From Bacteroidaceae bacterium (lineage in GTDB: Bacteria > Bacteroidota > Bacteroidia > Bacteroidales > Bacteroidaceae): a stretch of DNA of 49,302 bases. The notes under the pieces were generated by a model. The model worked only from the letters and a program-made list of their open reading frames with translations, ran no database searches and was not told the origin of the DNA. The DNA lies in NCBI GenBank assembly GCA_017526905.1, contig JAFXQT010000040.1:1-49302 (forward strand), given 5' to 3'. The number at the start of each line of letters is the position of its first letter. The first letter of the stretch is position 1. This document shows positions 1 through 49,302 of this stretch, piece after piece. The position numbers and the translations under genes were made by a program.

Positions 1-60
1 AAAGATGAAATATAAAATATGAAATATAAGATATGAAATATAAGATATGAAAGATGAAAG
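1..60. repeat. AT-rich imperfect tandem repeat
   Basis: Imperfect repeats of ATGAAATATAAGAT and close variants fill the left edge of the window. A shorter piece of the same kind (GATGAAATATAAATTATAAA) lies at about 22876-22896, so this looks like a dispersed intergenic simple repeat. The array may extend beyond the window. Confidence 0.6.
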
Positions 61-101
61 ATAATGTTCTATGCACAATAACCATCAAACCCCATGACAC
101 T

Positions 102-1685
102 ATGACCACCAACCCACGCAACATTCTTAATAGATTCTTCAAGTTTGAAGCGCCCCTTTGGGCCGAGCGCCGCTCCCTCCCTGGGAGGGCGGGGGGAGAG
201 TCCTTCCTTCTTTCCCTCATCTTCTTCCTCCTCCTGAGCCTTCCGCTCATTGCCCAGAATCCCAAGCGCGAATTCCGAGGCGCGTGGATCCAGGCCGTGA
301 ACGGGCAGTTTCAAGGCATGGGGCGCGACCGCATGCAGGCCGACCTGACCCACCAACTGGACGTGCTGAAAGCCGACGGCATCAACGCCATCCTGTTCCA
401 GGTGCGTGTGGAAGCCGACGCCCTGTATGAGAGTGCGCTGGAGCCATGGAGCCGTTACCTCACCGGACAGCAGGGGACTGCACCCAACCCCTACTGGGAT
501 CCGCTGGCATGGATGGTGGACGAATGTCACCGGCGCGGCATGGAGCTGCACGCCTGGATCAACCCCTACCGGGCCAAGACGAAAGGCACCACGGCACTGG
601 CCACCAACCACCCGTACATACTGCATCCCGAACGCTTCTTCCAGTATGACAACCTCATCCTGTTCGATCCCGGTCTGCCGGAAAACCGCGCATACATCTG
701 TCAGGTTGTGGCCGACATCGTAAGCCGCTATGACGTGGACGGCCTGCACATAGACGACTATTTCTACCCCTACCCCGTGGCAGGTGTGCCCATTCCCGAC
801 GATGCATCGTTTGCCCGGTACGGACAGAACTTCAACCGCGCACACTGGCGTCGGGAGAACGTGAACCAGCTCATCTACGACCTGTCGCAAACCATACACC
901 AGCTGAAGCCATGGGTTAAGTTCGGCGTGTCGCCATTCGGCATCTACCGCAACAAACGGTCGTGGGACCAAGGCTCAGCCACCAACGGCACACAGAACTT
1001 CGACGACCTCTATGCCGATGTGCTGAAATGGGTGAACGAGGGGTGGGTAGATTATAATATCCCGCAGATTTATTGGGAGATAGGGCACAAAGCAGCCGAC
1101 TACGACGAACTGATCCACTGGTGGAGCCGTCATGCCACCAACCGCCCACTCATCATCGGGCAGGACGTGGACCGCACGGTAGCCAAGTCCGACCTGCAGA
1201 ACCCGCATAAGCACCAGATGGAAGCGAAGTACGCGCTACAGCGTTCGCTGCCCGGCATCAGCGGCTCGTGCCAGTGGTACAGTCGTGCCGTAGTGGACAA
1301 CAAAGGCAATTATGGCACCATGCTCCAGCAGGTGTATCACAGCACGCCGGCCCTGCAGCCACTCATGCCCTGGCTGGACAAAAAGGCACCCGGAAAACCG
1401 CGCAAGGTGAAAGCCGTGCGCATGAACGACGGCACCCTGCACCTGTGCTGGACAGCCCCAAAGGCCAAGAAGGAGATGGACCAGGCACGCCTATACGCCG
1501 TCTATGTGTTCCCGAAAAAGATGAAAGTAGATCTCGACAACAGCGCCCAACTCATCGCCATCACCCCTGACACACACCTGCAATTGCCATACAACGACGG
1601 GAGCACCCAATGGACGTATGTGGTAACGGCTCTGGACCGCGTGCAGAACGAAAGCAAGGGGGTGAAAAAGAAGGTAAAGCTCTGA
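102..1685 (+). CDS. Secreted glycoside hydrolase-like protein (GHL10 / YngK type)
   Basis: Predicted exported glycan-degrading enzyme of the glycosyl hydrolase-like 10 family. The start of the barrel is typical (FRGAWIQAV, then LKADGINAILFQVR and LHAWINPYR), with YDVDGLHIDDYFYPYP and VDYNIPQIYWEIG further on. The last ~90 residues look like a fibronectin type III domain. A strong hydrophobic core followed by AQNPKREF marks a signal peptide. I chose the ATG at 102; an in-frame ATG at 54 is possible but gives an even longer n-region. The n-region is odd: residues read from a GC-rich palindrome (see 173-200) separate the basic start from the hydrophobic core. Removing about 16 residues would restore an ordinary signal peptide. 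The exact substrate cannot be told. Confidence 0.85.
   Translation: MTTNPRNILNRFFKFEAPLWAERRSLPGRAGGESFLLSLIFFLLLSLPLIAQNPKREFRGAWIQAVNGQFQGMGRDRMQADLTHQLDVLKADGINAILFQVRVEADALYESALEPWSRYLTGQQGTAPNPYWDPLAWMVDECHRRGMELHAWINPYRAKTKGTTALATNHPYILHPERFFQYDNLILFDPGLPENRAYICQVVADIVSRYDVDGLHIDDYFYPYPVAGVPIPDDASFARYGQNFNRAHWRRENVNQLIYDLSQTIHQLKPWVKFGVSPFGIYRNKRSWDQGSATNGTQNFDDLYADVLKWVNEGWVDYNIPQIYWEIGHKAADYDELIHWWSRHATNRPLIIGQDVDRTVAKSDLQNPHKHQMEAKYALQRSLPGISGSCQWYSRAVVDNKGNYGTMLQQVYHSTPALQPLMPWLDKKAPGKPRKVKAVRMNDGTLHLCWTAPKAKKEMDQARLYAVYVFPKKMKVDLDNSAQLIAITPDTHLQLPYNDGSTQWTYVVTALDRVQNESKGVKKKVKL
173..200. repeat. GC-rich palindromic element inside a signal-peptide region
   Basis: CCCTCCC-T-GGGAGGG (175-189) is a perfect 7-bp stem and is followed at once by a second G-run (GCGGGGGGAG). 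It is read in frame as RRSLPGRAGGES between the n-region and h-region of the preceding gene's signal peptide. The same layout, a palindrome then a G-run, recurs at 3045, 22916, 24826 and 26687. Confidence 0.7.
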
Positions 1686-1695
1686 TTCCTCTCAT

Positions 1696-1868
1696 CACGA
1701 AAGAAACACGAAAAAAAACAAAATACACGAAAATCCTGAACCACGCCACGATGCTTAGGATTATGTAGAACAAAATACACGAAAATCCTGAACCCGTCAC
1801 GATGCTTAGGATTATGTAGAACAAAATTCACGAAAATCCTGAACCCACCACGATGCTTAGGATTATGT
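1696..1868. repeat. Tandem array A: three 51-52 bp units after a CACGAAA lead-in
   Basis: After CACGAAAGAAACACGAAAA come three near-identical units starting at about 1717, 1769 and 1820. Each reads ACAAAATACACGAAAATCC, then GAACC, a short variable patch, and ACGATGCTTAGGATTATGT. Each unit contains AATCCT and AGGATT as a possible 6-bp stem. The array fills the space between the glycoside hydrolase stop and the GxxExxY start. Its CACGAAAA motif is the reverse complement of the TTTTCGTG motif repeated downstream of that gene. Confidence 0.9.
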
Positions 1869-1884
1869 CTCATCAAGCGAATAC

Positions 1885-2301
1885 ATGAACATCATCTATC
1901 CTGCTGAATCATACGCCATCCAAGGAGCCATCTTCGAAGTTCACAAGCATCGAGGCAGTGGTTTCTTGGAAAAGGTATATCAAGAAAGTCTTGAGTATGA
2001 GTTCAAAATAAGGAACATACCTTACGAGCGGGAAAAACGAATAGCCATCGACTATAAAGGCTACCCACTAAGACAAGAGTACATTGCTGATTTCATTTGC
2101 TATAACAAGATTATAGTAGAATGTAAGGCTGTGCATGAGCTCCTCGATGTTCATTTCGCCCAAGTGCTAAACTACCTCAAAGCTGCGAATATGAGATTAG
2201 GCCTGTTAGTGAATTTCAGTGAGTATTTCATCCGCCCCAGGCGTATAGTCAATGCCGAATGGGACGAAGGATTCGATACCCTATGGGAAAATAGCCAATG
2301 A
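1885..2301 (+). CDS. GxxExxY family protein (PD-(D/E)XK nuclease-like)
   Basis: A 138-residue protein with the family signature GSGFLEKVY (GxxExxY) near residue 29. A PD-(D/E)XK-like core follows: ADFICYNKIIVECKA supplies the Asp and the ExK. The C-terminal half (HFAQVLNYLKAANMRLGLLVNF) matches the usual family end, and the length is normal, so the gene looks intact. The family is widespread in Bacteroidetes and its role is not established; the fold suggests a nuclease, but no substrate can be inferred. It has repeat arrays directly on both sides, in opposite orientation. No promoter outside the repeats is visible, so transcription may begin inside array A. Base composition is more AT-rich than the neighbours, which suggests acquisition. 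Confidence 0.85.
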   Translation: MNIIYPAESYAIQGAIFEVHKHRGSGFLEKVYQESLEYEFKIRNIPYEREKRIAIDYKGYPLRQEYIADFICYNKIIVECKAVHELLDVHFAQVLNYLKAANMRLGLLVNFSEYFIRPRRIVNAEWDEGFDTLWENSQ

Positions 2302-2334
2302 AGCATTCCGAGAACAGCGACCTCAGTAAGAGAG

Positions 2335-2434
2335 GTTTTCGTGTCTTTCGTTGTTTTTCGTTGTTTTTCGTTGTTTTTCGTGATTTTTTCGTGATTTTTT
2401 CGTGATTTTTCGTGATTTTCGTGATTTTCGTGAT
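2335..2434. repeat. Tandem array B: TTCGTTGTTT / TTCGTGATTT short repeats
   Basis: Three units of TTGTTTTTCG (10 bp) are followed by TGATTTTTTCG (11 bp, twice), TGATTTTTCG and TGATTTTCG (9 bp, twice). The unit shortens stepwise, as expected from slippage. The array runs to within 16 bp of the next start codon, so it forms the whole upstream region of the downstream uvrA-like gene. Read on the other strand it gives CACGAAAATCACGAAAATC, matching the lead-in of array A. Confidence 0.9.
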
Positions 2435-2450
2435 AAAACAAACCATTCCA

Positions 2451-5400
2451 ATGAGCAACATTCATATAGAAAAAGCGCGGGTGAACAACCTGAAGGACGT
2501 GACGCTGGACATCCCCCGCGGCAAGCTGGTGGTAATCACCGGGCTTTCCGGATCGGGCAAGAGTTCATTGGCGTTCGATACGCTCTATGCCGAAGGCCAA
2601 CGGCGGTATGTGGAAAGCCTGAACAGCTATGCCCGCCAGTTTCTGGGCCGCATGAGCAAGCCCGAATGCGACTATATCACCGGTCTGCCACCAGCCATCG
2701 CCATCGAGCAGAAAGTAATCAGCCGCAACCCACGAAGCACCGTTGGCACCTCGACCGAAATTTACGAGTACCTGCGGCTACTCTATGCACGCATCGGACA
2801 TACCTACAGCCCCATCAGCGGCGAAGAGGTGAAGAAACACACCACCGAGGACGTGGTGCGCTGTGTCTGCTCCTACTCGCCTGGCACCCGCTTTACCATG
2901 AGCTGCCCCATCCATGTGCCCGAGGGACGCACGCTGCAGGACCAACTGCAGCAATACCTGCAACAAGGCTACACGAGGGTTGAAGTAAATGGAGAGGTCA
3001 AAAGGATTGAGGAACTGGAGACCGATGCTAAAAACGCTCCGGACGCTCCCCCCACCCTCCTTAAGGGGAGGGAGCGAGATGTATTAGACTCCCACAGGGG
3101 CAAACAACCTCAAGTAAGGCTGCTGATAGACAGGCTTTCCGTTCCTGACACCACGAGCACCCCTCAAGCGGCAGACCGTAACCGCTCCCTTCCTACAGGT
3201 GGAGCGTCAGGACAGCCCGCCGGGGCCACCTCTTACATTTCCCGAATCATCGACTCTGCCGAGACCGCCTTCTATGAAGGCCGGGGCGAGTTGGTGCTGC
3301 GCTTCCTGCCGGCAGGCATCGAACATGTATTCTCCAACCGTTTCGAAGCCGACGGGATGACCTTTGAAGAGCCCACAGACCAACTTTTTGCCTTCAACTC
3401 GCCCATGGGCGCCTGTCCCACCTGCGGCGGTTGGGGCAATGTAACTGGCATTGATCCTCATCTGGTCATACCAGACAGCAGCAAAAGTGTGTATGAAGGC
3501 TGCGTGCAGTGCTGGCGCGGCGAGAAGATGAGTGAATGGAAGAGCGAGTTCATACGTCAGGCAGAACGCATCGGGTTCCCCATCTTCAAGCCATACTATG
3601 AACTGACTCAGAAGGAGAAAGACCTGCTGTGGCATGGCCGACACCCCGAACTCGGACTGGAAGAGCGATGGATGAAAGGCGACGTGTGTATCGACCTCTT
3701 CTTCGACTACCTGCGCGAGGCTCGCTATAAAATCCAGAACCGCGTGATGCTGGCCCGGTACACGGGCAAAACCGAATGTCCCGACTGCCACGGCACCCGC
3801 CTCAAGCCCGAAGCGACCTACGTGAAAGTGGGCGGCAAAGCCATCACGGAGCTGGTGGATATGCCCATCACTGAACTGAAGACGTGGTTCGACCGGATGG
3901 GGGAAACACTCCCCGACCACGAACTCAGCATTGCCAAACGACTGCTCGCCGAAATAAGCCACCGCCTGCAATATCTGCTGGACGTGGGGCTGGGCTATCT
4001 GACACTGGGCCGACGCAGCAACACGCTGTCGGGCGGCGAGAGCCAGCGCATCAACCTGGCCACCAGCCTGGGATCATCGCTGGTGGGCTCCTTGTACATA
4101 TTGGACGAGCCAAGCATCGGCCTGCACAGTCGCGACACAGACCGCCTCATCAAGGTGCTGCGCCAGCTGGTCAACTTGGGCAATACGGTGGTGGTGGTAG
4201 AGCACGACGAGGACATCGTCCGCGCTGCCGACTACATTATCGACATGGGGCCCGAAGCCGGACGCCTGGGCGGAGAAGTGGTGTGGAAAGGCACATGGAG
4301 CGACTCGCTGGACGAACAGTTCAGTAAAGGGTTACCCCAAGGCGATTTCGACAAGGCTGCTATCAGCAAGTCGCACACGCTGCAATGGCTCTTAGGGCTC
4401 GACACCATCCAGGGCAACAGCAGCCAAGCCACGCCCCCGGCAGCAAAGGGCTGGCGAGTATGCCGAGCACATTCCAGCTTCATCGAGGTGCGCGGCGCCC
4501 GGGCCAACAACCTGCGCGGCATTGATGTGCGCTTTCCGCTCAATGTGATGACCGTGGTTACAGGTGTGTCCGGCTCCGGAAAGAGTACATTGGTTCACGA
4601 CATCCTGTACCATGCCATGAAACGAGAGCTGGACGAAGCAACCGACCGTCCGGGCGAGTTTCATGGGTTGGAAGGCGACATACAAGCCATCAAAGCCGTG
4701 GAGTTTGTCGATCAGAACCCCATCGGGAAGAGTTCGCGCTCCAACCCCGTCATCTACGTGAAGGCCTACGAAGAGATACGCAAGCTTTTTGCCGACCAGC
4801 CACTGGCCCGACAATTGGGCTTCACGGCAGGCCACTTCTCGTTCAACAGCGAGGGCGGCCGCTGCGAAGAGTGCAAGGGCGAAGGCACCGTGACCATCGA
4901 AATGCAGTTCATGGCCGACCTGGTGCTGGAGTGTGAATCGTGCCACGGTCTGCGCTTCAAGCCCGAATTGCTGGACGTACGCTTTCACGGCCAGAACATA
5001 AACGACGTACTGAACATGACGGTGAACCAGGCCATGGAGTTCTTTACCGAGCATGGCGAGAAAAAGATTGCGCGACGCCTCAAGCCTTTGCAGGACGTAG
5101 GCCTGGGCTACATCAAGCTTGGGCAGAGTTCGTCCACCCTGTCCGGCGGCGAGAACCAACGCGTAAAGTTAGCCTACTACATCGGCATGGAGAAACAGGT
5201 GCCAACACTATTCATCTTCGATGAGCCCACCACAGGCCTGCACTTCCATGATATCAAGCGCCTGCTGACGGCCTTCGACGCGCTGATAGAACGCGGTCAC
5301 ACCATCGTCGTCATTGAGCACAACATGGATGTCATCTGCATGGCCGACCACGTTATCGACCTCGGCCCCGAAGGCGGCGCTGCCGGCGGCAATGTGGTGG

Positions 5401-5510
5401 TGGCGGGCACACCGGCCGAGGTGGCAGCCTGCCCGCAGAGCTACACGGGCCAGTACATCCTGGCGCACGTACGCAGGTACGCAGGTACGCAGGTACGCAG
5501 GTACATTTAG
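2451..5510 (+). CDS. uvrA: UvrA-like excinuclease ABC subunit A paralogue, with in-frame inserts
   Basis: A 1019-residue tandem ABC ATPase of the UvrA family (nucleotide excision repair damage recognition). It has two Walker A sites (GLSGSGKSS and GVSGSGKST), two signature motifs (LSGGESQR and LSGGENQR), two Walker B motifs (LDEPSIGLH and FDEPTTGLH), and the C-terminal zinc module (CEECKGEG...CESCHGLR). The usual first zinc module is only half present: CPTCGG is there, but the upstream CxxC pair is not. About 75 residues longer than typical, owing to a Pro/Arg/Gly-rich stretch at about 183-260 that contains two GC-rich repeat elements. I chose ATG 2451, where homology begins; the 13 codons upstream are translated repeat. 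The C-terminus RRYAGTQVRRYI is encoded by an 8-bp repeat. A second, canonical uvrA lies at 42598-45456, so this is probably the divergent, UvrA2-like copy. Confidence 0.9.
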   Translation: MSNIHIEKARVNNLKDVTLDIPRGKLVVITGLSGSGKSSLAFDTLYAEGQRRYVESLNSYARQFLGRMSKPECDYITGLPPAIAIEQKVISRNPRSTVGTSTEIYEYLRLLYARIGHTYSPISGEEVKKHTTEDVVRCVCSYSPGTRFTMSCPIHVPEGRTLQDQLQQYLQQGYTRVEVNGEVKRIEELETDAKNAPDAPPTLLKGRERDVLDSHRGKQPQVRLLIDRLSVPDTTSTPQAADRNRSLPTGGASGQPAGATSYISRIIDSAETAFYEGRGELVLRFLPAGIEHVFSNRFEADGMTFEEPTDQLFAFNSPMGACPTCGGWGNVTGIDPHLVIPDSSKSVYEGCVQCWRGEKMSEWKSEFIRQAERIGFPIFKPYYELTQKEKDLLWHGRHPELGLEERWMKGDVCIDLFFDYLREARYKIQNRVMLARYTGKTECPDCHGTRLKPEATYVKVGGKAITELVDMPITELKTWFDRMGETLPDHELSIAKRLLAEISHRLQYLLDVGLGYLTLGRRSNTLSGGESQRINLATSLGSSLVGSLYILDEPSIGLHSRDTDRLIKVLRQLVNLGNTVVVVEHDEDIVRAADYIIDMGPEAGRLGGEVVWKGTWSDSLDEQFSKGLPQGDFDKAAISKSHTLQWLLGLDTIQGNSSQATPPAAKGWRVCRAHSSFIEVRGARANNLRGIDVRFPLNVMTVVTGVSGSGKSTLVHDILYHAMKRELDEATDRPGEFHGLEGDIQAIKAVEFVDQNPIGKSSRSNPVIYVKAYEEIRKLFADQPLARQLGFTAGHFSFNSEGGRCEECKGEGTVTIEMQFMADLVLECESCHGLRFKPELLDVRFHGQNINDVLNMTVNQAMEFFTEHGEKKIARRLKPLQDVGLGYIKLGQSSSTLSGGENQRVKLAYYIGMEKQVPTLFIFDEPTTGLHFHDIKRLLTAFDALIERGHTIVVIEHNMDVICMADHVIDLGPEGGAAGGNVVVAGTPAEVAACPQSYTGQYILAHVRRYAGTQVRRYI
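3045..3078. repeat. GC-rich palindromic element, in frame in the uvrA paralogue
   Basis: GCTCCCCCCACCCTCC-TTAA-GGGGAGGGAGCG: an interrupted palindrome with core arms CCCTCC and GGAGGG (3055-3072). It is translated in frame as DAPPTLLKGRER, in a loop where other UvrA proteins run straight from the NGE strand to the VDR strand. Confidence 0.7.
3183..3211. repeat. Second GC-rich repeat fragment in the uvrA paralogue
   Basis: GCTCCCTTCCTACAGGTGGAGCG resembles the 3045-3078 element, with GCTCC and GGAGC arms, and is read as RSLPTGGAS. The sequence between the two elements is also unlike UvrA. The whole 3000-3230 stretch may be a composite of more than one insertion. Confidence 0.5.
5469..5504. 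repeat. 8-bp microsatellite GTACGCAG x4.5 at the 3' end of the uvrA paralogue
   Basis: Four perfect GTACGCAG units and a half unit encode the last residues before the stop. Because the unit is 8 bp, each gain or loss changes the reading frame and so the C-terminal tail. Confidence 0.9.
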
Positions 5511-5704
5511 TATATAGCATTATAGCATTCGGTATCCTTTCCATCGCCTGCCACCGTATCAGGCTATACGCATCCTGACATCCATGCTATCAGAGGCCAC
5601 TGACAGGCAATGCAAAACAGCCAAAATCACCTACAAATCGAACAAAAGAAGTATTAAAAAACCAAAAATAGGACTTTTTGACGAATATTATTGTTCGAAA
5701 AGGC

Positions 5705-5735
5705 TTGCACAGGAACTGCAAAAAGCCGACCTTTG
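5705..5735 (+). promoter_or_regulatory. Possible Bacteroidetes-type promoter for the efflux operon
   Basis: TTG (5705-5707), 20 bp, then GACCTTTG (5728-5735), an imperfect match to TAnnTTTG, about 50 bp before the start codon. It lies in a 273-bp gap (5511-5783) that otherwise holds no convincing gene. Confidence 0.4.
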
Positions 5736-5783
5736 CAGCCGAAATGGGACTTCATCGGTTCCTGAATAACGACATTTGTATAT

Positions 5784-7424
5784 ATGATGAAACGAATCAT
5801 CTTGAGTATGGTAGTGTTGCTTGCGGGCATCACTGCCGTTAGTGGTCAGACGCTGAGCTTGGACAGTTGCCGTGCGCTGGCCCTGCAGAACAATAAGGGG
5901 CTACGCATGAGTTCGCTCAAGCAGGAAGCTGCCCACTGGCAGCACAAGAGCGTGATGACCAATTATCTGCCTAAGGTATCGGCCGTGGGCACCTACCAGC
6001 GGACATCCAAAGAGGTGTCACTGCTGAACAAGGACCAAAAGCAGGCCCTATCCAACATGGGCACGAACATGGCAGGCGCTATAGGTCAGGGCGTGCAACA
6101 GGGAGCCGCTGCCATACAGCAGCAATGGACCAACCTGCCCGCCTCGCCCGAATTTCAGGCGCTGATGCAGAACCCGCAGGTACAGGCTCTCCTGGCACAG
6201 AACCCTCAACTGGCACAGATGCTGGCCAACCCCACTGCCCTGCAGCAGATGGCTGCTCCCTATCTGCAACAGGCTTCCACGGCATTCAACAGCATGCTCA
6301 CCAGCATGGCACAGATGGTAGATGGTGCCGGACAGAGCATCGTGGATGCCTTCCGCACCGACACCCGCAACATGACAGGCGCTGCCGTACTGCTGACACA
6401 GCCGCTCTACATGGGCGGAAAAATACGGGCCTACGACCGCATGACACGACTGGCCGAGGAGGCTGCCGGCGAACAGCACTCCATGGAAGAACAGGATCTG
6501 CTGGTAAGCGTGGACGAGGCATACTGGCGCATCGTTGCCCTGCAGAGCAAGAAACAACTGGCCGAAAGTTTCCTCAACACTGTGAAGAAGCTGGATGCTG
6601 ACGTGGACCGCATCATCGCAGAGGGTATGGCCACGAAGGCCGACGGGCTCTCGGTGAAAGTGAAGGTGAACGAGGCTGAAGTGGCCATGATACAGGTGGA
6701 GAACGGACTGACGCTCTCCCGCATGGCACTGGCGCAACTATGCGGCCTGCCCATGGACTCCGCTTTCGTCTTGGAAGATGAGGGGTCTGAGGTCACGGCC
6801 GACGGAGCCCGCAACCTTTCTGCAGTTGTCACGCCAAATGTGGAGCGTCCAGAAGCCGTTGAAACAGCACTGGCCCACCGCCACGAGCTGCGCGCATTGG
6901 ACATCGCAGCCGACGTGAAACGCGAAGAGGTGAAGGTGGCACGCGCTGAATATATGCCCAACCTGGCACTGACGGCAGGCTACCTGGTATCCAACCCCAA
7001 CGTATTCAATGGCTTCGAAAAGAAATTCAACGGCATGTGGAGTGCCGGATTGGTGCTGAAGGTGCCCATCGTTACTTGGGGCGACCGTATCTATAAGGTG
7101 CGACAGGCCAAGGCCGAAGCAGCCATGGCCGAAGCCCGCGTGGATGAAGTGCGGGAAAAGATAACCCTGCAAGTGAATCAGAATCAGCAGAAACTGCAGG
7201 AAGCACAGCAACGGCTGAGCACGGCATTGCAATCGCAGGAACAGGCCGACGAGAACCTGCGCATCGCCAACCTGGGATTGAAGGAAGGCGTGATTCCTGT
7301 GAGCAATGTACTGCAAGCGCAGACGGCCTGGCTCATGGCACACTCCACGCTGGTGGAGGCTGAAATAGACGTGCGTCTGGCCGACCTCTACCTCATGCGC
7401 GCCCTCGGCACTTTGCATTACTAA
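5784..7424 (+). CDS. TolC-family outer membrane efflux channel
   Basis: Outer-membrane factor that would form the exit duct for the HlyD and permease proteins encoded next. Signal peptide at residues 1-21 (cut before QTLSLDSCRALALQNN). TolC-like repeats include LLTQPLYMGGKIRAYDRM and, later, LKVPIVTWGDRIYKVRQAKAE. Residues ~83-195 are an unusual Gln/Ala/Met/Pro-rich insertion with repeated NPQ units (QNPQVQALLAQNPQLAQMLA) that interrupts the usual first helical hairpin. The start is one of two adjacent ATGs (5784 or 5787). The stop is 51 bp before hlyD. Transported substrate unknown. Confidence 0.9.
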   Translation: MMKRIILSMVVLLAGITAVSGQTLSLDSCRALALQNNKGLRMSSLKQEAAHWQHKSVMTNYLPKVSAVGTYQRTSKEVSLLNKDQKQALSNMGTNMAGAIGQGVQQGAAAIQQQWTNLPASPEFQALMQNPQVQALLAQNPQLAQMLANPTALQQMAAPYLQQASTAFNSMLTSMAQMVDGAGQSIVDAFRTDTRNMTGAAVLLTQPLYMGGKIRAYDRMTRLAEEAAGEQHSMEEQDLLVSVDEAYWRIVALQSKKQLAESFLNTVKKLDADVDRIIAEGMATKADGLSVKVKVNEAEVAMIQVENGLTLSRMALAQLCGLPMDSAFVLEDEGSEVTADGARNLSAVVTPNVERPEAVETALAHRHELRALDIAADVKREEVKVARAEYMPNLALTAGYLVSNPNVFNGFEKKFNGMWSAGLVLKVPIVTWGDRIYKVRQAKAEAAMAEARVDEVREKITLQVNQNQQKLQEAQQRLSTALQSQEQADENLRIANLGLKEGVIPVSNVLQAQTAWLMAHSTLVEAEIDVRLADLYLMRALGTLHY

Positions 7425-7475
7425 TGGCGCGCCCCCCCCTCTCCTACCCCACACTGAATATTAAAACCTACATAT

Positions 7476-8468
7476 ATGGCAAAGAAAAGAACCAGAGTCA
7501 GCAACCTGCTGATTATTGCATTAGTAATCGTGGTGGTGCTTGCACTCATCATCCTAATGGGTGCCCTCATGCCCAAGCCACAGGAGGTGCTGCAAGGCGA
7601 GGCCGAGACCACCGACTACCGCCTATCCTCAAAAGTGCCTGGCCGTGTCAAGGAACTGCGCGTGCAGGCCGGCGACAAGGTGAAGGCCGGCGACACACTC
7701 GCCATCCTGGAAGCACCCGAAGTGGAAGCCAAGATGGCACAGGCGCGCGCAGCTGAGAGTGCGGCGCAGGCCATCGAACTGAAAGCACAGAACGGCGCCC
7801 GCCAACAAGAGATTCAGGGCGCTTACGAATTGTGGCAAAAGGCAAAAGCCGGGCTTGATGTGGCCGAGAAGACCTTTGCACGTGTGGAACGCCTGTTCAA
7901 CGAAGGCGTCATTGCCGCACAGAAGCGCGACGAGGCACAGGCACAACTCCAAGCCATGCAGGCCACCGAGCGGGCGGCCAAAAGCCAATATGAAATGGCA
8001 CGCGAGGGCGCACGGCGCGAGGACAAGGCTGCCGCTCAGGCACAGGTGGCACGGGCACAAGGCGCCATCCAGGAGGTGAACGCCTACATGGCCGAGACCG
8101 TACTCACTGCCACTGCCGACGGCACCGTGACCGAGGTATTCCCCGAGATTGGCGAACTGGTGGGCACCGGCGCACCCATCATGAACGTGGCAATGGATGC
8201 CGACGTGAAGTTCATCTTCAACGTGCGCGAAGACTATCTGTCCGACCTGAAAGTAGGCTCCAACCTGCGCGTTTATCTGCCCGCATTGGACCGCGAGATT
8301 GATGTCAAGATTGCACGCATTGCTGTGATGGGAAGCTATTCCACCTGGAAAGCCACCAAGGCACTGGACCAGTACGACCTCAAGACCTTCGAGGTGGAAG
8401 CCCGCCCCGCGAAGGCGTCCGACGTGAAGGACGTGATAGCCGGCATGACGGCCATCATTAAGAAGTGA
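7476..8468 (+). CDS. HlyD-family membrane fusion (periplasmic adaptor) protein
   Basis: A 330-residue periplasmic adaptor linking an inner-membrane pump to TolC. One N-terminal membrane anchor (residues ~11-31), then a split lipoyl/biotinyl domain (VPGRVKELRVQAGDKVKAGDTL and TADGTVTEVFPEIGELVGTG) around a long Ala/Gln/Glu-rich helical hairpin, and a C-terminal beta-barrel part (LRVYLPALDREIDVKI). The stop overlaps the next start as GTGA, so the next protein is probably translationally coupled. Confidence 0.92.
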   Translation: MAKKRTRVSNLLIIALVIVVVLALIILMGALMPKPQEVLQGEAETTDYRLSSKVPGRVKELRVQAGDKVKAGDTLAILEAPEVEAKMAQARAAESAAQAIELKAQNGARQQEIQGAYELWQKAKAGLDVAEKTFARVERLFNEGVIAAQKRDEAQAQLQAMQATERAAKSQYEMAREGARREDKAAAQAQVARAQGAIQEVNAYMAETVLTATADGTVTEVFPEIGELVGTGAPIMNVAMDADVKFIFNVREDYLSDLKVGSNLRVYLPALDREIDVKIARIAVMGSYSTWKATKALDQYDLKTFEVEARPAKASDVKDVIAGMTAIIKK

Positions 8469-9676
8469 AAACCGAGGAACGAGACGTGAATAACCAAAGT
8501 AACATAAAATGGTGGTCGGCCATCGGTAAGATCTCAGAACGCGAGTTGCGGTCGTTTGCCAAACGCCCAATATTTCTCGTGTGCATGATCCTGGCCCCGC
8601 TGTTCTTCCTTGTGCTGTTTACATCTATGATGAACAGCGGTCTGCCCACCAAGCTGCCTGCCGCACTTGTCGATGAGGACAACACCATGGTGACACGCTC
8701 CATGGTGCGCATTCTCGGTTCCATGCAGGAAACGGAAATCGTAGCGCGCTATGACAACTTCACGCAGGCACGGCAGGCCATGCAGCGGGGCGAGATCTAC
8801 GCCATCTTCCGCATCCCGAAGGGAACCACCGAGGCCGCACTGACCAGCCGGCAGCCATGCATCGCCTTCTACACCAACGACTCCTACTACGTGGCCGCTT
8901 CACTGCTGATGAAGGACATGCGCAAGATGTCGGAGATGGCGGGCATCGCCATCACCCGCGAAACGCTACGTGCCAGGGGCGTTTCCGAAGGGGCTATCAT
9001 GCCTATACTACAGCCCATCGTGGTCGAATCACATCCGCTGGGCAATCCCTACCTGAACTACTCTGTTGTGCTGAGCAACCTCATTGTGCCTGGCATCCTC
9101 ATGCTGGTCATCCTGCTCACCACCAGTTACGCCTTGGGCAACGAGTGGAAGCGTGGCCGGCAAGGCAAACTGCTGCGTATGGCCGGCGGCAACACCTGGG
9201 TGGCTGTTGTGGGCAAGCTGCTGCCGCAGACGATGCTCTACACGCTGCTGTTCTGGTTCATCCAAGCCGTATTCTACATGTATTTAGGATTCCCCTGCGC
9301 CTGTGGCATGCCCCGCATGATGCTGTGGGGGTTCCTGGCCGTGCTGGCCTCGCAGGGACTGGGACTGTTCTTCTACGAACTGTTTGTGGGCGAGATGCGC
9401 ATGGCGCTCAGCGCCTGCTCGCTATGGGGTGTATTGTCGTTCTCGCTGGCCGGTTTCTCGTTTCCTGTCAGTGCCATGGTGCTGCCGCTGCAGTGGATGG
9501 CCAACCTCTTTCCCCTTCACCACTATTTCCAGCTCTACGAGGCACAAGCCCTCAACGGCTATCCAGCCATGTATGAGTGGCCCAGCATCGTGGCGTTGGT
9601 AGGTTTCGTGTTGCTGCCTGTGCTGCTCACCGGCCGCCTGCACGATGGTTTCCTTAATAAAGAATATGTGCCATGA
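8465..9676 (+). CDS. ABC-2 type transporter permease 1
   Basis: A 403-residue ABC-2 permease (YhiH/YbhS/YbhR-like). An N-terminal membrane helix (FLVCMILAPLFFLVLFTSMM) is followed by a large extracytoplasmic domain and a C-terminal block of about five helices, including YSVVLSNLIVPGILMLVILL. It starts with GTG at 8465, overlapping the hlyD stop by 4 bp; an in-frame GTG at 8486 is an alternative. It pairs with the following permease, probably as a heterodimer. No nucleotide-binding subunit is encoded beside it. Confidence 0.88.
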   Translation: MKTEERDVNNQSNIKWWSAIGKISERELRSFAKRPIFLVCMILAPLFFLVLFTSMMNSGLPTKLPAALVDEDNTMVTRSMVRILGSMQETEIVARYDNFTQARQAMQRGEIYAIFRIPKGTTEAALTSRQPCIAFYTNDSYYVAASLLMKDMRKMSEMAGIAITRETLRARGVSEGAIMPILQPIVVESHPLGNPYLNYSVVLSNLIVPGILMLVILLTTSYALGNEWKRGRQGKLLRMAGGNTWVAVVGKLLPQTMLYTLLFWFIQAVFYMYLGFPCACGMPRMMLWGFLAVLASQGLGLFFYELFVGEMRMALSACSLWGVLSFSLAGFSFPVSAMVLPLQWMANLFPLHHYFQLYEAQALNGYPAMYEWPSIVALVGFVLLPVLLTGRLHDGFLNKEYVP

Positions 9677-10854
9677 CTTGGTTTGTCAATATCTTTAAAG
9701 TGTGGTGGGACGAGTTGTGCGACATCGTCCGCGACGAGGGCATCATGATATTCATCATGCTGGTGCCACTGGCCTATCCGCTGCTCTACGCATTCATCTA
9801 TACCACCGAGACGCAGCGCGACCTGCCCGTGTGTGTCATTGACAACTGCCACAGCGCTCGCACCCGCGAGCTGATCCGCAAGGTGGATGCCACACCCGAG
9901 GTCATGGTGCGCGGCCATGTGGCCAACCTGGCCGAAGCGCAAGAGTTGCTCAAGCGCCGCGAAGTGAGCGGCATCATCGAGATTCCGGCCACCTTCGACC
10001 GCGACCTGGCACATGGGCGACAAGTGGTAGTGGGTGTCTATAGCGACCTCACTTCCATGCTCTACTACAAGCAACTGCTGCTGGGCGTGACCAATGTGGC
10101 ACAAGACATGAACCGCGACATCAAGGTGAACAACTATCTGCGCCCTGGCACTCGGCGCGAGGAGCAGGTGGCCCGAATGCCCATCGACTTCGAACACGTT
10201 CAGCTGTACAACCCACAGGGAGGCTTCGCCGCTTTCCTCATCCCGCCGGTGATGATGCTCATCCTGCAACAAACGCTCTTCCTGGGCATCGGCATGTCCA
10301 TGGGGCGCACACGCGAACGCAACCGCGGTTTGGTCATCCCGCCACGATCCGACTACAAGCATGTGGTCAGCGTGGTGTGGGGCAAGTCGCTGCTCTATTT
10401 CTGCCTCTACATGATACTGGCCGCCTATATGTGTGTGGTGGTGACACGCTGGTTCGGTCTGCCGCAGCTGATGCATGCCGATGCCTTCTTCGGCCTGATG
10501 GTGCCCTATTTGCTGGCCTGCATCTTCCTTGGCTTCTGCTTTTCGGCCTTCGTGTTCCGCCGTGAGGACTGCATCTTGCTGTTCGTTTTTATGAGCGTGC
10601 CCCTGCTATTCCTCACCGGCGTGAGCTGGCCTGGCGCCTCCATTCCAAAGGTATGGCAGTGGCTGGGTATGTTGTTCCCCTCGACCTTTGGTTGCAATGC
10701 CTATGTGCGAGCCGGCACCATGGGGGCCTCACTCGGCGATATTCGCCATGAAGTGATGGCTTTGTGGATTCAGGCCGGCGTGTATTTCCTGCTGGCTTGC
10801 CTCATGTACACCTGGGAAATACGCAGAGCCGTGGGCCGCTCGGTTCTGAACTGA
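9673..10854 (+). CDS. ABC-2 type transporter permease 2
   Basis: A 393-residue paralogue of the preceding permease, overlapping it by ATGA. Same plan: N-terminal helix (IMIFIMLVPLAYPLLYAFIY), an extracytoplasmic domain, then helices such as GGFAAFLIPPVMMLILQQTL and a final anchor (YFLLACLMYTWEIRRA). Last gene of the efflux operon; two hairpins follow it. The ATP-binding protein needed to power such a pump must be encoded elsewhere, or energy coupling is different. Confidence 0.88.
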   Translation: MTWFVNIFKVWWDELCDIVRDEGIMIFIMLVPLAYPLLYAFIYTTETQRDLPVCVIDNCHSARTRELIRKVDATPEVMVRGHVANLAEAQELLKRREVSGIIEIPATFDRDLAHGRQVVVGVYSDLTSMLYYKQLLLGVTNVAQDMNRDIKVNNYLRPGTRREEQVARMPIDFEHVQLYNPQGGFAAFLIPPVMMLILQQTLFLGIGMSMGRTRERNRGLVIPPRSDYKHVVSVVWGKSLLYFCLYMILAAYMCVVVTRWFGLPQLMHADAFFGLMVPYLLACIFLGFCFSAFVFRREDCILLFVFMSVPLLFLTGVSWPGASIPKVWQWLGMLFPSTFGCNAYVRAGTMGASLGDIRHEVMALWIQAGVYFLLACLMYTWEIRRAVGRSVLN

Positions 10855-10858
10855 CAAG

Positions 10859-10882
10859 AGGCCGGTCGCAAAACGCCGGCCT
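10859..10882 (+). terminator. Hairpin just after the efflux operon
   Basis: AGGCCGG and CCGGCCT form a 7-bp stem around a 10-nt loop, starting 4 bp after the permease stop. A short TTTT run lies 8 bp further on. It may be a weak terminator or an RNA-stability hairpin. Confidence 0.5.
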
Positions 10883-10894
10883 TGCACACCTTTT

Positions 10895-10960
10895 AGGCAC
10901 GATTCCTGATTCGGACATAGGCAATAAATGCCGACACATCAGTCATCGTGCCTTTTTTTT
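10895..10960 (+). terminator. Long intrinsic terminator between the efflux and rhamnose operons
   Basis: AGGCACGAT (10895-10903) pairs with ATCGTGCCT (10945-10953) and runs into eight Ts. Inside it, CTGAT pairs with ATCAG, and TCGG with CCGA or GGCA with TGCC, so the arm is nearly continuous over 59 nt. This insulates the rhamnose promoter, which begins 7 bp later. Confidence 0.85.
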
Positions 10961-10966
10961 GGACTT

Positions 10967-11001
10967 TTTGTATGGCGGTTTCGGGTTTTTGTATAAATTT
11001 G
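10967..11001 (+). promoter_or_regulatory. Promoter of the rhamnose operon
   Basis: TTTG at 10967-10970 (-33 like), 23 bp, then TAAATTTG at 10994-11001, a match to the Bacteroidetes -7 consensus TAnnTTTG. This gives an untranslated leader of about 30 nt. I see no clear AraC/RhaR-type operator repeat upstream, because the terminator leaves little room. Confidence 0.75.
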
Positions 11002-11037
11002 CACAGCAAATACGACAAAAACCTAAACCGCACAACT

Positions 11038-12468
11038 ATGTGTAGCACATATTATCTGGCGGTGGACCTCGGTGCCACCAGCGGTCGCACGGTTCTGGCC
11101 ACATTTGGCGACGGCCGCGTGACGATGCGCGAGTTCACCCGTTTCAAGAACCCACAGATTCCCCTTGGCGGCCATATTTTCTGGGATCTGCCACACCTCT
11201 ACAACGAAATAGTCGATGCCCTGCGCAAAGTGAAGGCCGAAGGCATCACGCTGACCAGCATCGGCATAGACACCTGGGGCTGCGATGTAGCCTTCTTCGG
11301 ACGCGACGGCCAACTGCTTGGGCTTCCCTACTGCTATCGCGACCCGCACACCGATGGTGCCATGGAACGTTTCTTTGCCGAACAGATGCCTCAGAAGGAA
11401 TTGTACGAGCGCACCGGCATCCAGTTCATGCCCTTCAACACGCTGTTCCACCTGGACACATTAAGGCGCGAGGGATGTACGGCACTGGCAGAGGCCGACA
11501 AGATACTGTTCATACCCGATGCACTGATCTATATGCTTACGGGCGAGACTGTATGCGAATACACCGTGGCCTCGACCTCACAGATGCTCAATCCGAACCT
11601 GGGTGATCTCGACCCCGCCATTCTCGCCACACTGAACCTTGGGCGCGACAAGTTTGGCCGGATGGTGCAACCAGGCCAACAGGTAGGTGTGCTCAGCACT
11701 CAAGTACAGGAGGTCACCGGACTGGGTGCAGTGCCCATTGTGGCGGTGGGCAGTCATGACACGGCATCGGCCGTGGCCGCTGTGCCAGCCGCCAACGGCA
11801 ACTACGCCTATCTGAGCTGCGGCACGTGGAGCCTGTTGGGCATAGAGAGTCCTAAGCCCATCATCACATCCGATAGCTACCGGCACAACTTCACCAACGA
11901 GGGCGGCCTGGACGGAACCATCCGTTTTCTGAAGAACATCACAGGCCTGTGGATTTTCGAGCAGTGTCGCAAGGAGTGGATAGCCACCATGCCCGATGCC
12001 ATTCCGGCCGATGTGAACGAATTGAATGCGCAAAGCCTCACTTCCATATGTCAGAGCCTCATCAACCCCGACGACCCGCGTTTCGCCCATCCCGCATCCA
12101 TGACGGCTGCCATCTGTGCCTATCTGACAGAGACAGGGCAGCCACTGCCACAGACACCGGCCGACTATGTCCGTGTCATCTTCCGCTCGCTTGCTGCCCG
12201 CTATGCTGAGATTATCGGCATACTGCGCCACATAGCCCCCGTAGATATCCAGCGGTTGCACGTCATCGGCGGTGGCTCGCGCAATGAGTTCCTCATGCAG
12301 TTTGCAGCCGACGCCCTCCAGTTGCCGGTCATCGCCGGTCCGCAGGAAGGCACGGCACTGGGCAATGCCTTGGTGCAGGTACGTGCCGCAGGGCACGTCG
12401 GCTCACTGGCCGACATGCGTGCCATCATCAGTCAGAGCGTCGAACTGCGCACCTTTATCCCTTCATAA
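11038..12468 (+). CDS. rhaB: L-rhamnulokinase
   Basis: FGGY-family sugar kinase, ATP + L-rhamnulose to L-rhamnulose 1-phosphate. The N-terminal phosphate-binding loop is AVDLGATSGR, and the substrate-side Asp lies in SIGIDTWGCDV. The second domain has PIVAVGSHDTASAVAAVP, AYLSCGTWSLLGIE and the adenosine motif VIGGGSRNEFLMQ. 476 residues, close to the family norm. I start at ATG 11038 because the promoter box lies upstream of it; an in-frame extension to 10948 would overlap the terminator and promoter. First gene of the rhamnose operon (rhaK position in Bacteroides nomenclature). Confidence 0.95.
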   Translation: MCSTYYLAVDLGATSGRTVLATFGDGRVTMREFTRFKNPQIPLGGHIFWDLPHLYNEIVDALRKVKAEGITLTSIGIDTWGCDVAFFGRDGQLLGLPYCYRDPHTDGAMERFFAEQMPQKELYERTGIQFMPFNTLFHLDTLRREGCTALAEADKILFIPDALIYMLTGETVCEYTVASTSQMLNPNLGDLDPAILATLNLGRDKFGRMVQPGQQVGVLSTQVQEVTGLGAVPIVAVGSHDTASAVAAVPAANGNYAYLSCGTWSLLGIESPKPIITSDSYRHNFTNEGGLDGTIRFLKNITGLWIFEQCRKEWIATMPDAIPADVNELNAQSLTSICQSLINPDDPRFAHPASMTAAICAYLTETGQPLPQTPADYVRVIFRSLAARYAEIIGILRHIAPVDIQRLHVIGGGSRNEFLMQFAADALQLPVIAGPQEGTALGNALVQVRAAGHVGSLADMRAIISQSVELRTFIPS

Positions 12469-12513
12469 CCTCATCACAGTACAATCTAATAAACCTCATA
12501 ACCTCTCACCCCT

Positions 12514-13764
12514 ATGAAAGAGCAACTGATTCAGCAATCCTACGAGATTGCACGCGAGCGCTACGCCGCCATCGGAGTAGATACCGACAAGGCCATCGAA
12601 CAACTGGAAAAGACCCAGATATCCCTGCACTGCTGGCAAACAGACGATGTAGTGGGCTTTGAGCGCAACGATGCGCTGAGCGGAGGAATCCAAACCACCG
12701 GCAACTATCCCGGACGTGCCCGCAACATCGACGAGGTGCGCCAAGACATCGAATTCGTCAAGACACTCCTGGCCGGCAACCATCGCCTGAACCTGCATGA
12801 GATCTATGGCGATTTTGGCGGCAAGTTCGTGGATCGCGACCAGGTAGAGGTAAAACACTTCCAGAGCTGGATGGACTGGGCCAAAGCCAACAACATGAAG
12901 CTTGACTTCAACTCGACCAGTTTCTCCCACCCCAAGAGCGGCGAACTCACCCTCTCCAATCCCGACCCCGCCATCCGCGAATTCTGGATTGAACACACCA
13001 AGCGCTGTCGCCGCATCGCCGATGCCATGGGCAAGGCACAAGCTGACCCGTGCATCATGAACATCTGGGTACACGACGGCTCGAAGGACCTCACCGTGCA
13101 GCGCCAGAAATACCGCGAGATACTGGTGGATAGCCTTGACAAGATTATGGAAGAGCAACTGCCCGACATGAAGGCCTGTTTCGAAGCCAAGCTTTTTGGC
13201 ATCGGTCTGGAAAGCTACACTGTGGGCAGCCACGACTTCTACACCGCCTACTGCGCTACCCGCAAGCAGATGTACACGCTCGACACCGGCCACTATGAGC
13301 AGACAGAGAACGTGTCCGACTTCGTCTCGACCCTGCTCATGTACGTGCCCGAGCTGATGTTGCACGTTTCACGTCCCGTGCGCTGGGACAGCGATCACGT
13401 CACCATCATGAACGACCAGACGCTCGACCTCTTCAAGGAGCTCGTTCGTGCCAACGGCCTCCATCGTGCCCATATCGGACTCGACTACTTTGATGCCAGC
13501 ATCAACCGCATCGGTGCCTATATCATTGGCTCACGCGCCACGCAAAAGTGCGTCCTCCAGGCCCTCCTTGAGCCCCTTGCCCTCCTGCGCCAATACGAGG
13601 ACAACGGTCAGAACTTCGAACGCCTCGCACTCCTCGAAGAAGCCAAGTCTCTCCCCTTCGGTGCCGTGTTTGACTATTTCAACCTCAAGAACAACGTCCC
13701 CGTGGGCGAAGAGTACATCCCTTGCATCCAAGACTATGAGAAGCGCGTAACCAGCAAACGGTAA
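12514..13764 (+). CDS. rhaA: L-rhamnose isomerase
   Basis: Converts L-rhamnose to L-rhamnulose, a metal-dependent TIM barrel. 416 residues against 419 in E. coli. The metal and active-site strands are recognisable: NLHEIYGDFGGKFVDRD, MNIWVHDGSKD, YTLDTGHYEQTENVSDFVS and LHVSRPVRWDSDHV. It lies 45 bp after the kinase with no terminator and 3 bp before the next gene. It corresponds to rhaI in the B. thetaiotaomicron rhaKIPAO naming. Confidence 0.96.
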   Translation: MKEQLIQQSYEIARERYAAIGVDTDKAIEQLEKTQISLHCWQTDDVVGFERNDALSGGIQTTGNYPGRARNIDEVRQDIEFVKTLLAGNHRLNLHEIYGDFGGKFVDRDQVEVKHFQSWMDWAKANNMKLDFNSTSFSHPKSGELTLSNPDPAIREFWIEHTKRCRRIADAMGKAQADPCIMNIWVHDGSKDLTVQRQKYREILVDSLDKIMEEQLPDMKACFEAKLFGIGLESYTVGSHDFYTAYCATRKQMYTLDTGHYEQTENVSDFVSTLLMYVPELMLHVSRPVRWDSDHVTIMNDQTLDLFKELVRANGLHRAHIGLDYFDASINRIGAYIIGSRATQKCVLQALLEPLALLRQYEDNGQNFERLALLEEAKSLPFGAVFDYFNLKNNVPVGEEYIPCIQDYEKRVTSKR

Positions 13765-13767
13765 AGC

Positions 13768-16017
13768 ATGGAAGAGAGCATTAAGGAGAGGCTCATCACG
13801 AAGTGCCAGCAATTGACCGAAGGATGGCGCGCACGAGCCGTGAATGTAGTGGCATGGCTGACTAAGGACGTCGAAGGGCGCCTGCTGCCACTCATGAACG
13901 GCAGTGCCGATGTGCGGCGTATTCCGCAGTGCGGCCGGCAGACCACGGCCCTGATAGAGGGACTGCTGCAACAATTGCGACCCTATTATGACGAGCTCTT
14001 GCTGAATCCCGATACAAACACTGCTACAGAAGAGGTCCTGTACACCCAGAGGGAGGTGCAGGCCTTTCACTTCGCCGAATTGAACACAGCCACTGAACGC
14101 CGTGTCCAAGCCGCCTTCAGCAGAATGATGAAGGCTGTCGGCAACACGCGGGCAAAGAACCTCTTAGACAAGCACTTTAGCCAGTATCGTGATACAGAGT
14201 ATTGGCTTAACAACCCTGACAGCATTTGGCAGTGGTTTGGTGTTGGCAAGACGACCGTAGGACATATCCAGCAGTTCCTCAGCGAGTTCAAGGAGGCATA
14301 TCTGGCACTCACCCACGGCACGGAGAGCACCCCCAGCGATAGCAGCGAAACCGACGAAACGCCGCTGCCCGATTTGGATTACCCGTTTCTGACGCCTGAA
14401 GAACAGGACTTCGTGACTACGTTCTGGAATGCAGAAAAGCGCTACCCCGTGTTCTACATCGCCTTACGCTTCCTGCAGCAAGCCACCGACCGCCGCACAC
14501 AAACCTTCGTCCGCGTCAACGGCATCAACGGGAAGCACGAAACCCTTGCGGCACTGTCCGAAGAGTTCGGTCTGACATTCGAGCGTACGCGCCAGATCTC
14601 CAAGTTGAAGGTAGACAAAGCGCAAAATCTCCCCGTGTGGGACCTCGACCGCTGGGGTGCGTTGGATTTCTTCCACAAGCCGCTGCTCACCGAGGCCAAC
14701 ACACGCTGGAAAGAGATCCAGGCGCTTGAGCACGTCGAAGACCTGAGTTTCCACTCCGCATTAGCCATCCTTTCTGCCTTGCTCCCCTTAGAGATTATTG
14801 CCCTGCGTGCCGACGGCTACAAAGCCAATGCCCGACGGTGCAAGGCCACTGAGTACGAGCCTCCTTGTGTGCTCTTTGCCTACGACAGCAGCCTGAACTA
14901 CTTCTCCTTTGCACATTTCCTGCGAGACATCGGCCACGAGGCTATGCTGCAACGCATTGAGGACAAATCTTGCACCCTGCAAGCCCTCACCGAGGCATAC
15001 TTCCAGCCAAATGCCAGCGAACAACAGCGACAAGCAATCCTTGGAATGCTACGGGAGGTCATACAGATGTTCCCCGGGGTGGAGGTCCTGCACGATACGA
15101 TCGTGTTCAGCAGCAACCACATTAACTATACCGAAGACATCTATCAGATCATAGCCCGGAACGGCAAAGCCATGACAGTCGAGGAAATCTTCGCGGAATT
15201 CAAGGCTATGCACCCCAACGACCACCACACCAACAGCGGCTTCCTGCGCTCCTATATGTGGCATGACGAACGCATCGAAGCCGTGGGGCGCAAATCGACC
15301 TATCAGCTACGGGAGTGGGAGTTGTTTTCCGGCAGTCTCACTCAGCTGGCAGCACACCTGCTCAAGGATGAAGCAGAGCCATTGCCGCTTACCGAGCTGG
15401 TCCGGCGCATGAAAGAGCATCGCGGCAACACAACCCCCAAGAGCTGTGAAAGCAGTATCTACCTGGGCTTCGCGGCTGGAACGCTGCAATATTTCTTCAC
15501 CACCGAACACACTGCTTCCACAGCCTATGTCGGACTTGCAGAAAGAGCCTATCCAGCCCCCTACTGGGTGTCAACGATGAGCGTGAACGGCGCCGTCAAG
15601 AGCATGCACCGTTTCCTTACCGAACGCGGACACTGGCCATACGCAGCAGCTTCCGATGTCGTTGAGGAGCGCCTTTATTACATTCTACGCAAATTCTCTC
15701 AGCATGACCACGTAACCAGCAAGGAAGCAGCCCTCTACAAACGGGGCATGGCCGATGTCCCGCCCTACCAATATCCCCACAACGAACGGGAAGCCATCTT
15801 CGTGAAGCGTTGCCAAGCCGTCAAGTCCTTCTGGAAAGAGCACCATAGGCAACCAACGTCAGCCGAGGATCCGTTCCTGGCCAAATGGTATCGCTACACA
15901 CTTCACAAGTTCAACCAGTTGCGCGGTTTCCGCCAGTATCACTTCAAACAAATCAGACATAGGTCGGCAGCCAAGCCATCCCAACAACTGTCATTAGACT
16001 TCGCAGATGCCGACTGA
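13768..16017 (+). CDS. Large multi-HTH protein with sigma-region-4-like, alpha-CTD-like and HARE-like segments
   Basis: A 749-residue soluble protein with no signal peptide; I cannot assign it to a named family. Residues ~255-287 (TLAALSEEFGLTFERTRQI) closely match the sigma-70 region 4 helix-turn-helix pattern TLEE.G..F.vTRERIRQI. Residues ~50-70 (RIPQCGRQTTALIEGLLQQL) and ~154-173 (WFGVGKTTVGHIQQFL) look like RNA polymerase alpha-CTD helix-hairpin segments. Residues ~452-517 end in GRKSTYQLREWE, like a HARE winged helix, and ~523-580 looks like a second winged helix. The C-terminal third is helical and basic. It begins 3 bp after the rhaA stop, so is probably coupled. No separate AraC-type RhaR gene is present in the window. 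A transcription-related role is inference. Confidence 0.75.
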   Translation: MEESIKERLITKCQQLTEGWRARAVNVVAWLTKDVEGRLLPLMNGSADVRRIPQCGRQTTALIEGLLQQLRPYYDELLLNPDTNTATEEVLYTQREVQAFHFAELNTATERRVQAAFSRMMKAVGNTRAKNLLDKHFSQYRDTEYWLNNPDSIWQWFGVGKTTVGHIQQFLSEFKEAYLALTHGTESTPSDSSETDETPLPDLDYPFLTPEEQDFVTTFWNAEKRYPVFYIALRFLQQATDRRTQTFVRVNGINGKHETLAALSEEFGLTFERTRQISKLKVDKAQNLPVWDLDRWGALDFFHKPLLTEANTRWKEIQALEHVEDLSFHSALAILSALLPLEIIALRADGYKANARRCKATEYEPPCVLFAYDSSLNYFSFAHFLRDIGHEAMLQRIEDKSCTLQALTEAYFQPNASEQQRQAILGMLREVIQMFPGVEVLHDTIVFSSNHINYTEDIYQIIARNGKAMTVEEIFAEFKAMHPNDHHTNSGFLRSYMWHDERIEAVGRKSTYQLREWELFSGSLTQLAAHLLKDEAEPLPLTELVRRMKEHRGNTTPKSCESSIYLGFAAGTLQYFFTTEHTASTAYVGLAERAYPAPYWVSTMSVNGAVKSMHRFLTERGHWPYAAASDVVEERLYYILRKFSQHDHVTSKEAALYKRGMADVPPYQYPHNEREAIFVKRCQAVKSFWKEHHRQPTSAEDPFLAKWYRYTLHKFNQLRGFRQYHFKQIRHRSAAKPSQQLSLDFADAD

Positions 16018-16115
16018 CGTCACGCTCCCCACGACGGTACAAGCAACATCCCCCTCGAGCATTCATGCCCAAGCACTATGGCAAAGAACAACAACTTTCA
16101 AACCTCAACAACACT

Positions 16116-17480
16116 ATGAGTAAAACATCATCTCTGAAGAGTACGGTTGCAGTATCACTGAATAACTATCTCGACGCGGGCGCCATCGTGGCAGGTGCCA
16201 GCGGCATCACATTGTGGCAGAACTACCTTGGCCTGAGCGAGCTTCATCTCGGATGGCTCAATGCCATCAGTGCCAATGCCCTGGGCGCAGCCATCGGTGC
16301 CATCATCGGCGGTTTCCTGGCCGACAAGTTCGGGCGCAAGTTTATCTTCACATACAACCTGCTGGTCTATATGCTGGGCGTGCTCGTAGTCATGCTCTCC
16401 ACCAACTTCCCCATGCTGCTGTGTGGTTTCCTCATCACAGGCATCTCCGTGGGTGTCGGCGTGCCGGCTTCATGGACCTATATCTCGGAAAGTTCCGAAG
16501 TGCACAACCGCGGCCGCAACATCTGCATCTCACAGATGTCGTGGGGGCTGGGCCCGATGATTATCCTGTTGTTCGGTATGCTGTTTGCGCCGGGCGGCTA
16601 CCTTTATAGTTTTGTTGAGTCTGTAGCGCACGCTGTCATTGGTGCCGATGCGGCCGAAAGCGCCGTACAGGTATTCTCCTCGCGCGTGGTGTTCTTCACC
16701 CTCTTCGTCGTGGCCTTCATCGCCTGGACGCTGCAACGCCAGCTGGAAGAGAGCCAGGAATTCCAAAAGAGCAAGGCACCTCAGCAGGCATCCTCCGCCA
16801 CCTCTGAGGTGGCCGAAGGCGGTGTCGGCATTATTGACAACATCAAGGCCCTGTTCACCAACAAGATTGCCGTTCGCACCGTCACGTTCCTTGCCGTCAT
16901 CTACCTCACCTGGAACCTTGTGGCCTCTGTGATGGGCTTCTTCCAGCCCCACATATACGAAACGGCCGGTGGCCTGAGCAACGAGTATGCCAATATGCTC
17001 AGTTGCGTGGGCTGGGGCGTCGTAGTGGCCGTTACGTTCGTCCTTTCATTTCTTATCGACCGCCTGCCGCACAAGCTATTCTATATTTTAGGTCTGATTG
17101 CCGCCCTGGGCACATGGGCGGTCATCATCAAAGGCGTCAACGGCATCGGCAGCCTGTGGGCATTCTCCATCCTGTGGGGCATCAATGGCGGCCTGAGTGT
17201 CCAAATCTTCTACGCCCTCTGGGGCAGCGAACTCTTCCCCGCCAAGTTCCGTGCCGGTGCCCAAGGTCTGATGTTCTTCATCGTTCGCGGTCTCTCCGCT
17301 GCCTGGGGCATCATCTTCACCTATATCTACGGCGAGAACGGCGAGGGCTTCACTCGTGCCGCCTGGTGCATGATTGTACTCCTGCTCATCTCCCTCATCG
17401 TCGGTGTGCTCGGAGCCCCCAACACCCGTGGCAAGTCGCTCGCACAAATTACGCGCGAGCGCTATGGCGAGGACCTCTGA
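16116..17480 (+). CDS. MFS sugar transporter, probable L-rhamnose permease
   Basis: A 454-residue, 12-helix major facilitator. The conserved loop after helix 2 is GGFLADKFGRKF, and the N-terminal half begins SLNNYLDAGAIVAGASGITL. I chose the ATG at 16116 because the 17 codons upstream carry no conserved sequence. Its place between isomerase and aldolase genes matches the permease (rhaP) position in Bacteroides rhamnose operons, so L-rhamnose is the likely substrate. This is a sugar-porter type MFS and is unrelated to E. coli RhaT. Confidence 0.85.
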   Translation: MSKTSSLKSTVAVSLNNYLDAGAIVAGASGITLWQNYLGLSELHLGWLNAISANALGAAIGAIIGGFLADKFGRKFIFTYNLLVYMLGVLVVMLSTNFPMLLCGFLITGISVGVGVPASWTYISESSEVHNRGRNICISQMSWGLGPMIILLFGMLFAPGGYLYSFVESVAHAVIGADAAESAVQVFSSRVVFFTLFVVAFIAWTLQRQLEESQEFQKSKAPQQASSATSEVAEGGVGIIDNIKALFTNKIAVRTVTFLAVIYLTWNLVASVMGFFQPHIYETAGGLSNEYANMLSCVGWGVVVAVTFVLSFLIDRLPHKLFYILGLIAALGTWAVIIKGVNGIGSLWAFSILWGINGGLSVQIFYALWGSELFPAKFRAGAQGLMFFIVRGLSAAWGIIFTYIYGENGEGFTRAAWCMIVLLLISLIVGVLGAPNTRGKSLAQITRERYGEDL

Positions 17481-17526
17481 CCGATAAACAGAACAACCAT
17501 CTTCAAACAATAGAAAACACATCAAT

Positions 17527-18348
17527 ATGAACAGTATTCTTGATTCCCGCCCCGCGCTGAAAGCAGCCGTGGACGATGTGGCCGAAGTGGCCGGCTACCT
17601 CTGGCAGAAGGGGTGGGCCGAACGCAACGGCGGCAACATCACCGTAAACATCACCGAACATGTCGACGATGCCATCCGCCACATGCCGGCCATCTCCGAG
17701 GTCATTCCCATCGGCACCACCCTGCCCCACATCAAAGGGTGCTATTTCTACTGCAAAGGCACAGGCAAACGCATGCGCGACATGGCCCGCTGGCCCATGC
17801 AGAACGGCAGCATCATCCGCATCCTGGACGATTGTGCATCGTATGTCATCATTGCCGACCAGCCCGTGATGCCCACCAGCGAGTTGCCCTCGCACCTCTC
17901 CATGCACGACTATCTCATCAGCACCGGTTCCAAATACAAAGCCAGCGTACACACCCACCCCATCGAGCTGGTGGCCATGAGCCACAACCCTGCGTTCCTG
18001 GGCAAGGATGTGCTCACCCGGATCTTGTGGTCCATGATTCCTGAAACGCTGGCCTTTGCACCGCTCGGGCTGGGCGTGGTGCCCTATGCCCTGCCCGGTT
18101 CGGTCAAACTGGCCGAAGCCACTCTTGAACAGATAAAGGACTACGACGTGGTGCTGTGGGAGAAGCACGGAATCACCGCCGTAGGCCAGGATGTGATGGA
18201 TGCCTTCGACCAGATCGACGTGCTCAACAAGGCGGCCACCATCTATCTGCGTGCCAAGTCAATGGGCTTTGAACCCGATGGCATGACCGACGAGGCCATG
18301 AAAGAAGTACAAGACGTATTCCACCTTCCTAAGACACGCCCCTGCTAA
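17527..18348 (+). CDS. rhaD: L-rhamnulose-1-phosphate aldolase
   Basis: Class II zinc aldolase that splits L-rhamnulose 1-phosphate into dihydroxyacetone phosphate and L-lactaldehyde. 273 residues, the same length class as E. coli RhaD. Seen: WAERNGGNITVNI at the substrate loop, TSELPSHLSMH with the catalytic Glu, the zinc ligands in KASVHTHPIEL, and the third His in WEKHGITAVG. It lies 46 bp after the permease and 2 bp before the esterase gene. The lactaldehyde reductase often found next (rhaO/fucO) is absent here. Confidence 0.95.
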   Translation: MNSILDSRPALKAAVDDVAEVAGYLWQKGWAERNGGNITVNITEHVDDAIRHMPAISEVIPIGTTLPHIKGCYFYCKGTGKRMRDMARWPMQNGSIIRILDDCASYVIIADQPVMPTSELPSHLSMHDYLISTGSKYKASVHTHPIELVAMSHNPAFLGKDVLTRILWSMIPETLAFAPLGLGVVPYALPGSVKLAEATLEQIKDYDVVLWEKHGITAVGQDVMDAFDQIDVLNKAATIYLRAKSMGFEPDGMTDEAMKEVQDVFHLPKTRPC

Positions 18349-18350
18349 CC

Positions 18351-19175
18351 ATGCGAACCCACATTTTCATGGCTCTGCTGACCTGTATGGCAGTTGGAGT
18401 CCGGGCACAAATCGTCAATCCCGTCACCGAGCTGTGGCCCAAGCAGGTGCCTGGAGCCACCGAGACCAAAGCCGCTCATGTGACACGCGAGGCCCGCGGC
18501 GACATGTTCTATCTGGACAAAGTAACCAACCCCACGCTGGAGGTGTTCAAGCCCGAAGCCGAGAAGGCTAACGGCAAGGCCGTGGTGGTTTGTCCCGGTG
18601 GGGCCTACGCCGTTCTGGCCTATAACAAAGAGGGGCAGGAAGTGGCCCGATGGCTCAACAGCCAAGGCTTTACGGCCTACGTCCTGGCCTATCGCGTGCC
18701 CAACAACCGGCCGGGCGCCTTGCAGGATGCACAGCGCGCCATCCGGTTGGTGCGCGCTGCAGGATTCCAGCAGGTGGGCATCATCGGCTTCTCAGCCGGT
18801 GCCAGCCTCTCCTGCCGTGCCGCCACACGCTATGCCGACCAGACTTATCCGCCGCAGGACGGCGCCGACAGCCTCTCCTGCCGTCCGGATTTTGGCCTGC
18901 TCATCTATCCCGCCTATCTGGACGAAGGCCCCAACGGAACGCTCACGCCCGAACTGAAGGTGACCAAGGACACCCCACCACTCTTCGTGTTCGGCAACGA
19001 GGACGATGTCAAGTACGGCGCACCGTCATCCATGACCATCACCGATGCAATGCGGCGTGTCGGCGCACCCGTCGAGTTGCACTACCTCACCAAGGGTGGC
19101 CACGGCTACGGCATGCGCTATGGTTTGGGACTGGTATGGCCGAAACTGGCCGAAACATGGCTGAAGGGAATTTAG
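18351..19175 (+). CDS. Secreted alpha/beta-hydrolase, acetyl-xylan-esterase-like
   Basis: A 274-residue alpha/beta hydrolase with a signal peptide (cut near VRAQIVNPV). It has the oxyanion-type VVVCPGGAY strand, nucleophile elbow GFSAGAS, the acid in GNEDDVKYG and His in KGGHGYGMR. The family includes carbohydrate esterases that remove acetyl groups. It lies 2 bp after rhaD, in the slot where Bacteroides has the oxidoreductase. This suggests it deacetylates rhamnose-containing glycans before uptake, which is inference. A second secreted esterase is at 47345-48271. Confidence 0.85.
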   Translation: MRTHIFMALLTCMAVGVRAQIVNPVTELWPKQVPGATETKAAHVTREARGDMFYLDKVTNPTLEVFKPEAEKANGKAVVVCPGGAYAVLAYNKEGQEVARWLNSQGFTAYVLAYRVPNNRPGALQDAQRAIRLVRAAGFQQVGIIGFSAGASLSCRAATRYADQTYPPQDGADSLSCRPDFGLLIYPAYLDEGPNGTLTPELKVTKDTPPLFVFGNEDDVKYGAPSSMTITDAMRRVGAPVELHYLTKGGHGYGMRYGLGLVWPKLAETWLKGI

Positions 19176-19190
19176 AGCTCTATCCACAAC

Positions 19191-19655
19191 ATGTCCCGCT
19201 TCATCCTATCCGCCCTATGCCTTCTGGCAGCCACCTTTGTGTGCGGCCAGAAGGTGTATCGCGGCACATCGTGCTACAACACCGATATCATCTGCAATGT
19301 CAGTGACGGAAAGCTGTACAAAGGCAACTCCGTGTATCAGACCGACGTGTTGGTGCGCTTCGACGGCACCAGCCTCTACCGCGGCACCAGCGTGTATAGC
19401 AGCGACATCCTCTTCACCTACCGCAACGGCCACATCTACCGCGGACACTCTCCGTACCAGTCGGACATTGTTGCCACCTGGCGCGACGGCAAGATGTACC
19501 GTGCCACCTCGCCCCACCAGTCGGACATTCTCTTCACCTACCGCAACAACAAGGTCTATCGCCGCAACAGCAGCTACCAGAGCGATGTTCTGCTCACCAC
19601 CTCGGCACGCATCCATCCCCTGCTGCTCTATTTCATTCTCTTCGCGGCAGCATAG
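19191..19655 (+). CDS. Secreted protein of six 20-residue YRGTS-Y-SD repeats
   Basis: A 154-residue protein with a signal peptide (residues 1-20, ending FVCGQ). Six contiguous repeats of exactly 20 residues follow (21-140), consensus K-hydrophobic-Y-R-G-T-S-x-Y-x-S-D-I-L-F-x-Y-R-D-G, and then a short hydrophobic tail (HPLLLYFILFAAA). The regular period with alternating aromatic and hydrophobic residues suggests a beta-solenoid or a small beta-propeller. I recognise no named family. It starts 15 bp after the esterase, so is the last gene of the rhamnose operon. Surface or periplasmic location is inferred. Confidence 0.8.
   Translation: MSRFILSALCLLAATFVCGQKVYRGTSCYNTDIICNVSDGKLYKGNSVYQTDVLVRFDGTSLYRGTSVYSSDILFTYRNGHIYRGHSPYQSDIVATWRDGKMYRATSPHQSDILFTYRNNKVYRRNSSYQSDVLLTTSARIHPLLLYFILFAAA
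19251..19610 (+). repeat. Six in-frame 60-bp coding repeats
   Basis: Coding repeat units at 19251, 19311, 19371, 19431, 19491 and 19551, each 60 bp. Units 3 and 5 are the closest at DNA level (both contain ACATTCTCTTCACCTACCGC or a near copy), which points to duplication within the gene. Confidence 0.85.
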
Positions 19656-19684
19656 GCACGGCTGGCCGCTTTTCATGCCCGAGC

Positions 19685-19702
19685 GTCCGCTTTTTGCCGG
19701 AC
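19685..19702 (+). terminator. Possible terminator of the rhamnose operon
   Basis: GTCCG-CTTTTTGC-CGGAC is a 5-bp stem 30 bp after the last operon stop, followed by T-rich sequence (TTTTCTTTCAGTTTTTT). The stem is short, so this is only moderately supported. Confidence 0.45.
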
Positions 19703-19760
19703 AAGGAGGCTTTTCTTTCAGTTTTTTAGCCATGCAGGCTTCTGTTTCGGGATTTTTACC

Positions 19761-19768
19761 TACTTTTG
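19761..19768 (+). promoter_or_regulatory. lysS promoter -7 box
   Basis: TACTTTTG followed by CACC, a perfect TAnnTTTG match 32 bp before the lysS start. No clear -33 TTTG at the usual distance. Confidence 0.65.
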
Positions 19769-19799
19769 CACCGGAAATCAAGTAAAAACAGATAAACGC

Positions 19800-21593
19800 A
19801 TGAATATACTGGAACTGAGCGAGCAGGAGATTGTTCGCAGAAACAACCTGGAACAGCTGCGCCAGCTGGGCATCAACCCCTACCCCGCAGCCGAGTACCC
19901 CGTAACTGCATGGAGCACGGACATCGTCCGCGACTTCGTTGACCTGCCCATCATCGGCAAGGACGAGGAAGGCAACGACGTGCGCCAGACGGCCACCCCC
20001 GACAACAGCCCCATCGTGAGCATCGCCGGACGCATCATGAGCAAAAGCATCATGGGTAAGGCCGGCTTTGCCAAGTTGCAGGACTCCAAGGGCCGCATTC
20101 AAGTGTATGTGCAGCGCGACGCCATCTGCCCCGACGAGAACAAGGATCTCTACAACATCGTGTTCAAAAAACTGCTCGACCTGGGCGACTTCATCGGCGT
20201 GAAAGGCTATGTGTTCCGCACCAAGACGGGCGAGATCAGCGTTCATGTCATGGAAATGACCGTACTCTCCAAGAGTCTCAAGCCTCTGCCCGTGGTCAAG
20301 ACCGATGCCGACGGCAACGTGTACGACAGTTTTGACGACCCCGAACTGCGCTACCGCCAACGCTACGTGGACCTGGTGGTGAACGCCGGCGTGAAGGAGA
20401 CGTTCGAGAAGCGCGCCGTCATCGTCCGCACCATGCGCCGCATCCTCGACGAGGCTGGCTACACCGAGGTTGAAACGCCCATCCTGCAGAGCATCGCCGG
20501 CGGAGCATCGGCACGCCCCTTCATGACACACTTCAACGCCCTCAACCAGGACATGTACATGCGTATCGCCACCGAACTCTACCTCAAGCGCCTCATCGTG
20601 GGCGGCTTCGAGGGTGTTTATGAAATGGGCAAGAACTTCCGCAACGAGGGCATGGACAAGACCCACAACCCCGAGTTCACCTGCATGGAACTGTACGTTT
20701 CCTACAAGGACTACAACTGGATGATGTCCTTCACCGAGCACATGCTCGAGGAAATTTGCACCGCCGTCAACGGCAAGCCCGAAGTGGAGATCGACGGCAA
20801 CATCATCTCCTTCAAGGCACCCTACCGCCGCCTGCCCATTCTCGACGCCATCAAGGAAAAGACCGGCTTCGACTGCGAGGGCAAGAGCGAGGACGACATA
20901 CGCGCCTTCTGCCGCGAGAAAGGCATGGAAGTGGACGACACCATGGGCAAGGGCAAGCTCATCGACGAACTCTTCGGCGAGTTCTGCGAAGGCTCCTTCA
21001 TCCAGCCCACATTCATCACCGACTACCCCGTCGAGATGTCGCCCCTCACCAAAATGCACCGTTCCAAGCCCGGCCTTACCGAGCGCTTCGAACTGATGGT
21101 GAATGGCAAGGAACTGGCCAACGCTTACTCCGAGCTGAACGATCCCATCGACCAGGAGGAACGCTTTGTTGAACAGATGCGACTGGCCGACAAGGGCGAC
21201 GACGAGGCCATGATCATCGACCACGATTTCCTGCGTGCCCTGCAGTATGGCATGCCCCCCACCTCGGGTATCGGCATCGGCATAGACCGCCTCACCATGC
21301 TCATGACGGGCAAGTTCGCCATCGGCGAAATCATGCTCTTCCCACAGATGAAGCCTGAGAAGCGCGCCCCGCGCGACAAGACCGAAGCCTTCACGGCACT
21401 CGGCTTCCACGAGGACATCGTGCCCATCCTTTACAAGTGCGGCTACAATCTGGTCACCGACCTCCAAGGCACCAAGGCACAGAAGCTTCAACAGCAAATC
21501 GGCGAAGTCATCAAGAAGTACAAACTCGACATCCAAAAGCCCTCGGTACCCGAACTGGAGCAAATCCTCACGCCCTTCAACCCTGAGGCCTAA
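19800..21593 (+). CDS. lysS: Lysyl-tRNA synthetase, class II
   Basis: Charges tRNA-Lys. An N-terminal OB-fold anticodon-binding domain (VSIAGRIMSKSIMGKAGFA) precedes the class II core: motif 2 in KNFRNEGMDKTHNPEF and motif 3 in GIGIDRLTMLM. 597 residues, about 90 more than E. coli LysS. The extra C-terminal part (TALGFHEDIVPILYKCGYN onward) reads like the helix-hairpin-helix extension common in Bacteroidetes. First gene of a lysS-gpsA-pgi-HAD group. Confidence 0.96.
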   Translation: MNILELSEQEIVRRNNLEQLRQLGINPYPAAEYPVTAWSTDIVRDFVDLPIIGKDEEGNDVRQTATPDNSPIVSIAGRIMSKSIMGKAGFAKLQDSKGRIQVYVQRDAICPDENKDLYNIVFKKLLDLGDFIGVKGYVFRTKTGEISVHVMEMTVLSKSLKPLPVVKTDADGNVYDSFDDPELRYRQRYVDLVVNAGVKETFEKRAVIVRTMRRILDEAGYTEVETPILQSIAGGASARPFMTHFNALNQDMYMRIATELYLKRLIVGGFEGVYEMGKNFRNEGMDKTHNPEFTCMELYVSYKDYNWMMSFTEHMLEEICTAVNGKPEVEIDGNIISFKAPYRRLPILDAIKEKTGFDCEGKSEDDIRAFCREKGMEVDDTMGKGKLIDELFGEFCEGSFIQPTFITDYPVEMSPLTKMHRSKPGLTERFELMVNGKELANAYSELNDPIDQEERFVEQMRLADKGDDEAMIIDHDFLRALQYGMPPTSGIGIGIDRLTMLMTGKFAIGEIMLFPQMKPEKRAPRDKTEAFTALGFHEDIVPILYKCGYNLVTDLQGTKAQKLQQQIGEVIKKYKLDIQKPSVPELEQILTPFNPEA

Positions 21594-21648
21594 AGCACCA
21601 ACGCCGAAGGGCTCAGCTGTTGCAGTCTACAGGCACCACAAGCCCCTC

Positions 21649-21665
21649 CGGCACAGCCGGTGCCG
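21649..21665 (+). other. Hairpin in the lysS-gpsA gap
   Basis: CGGCAC-AGCCG-GTGCCG forms a 6-bp stem with a 5-nt loop, followed by pyrimidine-rich TCTCTTCTGTT. It may reduce read-through into gpsA or may only be a remnant. No T-run. Confidence 0.4.
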
Positions 21666-21719
21666 TCTCTTCTGTTGTCATTCCATGACACCCCCACAAC
21701 CCTCACCCTCACACAATTC

Positions 21720-22793
21720 ATGTTCAACATCTTCTCTTCATCCAAGGCCACATCGCAGGTCCAGTCTCAGCCAGCACAGCAGGGCGGGGCCACAGGCCCG
21801 GCCAGCATTGGCACCATCGCCATCATGGGCGGTGGCTCATGGGCCACAGCCATTGCCAAGATGATGCTGGAGAAGAACGACGAGATATGGTGGTACATGC
21901 GGCGCGATGACCGCATCGAGGAGTTCCGCCGCCTGGGCCACAACCCCGCCTACCTCACCAGCGTGCATTTCGACGTGAACCGCATCCACTTCTCCTCCGA
22001 CATCAACGAAGTGGTCGAGCACAGCGATACCCTCATTTGGGTCACCCCATCGCCCTACCTGAAAGGGCATCTCAAAAAGTTGAAGGTGCGCCTGCGCGAC
22101 AAGTTCAACATCACCGCCATCAAGGGCATCGTACCCGACGAGAACCTCGTCTGCTCTGAATATTTCCACCAGGTGTATGGCGTGCCCGACGAGAACCTCT
22201 CTGTCATTGCCGGCCCGTCGCATGCCGAGGAGGTGGCTCTGGGGCGGCTCACCTACCTCACTGTGGGCTGCTCGGACCAAGATAAGGCACAAGCCTTCTC
22301 CGACATGATGGGCTCGGACTACGTCAAGACCAAGACCTCGCGCGACGTCATCGGCATCGAGTACGCTTCCGTGCTGAAGAATGTCTATGCCATCGCCGCC
22401 GGCATCTGCAACGGCCTGAAGTATGGCGACAACTTCCAGGCCGTGCTCATGTCCAATGCCGCTCAGGAAATGAACCGTTTCCTAACCACCGTCCACCCCA
22501 TCGAGCGCAGCATCTTCGACTCCGCCTATATGGGCGACCTCATCGTTACCGGCTACTCCAATTTCTCACGCAACCGTGTGTTCGGCACCATGATAGGCCG
22601 AGGCTACAGCGTCAAGTCGGCACAAATCGAAATGGAGATGATTGCCGAAGGCTACTTCGGCACCAAGTGCATGAAGGAAATCAACCGCCACCTGCACGTC
22701 AACATGCCCATCCTGGATGCTGTGTACAACATCCTGTACGAGCGCATCGCACCCACCATCGAGATCAAGCTGCTCACCGACAGCTTTAGGTAA
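21720..22793 (+). CDS. gpsA: NAD(P)+-dependent glycerol-3-phosphate dehydrogenase
   Basis: Makes sn-glycerol 3-phosphate from dihydroxyacetone phosphate for phospholipid synthesis. Rossmann start IAIMGGGSWATAIAKMM, then NITAIKGIV, SVIAGPSHAEEVALG and the catalytic-lysine helix SVLKNVYAIAAGI. 357 residues from ATG 21720. The first ~29 residues (SSSKATSQVQSQPAQQGGAT) are an extension not usual in the family; they include a G/C-run segment (AGGGCGGGGCCACAGGCCCG, 21780-21799) that resembles the palindromic elements elsewhere in the window. The next conserved neighbour, pgi, is displaced 3.6 kb downstream. Confidence 0.93.
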   Translation: MFNIFSSSKATSQVQSQPAQQGGATGPASIGTIAIMGGGSWATAIAKMMLEKNDEIWWYMRRDDRIEEFRRLGHNPAYLTSVHFDVNRIHFSSDINEVVEHSDTLIWVTPSPYLKGHLKKLKVRLRDKFNITAIKGIVPDENLVCSEYFHQVYGVPDENLSVIAGPSHAEEVALGRLTYLTVGCSDQDKAQAFSDMMGSDYVKTKTSRDVIGIEYASVLKNVYAIAAGICNGLKYGDNFQAVLMSNAAQEMNRFLTTVHPIERSIFDSAYMGDLIVTGYSNFSRNRVFGTMIGRGYSVKSAQIEMEMIAEGYFGTKCMKEINRHLHVNMPILDAVYNILYERIAPTIEIKLLTDSFR

Positions 22794-22915
22794 GATGGTG
22801 GATTGCACCCGTCAGTAACTCTTATTTTTCACTTTTCACTCTTTCAGGCCCCAAAGGGGATGAGGGAGATGAACGATGAAATATAAATTATAAAACTTGA
22901 CTCTGGCTCTATCGT

Positions 22916-22947
22916 GTGTCCCCCCACCAGGGGGGGGCCACAGGGGC
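22916..22947. repeat. GC-rich palindromic element upstream of the GH89 gene
   Basis: GTCCCCCCACCAGGGGGGG followed by CCACAGGGGCC: C-run, short centre, long G-run, then a second G-run. It lies in the 170-bp gpsA-GH89 gap just before the signal peptide start. The frame stays open through it from a GTG at 22916. CAGGCCCCAAAGGGGATGAG at 22846-22865 may be another fragment. Confidence 0.6.
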
Positions 22948-22963
22948 CATACTCTTTCACCCT

Positions 22964-25270
22964 ATGTTGAACCCTCTCCTTCTCATATTCGCCCTGTTCT
23001 TAGCCCTCTCGCCTGCTGCCAAAGCCGACCCCATCGCCGATATGCTTGGTCGCATCCTGCCCCATAACGCCGATGCCAAGAAGTTTGTTTGGACTATTAC
23101 GGGCGACAGCACCCAGCAATTCACCATCGCCTCCGACGGTAAGCAAGTCAGCGTCAGTGGCTCCGATCCCATAGCCGTGGCCACCGGCATAAACTGGTAC
23201 CTGCAGCATTATGCAGGCATCGACATCTCCTGGAACAGCCCCACGGCCACCCTGCCGCGCCGTTTGCCAGCCTGTGCCCCCCAAACCCACACCGCCAGCG
23301 TCGATTGGCGTTACTACCTCAACTTCTGCACCTACAGCTATTCCATGTCCTTCTGGGACTGGGAGCGTTGGGAACGGGAACTGGACTGGATGGCGCTGCA
23401 CGGCATCAACATGCCGCTGGCCATCACCGGTATGGAGTGCGTATGGCGCGAGGTGCTGATGCACACGTATGGCTACACCGCCGCCGAGGTGAACACCTTC
23501 GTCTGCGGCAGCGCGTACTATGGCTGGTTCTTCATGAATAACCTCACCGCCTGGGGCGGTCCGCAGCCCGACAGCTGGTACCAGCAACAGCTGGCGCTGG
23601 CCCGCCGCATCTTCCGCCGCATGACAGACTTCGGCATGTCGCCCGTTGTCCCTGGCTATGTAGGCATGATTCCCAAGGACTTCCTCACCCAGGCCGAGCC
23701 ATCGAGCATAGCCGGCTGGACCGCTTCCGATATCACCAACGGCGGTCTGTGGTGTTCCTTCACACGCCCCTACTTTGTCAATAATACCGCCCGCCTCAAG
23801 GAGTTCGCCACCCATTACTACGCCGCCTTCCAACGGCTGTATGGCGACGTGTGCGCCACCCATCTCTATGCCATCGACCCTTTCCACGAGGGTGGCATAC
23901 CGTCGGGCGTCAGCAATGCCCAAGCCTCTGTGGCTGCCATGTGGGAGGCGCTTACCACCTTCGATGCCGATGCCGTCTGGGTGGCACAACACTGGCAGGA
24001 CAACCCCACTCCCATCGTCACACACACCATCCCCCACGGCCGTCTCATCATACTCGACCTGCACGGCGACCAGTACGCTGACACCGAGTGCAGCGGCCAC
24101 CACACCACGGCCAGTGGCACGCCCCACCACTGGGTGTGGGGCCAGGTGTCCAATTTCGGCGGCAACGTAGGCCTGTTTGGCCGCATGGACCGTCTCATTC
24201 AGAGTTTCTATGCCGCCCGCAACACCCGTAGTGCCAACGGGTTGGTTGGCATCGGAGCCCTGCCCGAGGGCATCGAGAACAACCCCATGCTCTACGACCT
24301 GCTCTACGCCCTGCCCTGGACCACCACCGATTACAACCGCCACACCTGGCTTCGCGACTACGTGCACATGCGCTATGGTGTGAAGCCCGGCAGCCACGCC
24401 TACAATACCCTCCTCGCGGTATGGACACAGCTGGCCGACATCTACAACTGCCCCAACAACAACCAGCAGGGCACCACCGAGAGTGTTTTCCTCATGCGCC
24501 CATCGCTCACCCCCGGCACAGTAAGCAGCTGGGCCAACAGCACCTGGTACTGGGACACAGCCAAACTGCGTCAGGCGCTGGCCCAAATGCTGTCCGTGAG
24601 CAAAGCCATGCACCACAACGACAACTATCGCTACGACCTGGTCGAACTCACCCGCCAATGCCTGGCCGACCGCGGCAAGGAAATGCTGGAGCAGATAAAA
24701 GAAGAAAAGGAAGCAGCGGCTAAGGGAGAAACAGGAGATAAGGCTGTGAATATAGTTCGAGCTGTGGATGGGGAGGAAGTGATGGACAAGGCAAAAACAA
24801 AGAATCAGCTAAAAGGTAACCACGCCACTCTCCTTGGTAGAAGGGACGGGGGTGAGGCTTCCTTCCTCCAGCTCATCCTCGACCAGGACCGCCTCCTGGG
24901 CACCCGCGCCGAACTGCGTTTGGGCCGCTGGACCGAGGCAGCCCGTGCGCTTGGCAATTCCGTGACCGAGAAGAACCTCTACGAGCACAACGCCCGGATG
25001 CTCCTTACCACCTGGGGCGACCGCCTGCAATGCGAGAACGGTGGCCTGCATGACTATGCCAACCGCGAGTGGCAGGGCCTTCTCTCCACCTACTACTACC
25101 CCCGCTGGAAAGCCTTCTTCCAGAACGGCTGCACCCCGCAGCCCTGGTTCGACCAGTTCGAATGGCCCTTTGCCCAAGGCATCAGCCCCGCCTACGGCAC
25201 CTTCACGCCCCAGCCCGAAGGCGACGAGATAGCCACAGCCAAAGAACTCTTCCGAAAATACCTCCAGTAG
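22964..25270 (+). CDS. Alpha-N-acetylglucosaminidase, GH89
   Basis: Secreted exo-acting glycosidase related to human NAGLU, releasing terminal alpha-linked GlcNAc, for example from mucin or heparan-type glycans. Signal peptide MLNPLLLIFALFLALSPAAK. N-terminal domain, then the catalytic barrel starting YYLNFCTYSYSMSFWDWERW; the two catalytic Glu are E309 in DPFHEGG and E435 in GALPEGIENNP. C-terminal helical domain ends with PRWKAFF and WPFAQG. I start at ATG 22964 for the signal peptide. Residues ~579-632 are a Lys/Glu-rich then RRDGGEAS-like insertion, more AT-rich than its surroundings, just before the conserved LILDQDRLLGTR. The gene sits between gpsA and pgi. Confidence 0.93.
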   Translation: MLNPLLLIFALFLALSPAAKADPIADMLGRILPHNADAKKFVWTITGDSTQQFTIASDGKQVSVSGSDPIAVATGINWYLQHYAGIDISWNSPTATLPRRLPACAPQTHTASVDWRYYLNFCTYSYSMSFWDWERWERELDWMALHGINMPLAITGMECVWREVLMHTYGYTAAEVNTFVCGSAYYGWFFMNNLTAWGGPQPDSWYQQQLALARRIFRRMTDFGMSPVVPGYVGMIPKDFLTQAEPSSIAGWTASDITNGGLWCSFTRPYFVNNTARLKEFATHYYAAFQRLYGDVCATHLYAIDPFHEGGIPSGVSNAQASVAAMWEALTTFDADAVWVAQHWQDNPTPIVTHTIPHGRLIILDLHGDQYADTECSGHHTTASGTPHHWVWGQVSNFGGNVGLFGRMDRLIQSFYAARNTRSANGLVGIGALPEGIENNPMLYDLLYALPWTTTDYNRHTWLRDYVHMRYGVKPGSHAYNTLLAVWTQLADIYNCPNNNQQGTTESVFLMRPSLTPGTVSSWANSTWYWDTAKLRQALAQMLSVSKAMHHNDNYRYDLVELTRQCLADRGKEMLEQIKEEKEAAAKGETGDKAVNIVRAVDGEEVMDKAKTKNQLKGNHATLLGRRDGGEASFLQLILDQDRLLGTRAELRLGRWTEAARALGNSVTEKNLYEHNARMLLTTWGDRLQCENGGLHDYANREWQGLLSTYYYPRWKAFFQNGCTPQPWFDQFEWPFAQGISPAYGTFTPQPEGDEIATAKELFRKYLQ
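24826..24862. repeat. GC-rich palindromic element, in frame in the GH89 gene
   Basis: CACTCTCCTTGGTAGAAGGG followed by ACGGGGGTGAGGCTTCC: degenerate CTCC/GG arms and a downstream G-run, read as TLLGRRDGGEAS. It ends the lower-GC insert that begins near 24700. Confidence 0.55.
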
Positions 25271-25302
25271 CCAAACGCACCCCGCCGAGCATCTCCTGCA
25301 CC

Positions 25303-25336
25303 TTCCACCATTCCTTCCACCATTCCTTCCACCAAC
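25303..25336. repeat. 12-bp tandem repeat TTCCACCATTCC
   Basis: Two full copies and a partial third just downstream of the GH89 stop. Single copies of CCACCATTCC recur at 25378-25387 and 25627-25636. This opens the 1.1-kb gap between GH89 and pgi (25271-26382). Confidence 0.75.
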
Positions 25337-25408
25337 TTCCGCTTCTTCCGCCACCTTCCTGTATCTTCCATCATCCCCACCATTCCTTCGCGTCCATCAC
25401 GCCTGCCT

Positions 25409-25522
25409 TACGCGCGCGCACGCGCATTCATGTATTTTCGGCGAAAATTCCTTCACTTCCTTCACTTTTTGGTTTAAAATATTTTGCAGCAGTGCGTTAG
25501 CGAGTGAAGGATATGGTGAAGG
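25409..25522. repeat. Composite repeat: alternating pyrimidine-purine tract, palindrome and inverted GTGAAGG pairs
   Basis: In order: a 19-nt strictly alternating tract (TACGCGCGCGCACGCGCAT, 25409-25427); the palindrome TTTTCG-G-CGAAAA (25434-25446); two CCTTCAC copies (25450-25456, 25459-25465); a 38-nt AT-rich loop; then two GTGAAGG copies (25504-25510, 25516-25522). The CCTTCAC and GTGAAGG pairs can form a long stem. A block of similar plan is at 48413-48475. Confidence 0.7.
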
Positions 25523-25734
25523 ATATGGCAAAAAGTAAAAAAAGGGCGGGGGGAATTTGGAAGTTACCCATTTTTTGCTTATCTTTGCAATACCAAATCG
25601 GAACCCACAAGCCATGATCAACACATCCACCATTCCACCCCTCTGCACCGCACCTCTGCTGCAATCCGTCCCACGTCAAGCACCCCAACGTCCTGTGCCC
25701 TACCGCAACCCGCGCCAAGTCAAAGGCCACGGGC

Positions 25735-25839
25735 TGTCTCACAGGCTAAGACAGCGGCGTCTCACAGGTGAGAAAAGGCTGTCTCACGGGTGAGACACTA
25801 CTTTCTCATTAGTGAGACACTCCTTTCTCATTAATGAGA
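25735..25839. repeat. Five phased palindromes TCTCA-N4-TGAGA at a 22-23 bp period
   Basis: TCTCA half-sites begin at 25737, 25760, 25782, 25804 and 25826, spacing 23, 22, 22 and 22 bp. Full sites: TGTCTCACAGGCTAAGACA, GTCTCACAGGTGAGA, TGTCTCACGGGTGAGACA, TCTCATTAGTGAGA, TCTCATTAATGAGA. All are dyads, and the last is a perfect 14-bp palindrome. Two helical turns per unit places every site on the same DNA face, as in operator or iteron arrays. There is no gene in 25640-25941. Confidence 0.8.
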
Positions 25840-25941
25840 CGCCCCTCCGCCCCAAGCCTCCCTGGACTCTGCAACGGTACATGCCTTGTATTTAGTCACC
25901 GATACGCGCCGCGCACTTCTTCCATACCATCTTCACACCTC

Positions 25942-26091
25942 TTACTCCTTCCCCATCTTCTTCCTTTTATTCTCCTTCCGTTTCTTCAGTTCGTCGGCCA
26001 CCGACAGGAAGCCGATGAAGATGCCGGCAAGGCCCAGCAGCAGGCTGATTAGGTCAAAGTTCTCTTTGGCCCACGACATAAGTGTATCCAT
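25942..26091 (-). CDS. Small single-span membrane protein with a basic tail (49 aa)
   Basis: MDTLMSWAKENFD leads into one strong membrane helix (LISLLLGLAGIFIGFLSVA) and a Lys/Arg-rich tail (DELKKRKENKRKKMGKE). I chose the ATG ending at 26091 because a perfect AGGAGG (26099-26104 on this strand) lies 7 nt upstream; an ATG two codons earlier is too close. Shine-Dalgarno sequences are rare in this window, so this one stands out. The stop codon of the preceding tiny ORF overlaps the AGGAGG, implying translational coupling. One helix plus a basic tail resembles type I toxins and small holin-like peptides, but no function is shown. Confidence 0.65.
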   Translation of the reverse strand: MDTLMSWAKENFDLISLLLGLAGIFIGFLSVADELKKRKENKRKKMGKE

Positions 26092-26102
26092 AATCATTCC
26101 TC

Positions 26103-26207
26103 CTATTGCTCTTTGGCTTGTCCTAATTCCTTCATGAATTCGCAAATCTGCCTATTCTGTTGCTCACCCTCGGCTACGAGTTGTTTCAGGCAAGCGTTGG
26201 CGGCCAC
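26103..26207 (-). CDS. Candidate 34-aa soluble peptide coupled to the small membrane protein
   Basis: GTG-started ORF VAANACLKQLVAEGEQQNRQ... ending KELGQAKEQ; amphipathic and probably helical. Its TAG stop overlaps the AGGAGG of the next ORF. It lies downstream of a clear -7 box (26288-26295), and the GTG sits beside a CGATG/CATCG hairpin. A stop codon three codons upstream rules out a longer form without frameshift. It could instead be only a leader cistron. Confidence 0.45.
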   Translation of the reverse strand: MAANACLKQLVAEGEQQNRQICEFMKELGQAKEQ

Positions 26208-26244
26208 GATGCCATATCATCGCCCTTTGCAGGTGATGGTGCAA

Positions 26245-26268
26245 ACGGCCGTCAGGCGGTATGGCCGT
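26245..26268 (-). other. Leader hairpin of the small-protein cassette
   Basis: ACGGCC and GGCCGT form a 6-bp stem with a 12-nt loop in the presumed 5' leader between the promoter and the 34-aa ORF. Confidence 0.4.
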
Positions 26269-26287
26269 CTTCCGGCCCTTGCGGCCA

Positions 26288-26295
26288 CAAAGATA
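26288..26295 (-). promoter_or_regulatory. Promoter -7 box for the small-protein cassette
   Basis: TATCTTTG on the minus strand, followed by TGGCC, a perfect TAnnTTTG match. It faces away from the pgi promoter 50 bp to the right. Confidence 0.65.
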
Positions 26296-26338
26296 ACGAA
26301 AAGTTGATAAAGATGCCGCTTTTCTCGGAAAAAAGAAG

Positions 26339-26346
26339 TACTTTTG
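26339..26346 (+). promoter_or_regulatory. pgi promoter -7 box
   Basis: TACTTTTG, a perfect TAnnTTTG match, 36 bp before the pgi ATG. pgi is therefore transcribed from its own promoter and does not depend on lysS-gpsA. Confidence 0.7.
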
Positions 26347-26382
26347 CGCGCGATAAGAATATCACTTCAAACAAACCAGAAT

Positions 26383-27738
26383 ATGATTAAGCTCGACACA
26401 ACAAAAGTAGCGCCCTTTGTGAGCGCAGAGACTATCAATGCTTTGGAACCCCGCGTGACCGAAGCACAAAAGGCACTGGAGGCAGGCACCTGCCCCGGCA
26501 ACGATTTCCTGGGATGGCTGCACCTGCCCACCAGCATCACCCCTGAGTTCCTGGCCGAGATCCAGGCCACGGCCAATGTGCTGCGCCAGGAGTGCGAGGC
26601 TGTGGTGGTGGCCGGCATCGGCGGCTCCTACCTGGGCGCCAAGGCCGTGATCGAAGCCCTGAGCAACAGTTTCCAGTGGCTCATTTCCTCCCCTCGGGGA
26701 GGTCAGGAGGGGGCCAACCCCACTATCCTGTTTGCCGGCAACAACATCGGCGAAGACTACCTGAGCGAACTGACCGCCTACCTGCGCACCAAGAAGTTCG
26801 GCGTGATCAACATTTCCAAGAGCGGCACCACCACCGAGACTGCCCTGGCCTTCCGTCTGCTGAAGAAGCAGTGTGAGGAACAGCGCGGCAAGGATGTGGC
26901 CCGCAAGGTGATTGTGGCCATTACCGACGCCAAGCGCGGCGCCGCACGCACCTGCGCTGACAAGGAGGGCTACAAGAGCTTCGTGATTCCCGACAACGTG
27001 GGCGGCCGCTTCAGCGTGCTCACGCCCGTGGGCCTGCTGCCCATCGCCGTGGCCGGCTTCGACATCGAGACTCTGGTGCGCGGCGCACAAGACATGGAGA
27101 AGGCTTGCGGTGCCGACGTGCCCATGGCCGAGAACCCCGCCGCCCAGTATGCCGCCACACGCTTCGCCCTGTACGAGGCCGGCAAGAAGATTGAGATTCT
27201 GGCCAACTACCAGCCCAAGCTGCACTTCATGGCCGAATGGTGGAAACAGCTGTATGGCGAGAGCGAGGGCAAGGACAAGAAGGGCATCTATCCCGCCAGC
27301 GTGGACCTGACCACCGACCTGCACTCCATGGGCCAGTGGATCCAAGACGGCGAGCGCACCATCTTCGAGACGGTGCTGAGCGTGCTTGAGCCTGAGCACA
27401 CCCTGCTCTTTCCCAGCGACGAGGAGAACCTGGACGGCCTGAACTTCCTGGCCGGCAAGCGTGTGGATGAGGTGAACAAGATGGCCGAACTGGGCACCCA
27501 ACTGGCACATGTGGACGGCGGCGTGCCCAACATTCGCATTGCCATGGACCGTCTGGATGCCTACCACCTGGGCCAACTCATCTACTTCTTCGAGCGGGCC
27601 TGCGGCATCCACTGCCAACTGCTGGGTGTAAACGCCTTCAACCAGCCCGGCGTGGAGGCCTACAAGAAGAACATGTTCGCCCTGCTGGGCAAGCCAGGAT
27701 ACGAGAAGGAGACGGAGGCAATTAAGGCGAGACTCTGA
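26383..27738 (+). CDS. pgi: Glucose-6-phosphate isomerase
   Basis: Interconverts glucose 6-phosphate and fructose 6-phosphate. Phosphate-binding and active-site motifs are [46 protein letters not shown] and the catalytic lysine in [16 protein letters not shown]. 451 residues, as in other Bacteroidales. I start at ATG 26383, after the promoter. Residues ~102-113 ([12 protein letters not shown]) come from a GC-rich palindromic element inserted between the conserved SNSFQWL and [15 protein letters not shown]. The stop overlaps the HAD gene start by one base (TGATG). Confidence 0.95.
26687..26715. repeat. GC-rich palindromic element, in frame in pgi
   Basis: CCTCCCC-TC-GGGGAGG is a perfect 7-bp stem, followed by TCAGGAGGGGGCC. 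It is read in frame as [10 protein letters not shown] on a loop between two conserved strands of the enzyme. Confidence 0.75.
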
Positions 27739-28415
27739 TGCTTAAAGCTGTTCTCTTTGACATGGACGGCGTGCTGTTTGACAGCATGCCGGGCCATGCC
27801 GTGGCATGGGTCAAGGCTGTGCAGCGCTACGGCCTCTCGATGACACCCGAGGAAGTGTATATGAATGAGGGACGAACGGGGGCCGGCACCATAAACGCGT
27901 TGGCCCAACGCACCTGGGGGCGCAATGCCACGGAGCAGGAAATTAAAGATATCTATGCAGCCAAGAGCGAGGAATTTAACCGCTACTTCGAGGCGCAGGG
28001 CGAGGCTCCGGTCATCCCGGGCGTGAAGGAACTGCTGGAAAAGATACGCGCGCAAGGGCTGATGCGGGTGATTGTGACCGGCTCTGGACAACGCTCGCTG
28101 CTGGACAACCTGAACCGCCACTTCCCCGGACAATTCACACGCGAGCTCATGGTCACAGCCTTCGATGTGAAACGCGGGAAGCCCTACCCAGAGCCCTACT
28201 TGATGGGACTGCAGAAGGCCGGCATCACGGCCGAACAGGCGGTGGTGGTGGAAAATGCGCCTTTAGGTGTTCAGGCAGCCCGGGCTGCCGGCATCTACAC
28301 CATCGCTGTGAATACCGGACCGCTGCCCGACAGCGTGCTGTGGGAAGCCGGTGCCAATGCCGTGTTCTCATCCATGCAGGAGTTGTCAGAGAAGATGGGG
28401 AGCATTGAAGATTAG
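27738..28415 (+). CDS. HAD-superfamily phosphatase, beta-phosphoglucomutase-like
   Basis: A 225-residue HAD hydrolase. Motif I is FDMDGVLFDS with the nucleophile Asp, motif II VTGSGQ, motif III the Lys in KRGKPYPEPY, and motif IV ENAPLGVQAARAAG. The helical cap between motifs I and II (HAVAWVKAVQRYGLSMTPEE) is of the beta-PGM/phosphatase type. Overlap with pgi implies co-translation and a sugar-phosphate substrate; the exact one is unknown. Confidence 0.9.
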   Translation: MLKAVLFDMDGVLFDSMPGHAVAWVKAVQRYGLSMTPEEVYMNEGRTGAGTINALAQRTWGRNATEQEIKDIYAAKSEEFNRYFEAQGEAPVIPGVKELLEKIRAQGLMRVIVTGSGQRSLLDNLNRHFPGQFTRELMVTAFDVKRGKPYPEPYLMGLQKAGITAEQAVVVENAPLGVQAARAAGIYTIAVNTGPLPDSVLWEAGANAVFSSMQELSEKMGSIED

Positions 28416-28423
28416 TCTTCAAT
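28404..28423. terminator. Symmetrical hairpin at the HAD / DUF4230 convergent junction
   Basis: ATTGAAGA-TTAG-TCTTCAAT is a perfect 8-bp stem whose loop holds the HAD stop codon; the opposing DUF4230 stop is the next base. It sits between convergent genes and could end or stabilise both RNAs, although no T-run follows on either side. Confidence 0.55.
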
Positions 28424-29047
28424 CTACTCAAACCTTATCTCGAAGTAGTTGAAGCCAAACGAGCGGAAGAGGGTGGTGAGTTGTTCGCGCGCGTTGTCCT
28501 CGGCCTTACGCAGGTTGGCGGGCGAGAGGCAACGGCGCTTCATGGCAGCAGCAGCCTTTTTGTACATGGCCTCCTTGGCAGCGGCGTTCCAATCGCCGCT
28601 CTCATAAAAGGAACGCGTGCGTGCCTCGTCGATGAAATGCTCGGAGAGCAGACGCACGTGCGGCACCACGGCACTGACCGTGTCGCCATGAGCCAAGAGC
28701 CACCCTTCCTTGCACGTCTGCATGTCAATACCCAGGCGCAACGTACCTTTATAAATGCGCACCAGACGGTCATCGCGACCCAACAGACGCGGGCGCACTG
28801 TATCGATCAGTTCCTCGTCGGCCACGGAGAGGAACTCCCACTGCCCGATACGCTCTATGCTACGGATTTGTGTGGGGGTCAGTTCAATGGCGTTTGAGTG
28901 TGTCACTCCCACCTTGACCAGGCTGCCCTGATCCTCGTGGCACTGACGCATCCATACCGCCACTCCGACCAGGAGGACAATGACCGTCCACTTGCTCAGC
29001 TGATCCTCGTGCTGCCGTAGCCATTCGCGAATCTGATTCCACGTCAT
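28424..29047 (-). CDS. DUF4230 protein, membrane-anchored
   Basis: A 207-residue protein with an N-terminal membrane helix (KWTVIVLLVGVAVWM) and a periplasmic DUF4230-type domain (LRLGIDMQTCKEGWLLAHGD, ARTRSFYESGDWNAAAKEAM, then FRSFGFNYFEIRFE). It overlaps the upstream DUF4230 lipoprotein by ATGA. The two are divergent paralogues and probably act together at the envelope. The family's function is not established. Confidence 0.82.
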   Translation of the reverse strand: MTWNQIREWLRQHEDQLSKWTVIVLLVGVAVWMRQCHEDQGSLVKVGVTHSNAIELTPTQIRSIERIGQWEFLSVADEELIDTVRPRLLGRDDRLVRIYKGTLRLGIDMQTCKEGWLLAHGDTVSAVVPHVRLLSEHFIDEARTRSFYESGDWNAAAKEAMYKKAAAAMKRRCLSPANLRKAEDNAREQLTTLFRSFGFNYFEIRFE

Positions 29048-29760
29048 TGTCCACCTCCTTTCTTGTTCAGTTTCACCACGCTGTTCTCCGCATCGTACAG
29101 GCGCGGCATATCGGCCTTGCCAAAATCCTTGCGGAAGGTTACTACAATGCGCTCCTCTTTATACCCCATTCGGGCAAAGAGAGGTATGAGTTGTGCGGCC
29201 GCGCTCTGGCGAGCCGTTTCCAAGATGCCCATCTGCGGCACGGTGCGTAACACCGCCTCAACGCCCTGACGGGTGTAGTCGGCCATTTCCTGGTCGGTGA
29301 AGTCGCTCCGCAGCCAATCCACATATTGCTGCATCTGTGCATGTTCCACTTTCGAGGCTGTGACCACCACCTTTGGGTCGGGCAGCGTTACGTGCAATGT
29401 GCTGCCATCGGCCGACCGCTCAATGTTGCGGGTGCTGAAACCGGAGAAATCCACATAAGCCTTCAGCGTGACATTGATGGGGATAGCTATCTTGCGGTCG
29501 CCCAACGAGATGGGGGTCTTGTAGGTCATGCCTCCGATTGAAGCCTCCAGGTAGCGCACGTCATCGTGCGTTACAATCTTATGCACCTGATACTCGGCCG
29601 TGTAGAGTTTAGACACACGGGACACCTGCAGCACCAGCCCGTCGCTATCGGGCAGCTGCTCCATATTGGCCTGTCCGGCCTGTTCTGCCCCTTCGTGGCA
29701 AGCGCCCAGAAGCATGGTTGCAAGGAGCACGAGAGGCATGAAAACACTTTTTCTGTTCAT
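29044..29760 (-). CDS. DUF4230 lipoprotein
   Basis: A 238-residue lipoprotein with lipobox LLGAC (Cys21) and a DUF4230 domain (YKTPISLGDRKIAIPINVTL, LKAYVDFSGF, then FARMGYKEERIVVTFRKDF). First gene of a two-gene DUF4230 operon; the next gene starts within its stop. A weak -7-like TAATTTCG lies about 12 bp upstream of the start. It is transcribed divergently from the DUF4738 gene. Confidence 0.82.
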   Translation of the reverse strand: MNRKSVFMPLVLLATMLLGACHEGAEQAGQANMEQLPDSDGLVLQVSRVSKLYTAEYQVHKIVTHDDVRYLEASIGGMTYKTPISLGDRKIAIPINVTLKAYVDFSGFSTRNIERSADGSTLHVTLPDPKVVVTASKVEHAQMQQYVDWLRSDFTDQEMADYTRQGVEAVLRTVPQMGILETARQSAAAQLIPLFARMGYKEERIVVTFRKDFGKADMPRLYDAENSVVKLNKKGGGQ

Positions 29761-29798
29761 TTCGGTGCGAAATTACGCATTTATTCAGATTTAATCGC

Positions 29799-29806
29799 TA
29801 CTTTTG
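29799..29806 (+). promoter_or_regulatory. Promoter -7 box for the DUF4738 lipoprotein
   Basis: TACTTTTG, a perfect TAnnTTTG match, 21 bp before ATG 29828. This also argues against starting the gene at 29804. Confidence 0.7.
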
Positions 29807-29827
29807 TGGCAAAATAACGCATCGACA

Positions 29828-30397
29828 ATGAAAATAACTCAGAAAACAGGCCTCTGTGCATGCTGTGCCGCAGTCCTCATGCTGACCGCCTGCGGCAGCA
29901 AAAACAAGCAGGCTGAAGCCTTGGTCGGCCAGGGCGACATGGAAGTGAACGACACCATTTCCGGCATCCAACGGATGCGCACCTACAACTACACCGACTC
30001 GGTGCAGCATGGGTCGCATCTCTATGTCTATACAATTCACCGCGAGGCTTCGGACTCGCTGCCCACAGTGACCGACGAATCGGGCTACGTGTTTGCCGAC
30101 AACATCTACCAACTGACCATTCTCAAGGACGGACGTCCGTTCGTGAACCGCCGCTTCGCCAAATCGGACTTTGCCCACCTGCTCTCGGCCGACTTCCGCA
30201 GGCAAGGCATTCTGGATGGCTTCATGTGCGACACCAGCCAGCCCGGCCTGCATTTCGCCGTGAGTGTGAGCTACCCGCAGAGCGATATGTATGAACCCTT
30301 CCTGCTCAGCTTTGACGAACAAGGCGGCATGGTAATGGAACGTGACACGCGGTCGGACATAGAGACAGCGGACAGCGGCGAGGACGAAGGCGTTTAA
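29828..30397 (+). CDS. DUF4738 lipoprotein
   Basis: A 189-residue lipoprotein with lipobox LTAC (LMLTACGSK). The body matches what I know of the Bacteroidetes DUF4738 family: ESGYVFADNIYQLTILKDG, RPFVNRRFAKSDFAHLLSAD, FAVSVSYPQSDMYEPF. Start chosen from the lipoprotein signal and the promoter position. Cell-envelope role unknown. Confidence 0.8.
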   Translation: MKITQKTGLCACCAAVLMLTACGSKNKQAEALVGQGDMEVNDTISGIQRMRTYNYTDSVQHGSHLYVYTIHREASDSLPTVTDESGYVFADNIYQLTILKDGRPFVNRRFAKSDFAHLLSADFRRQGILDGFMCDTSQPGLHFAVSVSYPQSDMYEPFLLSFDEQGGMVMERDTRSDIETADSGEDEGV

Positions 30398-30438
30398 CCT
30401 CAATCGCACGATTCGGGCTTAAGCTCACCCCATCGTTC

Positions 30439-30456
30439 CTGCCGCCTCTACGGCAG
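30439..30456 (+). terminator. Possible terminator after the DUF4738 gene
   Basis: CTGCCG-CCTCTA-CGGCAG: a 6-bp stem with a 6-nt loop 41 bp after the stop, followed by only a weak T-rich stretch. Confidence 0.4.
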
Positions 30457-30533
30457 TAACAATCTTTCGCTTGGCGCTTGCAACACCTTGCTCTGCAAAG
30501 AATCTTCACTCTTCAAATTTCAATCTTCCAATA

Positions 30534-31100
30534 GTGAACATCATCAAAACCCCTATACCTGGCCTGCTCGTTATCGAGCCACGCATCTTTCACGACCCAC
30601 GCGGCTATTTCTTCGAATCCTTCTCCCAGAGAGAGTTTGAGGAGAAAGTGGCACCCATCCAGTTCGTTCAGGACAACGAGAGCATGTCTGCCTACGGTGT
30701 GATTCGTGGGCTGCACTTCCAGCGGCCGCCATTCACGCAGGCAAAGCTGGTCCGTTGCGTGCGCGGAGCTGTGCTCGACGTGGCTGTGGACATACGCGTG
30801 GGGTCGCCCACTTTCGGCCAGCATGTGGCTGTGGAACTGTCGGCAGAGAACCACCTCCAGTTCTTTATCCCGCACGGCTTTGCCCACGGTTTCTCTGTGC
30901 TCTCGGAAACCGCTGTGTTCCAATACAAGTGCGACAACTATTACGCCCCACAGGCGGAAGGCGGCATCCAACTGGCCGACCCAGCCCTGAACATTGACTG
31001 GCGAGTACCCGTAGAGCAAGCAATCCGCAGCGAAAAGGACCTGGCATTGCCTCTGCTGCAACACATGGACAACCCCTTTAAGTGGGAGCAGTCCCTTTAG
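30534..31100 (+). CDS. rfbC: dTDP-4-dehydrorhamnose 3,5-epimerase
   Basis: RmlC cupin enzyme of dTDP-L-rhamnose synthesis. The start region IIKTPIPGLLVIEPRIFHDP and RGYFFESF is typical; the catalytic His is in GVIRGLHFQRPP, with FFIPHGFAHGFSVLS and IDWRVP further on. 188 residues from the GTG at 30534, where homology begins; an ATG at 30471 adds 21 unrelated residues. It stands alone, without rfbA/B/D. It makes activated rhamnose for surface glycans, the opposite direction from the catabolic operon at 11-19 kb. Confidence 0.93.
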   Translation: MNIIKTPIPGLLVIEPRIFHDPRGYFFESFSQREFEEKVAPIQFVQDNESMSAYGVIRGLHFQRPPFTQAKLVRCVRGAVLDVAVDIRVGSPTFGQHVAVELSAENHLQFFIPHGFAHGFSVLSETAVFQYKCDNYYAPQAEGGIQLADPALNIDWRVPVEQAIRSEKDLALPLLQHMDNPFKWEQSL

Positions 31101-31221
31101 CCTCAATCGGTCAAAAAGACAGTTACGTACCCACAAAGGTCCCTTCTTGCCATCTGTCTTAAGGTGTGTTCTAAAAATTATTTCTTTCACCCCTTTAGAG
31201 TCTGCCCATGCCGGGCGAACC

Positions 31222-31255
31222 AAAAAAAGAGCGAAGGCTTAGCCTCCGCTCTTTT
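31222..31255. terminator. Bidirectional intrinsic terminator between rfbC and aqpZ
   Basis: AAAAGAGCGAAGGC-TTA-GCCTCCGCTCTTTT: a long stem with one mismatch, A-run on the left and T-run on the right. It lies in the 179-bp convergent gap and can stop transcription from both sides. A looser AAGACAG/CTGTCTT pair sits at 31116-31160. Confidence 0.85.
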
Positions 31256-31279
31256 ATGTTCATAATCCTTAGAATGTGT

Positions 31280-31954
31280 TTACTTCTCACACTTCTCGCA
31301 GTCGCTGCCAATGCAGCCCCAAATGCCTGCAGCGCAGATAGCACCGACAAACGGGCCTACGATGAAGATCCAAAGGTTGGACAGGGCTGTGCCTCCCTGG
31401 AACACTGCGGGAGCAATGCTACGGGCGGGATTCACACTGGTACCCGTGTAACGGATGCAAACGAGGTGAACAAGCACCAGCGACAGACCAATGGCCAGAC
31501 CTGCGAAATTGCCGGCACCCTTCTTGGCATCAGTGGTACCCAGTACAACGAGCACAAAGACACAGGTGAAGATAATCTCGGCCAGCAGACCGCCAATCAT
31601 AGTCACACCTTCCTGCAGGTCGTTGGCTCCAGTACCCTCCACTGCGGTGTTAGACGTGAGCAGATAGAGCAGGGCGCTACCGATGAAGGCACCAATCACT
31701 TGGAACAGCATGTACATGCAAGCATCCTTGGCGCTGATGCGCTTAGTGAGCAGACAGCCCAAGGTGATGGCTGGATTGATATGGCAACCGCTGATGCCGC
31801 CAATCGTATAGGCCATAGCCACAACTGCCAGACCGAAAGCCAATGCCGTAGCTGCTACGCCGGCGGGTTCGCCGCAACCAATGCTCGTTGCTACCCCGCA
31901 ACCCATCAGCACAAGAACCATTGTGCCGACCATTTCTGCTAAATACTTTTTCAT
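31280..31954 (-). CDS. aqpZ: Aquaporin Z-type channel
   Basis: A 224-residue six-helix major intrinsic protein that passes water. Both pore signatures are present: GCHINPAITLG and GTSVNPARSIAP. The first helix begins KKYLAEMVGTMVLVLMGCG. I start at the ATG ending at 31954, since 44 upstream in-frame codons show no family similarity. The C-terminus CEKCEK is Cys-rich. A 227-bp gap lies upstream (31955-32181); a weak TATTTTG-like box is near 32056. Confidence 0.93.
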   Translation of the reverse strand: MKKYLAEMVGTMVLVLMGCGVATSIGCGEPAGVAATALAFGLAVVAMAYTIGGISGCHINPAITLGCLLTKRISAKDACMYMLFQVIGAFIGSALLYLLTSNTAVEGTGANDLQEGVTMIGGLLAEIIFTCVFVLVVLGTTDAKKGAGNFAGLAIGLSLVLVHLVCIRYTGTSVNPARSIAPAVFQGGTALSNLWIFIVGPFVGAICAAGIWGCIGSDCEKCEK

Positions 31955-32181
31955 ACGCAATAAGGTTTTATAGGTGAATAAATGGGTGAATTCCAAAACT
32001 TCGGAGTGGCCTCCAGCCAAAGGCACGAGGGGCTTTTCCGTTCTCTTTTCGCCGTCAAAATAACAGCATTTTTCCCATTCCACCAAACTTTTTACGCACT
32101 TTCTCGGATTCCTGCTGCAATTTGTAGCATTGCACTGGACAGCCTGCCGTTCAGTTTCTCGTTCGGTCAGAACTAAACAAC

Positions 32182-32433
32182 TCAGTCAAAGCAAAGCCGT
32201 TCCAATTGCTCCACGGCCTGTGTGATATCGTCGGAAAAGCGCGAGTGGTCGCGCAGGAAATCCTGGCGACCACCGGCAAGGAGCTGATATAAATCGGGAT
32301 TCATCACATCGACATAATCGGCAATGGCCACCTCGATGTCGTCGCGCTGCCACTGGAGCGTGGAGTGGTCATAGACACGCTTTTTCTGATGAAAAAAGGT
32401 GTAGGCCGTTTCTATGTCGTAACGTGCAATCAT
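32182..32433 (-). CDS. Small conserved-looking hypothetical protein
   Basis: An 83-residue acidic soluble protein (MIARYDIETAYTFFHQKKRV, then LYQLLAGGRQDFLRDHSRF, ending ERLCFD). No signal peptide or membrane segment. Family not recognised. It begins 17 bp after the DUF4250 stop and looks co-transcribed with it. Confidence 0.7.
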   Translation of the reverse strand: MIARYDIETAYTFFHQKKRVYDHSTLQWQRDDIEVAIADYVDVMNPDLYQLLAGGRQDFLRDHSRFSDDITQAVEQLERLCFD

Positions 32434-32450
32434 AGCTATGCGGCCCTTGT

Positions 32451-32639
32451 TCAGCAGGGGCGCATCTGCCGCTGTGCCTCATTGTAGGCGAAGCCATGTT
32501 GAAGCAGATATGCTTTCAGTTCGTCTGGCTCGCGGTTGAAATAGTAACAGAGCGATTCCAGCGTATCAAACTCGTCGTCGCGCAACAGCATATTAATGGC
32601 CGAGACGAGCATGGCGGGGTCTTGGGGAAGATGGTCCAT
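32451..32639 (-). CDS. DUF4250 small protein
   Basis: A 62-residue protein with the DUF4250 pattern: LPQDPAMLVSAINMLLRD, an acidic helical centre (DEFDTLESLCYYF), and LLQHGFAYNEAQRQM. I start at the ATG ending at 32639; the in-frame sequence before it is translated simple repeat. Function unknown. Confidence 0.75.
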   Translation of the reverse strand: MDHLPQDPAMLVSAINMLLRDDEFDTLESLCYYFNREPDELKAYLLQHGFAYNEAQRQMRPC

Positions 32640-32642
32640 GGG

Positions 32643-32676
32643 GAATGACGAATGACGAATGATGAATGACGAATAT
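32643..32676. repeat. 7-bp simple repeat AATGACG
   Basis: About four and a half AATGACG/AATGATG units directly upstream of the DUF4250 start, in the gap after hisS. It takes the place of any normal leader sequence for that gene. Confidence 0.7.
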
Positions 32677-32750
32677 GCAGTCGGCCCGAAAGGACGCTTC
32701 GCTTGCGAAAAATGAAGATGGCCGTCGCCTCTGTACAACGGCCCCTCGAT

Positions 32751-34142
32751 TTATGATTGCACCGCAGCAATGACCTCGGCCGTAGTGAGGAGCTGCTGTT
32801 CGCCCGTCTGCATATTCTTTAACGTGAACTTTCCTTCGGCCATCTCCGTTTCGCCAGCAATGGCCACGAAGGGCACTTGCTTGGCATTGGCATACTGCAT
32901 TTGTTTCTTCATCTTGGCAGCATCGGGATAAATCTCGCAACTGATGCCGGCCGCACGGCATTGCGCCAAAGCGGGCAGGGAATAGGCAGCCTCAGCCGAG
33001 CCAAAATTGACGAAGAGGAGCTGGGTGGTGCTGAGTGCAGCCTCAGGATAAGCATCGAGTTGATTGAGCACATCGAAGATGCGGTCGATTCCGAACGAGA
33101 TGCCCACACCCGAGAGACCTGGCATACCGAAAATGCCGGTCAGGTTGTCATAGCGGCCGCCACCTGTGATGCTACCAATCTGAACATCAAGCGCCTTCAC
33201 CTCAAAGATGGCACCCGTATAGTAGTTCAAACCACGCGCCAGCGTCAGGTCGAGCTGCAACTCATTGCGCAGTTGCAATGCCTTGAGGGTGTCAAGGATG
33301 AAACGCAGTTCCTCCACGCCTTTCAGTCCCACCTCGCTCGATGCCAGCACATTGGCTATGGTATCCAACTTCTCGTCGTTTGTACCTTCCAAAGCGATGA
33401 TAGGTTGCAGCTGCGCAATCTGTTCGTCAGAGAGGCCGTCCTCCTTCAGTTCGGCATTGACATTGTCCAACCCTATCTTGTCCAGTTTGTCTATGGCCAC
33501 GGTGATATCCACAATCTTATCGGCTGCTCCAATCACCTCTGCTATGCCCGTGAGGATCTTACGGTTGTTAATTTTAATGCACACGCGCACGCCGAAACGG
33601 CTGAACACCTCGTCCACAATCTGCATCAGTTCCACCTCGTTGAGCAGCGAATCGCTGCCCACCACATCGCCATCGAACTGATAGAACTCGCGGTAGCGCC
33701 CCTTCTGCGGACGGTCGGCACGCCACACCGGCTGCACCTGATAGCGTTTGAAGGGCATCTGCAACTCATCGCGATGCTGTACCACATAACGAGCGAATGG
33801 CACTGTCAGGTCATAGCGCAACCCTTTCTCGCAGAGTTGTGCGGCCAAGCGGTTCAGTTCGACAGTCGACAAGAGGCCGGCCTGAGCGCCTCCAGGCACT
33901 TCAGCGCCTTTGATGAAATCGCCGCTGTTCAGGATTTTGAAAAGCAGCTTGTCGCCCTCCTCGCCATACTTACCCATCAGCGTTGACAGGTTTTCCATGG
34001 CAGGCGTTTCAATCTGCTGGAAGCCATACAGGGCATAGACGTTGCGAATGGTATCAAAGATATAATTACGACGGGCCATCTCTACAGGACCGAAGTCGCG
34101 AGTGCCCTTTGGGATACTGGGTTTCTTGTTGGATGCAGCCAT
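32751..34142 (-). CDS. hisS: Histidyl-tRNA synthetase
   Basis: Class II synthetase charging tRNA-His. 463 residues. [20 protein letters not shown] at the start, motif 2 in [19 protein letters not shown], the histidine-specific loop [15 protein letters not shown], motif 3 around [15 protein letters not shown], and a C-terminal anticodon-binding domain. It has its own promoter and is divergent from the phosphoesterase gene. Confidence 0.96.
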
Positions 34143-34207
34143 GCTGATTTTGGGTTATAAATTGTAGAATTGTCGCTTTGACGGACGTTTTTGTTACAAA
34201 TGCGGCG

Positions 34208-34215
34208 CAAAGATA
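34208..34215 (-). promoter_or_regulatory. hisS promoter -7 box
   Basis: TATCTTTG followed by CGCC on the minus strand, a textbook TAnnTTTG match, giving a leader of about 60 nt. Confidence 0.7.
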
Positions 34216-34258
34216 CGAAGTTTTCCTGAATAGTTTTCGCACTTCCAATTAAAAGTGC

Positions 34259-34266
34259 TATTTTTG
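34259..34266 (+). promoter_or_regulatory. Phosphoesterase promoter -7 box
   Basis: TATTTTTG, a perfect TAnnTTTG match 41 bp before the start, on the strand opposite the hisS box 44 bp away. Confidence 0.65.
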
Positions 34267-34307
34267 TAGCGCAATTTCATTCATACAACCCTTTAATACT
34301 ACGCGCA

Positions 34308-36623
34308 ATGAAAAAAATGTACCTGACAAAGCGCCTTGTTTTGGCCCTGCTGATGCTATTCAGCATCGCACCCTTGTTTGCCCAAGACCCCAACACCACC
34401 AAGAAGCCGCTGCTCACCATCGGCTGTCTCTCGGACATGCACAGTGAGCTCTCGCTCATCAACCCCGTGAGCGGTAAAGTGGAAGATGTGCGTCTGCGCG
34501 GCACCATTCTCAACACGCTGAAAGGCATGTATGAGAACGAGGACCTGGACCTCATTGTGCTGGGCGGCGACTGCAGTAGCGACGTGACTATTCCTAAAGC
34601 CAACTGGGAACGCCTGCGCGACCTGATGCACGAGGCCTTCCGCAGTGCCTTCCGCCCTGAACGCACCCGCCGCCCCGTGATCTATATCACAGGTAACCAC
34701 GACTATGAAGTGGCCAACTTTGACAAGATTCCCAAACCGTACAATGCAGCCGACTATCTGCCCATCATGACAGAGGACATCTACGAACTGCCTGAGTCCG
34801 AGAAGTTCTACGAAGACGGCGACAACGGTTCATTGGGCAAGATGAAACTGCTGGCTGCCTTCCACTATGTGATCAACGGCTTCGACTTCGTGATGCTGAA
34901 CTGCGGCAAAAACTTCTTCCAGAGCGCTTGGAACTATAACTACTCCTTCGAAAGCATTGAATGGGTAGATAAGAAATTGGACGAGATCTATGCCGAGAAT
35001 CCCAACAAGACGGTGTTTTTCGTGCTGCATATCCCCTTCGGCGACTCTAACAGCATCAGTGCCTACGGCAAGGGCTTGGACTGCAATAACACCTCCAACA
35101 GCGCCTACAAGTTGAAGCAGGCGCTGGCCAAGCACCCCAACCTGATCATGCTCTATGGTCACGACCATGGCACCAACACCGCTTTCATCCGCAGCAAGAC
35201 CTCACAGCGTGTCACCCGCTATGACACAAAGGGCAACGTCATCAGTTCCTTCGACGACACCCACATGGATGCCTACGAACTTGAGGAAGGAACCACTCAA
35301 AGCACGTCCTACCTCATCCAAAGTGTGCCCACAGGACAGTACCTCTGCTACGACTCAAGCAACAACATTGAGACCAGCGCCACCAAGCAGAGTTGCACCG
35401 TGACAGCAGACGCAGGCACGTTCACCATCAATACCGCCGCCAGCCGCGACCTGCACATCGGCAGCAGCGGGCGATTCTCCGGCGGAACGGCAAGCCCCAT
35501 TACACTCTATCGCGTAGATGATACCTCCGCAGCAACCTACACAGCAACCAAAGAGACCAAGATTGAGATCGGAGCCACTTACCTCATCACTGCCGTGTAT
35601 AGCAGTGACGGAAAGACCTACGCCCTGAGCAACCAGCTCTATAGCGCTGACCAAGGTGACCCTCAGCGCATGCAGAGCAAGGCCGTAACCGTGAACGGCA
35701 ACACTGTAAGCATCGCCGCTGATGCCAACCTTCTCTGGACTTTTGCGAAGGCCGAGGGAGAAGAGGAACCTGAAGAACCGCAAGGAACAGAAAACCTTAC
35801 CAAAGGCACATTCCTGCTTTGGAACGAGGGCAACAGCAAGTATCTGGACATCGATGCCAACAACCTCTGCACCTCCGACAACCCCATGCGCTGCACCTTC
35901 TCCTATTCCAACGGTTTCTCCATCGCACTCTCCACACGCCATTTGCACATTGGTAGCGGCGGTCGCTTCTCACGTGGTGATGAGCAGCAGTTTGAGCTCT
36001 ACCGTGTTGAAGACATGGATGCCACCACTATGACAGCCACCAAGGTGAACACCTTTGACGTAGGCGGACACTACCTTATTGTCGGGACCAACAGCGGCAC
36101 ACGCTATGCGTTGAGCAACACACTTTACAATGCCGGCCAGGGTGACAACCAGCGCGTAGAGAGCCAGCAGGTTACCGTGTCCAACAACACCATTAGCTTT
36201 GCTGCCAACAAGAACATCATTTGGACTATCAAGGAAGTTCCGGCCGTGATTGAAGGCACACCTTCCTTCTTCTCCGCATTCATGGGCTCCATGCGCTACT
36301 ACAACAACAGTATCGAGGGCGATGTGAGCGTGACCAACTCCAAGATCGTCCAAGCACTGATGGTGTATATCTACGACGACCACATCTACCTGCAGGTGAA
36401 GAACTACGGCGACCACGGCACCTTCAACGGCATCACGATTCGTGAAGAGCTCGTACCCTATGTAGTCAACCGCGTTGTGGAACGTTCGCACACTACCGGC
36501 TTCGACACCCACATCCCCACCGTGACGACCACCAAGGGCATCTTCGACTTGCAAGGCCGTCGTGTCAAGGAAGCCCGCCATGGCGTTTACATCGTCGATA
36601 ACCACAAGGTGCTGGTGAAATAA
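34308..36623 (+). CDS. Secreted calcineurin-like phosphoesterase with a duplicated C-terminal module
   Basis: A 771-residue secreted metallophosphatase. Signal peptide ends SIAPLFAQD. Metal-site motifs in order: D43/H45 in LSDMHSE, GGD at ~88, GNHD at ~129-132, H241 in VLHIPFGD and GHDHG at ~284. Residues ~334-480 and ~498-642 are two copies of one beta-rich module (both contain RxLHIGSxGRFSxG and YALSNxLYxAxQGDxQR). The end GIFDLQGRRV...GVYIVDNHKVLVK resembles the short C-terminal sorting tails of Bacteroidales secreted proteins, suggesting type IX-type export or surface attachment. Substrate unknown. Confidence 0.88.
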   Translation: MKKMYLTKRLVLALLMLFSIAPLFAQDPNTTKKPLLTIGCLSDMHSELSLINPVSGKVEDVRLRGTILNTLKGMYENEDLDLIVLGGDCSSDVTIPKANWERLRDLMHEAFRSAFRPERTRRPVIYITGNHDYEVANFDKIPKPYNAADYLPIMTEDIYELPESEKFYEDGDNGSLGKMKLLAAFHYVINGFDFVMLNCGKNFFQSAWNYNYSFESIEWVDKKLDEIYAENPNKTVFFVLHIPFGDSNSISAYGKGLDCNNTSNSAYKLKQALAKHPNLIMLYGHDHGTNTAFIRSKTSQRVTRYDTKGNVISSFDDTHMDAYELEEGTTQSTSYLIQSVPTGQYLCYDSSNNIETSATKQSCTVTADAGTFTINTAASRDLHIGSSGRFSGGTASPITLYRVDDTSAATYTATKETKIEIGATYLITAVYSSDGKTYALSNQLYSADQGDPQRMQSKAVTVNGNTVSIAADANLLWTFAKAEGEEEPEEPQGTENLTKGTFLLWNEGNSKYLDIDANNLCTSDNPMRCTFSYSNGFSIALSTRHLHIGSGGRFSRGDEQQFELYRVEDMDATTMTATKVNTFDVGGHYLIVGTNSGTRYALSNTLYNAGQGDNQRVESQQVTVSNNTISFAANKNIIWTIKEVPAVIEGTPSFFSAFMGSMRYYNNSIEGDVSVTNSKIVQALMVYIYDDHIYLQVKNYGDHGTFNGITIREELVPYVVNRVVERSHTTGFDTHIPTVTTTKGIFDLQGRRVKEARHGVYIVDNHKVLVK

Positions 36624-36651
36624 GCCGCACCGACACCCGCACGCGTGAAGC

Positions 36652-38679
36652 ATGAAAGCCACCCAACAGCCCCTCCCCGGAATCGTGTTGCTACCGCTTT
36701 TATGCTTCACGCTTTTTGTATGCCTGCCGTCGGCCTGCCAAGCCCAGCAACTCACATGGGAAGCGTTCCTGGAATCGCTTGCCGACGAACGCACAGACCT
36801 CAGCGAAACGCAAGAAGCCAGTTGGGATGCCTTTCTGGAAGAGATTGAGCAGCAACACGAGAATCCCGTAGAACTGAACCAGGCCACACGCGACGACTTG
36901 CGCATGCTCTATTTCCTGAGCGATGAGCAAATCGAGGCCATCCTCAATTACCGAGCTGAGTTCGGCCCAATTCTCACCATGGGCGAACTCCTGTTCATTG
37001 AGGAGATTGACTGGGACACACGCCAACTGCTCTACCTGTTTGCGCACGTTGACCCACCATCGGCAGCCGACCGGCGCAAAAGCTTTTCAAACGCCATCCG
37101 CCACGAGGGCAGCGTGCGCATTGACATCCCACTCTACCAGCGAGCGGGATGGCCGTGGCAGCGCGGGCTGGCCAACCAATGGCGGTGGGACACCAAATGG
37201 AACCATTACCAGGCTGGCATCCGGGCCGAGACCGACGCCGGCGAATACATGTTCAACCGCCAGATCAAGGGGTGGGACTCGATGGGCGGCTATGCCATGG
37301 CCAGCCAGATAGGTTGGTTGCACACAGCCATCGTGGGCGACTACAAGCTGCACTTCGGCGAGGGCGTTGCCCTCAGCAATGCCTTTCAAGTGGGCAAGGC
37401 AGGGCTGGGCAACTGGCATACTGCCAAAGGACTGCGTCCACACCGCTCAGCCGATGAAATTAACTTCATGCGCGGCGCTGCCGTCAGCATCCAGCCCGCC
37501 AAGCAATGGCAGCTGACCGCCTTCTACTCCATTCGACGGCTGGATGCCACCCTGCAGGCAGACAATACGGTACAGACCATAGCCAAGTCTGGCCTGCACC
37601 GTTCAACGCACGAAATGGAGCAACGGAAAGCGCTGACCGGGCAAGCTGCCGGTGCACATGCGGCATGGGAGAGTGGGCCGTGGGGGCTGGGAGTCACAGG
37701 GCTGTATCAGTACTACGACCACTTGCTAAGCCGCGGAAAGGCCCTATACCAACAAATAAACCCCGAAGGCTACCAGTTCGGAGTGGTCTCGGCAGACTAC
37801 AGCTATCGACACTACCCACTGTACATCCATGGCGAGACGGCACGAAGCCTTGGCGCAACCAATGGAGCATGGGGCACCAGCAACCAACTGTCGTGGCGCA
37901 TCAATGCCAACGTCCAGTTGAGCGTCGCCCAGCGTTTCTACGGCAAGCGCTACTTCAGTCCCTATGCCAACAGCTTTGCCGAAAATGGGCAGGTGCGTAA
38001 CGAAAGTGGCGTGTGCATCCTGTTCGACGCCAAACGGCTCGGGCCATTCAGCATCAGCTGTTTTGCCGACTTCTTCTACTCGCCATGGCCGCGCTACACA
38101 ATGACACGCCAGAGCCGCGGCGGCGAAGGCATGTTGCAGGCCTGCTGGGCACTCTCCCCCACAAGCACAAGCGTAACCCTGCGCTACCAGGTGAAGAGCA
38201 AGGAACGCTCCGACCGCAGGTATTGGAGCCACCGCTTGCGCGCTACCCTTGAGAAACCACTCTCACCCATCTGGCTGCTTCGGGCATCGGCGCTGTACCA
38301 CCTGTATGCCATGCCTAACGAACAGAACCGCCGCAGGCACAGCACAGGATTAGCGGCAAACATCATGGCACGATATGCGCCCACGCGTACCCCTTGGCGG
38401 TGCTCCATTCAGGGCAGTTGGTTCCGCACCGACGACTTCTACAGCCGCATCTATGCAGCCGAACCGCGCATCCAAGGCTCTTTTGCCATTCCCAGCTTTT
38501 ACGGGCACGGCCTCCGTCTGGCCGGCATTGCACGCTGGCAATGGGCAAAGCGCTGGACGCTTCAGGCGCTGCTGGGCTGCACCCGCTATTTCGACCGTAA
38601 CGTCATCTCCAACGGTCCCTTGCAGATACGCTCCTCCTGGAAGACCGACCTCTCCATCCTCACCCGCATCAAGTTGTAA
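36652..38679 (+). CDS. Helix-hairpin-helix plus outer-membrane beta-barrel protein
   Basis: A 675-residue exported protein. The signal peptide ends near CQAQQ. Residues ~70-130 carry ComEA-like helix-hairpin-helix repeats (PVELNQATRDDLRMLYFLSD, then ILNYRAEFGPILTMGELLFI). The remaining ~500 residues alternate polar and aromatic strands typical of an outer-membrane barrel (YQFGVVSADYSYRHYPLYIH) and end in ...LSILTRIKL. Such a DNA-binding-type domain on an outer-membrane barrel recurs in Bacteroidetes; its role is unproven and DNA handling is only a guess. It starts 28 bp after the phosphoesterase stop. Confidence 0.8.
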   Translation: MKATQQPLPGIVLLPLLCFTLFVCLPSACQAQQLTWEAFLESLADERTDLSETQEASWDAFLEEIEQQHENPVELNQATRDDLRMLYFLSDEQIEAILNYRAEFGPILTMGELLFIEEIDWDTRQLLYLFAHVDPPSAADRRKSFSNAIRHEGSVRIDIPLYQRAGWPWQRGLANQWRWDTKWNHYQAGIRAETDAGEYMFNRQIKGWDSMGGYAMASQIGWLHTAIVGDYKLHFGEGVALSNAFQVGKAGLGNWHTAKGLRPHRSADEINFMRGAAVSIQPAKQWQLTAFYSIRRLDATLQADNTVQTIAKSGLHRSTHEMEQRKALTGQAAGAHAAWESGPWGLGVTGLYQYYDHLLSRGKALYQQINPEGYQFGVVSADYSYRHYPLYIHGETARSLGATNGAWGTSNQLSWRINANVQLSVAQRFYGKRYFSPYANSFAENGQVRNESGVCILFDAKRLGPFSISCFADFFYSPWPRYTMTRQSRGGEGMLQACWALSPTSTSVTLRYQVKSKERSDRRYWSHRLRATLEKPLSPIWLLRASALYHLYAMPNEQNRRRHSTGLAANIMARYAPTRTPWRCSIQGSWFRTDDFYSRIYAAEPRIQGSFAIPSFYGHGLRLAGIARWQWAKRWTLQALLGCTRYFDRNVISNGPLQIRSSWKTDLSILTRIKL

Positions 38680-38718
38680 AAGAGCACATCTGAAGCTGAT
38701 TCCCGGGGATGCTTTCAA

Positions 38719-38740
38719 CGCGCACATACGTGCACGTATA
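38719..38740. repeat. 22-nt alternating pyrimidine-purine tract
   Basis: Strict alternation from CGCGCACATACG to GTATA, between the barrel-protein stop and the bamD promoter. Tracts of this kind can adopt Z-DNA under negative supercoiling. Confidence 0.55.
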
Positions 38741-38756
38741 TTAAAAAGCGTTATTG

Positions 38757-38789
38757 TTTTGGTCGTTTCAGCAGAAAAGCGTACTTTTG
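38757..38789 (+). promoter_or_regulatory. bamD operon promoter
   Basis: TTTTG (38757-38761), 20 bp, then TACTTTTG (38782-38789): both elements of the Bacteroidetes promoter at the expected spacing, with a ~15-nt leader before ATG 38809. Best promoter match in the window. Confidence 0.8.
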
Positions 38790-38808
38790 CAGCCAATTCG
38801 GGAAGTAA

Positions 38809-39654
38809 ATGATGAAAAAAAGCCTCATCCTACTGCTGACAAGCCTCTTAGCCCTAACCGGCTGTGGAGAGTACAGCACTGTGCTGAAAAGCCAAGACGT
38901 TGAATACAAGTACGAAGTGGCTAAAGCCTGCTACGTGCGTGGGCAATATGCGCATGCATCCGACCTATTCGCCGAGCTGCTCACGGCAATGAAAGGCACG
39001 GCCTACGCCGACGAATGCCTGTACATGCTGGCCATGAGCGCCTATATGGACGGCGACCTGGAGTCGGCTTCCGATTTCTTCCGCAAATACTACACCAGCT
39101 ACCCCCGTGGCGTCTATGCCGAGTACGCCCGCTACTATAGCGGCCGCGCGCTGTATGAGTCCGTGCCCGACCCGCGTCTGGACCAAACCGCCACACGCAT
39201 GGCCATTGAGGAGCTGCAACGGTTCATCGACTTTGCACCTGAATCGCAACTGAAGGATCAGACCCAGGAAATGATTCAACGCCTGCAGGACCACCTGATC
39301 GAGAAGGAATACCTCAACGCCAAACTTTACTATGACCTGGGCGGCTATGTAATCAACTCGCTCATATACGGCTCCAACTACGAGGCCTGCATCGTGACGT
39401 CCGAAAACGCCCTGCGCGACTACCCTTACGCATCGGCACAGTGGCGCGAGCAGTTCTCCATACTCATCCTGCGCAGCAAATATTTCCTGGCACGCCAGAG
39501 CGTTGAAGAGAAGCGGCTGGACCGCTACCGCGAAACGGTCGACGAGTATTACGCCTTCGTCAACGACTTCCCCGAGAGCAAGTTCCTGAAAGAGGCACAA
39601 GGCTATTTCACCAAGAGCCAACGCGCCTTGAAAGGCCAGCCCGAAGAGGATTAA
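38809..39654 (+). CDS. bamD: Outer membrane assembly lipoprotein BamD
   Basis: TPR lipoprotein of the BAM complex, which inserts beta-barrel proteins into the outer membrane. Lipobox LTGC (Cys19), then TPR helices (YEVAKACYVRGQYAHASDLF, AMSAYMDGDLESASDFFRKY) and conserved YYTSYPRG. 281 residues, somewhat longer than E. coli BamD as is usual in Bacteroidetes. It heads a run with rpoZ and the DUF4293 gene, a common Bacteroidales order. Confidence 0.93.
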   Translation: MMKKSLILLLTSLLALTGCGEYSTVLKSQDVEYKYEVAKACYVRGQYAHASDLFAELLTAMKGTAYADECLYMLAMSAYMDGDLESASDFFRKYYTSYPRGVYAEYARYYSGRALYESVPDPRLDQTATRMAIEELQRFIDFAPESQLKDQTQEMIQRLQDHLIEKEYLNAKLYYDLGGYVINSLIYGSNYEACIVTSENALRDYPYASAQWREQFSILILRSKYFLARQSVEEKRLDRYRETVDEYYAFVNDFPESKFLKEAQGYFTKSQRALKGQPEED

Positions 39655-39697
39655 GCCCTCTCCAGCAACAACAAGAACCAAAGCAAACATCATAAAC

Positions 39698-40036
39698 ATG
39701 GATTACAAGAAAACCAACGCACCTACCAACACGGTGACACGCGACATTATGAAACTGGCCGACGAGACCGGCAACATCTATGAAAGCGTAGCTATCATAG
39801 CCAAACGTGCCAATCAGATCAGCAGTGACCTCAAGAGCGAGATCTCCAAGAAGCTGCAGGAGTTCGCCTCCACCAGCGACAACCTTGACGAGGTATTCGA
39901 GAATCGCGAGCAAATTGAGATCAGCCGTTTCTATGAGAAGCTGCCCAAGCCCAGCCTCATCGCAACTCAGGAGTTCATCGACGGCAAGATTTATTACCGC
40001 AACCCGGCCAAGGAAACGGCCGAAGAGGACTTCTAA
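39698..40036 (+). CDS. rpoZ: RNA polymerase omega subunit, Bacteroidetes type
   Basis: A 112-residue small RNA polymerase subunit that helps assemble the enzyme. Omega-like core: VTRDIMKLADETGNIYESVA, IIAKRANQISSDLKSEISKK. Identified mainly from this pattern together with its position between bamD and the DUF4293 gene, which is characteristic. It starts 43 bp after bamD. Confidence 0.87.
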   Translation: MDYKKTNAPTNTVTRDIMKLADETGNIYESVAIIAKRANQISSDLKSEISKKLQEFASTSDNLDEVFENREQIEISRFYEKLPKPSLIATQEFIDGKIYYRNPAKETAEEDF

Positions 40037-40039
40037 GCT

Positions 40040-40537
40040 ATGTGGCAGCGACTCCAAACCCTCTGGTTGGTCCTGGCCGCCTTGGCCTGCGTAGCCTGCC
40101 TTTGTCTGCCCGTGGGTATCTTTGCCGACGAGCGCGGCGAGACGGTAGGCACGCTGTACAACCTGTGGGTGCATATCCCCGCCCCCACCCTCTTGTCCGA
40201 AGGGCCTCAACTGGCTACCGAGGGCACCCATCAGTTCACACCGTGGGCGCTCTTTGCCATACTGGTGCTCACCGCCAGCCTGCAATGTCTGGACATCTGT
40301 CTGTTCAAGCACCGCTTGGTGCAGAGCCGGCTGGCGCTGTTCTGCGCCCTGTTGCTGGTGGCCTGGTATGCGGTGTATGGACTGTTCATCTGGATGCTTG
40401 GCGCCCGTTATGATGCCTCCTTCCAGCCCACCCCCTGGGCAGCCTTCCCCGCCATTTCATGCATCTTCTCCTATCTGGCTTTCCGCCTGATTCTGAAGGA
40501 TGAGATGTTGGTTCGTTCCTTAGACCGTCTTCGTTAA
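40040..40537 (+). CDS. DUF4293 four-helix membrane protein
   Basis: A 165-residue integral membrane protein with four hydrophobic helices (LWLVLAALACVACLCLPVGI, FALLVL-type second helix, LALFCALLLVAWYAVYGLFI, and FPAISCIFSYLAFRLIL). Its start MWQRLQTLWLVLA, with charge-rich ends, fits DUF4293. It lies 3 bp after rpoZ, so is coupled. Function unknown. Confidence 0.85.
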   Translation: MWQRLQTLWLVLAALACVACLCLPVGIFADERGETVGTLYNLWVHIPAPTLLSEGPQLATEGTHQFTPWALFAILVLTASLQCLDICLFKHRLVQSRLALFCALLLVAWYAVYGLFIWMLGARYDASFQPTPWAAFPAISCIFSYLAFRLILKDEMLVRSLDRLR

Positions 40538-40561
40538 GGTGGTTCCAAAAATCAGTTGCCG

Positions 40562-41698
40562 ATGAAAAGCCTCCGCACATGGTTACTCCTCCTTGCCTTG
40601 CTGCCCGCCGTAGCCGCGTGGGCAATCGGGCTCGGACAGGTTCGTGTGGGCGTAGTACTCCCTCTGAAAGAAAAGAACAACAGAGGTGCCAAGATGGTCG
40701 AGTTCTATCAAGGCATACTGCTGGCCGTTGACAGCATGCGACACGAAGGGCTGAACATTGAGGTGCAAGCCCTGCACAGTGGTTCGACCGCAGCAGACAT
40801 GGACTCGCTCCTGCTTACCAACAGCCTGTCTCAATGCAACTTGATATTCGGCCCGCTGGATGCAGCACAGCTGCCAGCCCTGGCCGACTACTGCGACATA
40901 CACTCCATCCGCTTGGTCGTGCCCTTCTCCACCTCTTCCACTCAACTCATCGGGCACCCGCTGTATTACCAAGTCAACGCCATGCAGGCCGAGGTTCAGA
41001 CCTACGCCACAGAACTGATTGGCAGCGTTTTCGGAAAGTGCAACTACGTGGTGGCCGAGGCCGAGAACGCCACCTACGAAGGCACGTCGTTTGTGGCACA
41101 CCTGAAGGAGCAACTGGCCAGACAGGACATAGCCACCCACCCCGTGGCGGTCGGTGCTGACACCAATGCCTATGCCAGCGCGCTGAGCACCTCGTTGCCT
41201 AACGTCATCGTGCTAAACACGCCCACCATCAAGGCGCTGAACATGTTGGTGCCACAACTGGAAGCGTTTCAGCGCAACCACCCCGAAAGCGGTATCAGCC
41301 TGATAGGCTATCCCGACTGGCAGACCTATACCAGCCAGCATCTGGCCGCTTTTCACAAGTTCAACACCTACGTATATACCACCTTCTACCGCAACCCGCT
41401 GGAATACCGCATCAAGAATTTCGAGCAGAAGTTCATGCACCACTTCGGTCGGCCGATGATTCAGACCTATCCCCGCTACAGCATGATGGGCTTTGACCTG
41501 GCCTACTACTTCCTGCGCGGATTGCAGATATTTGGCGACGACTTGGAAGCGCACCATGCCGATGTGCCCAACTACCCCTTCCAGCACAACTTCCGTTTTG
41601 AACGTGCCGGTGAAGGGAGCGGCTTCGTAAACCGACACATACAGCTCATTCACTACACCACCAAGCAGACCACCGAAATCGTCACTGCCAAGCCATGA
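40562..41698 (+). CDS. Periplasmic binding-protein-like protein (type I fold)
   Basis: A 378-residue exported protein resembling branched-chain amino-acid-type binding proteins (VRVGVVLPLKEKNNRGAKMV, LIFGPLDAAQLPALADYC, IRLVVPFSTSS, FVNRHIQLIHY). Signal peptide of about 21 residues. I start at ATG 40562; a TTG two codons upstream is possible. No ABC permease or ATPase is nearby, so it may be a sensor or envelope protein and need not be a transporter subunit. Bacteroidetes relatives often carry an N-terminal LysM domain, which is absent here. Confidence 0.75.
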   Translation: MKSLRTWLLLLALLPAVAAWAIGLGQVRVGVVLPLKEKNNRGAKMVEFYQGILLAVDSMRHEGLNIEVQALHSGSTAADMDSLLLTNSLSQCNLIFGPLDAAQLPALADYCDIHSIRLVVPFSTSSTQLIGHPLYYQVNAMQAEVQTYATELIGSVFGKCNYVVAEAENATYEGTSFVAHLKEQLARQDIATHPVAVGADTNAYASALSTSLPNVIVLNTPTIKALNMLVPQLEAFQRNHPESGISLIGYPDWQTYTSQHLAAFHKFNTYVYTTFYRNPLEYRIKNFEQKFMHHFGRPMIQTYPRYSMMGFDLAYYFLRGLQIFGDDLEAHHADVPNYPFQHNFRFERAGEGSGFVNRHIQLIHYTTKQTTEIVTAKP

Positions 41699-42435
41699 CC
41701 CACAACAAGCTACCACTTCTGCTGTCGCTCCTCTTTATATTTACGTGCGCGCGCGTGCATGCACAGGTGGGCGAGCACCGCAATGACCTCATTGTCGGTG
41801 CCAGTGGTGGCTACCTGCTGAACAAGGTATCGTTCAACCCCACCATCAAGCAATCCATGAAAGGTGGCGAGACTTTCGGCATCACGCTACGCTACACCTG
41901 CGAGAAATACCTCAGCGCCATCTGCTCCATACAGGGCGAAGTGAACTATGCCAATATGGGTTGGAAGGAACTGATTGAGTACACCCGCGAAGATGGCATG
42001 GCCGACACCTACGCCCGCGACATGTACTATGTGCAGGTGCCTGTCTTTGCCCGCCTGGCCTGGGGGCGCGAATTGCGCGGAGCCCAGTTTTTCTTCCAGA
42101 TAGGGCCACAGGTGGGCTATTGTTTTAACGAGGTAGAGCACCGTGGTGGCCCGTGGGATGAAACCACCCTGCCGTACCGCCCCAACCGGGTTACACAGCA
42201 ATACGACCTTGGCGTCCAACGCAAATTTGAGTATGGTCTGACCGGCGGTGCCGGCGTGGAGCTATCCACTGCCATCGGTCGCTTCTCGCTGGAAGGTCGC
42301 TACTACTATGGGCTGAGCGATATGTTTGACAACGGCAAAAAAGATCCCTTCGGCCGTTCGGCCAACGGCGCCATCATTGTCAAGGCTGGTTATCTGTTCG
42401 ACTTGATTCGCACCAAGGGCATAGAGCGTAAATGA
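41695..42435 (+). CDS. Outer-membrane beta-barrel protein (PF13568-like)
   Basis: A 246-residue porin-like barrel. Signal peptide ends HAQVGEH; then strands such as DLIVGASGGYLLNKVSFNP, YYVQVPVFARLAWGRE and FSLEGRYYYGLSDMFDNGKK. It overlaps the binding-protein gene by ATGA. The signal-peptide codons include a 24-nt alternating pyrimidine-purine tract. Last gene of the plus-strand run. Confidence 0.85.
   Translation: MTHNKLPLLLSLLFIFTCARVHAQVGEHRNDLIVGASGGYLLNKVSFNPTIKQSMKGGETFGITLRYTCEKYLSAICSIQGEVNYANMGWKELIEYTREDGMADTYARDMYYVQVPVFARLAWGRELRGAQFFFQIGPQVGYCFNEVEHRGGPWDETTLPYRPNRVTQQYDLGVQRKFEYGLTGGAGVELSTAIGRFSLEGRYYYGLSDMFDNGKKDPFGRSANGAIIVKAGYLFDLIRTKGIERK
41742..41765. repeat. 24-nt alternating pyrimidine-purine tract in a signal peptide
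   Basis: TACGTGCGCGCGCGTGCATG followed by CACA alternates strictly for 24 nt while encoding TCARVHA at the end of the signal peptide. It is the longest of four such tracts in the window. Confidence 0.6.
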
Positions 42436-42597
42436 CCCCTTTCTTCTAGGCACCCCAAGGAAGCGCGGTGCTCAATGGTCAAACAGGCCTTTTTATTTCC
42501 CTTATGCATTCCCGCCCAGGTTAAAGGGTATCAGAGGGGCCACCCGTCAAGTTCATGGAGGCTCCCCTCTCCTAGAAAGCTCTGGGGGCAAGGCTTT

Positions 42598-45456
42598 CTA
42601 CACCATCTCCTTCAGGAATTGGGCCGTGTAACCCTTTCCGCTCTTCGCAACCTCCTCCGGTGTGCCGCAAGCCACAAGCTGTCCGCCGCCACGTCCGCCC
42701 TCCGGTCCCATATCAATCAGGTAGTCGGCCGATTTTATCACATCCAGATTATGCTCTATCACAATCACTGTGTTCCCCTTGTCCACCAATTGCTGCAACA
42801 GTCCCAGCAGCACGCGGATATCCTCAAAGTGCAGCCCTGTTGTGGGTTCGTCCAGAATATAGACCGTGCGGCCCGTGTCACGCTTGGCCAGTTCGGTGGC
42901 CAGTTTCACACGTTGGCTCTCGCCGCCCGACAGCGTGGTGCATGACTGCCCCAGCTTGATATATCCCAGGCCAACCTCCTGCAAGGCCCTTACCTTCTGT
43001 AGGATATTGGGCACGTTTTCGAAGAATTCCACCGCTTGGTTCACCGTCATGTCCAGCACGTCGCCAATGCTCTTTCCGCGATAGCGCACCTCAAGCGTTT
43101 CCCTGTTATAGCGTTTGCCCCGACATTCCTCACAAAGCACCGTCACATCGGGCAGGAAATTCATCTCGATGGTCTTGTAGCCATTACCACCGCAGGCTTC
43201 ACAGCGACCACCCTTCACATTGAACGAGAATCGGCCGGGCTTGTAGCCGCGGATGCGTGCCTCTGGCAGTTCGACAAAGAGGCTTCGAATATCGTTGAAC
43301 ACCCCTGTGTAGGTGGCAGGGTTGGAGCGTGGTGTACGCCCCAGCGGACTCTGATCCACGTTCACTACTTTGTCCACCAGCTCCAGCCCCTCGATGGCCT
43401 TGTAGGGCAGAGGCTCGCGCAGCGAACGGTAGAAATGCTTAGACAAGAGCGGCTGCAAAGTGTCGTTCACCAACGACGACTTGCCCGAACCGCTCACGCC
43501 TGTCACACAGATAAAGGTGCCCAGCGGGAAGGACACCGTCACCTCCTTCAGGTTATTGCCCGTGCAGCCCTTCAGCACCAGCGCCTGTCCTGTGCCTTTG
43601 CGGCGTTGGGCCGGAATCTCGATGGCGCGCTGGCCTGTGAGATACAGTGCGGTCAGAGAGGGCGATGGGATGGACTTCTGCCCAACCAATTCCTCATACG
43701 TACCCTGAAACATCACTTCGCCGCCCTTTCTGCCGGCATGGGGACCGATGTCAATAATCCAGTCGGCATTTTGCATCATCTCCTCGTCGTGCTCCACCAC
43801 AATCACGGTGTTGCCCATGTCGCGCAATTCCTTCAGGCTGTTTATGAGCCTGCGGTTGTCGCGCTGGTGCAGGCCAATGCTGGGTTCATCCAGGATATAC
43901 AACACGTTTACCAGCTGCGAACCGATTTGAGTGGCCAGGCGTATGCGTTGGCTCTCTCCGCCCGACAGGCTTTGGCTGCTCCGTGCCAGACTGAGGTACT
44001 CCAGCCCCACTTCGTCAAGGAAGTTGAGCCTCGAGCGAATCTCCTTCAGTATCTCGGGTGCAATCTGCCGCTGGCGTGGTGTCAGGTGGGGTTCAAGGTC
44101 GTTCAGCCACTGTCGTAGCTCGCCGATGTCCATGCCGGCCAGTTCGGCTATGTTCTTGTTGTTTATGCGGAAGTACAGTGCCTCGCGGTTCAGTCGCTGC
44201 CCATGACACTCCGGACAGGTGGCCGTGCACGAGAACTGGTCGGCCCATTTCTGTGCCGCGGCGCTCGAGTCGCCCTCCAACAACACGGAAATGTATTTGG
44301 CCAGCCCATCGTACTGCATGTAATAATCGTTGGTGGTGCCCGCCACGGCAGCGGGTATGCGCAGCCGCTCCGGACAGCCATAGATAATCTCGTCGATGGC
44401 CTCGTCGGCCACTTGGGCCAGGGGTGTGTCCATCGCTGCACCATACTTTTGCAGGATGGCTTCCACCTGCCAGAAGATCATTGTCTTTTTGGCCTTGCCC
44501 AAAGGTTCGATTCCGCCCTCCTTCACACTCTTGGAGCGGTCGGGAATCACCTTTTCAATATCCATTTGCGACACCACGCCCAAGCCCTTGCACCGCGGGC
44601 ACCAGCCCTGCGGCGAGTTGAAGGAGAAGTTGTGTGGTGCCGGTTCGTGATAACTCATCCCAGTGGTGGGGCACATCAGATGCTTGGAGTAGTAGCGAAG
44701 TGTATCGGTTTCCATGTCCAGCACCAGCATCAATCCCTCACCAAGTTTCATGCACTGTGCCACGCTCTGCTGCAGGCGCGTTTCCCCTTTGTCAGGGCTC
44801 ACCTTCAGGCGGTCCACCACCACCTCAATGGTGTGGTTGCGGTATCGGTCCAGTTTCATGCCCTCGTGCAGCTCCATCATCTCGCCATCCACCCGCACCC
44901 ACATATAGCCACGCCGGCGTGTCAGGTCGAGAAGTTCGCGGTAGTGCCCCTTTCGGTTTCGCACCAGTGGTGCCAGCAGCTGCACCTTCTTGCCTGCATA
45001 GTCTGCTTGGAGCTGCTCCACAATCTGCTCCTCGGTGTATTTCACCATGCGCTCGCCCGTGTGCCATGAAAAGGCCTCGCCGGCACGGGCATAGAGCAGT
45101 CGCAGGAAATCGTATATCTCGGTGGTAGTGCCCACGGTGCTTCGTGGGTTCTTGTTCGTGGTTTTCTGCTCGATGCTAATCACAGGGCTCAGGCCCGTAA
45201 TCTTGTCCACGTCGGGCCTTTCCATGCCGCCGAGGAAGTTGCGTGCATAGGCCGAGAAAGTCTCTATGTAGCGTCGTTGCCCCTCGGCAAAGATGGTGTC
45301 GAAGGCCAGGCTGCTCTTACCCGAACCAGACAGTCCGGTAATCACAGTCAGCGAGTGTCGGGGGATAACGACATCAATATTTTTCAGGTTGTGTACGCGT
45401 GCGCCCCACACTTCTAGGGCACGCCCATCGGCAGGCATTGTGCTATCTTTCTTCAT
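42598..45456 (-). CDS. uvrA: Excinuclease ABC subunit A, canonical copy
   Basis: A 952-residue damage-sensing ATPase of nucleotide excision repair. Walker A GLSGSGKSSLAFDTIFAEGQ and GVSGSGKSSLVNDTL; signatures LSGGESQRIRLATQIG and LSGGESQRVKLATELA; Walker B LDEPSIGLHQRD and LDEPTTGLHFEDI. The C-terminal zinc module is complete (CEACGGNG...CEECRGKR). The first zinc module reads CPTT...CPRC, so one of four Cys is replaced by Thr. No insert like that of the 2451-5510 paralogue. Its start overlaps the CHU_C gene by ATGA. Confidence 0.96.
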   Translation of the reverse strand: MKKDSTMPADGRALEVWGARVHNLKNIDVVIPRHSLTVITGLSGSGKSSLAFDTIFAEGQRRYIETFSAYARNFLGGMERPDVDKITGLSPVISIEQKTTNKNPRSTVGTTTEIYDFLRLLYARAGEAFSWHTGERMVKYTEEQIVEQLQADYAGKKVQLLAPLVRNRKGHYRELLDLTRRRGYMWVRVDGEMMELHEGMKLDRYRNHTIEVVVDRLKVSPDKGETRLQQSVAQCMKLGEGLMLVLDMETDTLRYYSKHLMCPTTGMSYHEPAPHNFSFNSPQGWCPRCKGLGVVSQMDIEKVIPDRSKSVKEGGIEPLGKAKKTMIFWQVEAILQKYGAAMDTPLAQVADEAIDEIIYGCPERLRIPAAVAGTTNDYYMQYDGLAKYISVLLEGDSSAAAQKWADQFSCTATCPECHGQRLNREALYFRINNKNIAELAGMDIGELRQWLNDLEPHLTPRQRQIAPEILKEIRSRLNFLDEVGLEYLSLARSSQSLSGGESQRIRLATQIGSQLVNVLYILDEPSIGLHQRDNRRLINSLKELRDMGNTVIVVEHDEEMMQNADWIIDIGPHAGRKGGEVMFQGTYEELVGQKSIPSPSLTALYLTGQRAIEIPAQRRKGTGQALVLKGCTGNNLKEVTVSFPLGTFICVTGVSGSGKSSLVNDTLQPLLSKHFYRSLREPLPYKAIEGLELVDKVVNVDQSPLGRTPRSNPATYTGVFNDIRSLFVELPEARIRGYKPGRFSFNVKGGRCEACGGNGYKTIEMNFLPDVTVLCEECRGKRYNRETLEVRYRGKSIGDVLDMTVNQAVEFFENVPNILQKVRALQEVGLGYIKLGQSCTTLSGGESQRVKLATELAKRDTGRTVYILDEPTTGLHFEDIRVLLGLLQQLVDKGNTVIVIEHNLDVIKSADYLIDMGPEGGRGGGQLVACGTPEEVAKSGKGYTAQFLKEMV

Positions 45457-46172
45457 TCGCCGCTCCCTCCTGTCTGGGCCGATTCGTTATGCCCCGTCAG
45501 CACATTCACGTCCTTGCGTATGTGGTACACATGTCCGTCGGCCCCCTTGGCCACCACATTCACGAAATACACGCCGTCCTTAACGACCCGGCCGTTCACC
45601 TTGCCGTCCCACTCGCCGTTGACGTCGTTCCAGGAGTACAGTCGATGCCCCCAGCGGTCGAAGATGGTGGCCTTGAACGAGACGATGCTTTGGTGCGTGT
45701 CCTTGGCCTTGTAGGTATCGTTGCTGCCATCGTTGTTGGGCGAGAAGGCATTGGGCATCTCCAGCCGGCTCTCCAGGATGCTAAGCGTCAGGCTGCCGCC
45801 TTCCTGGTCCGAGTCGTAGGTCACCACATCGTTGCCTTTAGTGAAGGTGGCCAGCAGCCTCACGGTGAAGGCGCCACTGCGTGTGAAAGTATATTCGATG
45901 TTCTCCTCAAACCGATGCAGCAGCATTTGGGTGGTATCGTCGGTTTCATAAATGCGCCACTCGTAACGAGCCGTGTAGCCTTCGGCATCGGTCGGGTTGG
46001 CCGTAAAGGTAGCCTTTACGGGTGCCGACTGGCCGCCCGATGCATCGTCCGTCTCCTCGCCGTTGGCCAATACATATTGGGCAGCTGGCGCACAACTCTG
46101 CGCACGCGTAGTCGTGGGCACGAACGCGCCCATCAACACGATAGCAGCTATACAGAAAATGTTTCCTTTCAT
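45453..46172 (-). CDS. Secreted protein with PKD-like and gliding-motility C-terminal (CHU_C) domains
   Basis: A 239-residue protein with a signal peptide (ending TRAQSCAPAA), a PKD-like strand region (YTARYEWRIYETDDTTQMLL, YTFTRSGAFTVRLLATF), and the type-B sorting domain: MPNAFSPNNDGSNDTYKA, ATIFDRWGHRLYSWND, WDGKVNGRVVKDGVYFVNVV. Such domains direct type IX export or surface attachment. Unusually small for a CHU_C protein and translationally coupled to uvrA by a 4-bp overlap, with which it shares no evident function. The promoter leaves almost no leader. Confidence 0.88.
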   Translation of the reverse strand: MKGNIFCIAAIVLMGAFVPTTTRAQSCAPAAQYVLANGEETDDASGGQSAPVKATFTANPTDAEGYTARYEWRIYETDDTTQMLLHRFEENIEYTFTRSGAFTVRLLATFTKGNDVVTYDSDQEGGSLTLSILESRLEMPNAFSPNNDGSNDTYKAKDTHQSIVSFKATIFDRWGHRLYSWNDVNGEWDGKVNGRVVKDGVYFVNVVAKGADGHVYHIRKDVNVLTGHNESAQTGGSGE

Positions 46173-46177
46173 GTGTG

Positions 46178-46185
46178 CAAAGATA
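46178..46185 (-). promoter_or_regulatory. Promoter -7 box of the CHU_C-uvrA pair
   Basis: TATCTTTG ends only 5 nt before the ATG. With the usual spacing from box to transcription start, the mRNA would begin at or next to the start codon, so it would be leaderless. Confidence 0.6.
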
Positions 46186-46209
46186 ATAAACGACTAAATC
46201 CAACTGTGC

Positions 46210-46293
46210 TTAGAATGCGAACACCGGCCCAATACTCAGGGTGCACGTGAGGGCTGCTGTGATCAACCAGCTGAGAATCTTGGTTTGGCTCAT
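46210..46293 (-). CDS. Candidate 27-aa hydrophobic peptide
   Basis: ATG-started ORF MSQTKILSWLITAALTCTLS then IGPVFAF and TAA, 26 bp downstream of pfkA. It is one amphipathic-to-hydrophobic segment and could be a tiny membrane peptide. No Shine-Dalgarno sequence. Family not recognised. Only conservation would show whether it is real. Confidence 0.45.
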   Translation of the reverse strand: MSQTKILSWLITAALTCTLSIGPVFAF

Positions 46294-46319
46294 GATAATG
46301 TTACTTTGTTCGGTTCTTG

Positions 46320-47300
46320 TTACAGCGAGAGCACCTCCATGGCGGTGATGAGCTCTTTCTTCAGCGGCTTGTCGCTCTTCACGGCGCTGCTGAAGGGCAC
46401 ATACACCACCTCGTCGTTCTTGATGCCTACCATCACGTTGCGCTGACCGTCCAGCAGGGCGTTGATGGCACCCACGCCCAGGCGGGAGGCCAGGATGCGG
46501 TCGCCGGCGGAGGGCGAACCACCACGTTGCAAGTGGCCCAGGATACTCACGCGCACGTCATACTCAGGGTATTCGTTGCGCACACGCTCGGCGTAATACA
46601 TGGCGCCGCACTTGGGGCTCTCGCTCACGATGACGATGCTGCTCGACTTGCTTTTCCGTATGCCACGCCCAATGAATTGTGCCAGTTGGTCCACCTCGGT
46701 CTGTTCTTCGGGAATGATGGCTGCCTCGGCACCGGCTGCAATGGCCGAGTTTTGTGCCAGGAAGCCGGCATCACGCCCCATCACCTCGACAAAGAAGATA
46801 CGCTCGTGCGAGTTGGCCGTGTCGCGGATTTTGTCCACACAATCCATAATGGTGTTGAGCGATGTGTCGTAGCCGATGGTCAGGTCCGTGCCGTTCAGGT
46901 CGTTATCGATGGTGCCCGGCAAGCCGATGCACGGCACATCGTATTCCTGTGCGAAGATGCGTGCGCCGGTGAGAGAGCCGTTGCCGCCGATGACGATGAG
47001 CGCATCAATGCCGGCCTTCTTCATATTCTTGTAGGCCTTCTTCCGGCCCTCTTCGGTTTGGAAGTCCTTGCTGCGGGCCGTTTTGAGGATGGTGCCGCCG
47101 CGGCCGATAATGCCCGACACACTCTCGGTGGTAAAGTCGGCTATTTCGTTGTTAATCAAGCCTTCGTAGCCACGGTATATTCCTTTGACTGTAAAGCCAT
47201 TGGCTATAGCGGCGCGTGTCACCGCACGGATGGCGGCATTCATGCCGGGGGCATCGCCGCCGGACGTGAGCACGCCTATGCAATTGATTGTTCTTGCCAT
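46320..47300 (-). CDS. pfkA: 6-phosphofructokinase
   Basis: Phosphorylates fructose 6-phosphate in glycolysis. 326 residues. N-terminal [19 protein letters not shown], catalytic loop [20 protein letters not shown] with the base Asp132, [12 protein letters not shown], and the C-terminal substrate/effector region [20 protein letters not shown]. The nucleotide loop reads IGGNGSLTG, with Asn107 where well-studied ATP-dependent enzymes have Asp (GGDGS). It lies 44 bp after the secreted esterase gene, so may share its promoter. Confidence 0.94.
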
Positions 47301-47344
47301 AAATGAATAGGTATAATGTTTCTTTTTATGTGTTTGTTCTTTGC

Positions 47345-48271
47345 CTATTGTCTGGCCGCTTCCTGAGTGAAGAAACCGACCATCTTCTTGAACGTGTCTT
47401 CGTTGAAGGTGACGGGTCCGTGCTGTCCGCCAGGCACCGTTACGAAGTCTGCCAGCCGCCCGTAGTCCTTCAGTTTCTCCGCGAAATAAACGCTCTGACA
47501 GTAGGGAACCACATTGTCAGCATCGCCATGGAACAGGAGAAAGCGGGGGCACGAAGCCGTCACGTAGCTGATCGGACTGACCAGGGCCACCAGGTCGGGG
47601 TTGTCGGCCGGAGCACCGCCGATGAGTGCGGCTTCAGGCGAATGGGCATCCTTCACGGTGACGCAGTCCTCCATGCGGGCCATATCTACAGGCCCGAACC
47701 AATCCACCACGGCGTCCACGCTGCTGCTGAAGCCGGCGTTGCCGCCCACCGTTCCTTCCACATCGATGGTGGTCTGGCCTTCGGTACAGTCCTTGCGCCC
47801 GTTGGTCACACCGGCCATAGCCGAAAGGTGACCGCCCGAAGAGAAGCCTGTGATGCCTACGAACGATGTGTCCAGCTTGTACTTATCGGCATTGGCGCGG
47901 AGGAAGCGGATAGCAGCCTTCACATCGTGGATCTGGGCCGGAAACTTGGCGTCGGCACTCGAACGGTGGTTGATGCACACCACGGCAAAGCCGGCATCGG
48001 TGAGCGGCCGACCAATGGACATATACGCCATGCCCTTGGCATTGTTGGCCATCCAAGCACTTCCGTAGATGGCCACAACCACCTTGTACTTCGGCCCGCC
48101 CTTCTCCGGCAGATAGATGTCCATGCGATGCGCTTCCAGGTCATCGCCGGCATAATTCACATCGGGGTAGGTTGCTTTGGCTTGCGACATCTGGAAACCA
48201 CGGGGACGCTGGGGCTGGGCTGATGCCAAGAGGCACATGCCCAAGCACATGATAAACAGGAACTTTCTCAT
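47345..48271 (-). CDS. Secreted alpha/beta-hydrolase esterase (BD-FAE-like)
   Basis: A 308-residue secreted esterase. Signal peptide [19 protein letters not shown]. Features in order: [11 protein letters not shown], the oxyanion strand [31 protein letters not shown], nucleophile GFSSGGHLS, the acid in [12 protein letters not shown], and His in [10 protein letters not shown]. The fold is that of esterases acting on feruloyl or acetyl groups of plant polysaccharides. The plain HGGG oxyanion motif is replaced by IYGSAW. Paralogue-like partner at 18351-19175. Confidence 0.88.
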
Positions 48272-48301
48272 TGTTTAATGGATGTATTGGAAAAGGCGGT
48301 A

Positions 48302-48309
48302 CAAAGGTA
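48302..48309 (-). promoter_or_regulatory. Promoter -7 box of the esterase-pfkA operon
   Basis: TACCTTTG on the minus strand, a perfect TAnnTTTG match, about 30 nt before the esterase start. Confidence 0.7.
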
Positions 48310-48412
48310 GGAAAAAAATAAGACAGGACGACAGGAACACTCTTTTTTTTGCCAAAATTATCTCCGCTGCAAGGGACTTCTTGCAGCGAGCCTGTCATAT
48401 CACACATGCTCT

Positions 48413-48475
48413 CGCGCGCGTGTGCGCGCATTTAATGCAGTTTTCTACAAATGATCAATCACTCAATCACTCACC
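48413..48475. repeat. Composite repeat: alternating tract plus CAATCACT units
   Basis: CGCGCGCGTGTGCGCGCA (48413-48430) alternates strictly; then TTTAATGCAGTTTTCTACAA and a tandem CAATCACT pair ending in CACC. Same order of parts as the block at 25409-25522: alternating tract, short spacer, short tandem repeats. It lies in the 372-bp gap 48272-48643, which otherwise holds the esterase promoter and the rpsA terminator and no gene I can see. Confidence 0.6.
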
Positions 48476-48541
48476 CTGGAAACCAGACGATTAAGAGTGA
48501 CTTATCAGGTGATAGATGGGTGTTTTAGTGATTATCACCGC

Positions 48542-48582
48542 AAAAAAGCACCTCGGCACCCTGCGTGGGCAGGATGCCGAGG
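48542..48582 (-). terminator. Intrinsic terminator of rpsA
   Basis: Read on the minus strand: CCTCGGCA pairs with TGCCGAGG and inside it CCTGC pairs with GCAGG around a 4-nt loop, followed by TGCTTTTTTG. It lies 62 bp after the rpsA stop. A second hairpin, TTCCGG/CCGGAA (48597-48613), sits between the stop and the terminator. Confidence 0.9.
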
Positions 48583-48643
48583 TTCTCGATAGGTCGTTCC
48601 GGCACGTCCGGAATGACATGTGCGGTGTTTCCGCTACAGAATA

Positions 48644-49302
48644 TTACTTCTGGCTTTCCATCTGTGCCTTCAGCGCAGCCAGGGCATCGATATCGCCCAG
48701 GGTTGTGCTGGCAGCCTGGTTCTGGATTGCGGGTGCTTCGTCCTTCTTGGCAGCAGCCTTGCGGGGTGCGTTCTTGCGAGCCTCGCGAGCCTCGGCGCGT
48801 GCCACATCTTCGAAGATACGGCTGTGGCTGAGGATGATACGCTTGCTGTCCTTGTTGAACTCGATGACCTTGAAGGGCAGCTTTTCGCCCTGCTGGGCCT
48901 GGCTGCCATCCTCCTTGACGAGGTGCTTGGGCGTGGCAAAGCCTTCTACGCCATACTCCAGCTGGATGACTGCACCCTTGTCAAGCATCTCGACGATGGT
49001 GCCTTCGTGTACGCTATCAACGGTGAACACGGTCTCGAACACATCCCAAGGATTCTCCTCGAGCTGCTTGTGGCCGAGGCTGAGACGACGGTTCTCCTTG
49101 TCGATTTCCAGCACAACAACCTCAATGTCGGCACCGAGCTGAGTGAACTCGCTGGGGTGCTTGATCTTCTTGGTCCAGCTGAGGTCGGAGATGTGGATGA
49201 GACCATCCACGCCTTCTTCGATCTCGACGAACACGCCGAAGTTGGTGAAGTTGCGCACGCGGGCGGTGTGCTTGCTGCCCACGGGGTACTTGGTTTCGAT
49301 GT
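48644..49302 (-). CDS. rpsA: 30S ribosomal protein S1, C-terminal part (5' end outside the window)
   Basis: The reading frame is open to the window edge (IETKYPVGSKHTARVRNF), so only about 219 C-terminal residues are present. It contains one complete S1 RNA-binding repeat (GVFVEIEEGVDGLIHISDLS) and the following one (GTIVEMLDKGAVIQLEYGVE), then an Ala/Lys/Glu-rich tail ending ALKAQMESQK. S1 binds mRNA on the 30S subunit. In Bacteroidetes, where Shine-Dalgarno sequences are scarce, it is thought to matter for initiation. A strong terminator follows. Confidence 0.93.
   Translation of the reverse strand, partial: IETKYPVGSKHTARVRNFTNFGVFVEIEEGVDGLIHISDLSWTKKIKHPSEFTQLGADIEVVVLEIDKENRRLSLGHKQLEENPWDVFETVFTVDSVHEGTIVEMLDKGAVIQLEYGVEGFATPKHLVKEDGSQAQQGEKLPFKVIEFNKDSKRIILSHSRIFEDVARAEAREARKNAPRKAAAKKDEAPAIQNQAASTTLGDIDALAALKAQMESQK

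Follow-up and report, generated by a model that had tools for sequence, protein, structure and literature searches.

In the window, that is, the whole 49,302-nt stretch of a Bacteroidaceae bacterium contig (JAFXQT010000040.1) that was analysed, the genes for L-rhamnose catabolism enclose one gene, here called X, whose product resembles parts of the transcription machinery. This raises the question of what such a protein does in a sugar operon. A sequence-only reading of the DNA had offered two answers, either an RNA polymerase-associated regulator that has taken over control of the operon or a mobile cargo gene parked in it.

Gene X in the L-rhamnose operon

The genes in the window follow the order rhaB, rhaA, X, MFS permease and rhaD, all on the forward strand, which is that of an L-rhamnose operon. 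The L-rhamnose isomerase gene rhaA (12514–13764; NF002203) and the rhamnulose-1-phosphate aldolase gene rhaD (17527–18348; NF002963) scored over the NCBIfam cut-offs, and the rhamnulokinase gene rhaB (10948–12468) was matched by TIGR02627 at E 2.8e-141 but under its cut-off, so that the operon had been assigned correctly. The MFS-type sugar permease (16065–17480), recognised by sub-threshold matches to MFS models, is called rhaT here. Gene X is an intact open reading frame of 749 aa at 13768–16017, flanked in the window by rha genes only. The stop codon of rhaA ends at 13764 and is followed after 3 bases by the ATG of X, and 47 bases separate the stop of X from the permease gene; the size, spacing and placement given by the sequence-only reading were all exact.

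Around X, patterns resembling promoters or terminators were no commoner than in shuffled sequence, and together with the 3-bp gap this makes co-transcription of X with rhaA likely. An Rfam scan of positions 10000–20000 gave no matches, and the repeats found within 13600–16300 were short two-copy ones only. The source genome assembly is incomplete (79% complete). X is present in it once, and at a threshold of E 0.01 the family profile had a single further match there, region 4 of a primary-looking sigma factor.

Domain architecture of X

The clearest module of X is a sigma-70 region 4-like helix-turn-helix with an ERxRQ motif at residues 238–286 (14479–14625). When X alone was compared with sigma models, these residues gave a weak match to RpoH region 4 (E 0.011); the family profile A1, made of 12 sequences with X among them, picked out SigA among the PDB structures by its sigma region 4 (E 2.2e-6). 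The local score of X against sigma region 4 of its own genome was 75, which was reached by 0 of 1000 shuffles (best shuffle 55). The ERxRQ motif of the sigma recognition helix was found to be invariant or nearly so across the family. These results bear out the helix-turn-helix that had been read from the sequence.

Two alpha-CTD-like hairpins had also been proposed, and the first of them was supported. Residues 18–75 (13819–13992) are read as a derived alpha-CTD-like helix-hairpin-helix, which was aligned with the alpha-CTDs of relatives by pairwise hhalign with a probability of 83 and E 8.6e-6; a Pfam scan of X itself gave no alpha-CTD match. The second, a possible eroded hairpin at residues 125–178 (14140–14301), lies in the alpha-CTD register, but its hhalign values (probability 0.2, E 0.32) were not significant.

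The proposal of one or two HARE-type winged helices is weakly backed by PF05066 (HARE-HTH) matches in X and in 5 of the 10 relatives scanned, but all of these were under the gathering score. A first HARE-like winged helix was placed at residues ~452–517 (15121–15318) by alignment A1 and by the sub-threshold PF05066 matches of relatives (E 0.011 and 0.026). The second, at residues ~522–590 (15331–15537), contains the PF05066 match of X itself (residues 522–560, E 0.024) and corresponds to the best match among the relatives (P0003, E 4.2e-4); the assignment of the relatives' matches to the first or second winged helix is a reading of alignment A1.

The C terminus at residues ~600–740 (15565–15987), on which the sequence-only reading had not remarked, corresponds to a region of helicase-associated (HA)-like repeats in relatives. 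PF03457 matched this part in two of the relatives scanned with Pfam (n = 10) at E 4.7e-5 and 9.1e-4, both under gathering; a match of 2kta to the region had E 0.065, and a plasmid protein named 'helicase associated domain' matched the relative L103 at E 4e-8. Pfam also recognised a bona fide alpha-CTD (PF03118) in two of the 10 relatives (E 3.4e-17 and 3.2e-10), and sigma region 4 over gathering in one (E 8.5e-6) and under it in three.

Neither sigma region 2 nor an AraC-type match was found in X by Pfam and NCBIfam scans, no catalytic family was matched by Pfam, NCBIfam or PADLOC, and residues 300–450 had no family match. With neither a recognised catalytic domain nor a region 2, X is not expected to work as a sigma factor or to open promoters, and this role was rejected.

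A sparse and patchy family

Judged from sequence profiles, X belongs to a sparse bacterial family of alpha-CTD/sigma-4/HARE chimeras. Two profiles of distant relatives made without X matched it at E 2.3e-56 (the set with Schlafen-linked members) and E 1.8e-11 (the set with Dnd-linked members), covering parts of residues 119–726. When both sets were combined, X was matched at E 1.7e-54 over residues 92–727. None of the reversed decoy sequences was matched by the distant-relative profiles.

A family member was present in 15 of 139 genus genomes, in 13 of 399 genomes of the family sample (single-sequence search; G321 is included by its sigma segment only), and in 6/296 and 5/395 genomes of two phylum samples, the own genome being included in all of these counts. 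Since the genome searches scored few first-look candidates per genome (e.g. 2), these counts are lower bounds; the distribution is sparse and patchy. The closest relatives of X by identity were G346 (61%), G497 (58%), G483 (48%), G354 (46%) and G426 (43%), and the members of G714 and G663 were related to X through profiles only, with no direct BLASTP match at E 1e-3.

The possibility that X is a visibly phage- or plasmid-borne gene was rejected, because X had no match in a pattern search of IMG/VR or among plasmids. The relative P0006 had no match among phages. Of three relatives searched against plasmids, the first and the third had one partial match each and the second had none; the third matched a Segatella copri plasmid, where the listed neighbours were not named as defence genes.

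The rhaA–rhaT junction takes cargo

The slot that X occupies is bordered by rhaA on the left and rhaT on the right. It was found that rhaA is present in 86 of the 139 genus genomes, in 89 copies, and all 89 junctions were mapped, a junction being called empty when its gap was <600 bp and occupied when it was at least 600 bp. An MFS-type rhaT came next in 49 junctions, of which 37 were empty and 12 occupied. A DMT-type transporter came next in 33, none of them occupied and every gap ≤289 bp; for 12/49 versus 0/33 a Fisher p of 0.001 was obtained with relatedness ignored, and because the genomes are related this value overstates independence. The remaining rhaA copies were at a contig end (2) or had no transporter seen in the piece (5), and at the latter five junctions PDC-M12A was found twice (L074 and L124) and other genes three times.

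The 12 occupied junctions held X in three cases, recognised anti-phage systems in two, LrgAB in five (G346, which also has X, being one of them), and only a small unknown ORF in two (both copies in G458). In the window X is alone in the slot. In G346 the slot carries HU-HIG, X, an unknown 559-aa protein and LrgAB, and in G497 an X remnant, genes for a methylase-like and a Zn-ribbon protein, and one for a 552-aa protein related to the 559-aa one; past rhaT, G497 also has HU-HIG and an intact X. The slot of G502 (L066) contains HU, DUF2971, HsdMSR and AbiH, and that of G378 (L068) HU, a candidate PDC-M12A, an AAA_5/McrBC pair and a Y1 transposase-like gene. A Y1-like gene was found in G463, LrgAB in each of G235, G110 and G470, and HU with LrgAB-like sequence in G481.

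These observations show that the rhaA–rhaT slot is a lineage-specific cargo hotspot that takes anti-phage genes and is not a pure defence island. Of the earlier suggestion that X is a mobile gene parked in the operon, the cargo part holds, as the junction turns over and carries anti-phage genes in some sister genomes, but mobility was not borne out by the neighbours of X in the window, all of which are rha genes. As unknown cargo can be read there beside known cargo, the slot is a handle for finding more cargo genes in this group.

Traces of loss were also seen. The G497 copy behind rhaA is a remnant that keeps residues 1–155 and 703–749 only, and a near-empty junction in G282 retains a 101-aa ORF, 52% identical to the methylase-like cargo. 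X itself diverges much faster than the neighbouring genes. Between the window and G346, dN was 0.275 for X, 0.042 for rhaA and 0.078 for rhaT, with pS of 0.68, 0.58 and 0.54, respectively, figures that are rough because synonymous sites are near saturation. The GC3 of X was below that of rhaA in 4/4 genomes.

Genomic context of the relatives

The sequence-only reading had proposed counting how often relatives sit inside sugar operons. Among 25 family loci, the window included, 4 were rha-linked, 14 were solo-looking among core genes and 7 stood with defence or defence-like genes. This set leaves out G321 (sigma-4 segment only), G583 (which a later search did not recover) and the G497 remnant; 'solo' is a by-eye call from the starts of neighbouring proteins, and G396 (L021) was counted as solo, though its gene was missed by the ORF caller (overlap rule).

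The member of G391 is flanked by BrxL (PF13337, E 1.3e-112) on one side and by a SIR2 protein on the other, in a BREX-4 locus that also contains PglZ-4 (E 1.2e-172) and BrxC (E 1.5e-136). The members of G587 and G751 directly precede a DndD/PbeC-like ABC ATPase and a DndH-like gene. The second neighbour protein in G587 matches the C-terminal part of DndH, and the two downstream pairs are 43% and 48% identical between these genomes. This layout resembles one described in PMC10853773, where a DndD-related ABC ATPase adjoins a HerA/FtsK fused to DndE; the comparison made here concerned the DndH-like part.

An SLFN_AlbA_2 protein is encoded directly upstream of the members of G112 (gap of ~124 bp), G222 (~75 bp) and G473 (~3 bp). 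The members of G112 and G424, the latter matching the C-terminal part only, are near HerA-like, GHKL-ATPase and radical-SAM-like genes that are 74, 39 and 67% identical between both loci, the radical-SAM match being sub-threshold. The loci of G112, G222, G473 and G424 are called defence-like on our own judgement.

No PADLOC model matched X. In a pooled scan at E 1e-8, 131 models matched 78 X-neighbours (77 of 114 listed, for the most part the two closest genes to the left and right of each member, and one unlisted gene of Schlafen type) and 24 matched 78 control ORFs (of 105). The figure of 131 is swollen by redundant DndD/PbeC models, the figures count models and not proteins, and the control matches (SspA/DndA, helicases) look like housekeeping enzymes, so this comparison was not counted as a test.

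Regulator or cargo

That X is an RNA polymerase-associated regulator that took over the operon was not supported, because most rha operons in the genus are without X and the slot is mostly empty or otherwise filled. In this reading X would replace RhaR and activate or repress the rha promoters in an alpha/sigma-like manner. In its favour, three of the four closest relatives (those of G346, G497 and G354) are found in rha loci, and X is probably co-transcribed with rhaA, given the short gap and the shuffle-level promoter and terminator patterns. The rha location of these three is neutralised by the third- and fifth-closest relatives (G483 and G426), neither of which is rha-linked; the genome of G483 gave no rhaA match at all. 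A family member of any kind occurs in just 15 of the 139 genus genomes compared with 86 for rhaA. The position of X also varies: it follows rhaA in the window, the HU gene in G346 and rhaT in G497, and precedes rhaD in G354; and one rha-linked copy, in G497, is internally deleted.

The absence of RhaR does not help this reading either. The window genome (G000), G346, G497 and G354 gave no RhaR match at E 1e-40, but such a match was also missing from 8 of the other 16 genomes compared. The sister genome G496 has an AraC-type regulator gene next to rhaB, and orthologues of its product (71% identity or more) are rare in the genus whether X is present or not, being found in 7 of 139 genomes, and 2 of these 7 carry an internal stop; weaker AraC matches (35–51%) were found in other genomes, and 42/139 had any AraC match. 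RhaR absence was therefore rejected as evidence of a takeover. X has no AraC-type helix-turn-helix and is missing from most rha operons, so it does not belong with the RhaR type. Regulation of the rha operon by X is considered very improbable.

A defence-unrelated function, in which X would be a general nucleoid- or RNA polymerase-associated regulator of host genes and its gene would merely move round the genome, is considered fairly unlikely. The alpha-CTD and sigma-4 modules of known proteins bind promoters, and the 14 of 25 loci that look solo among core genes are what such a regulator might show. The patchy presence of the family (15/139 in the genus and 5/395 in the phylum sample, own genome included), the fast divergence of X and the defence operons around several relatives argue against it, being easier to reconcile with a conflict gene than with a housekeeping regulator. 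It is quite improbable that X is inert or selfish cargo kept only since the slot is tolerant. The slot does accept many unrelated genes and remnants in it show decay, but X is intact in the window, and the conservation of both the ERxRQ motif and the module order across the family suggests that most copies are probably under selection.

The reading that we favour, at somewhat less than even confidence, is that X is a DNA-binding, non-catalytic alpha/sigma chimera that evolves fast and is probably anti-mobile-element cargo in the rhamnose-operon hotspot. It builds on the family, the sigma region 4 module, the hotspot and the turnover with fast divergence described above. The cargo and defence aspects are favoured by the anti-phage genes in the slot (G502 and G378) by PDC-M12A, which recurs at L124 and L074, and by the BREX-4, DndD/DndH-like and SLFN_AlbA_2 surroundings of distant relatives. 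Against the reading stand the recognised anti-phage systems in just 2 of 12 occupied junctions, compared with LrgAB in 5, the 14 of 25 solo-looking loci, the absence of a PADLOC match of X, and HARE matches under the curated threshold.

According to the favoured reading, X would be a stand-alone family member composed of an alpha-CTD-like hairpin, a sigma-4-like helix-turn-helix, two HARE-like winged helices and HA-like repeats. Its sigma and alpha modules might bind RNA polymerase or else DNA that resembles a promoter (a -35 or an UP-like element), its HARE and HA modules might sense the state of the DNA, and X might then silence or mark incoming DNA, with its expression presumably riding on the rhamnose transcript. 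In the multi-gene relatives, the X-like protein would hand DNA to its partners, namely BREX-4, DndD with the DndH-like ATPase, or the Schlafen-AlbA_2 proteins.

A more specific proposal, which we regard as rather unlikely, is that X-like proteins are immune adaptors, RNA polymerase look-alikes that would find foreign DNA by its promoters (through sigma-4/alpha-CTD mimicry) and by its modification state (through HARE/HA). The solo form would shut off transcription of the invader, the proteins in the BREX-4, DndD/DndH-like and Schlafen-type loci would pass the DNA to effectors, and the form in the window would be expressed during growth on rhamnose. HARE has been proposed as a reader of modified DNA for other proteins in PMC10853773. 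Such promoter mimicry, if true, would be a new bacterial way of recognising foreign DNA.

Comparison with known systems

Aravind and Iyer (Cell Cycle, 2012) reportedly described HARE-HTH proteins in which traits of sigma factors are joined to those of the RNA polymerase alpha subunit. The combination of an alpha-CTD, sigma region 4 and HARE in one protein is common to these chimeras and X, and they are very probably the same family. X differs from them in its eroded alpha-CTD and in standing alone in a sugar operon. We know of no function assigned to the chimeras, and a literature search on alpha/sigma/HARE chimeras, by title and abstract start, found no assigned role.

X shares the region 4 helix-turn-helix with the ERxRQ motif with sigma-70 family factors, but unlike them it has no region 2 that was found. 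The delta subunit of low-GC Gram-positives is a short RNA polymerase subunit with an acidic tail. It has a HARE-type winged helix as X does, and TIGR04567 aligned with residues 523–558 of X at E 0.064, under the cut-off; X differs from delta in its many further modules and has no significant match to it. Another layout, with winged helices behind an alpha-CTD-like helical domain in a defence protein, is described for PglW of BREX in PMC12839542. PglW is likened to X here by this layout and differs from it in having, in addition, a kinase and an inactive AAA+-like domain.

The MzaA protein (NF041931), part of the anti-phage system MZA, has a sigma region 4 segment, as the X family does, and is a precedent for a sigma-4-bearing protein in an anti-phage system (PMC9523054). 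The MzaA model weakly matched three relatives (E 1.7e-5, 2.1e-4 and 2.5e-3), covering the sigma-4 segment only, near the C terminus of the model, and X itself had no MzaA match in NCBIfam or PADLOC. Compared with these systems, and as far as our searches showed, three things are new: a stand-alone variant whose alpha-CTD is eroded, the rhaA–rhaT hotspot, and the association of family members with BREX-4, DndD/DndH-like and Schlafen-type loci. The contexts in which the family occurs, that is, BREX-4 with SIR2, DndD with a DndH-like ATPase, Schlafen-AlbA_2 and the sugar-operon hotspot with its occasional anti-phage cargo, make a defence role directly testable.

Cargo at the rhaA–rhaT junction

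The junction between rhaA and rhaT (an MFS-type permease gene in the window) carried different gene sets in related genomes, whose locus pieces are denoted by L-numbers followed by positions within the piece. In L066 (6621-16342), the cargo comprised a type I restriction-modification system, AbiH and DUF2971, while that of L068 (7519-15129) consisted of PDC-M12A and an AAA_5/McrBC pair. PDC-M12A was also found at the junction in L124, accompanied by two other genes that were dissimilar to the AAA_5/McrBC pair of L068. The junction cargo of these three loci thus places anti-phage genes within a sugar-operon hotspot.

It was observed that the first cargo gene 3' of rhaA, or the gene immediately ahead of X (the 749-aa protein with alpha-CTD-like, sigma-region-4-like and HARE-like segments), repeatedly encoded an HU-HIG-type protein (L066:6621-7238, L068:7519-8136, L018:8231-8914, L002:9136-9894, L124 and L127). 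Two copies were assigned by Pfam and the remaining copies by BLAST likeness. This protein could be a marker or an organiser of the slot.

Two cargo proteins of 559 aa (L018:11280-12959) and 552 aa (L002:5937-7595), encoded near X in two genomes, shared 66% identity, and neither had a Pfam match. The copy of X located 3' of rhaA at L002:1784-2388 lacked a large internal segment, and the same genome contained an intact X 3' of rhaT.

In the window, TolC-like, HlyD-like and two ABC-2 permease-like genes (5784-10854) lay directly 5' of rhaB on the same strand.

Neighbours of X-family genes

In three genomes, a gene for an SLFN_AlbA_2 protein was situated directly upstream of the X-family gene (L024:6649-10867, L025:524-4729 and L110:8805-12515), and the two are a candidate two-gene unit. 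HerA-like, GHKL-ATPase and radical-SAM-like genes adjoined X-family genes in two genomes (L024:1013-6491 and L115:10393-15570), with identities between the two loci of 74%, 39% and 67%, respectively. This shared set is possibly an uncharacterised module.

X-family genes were also found in loci resembling known defence systems. A BREX-4-like locus (L026:7275-19418) encoded BrxC, PglZ-4 and BrxL and, apparently as additional components, a SIR2 protein of ThsA-like type and a member of the X family. In two other genomes (L103:8250-14298 and L105:8146-15022), the X-family gene was directly followed by a DndD-like ABC ATPase gene and a DndH-like gene, and in one of them it was preceded by the gene for a DrmC-like phospholipase-D-type protein.
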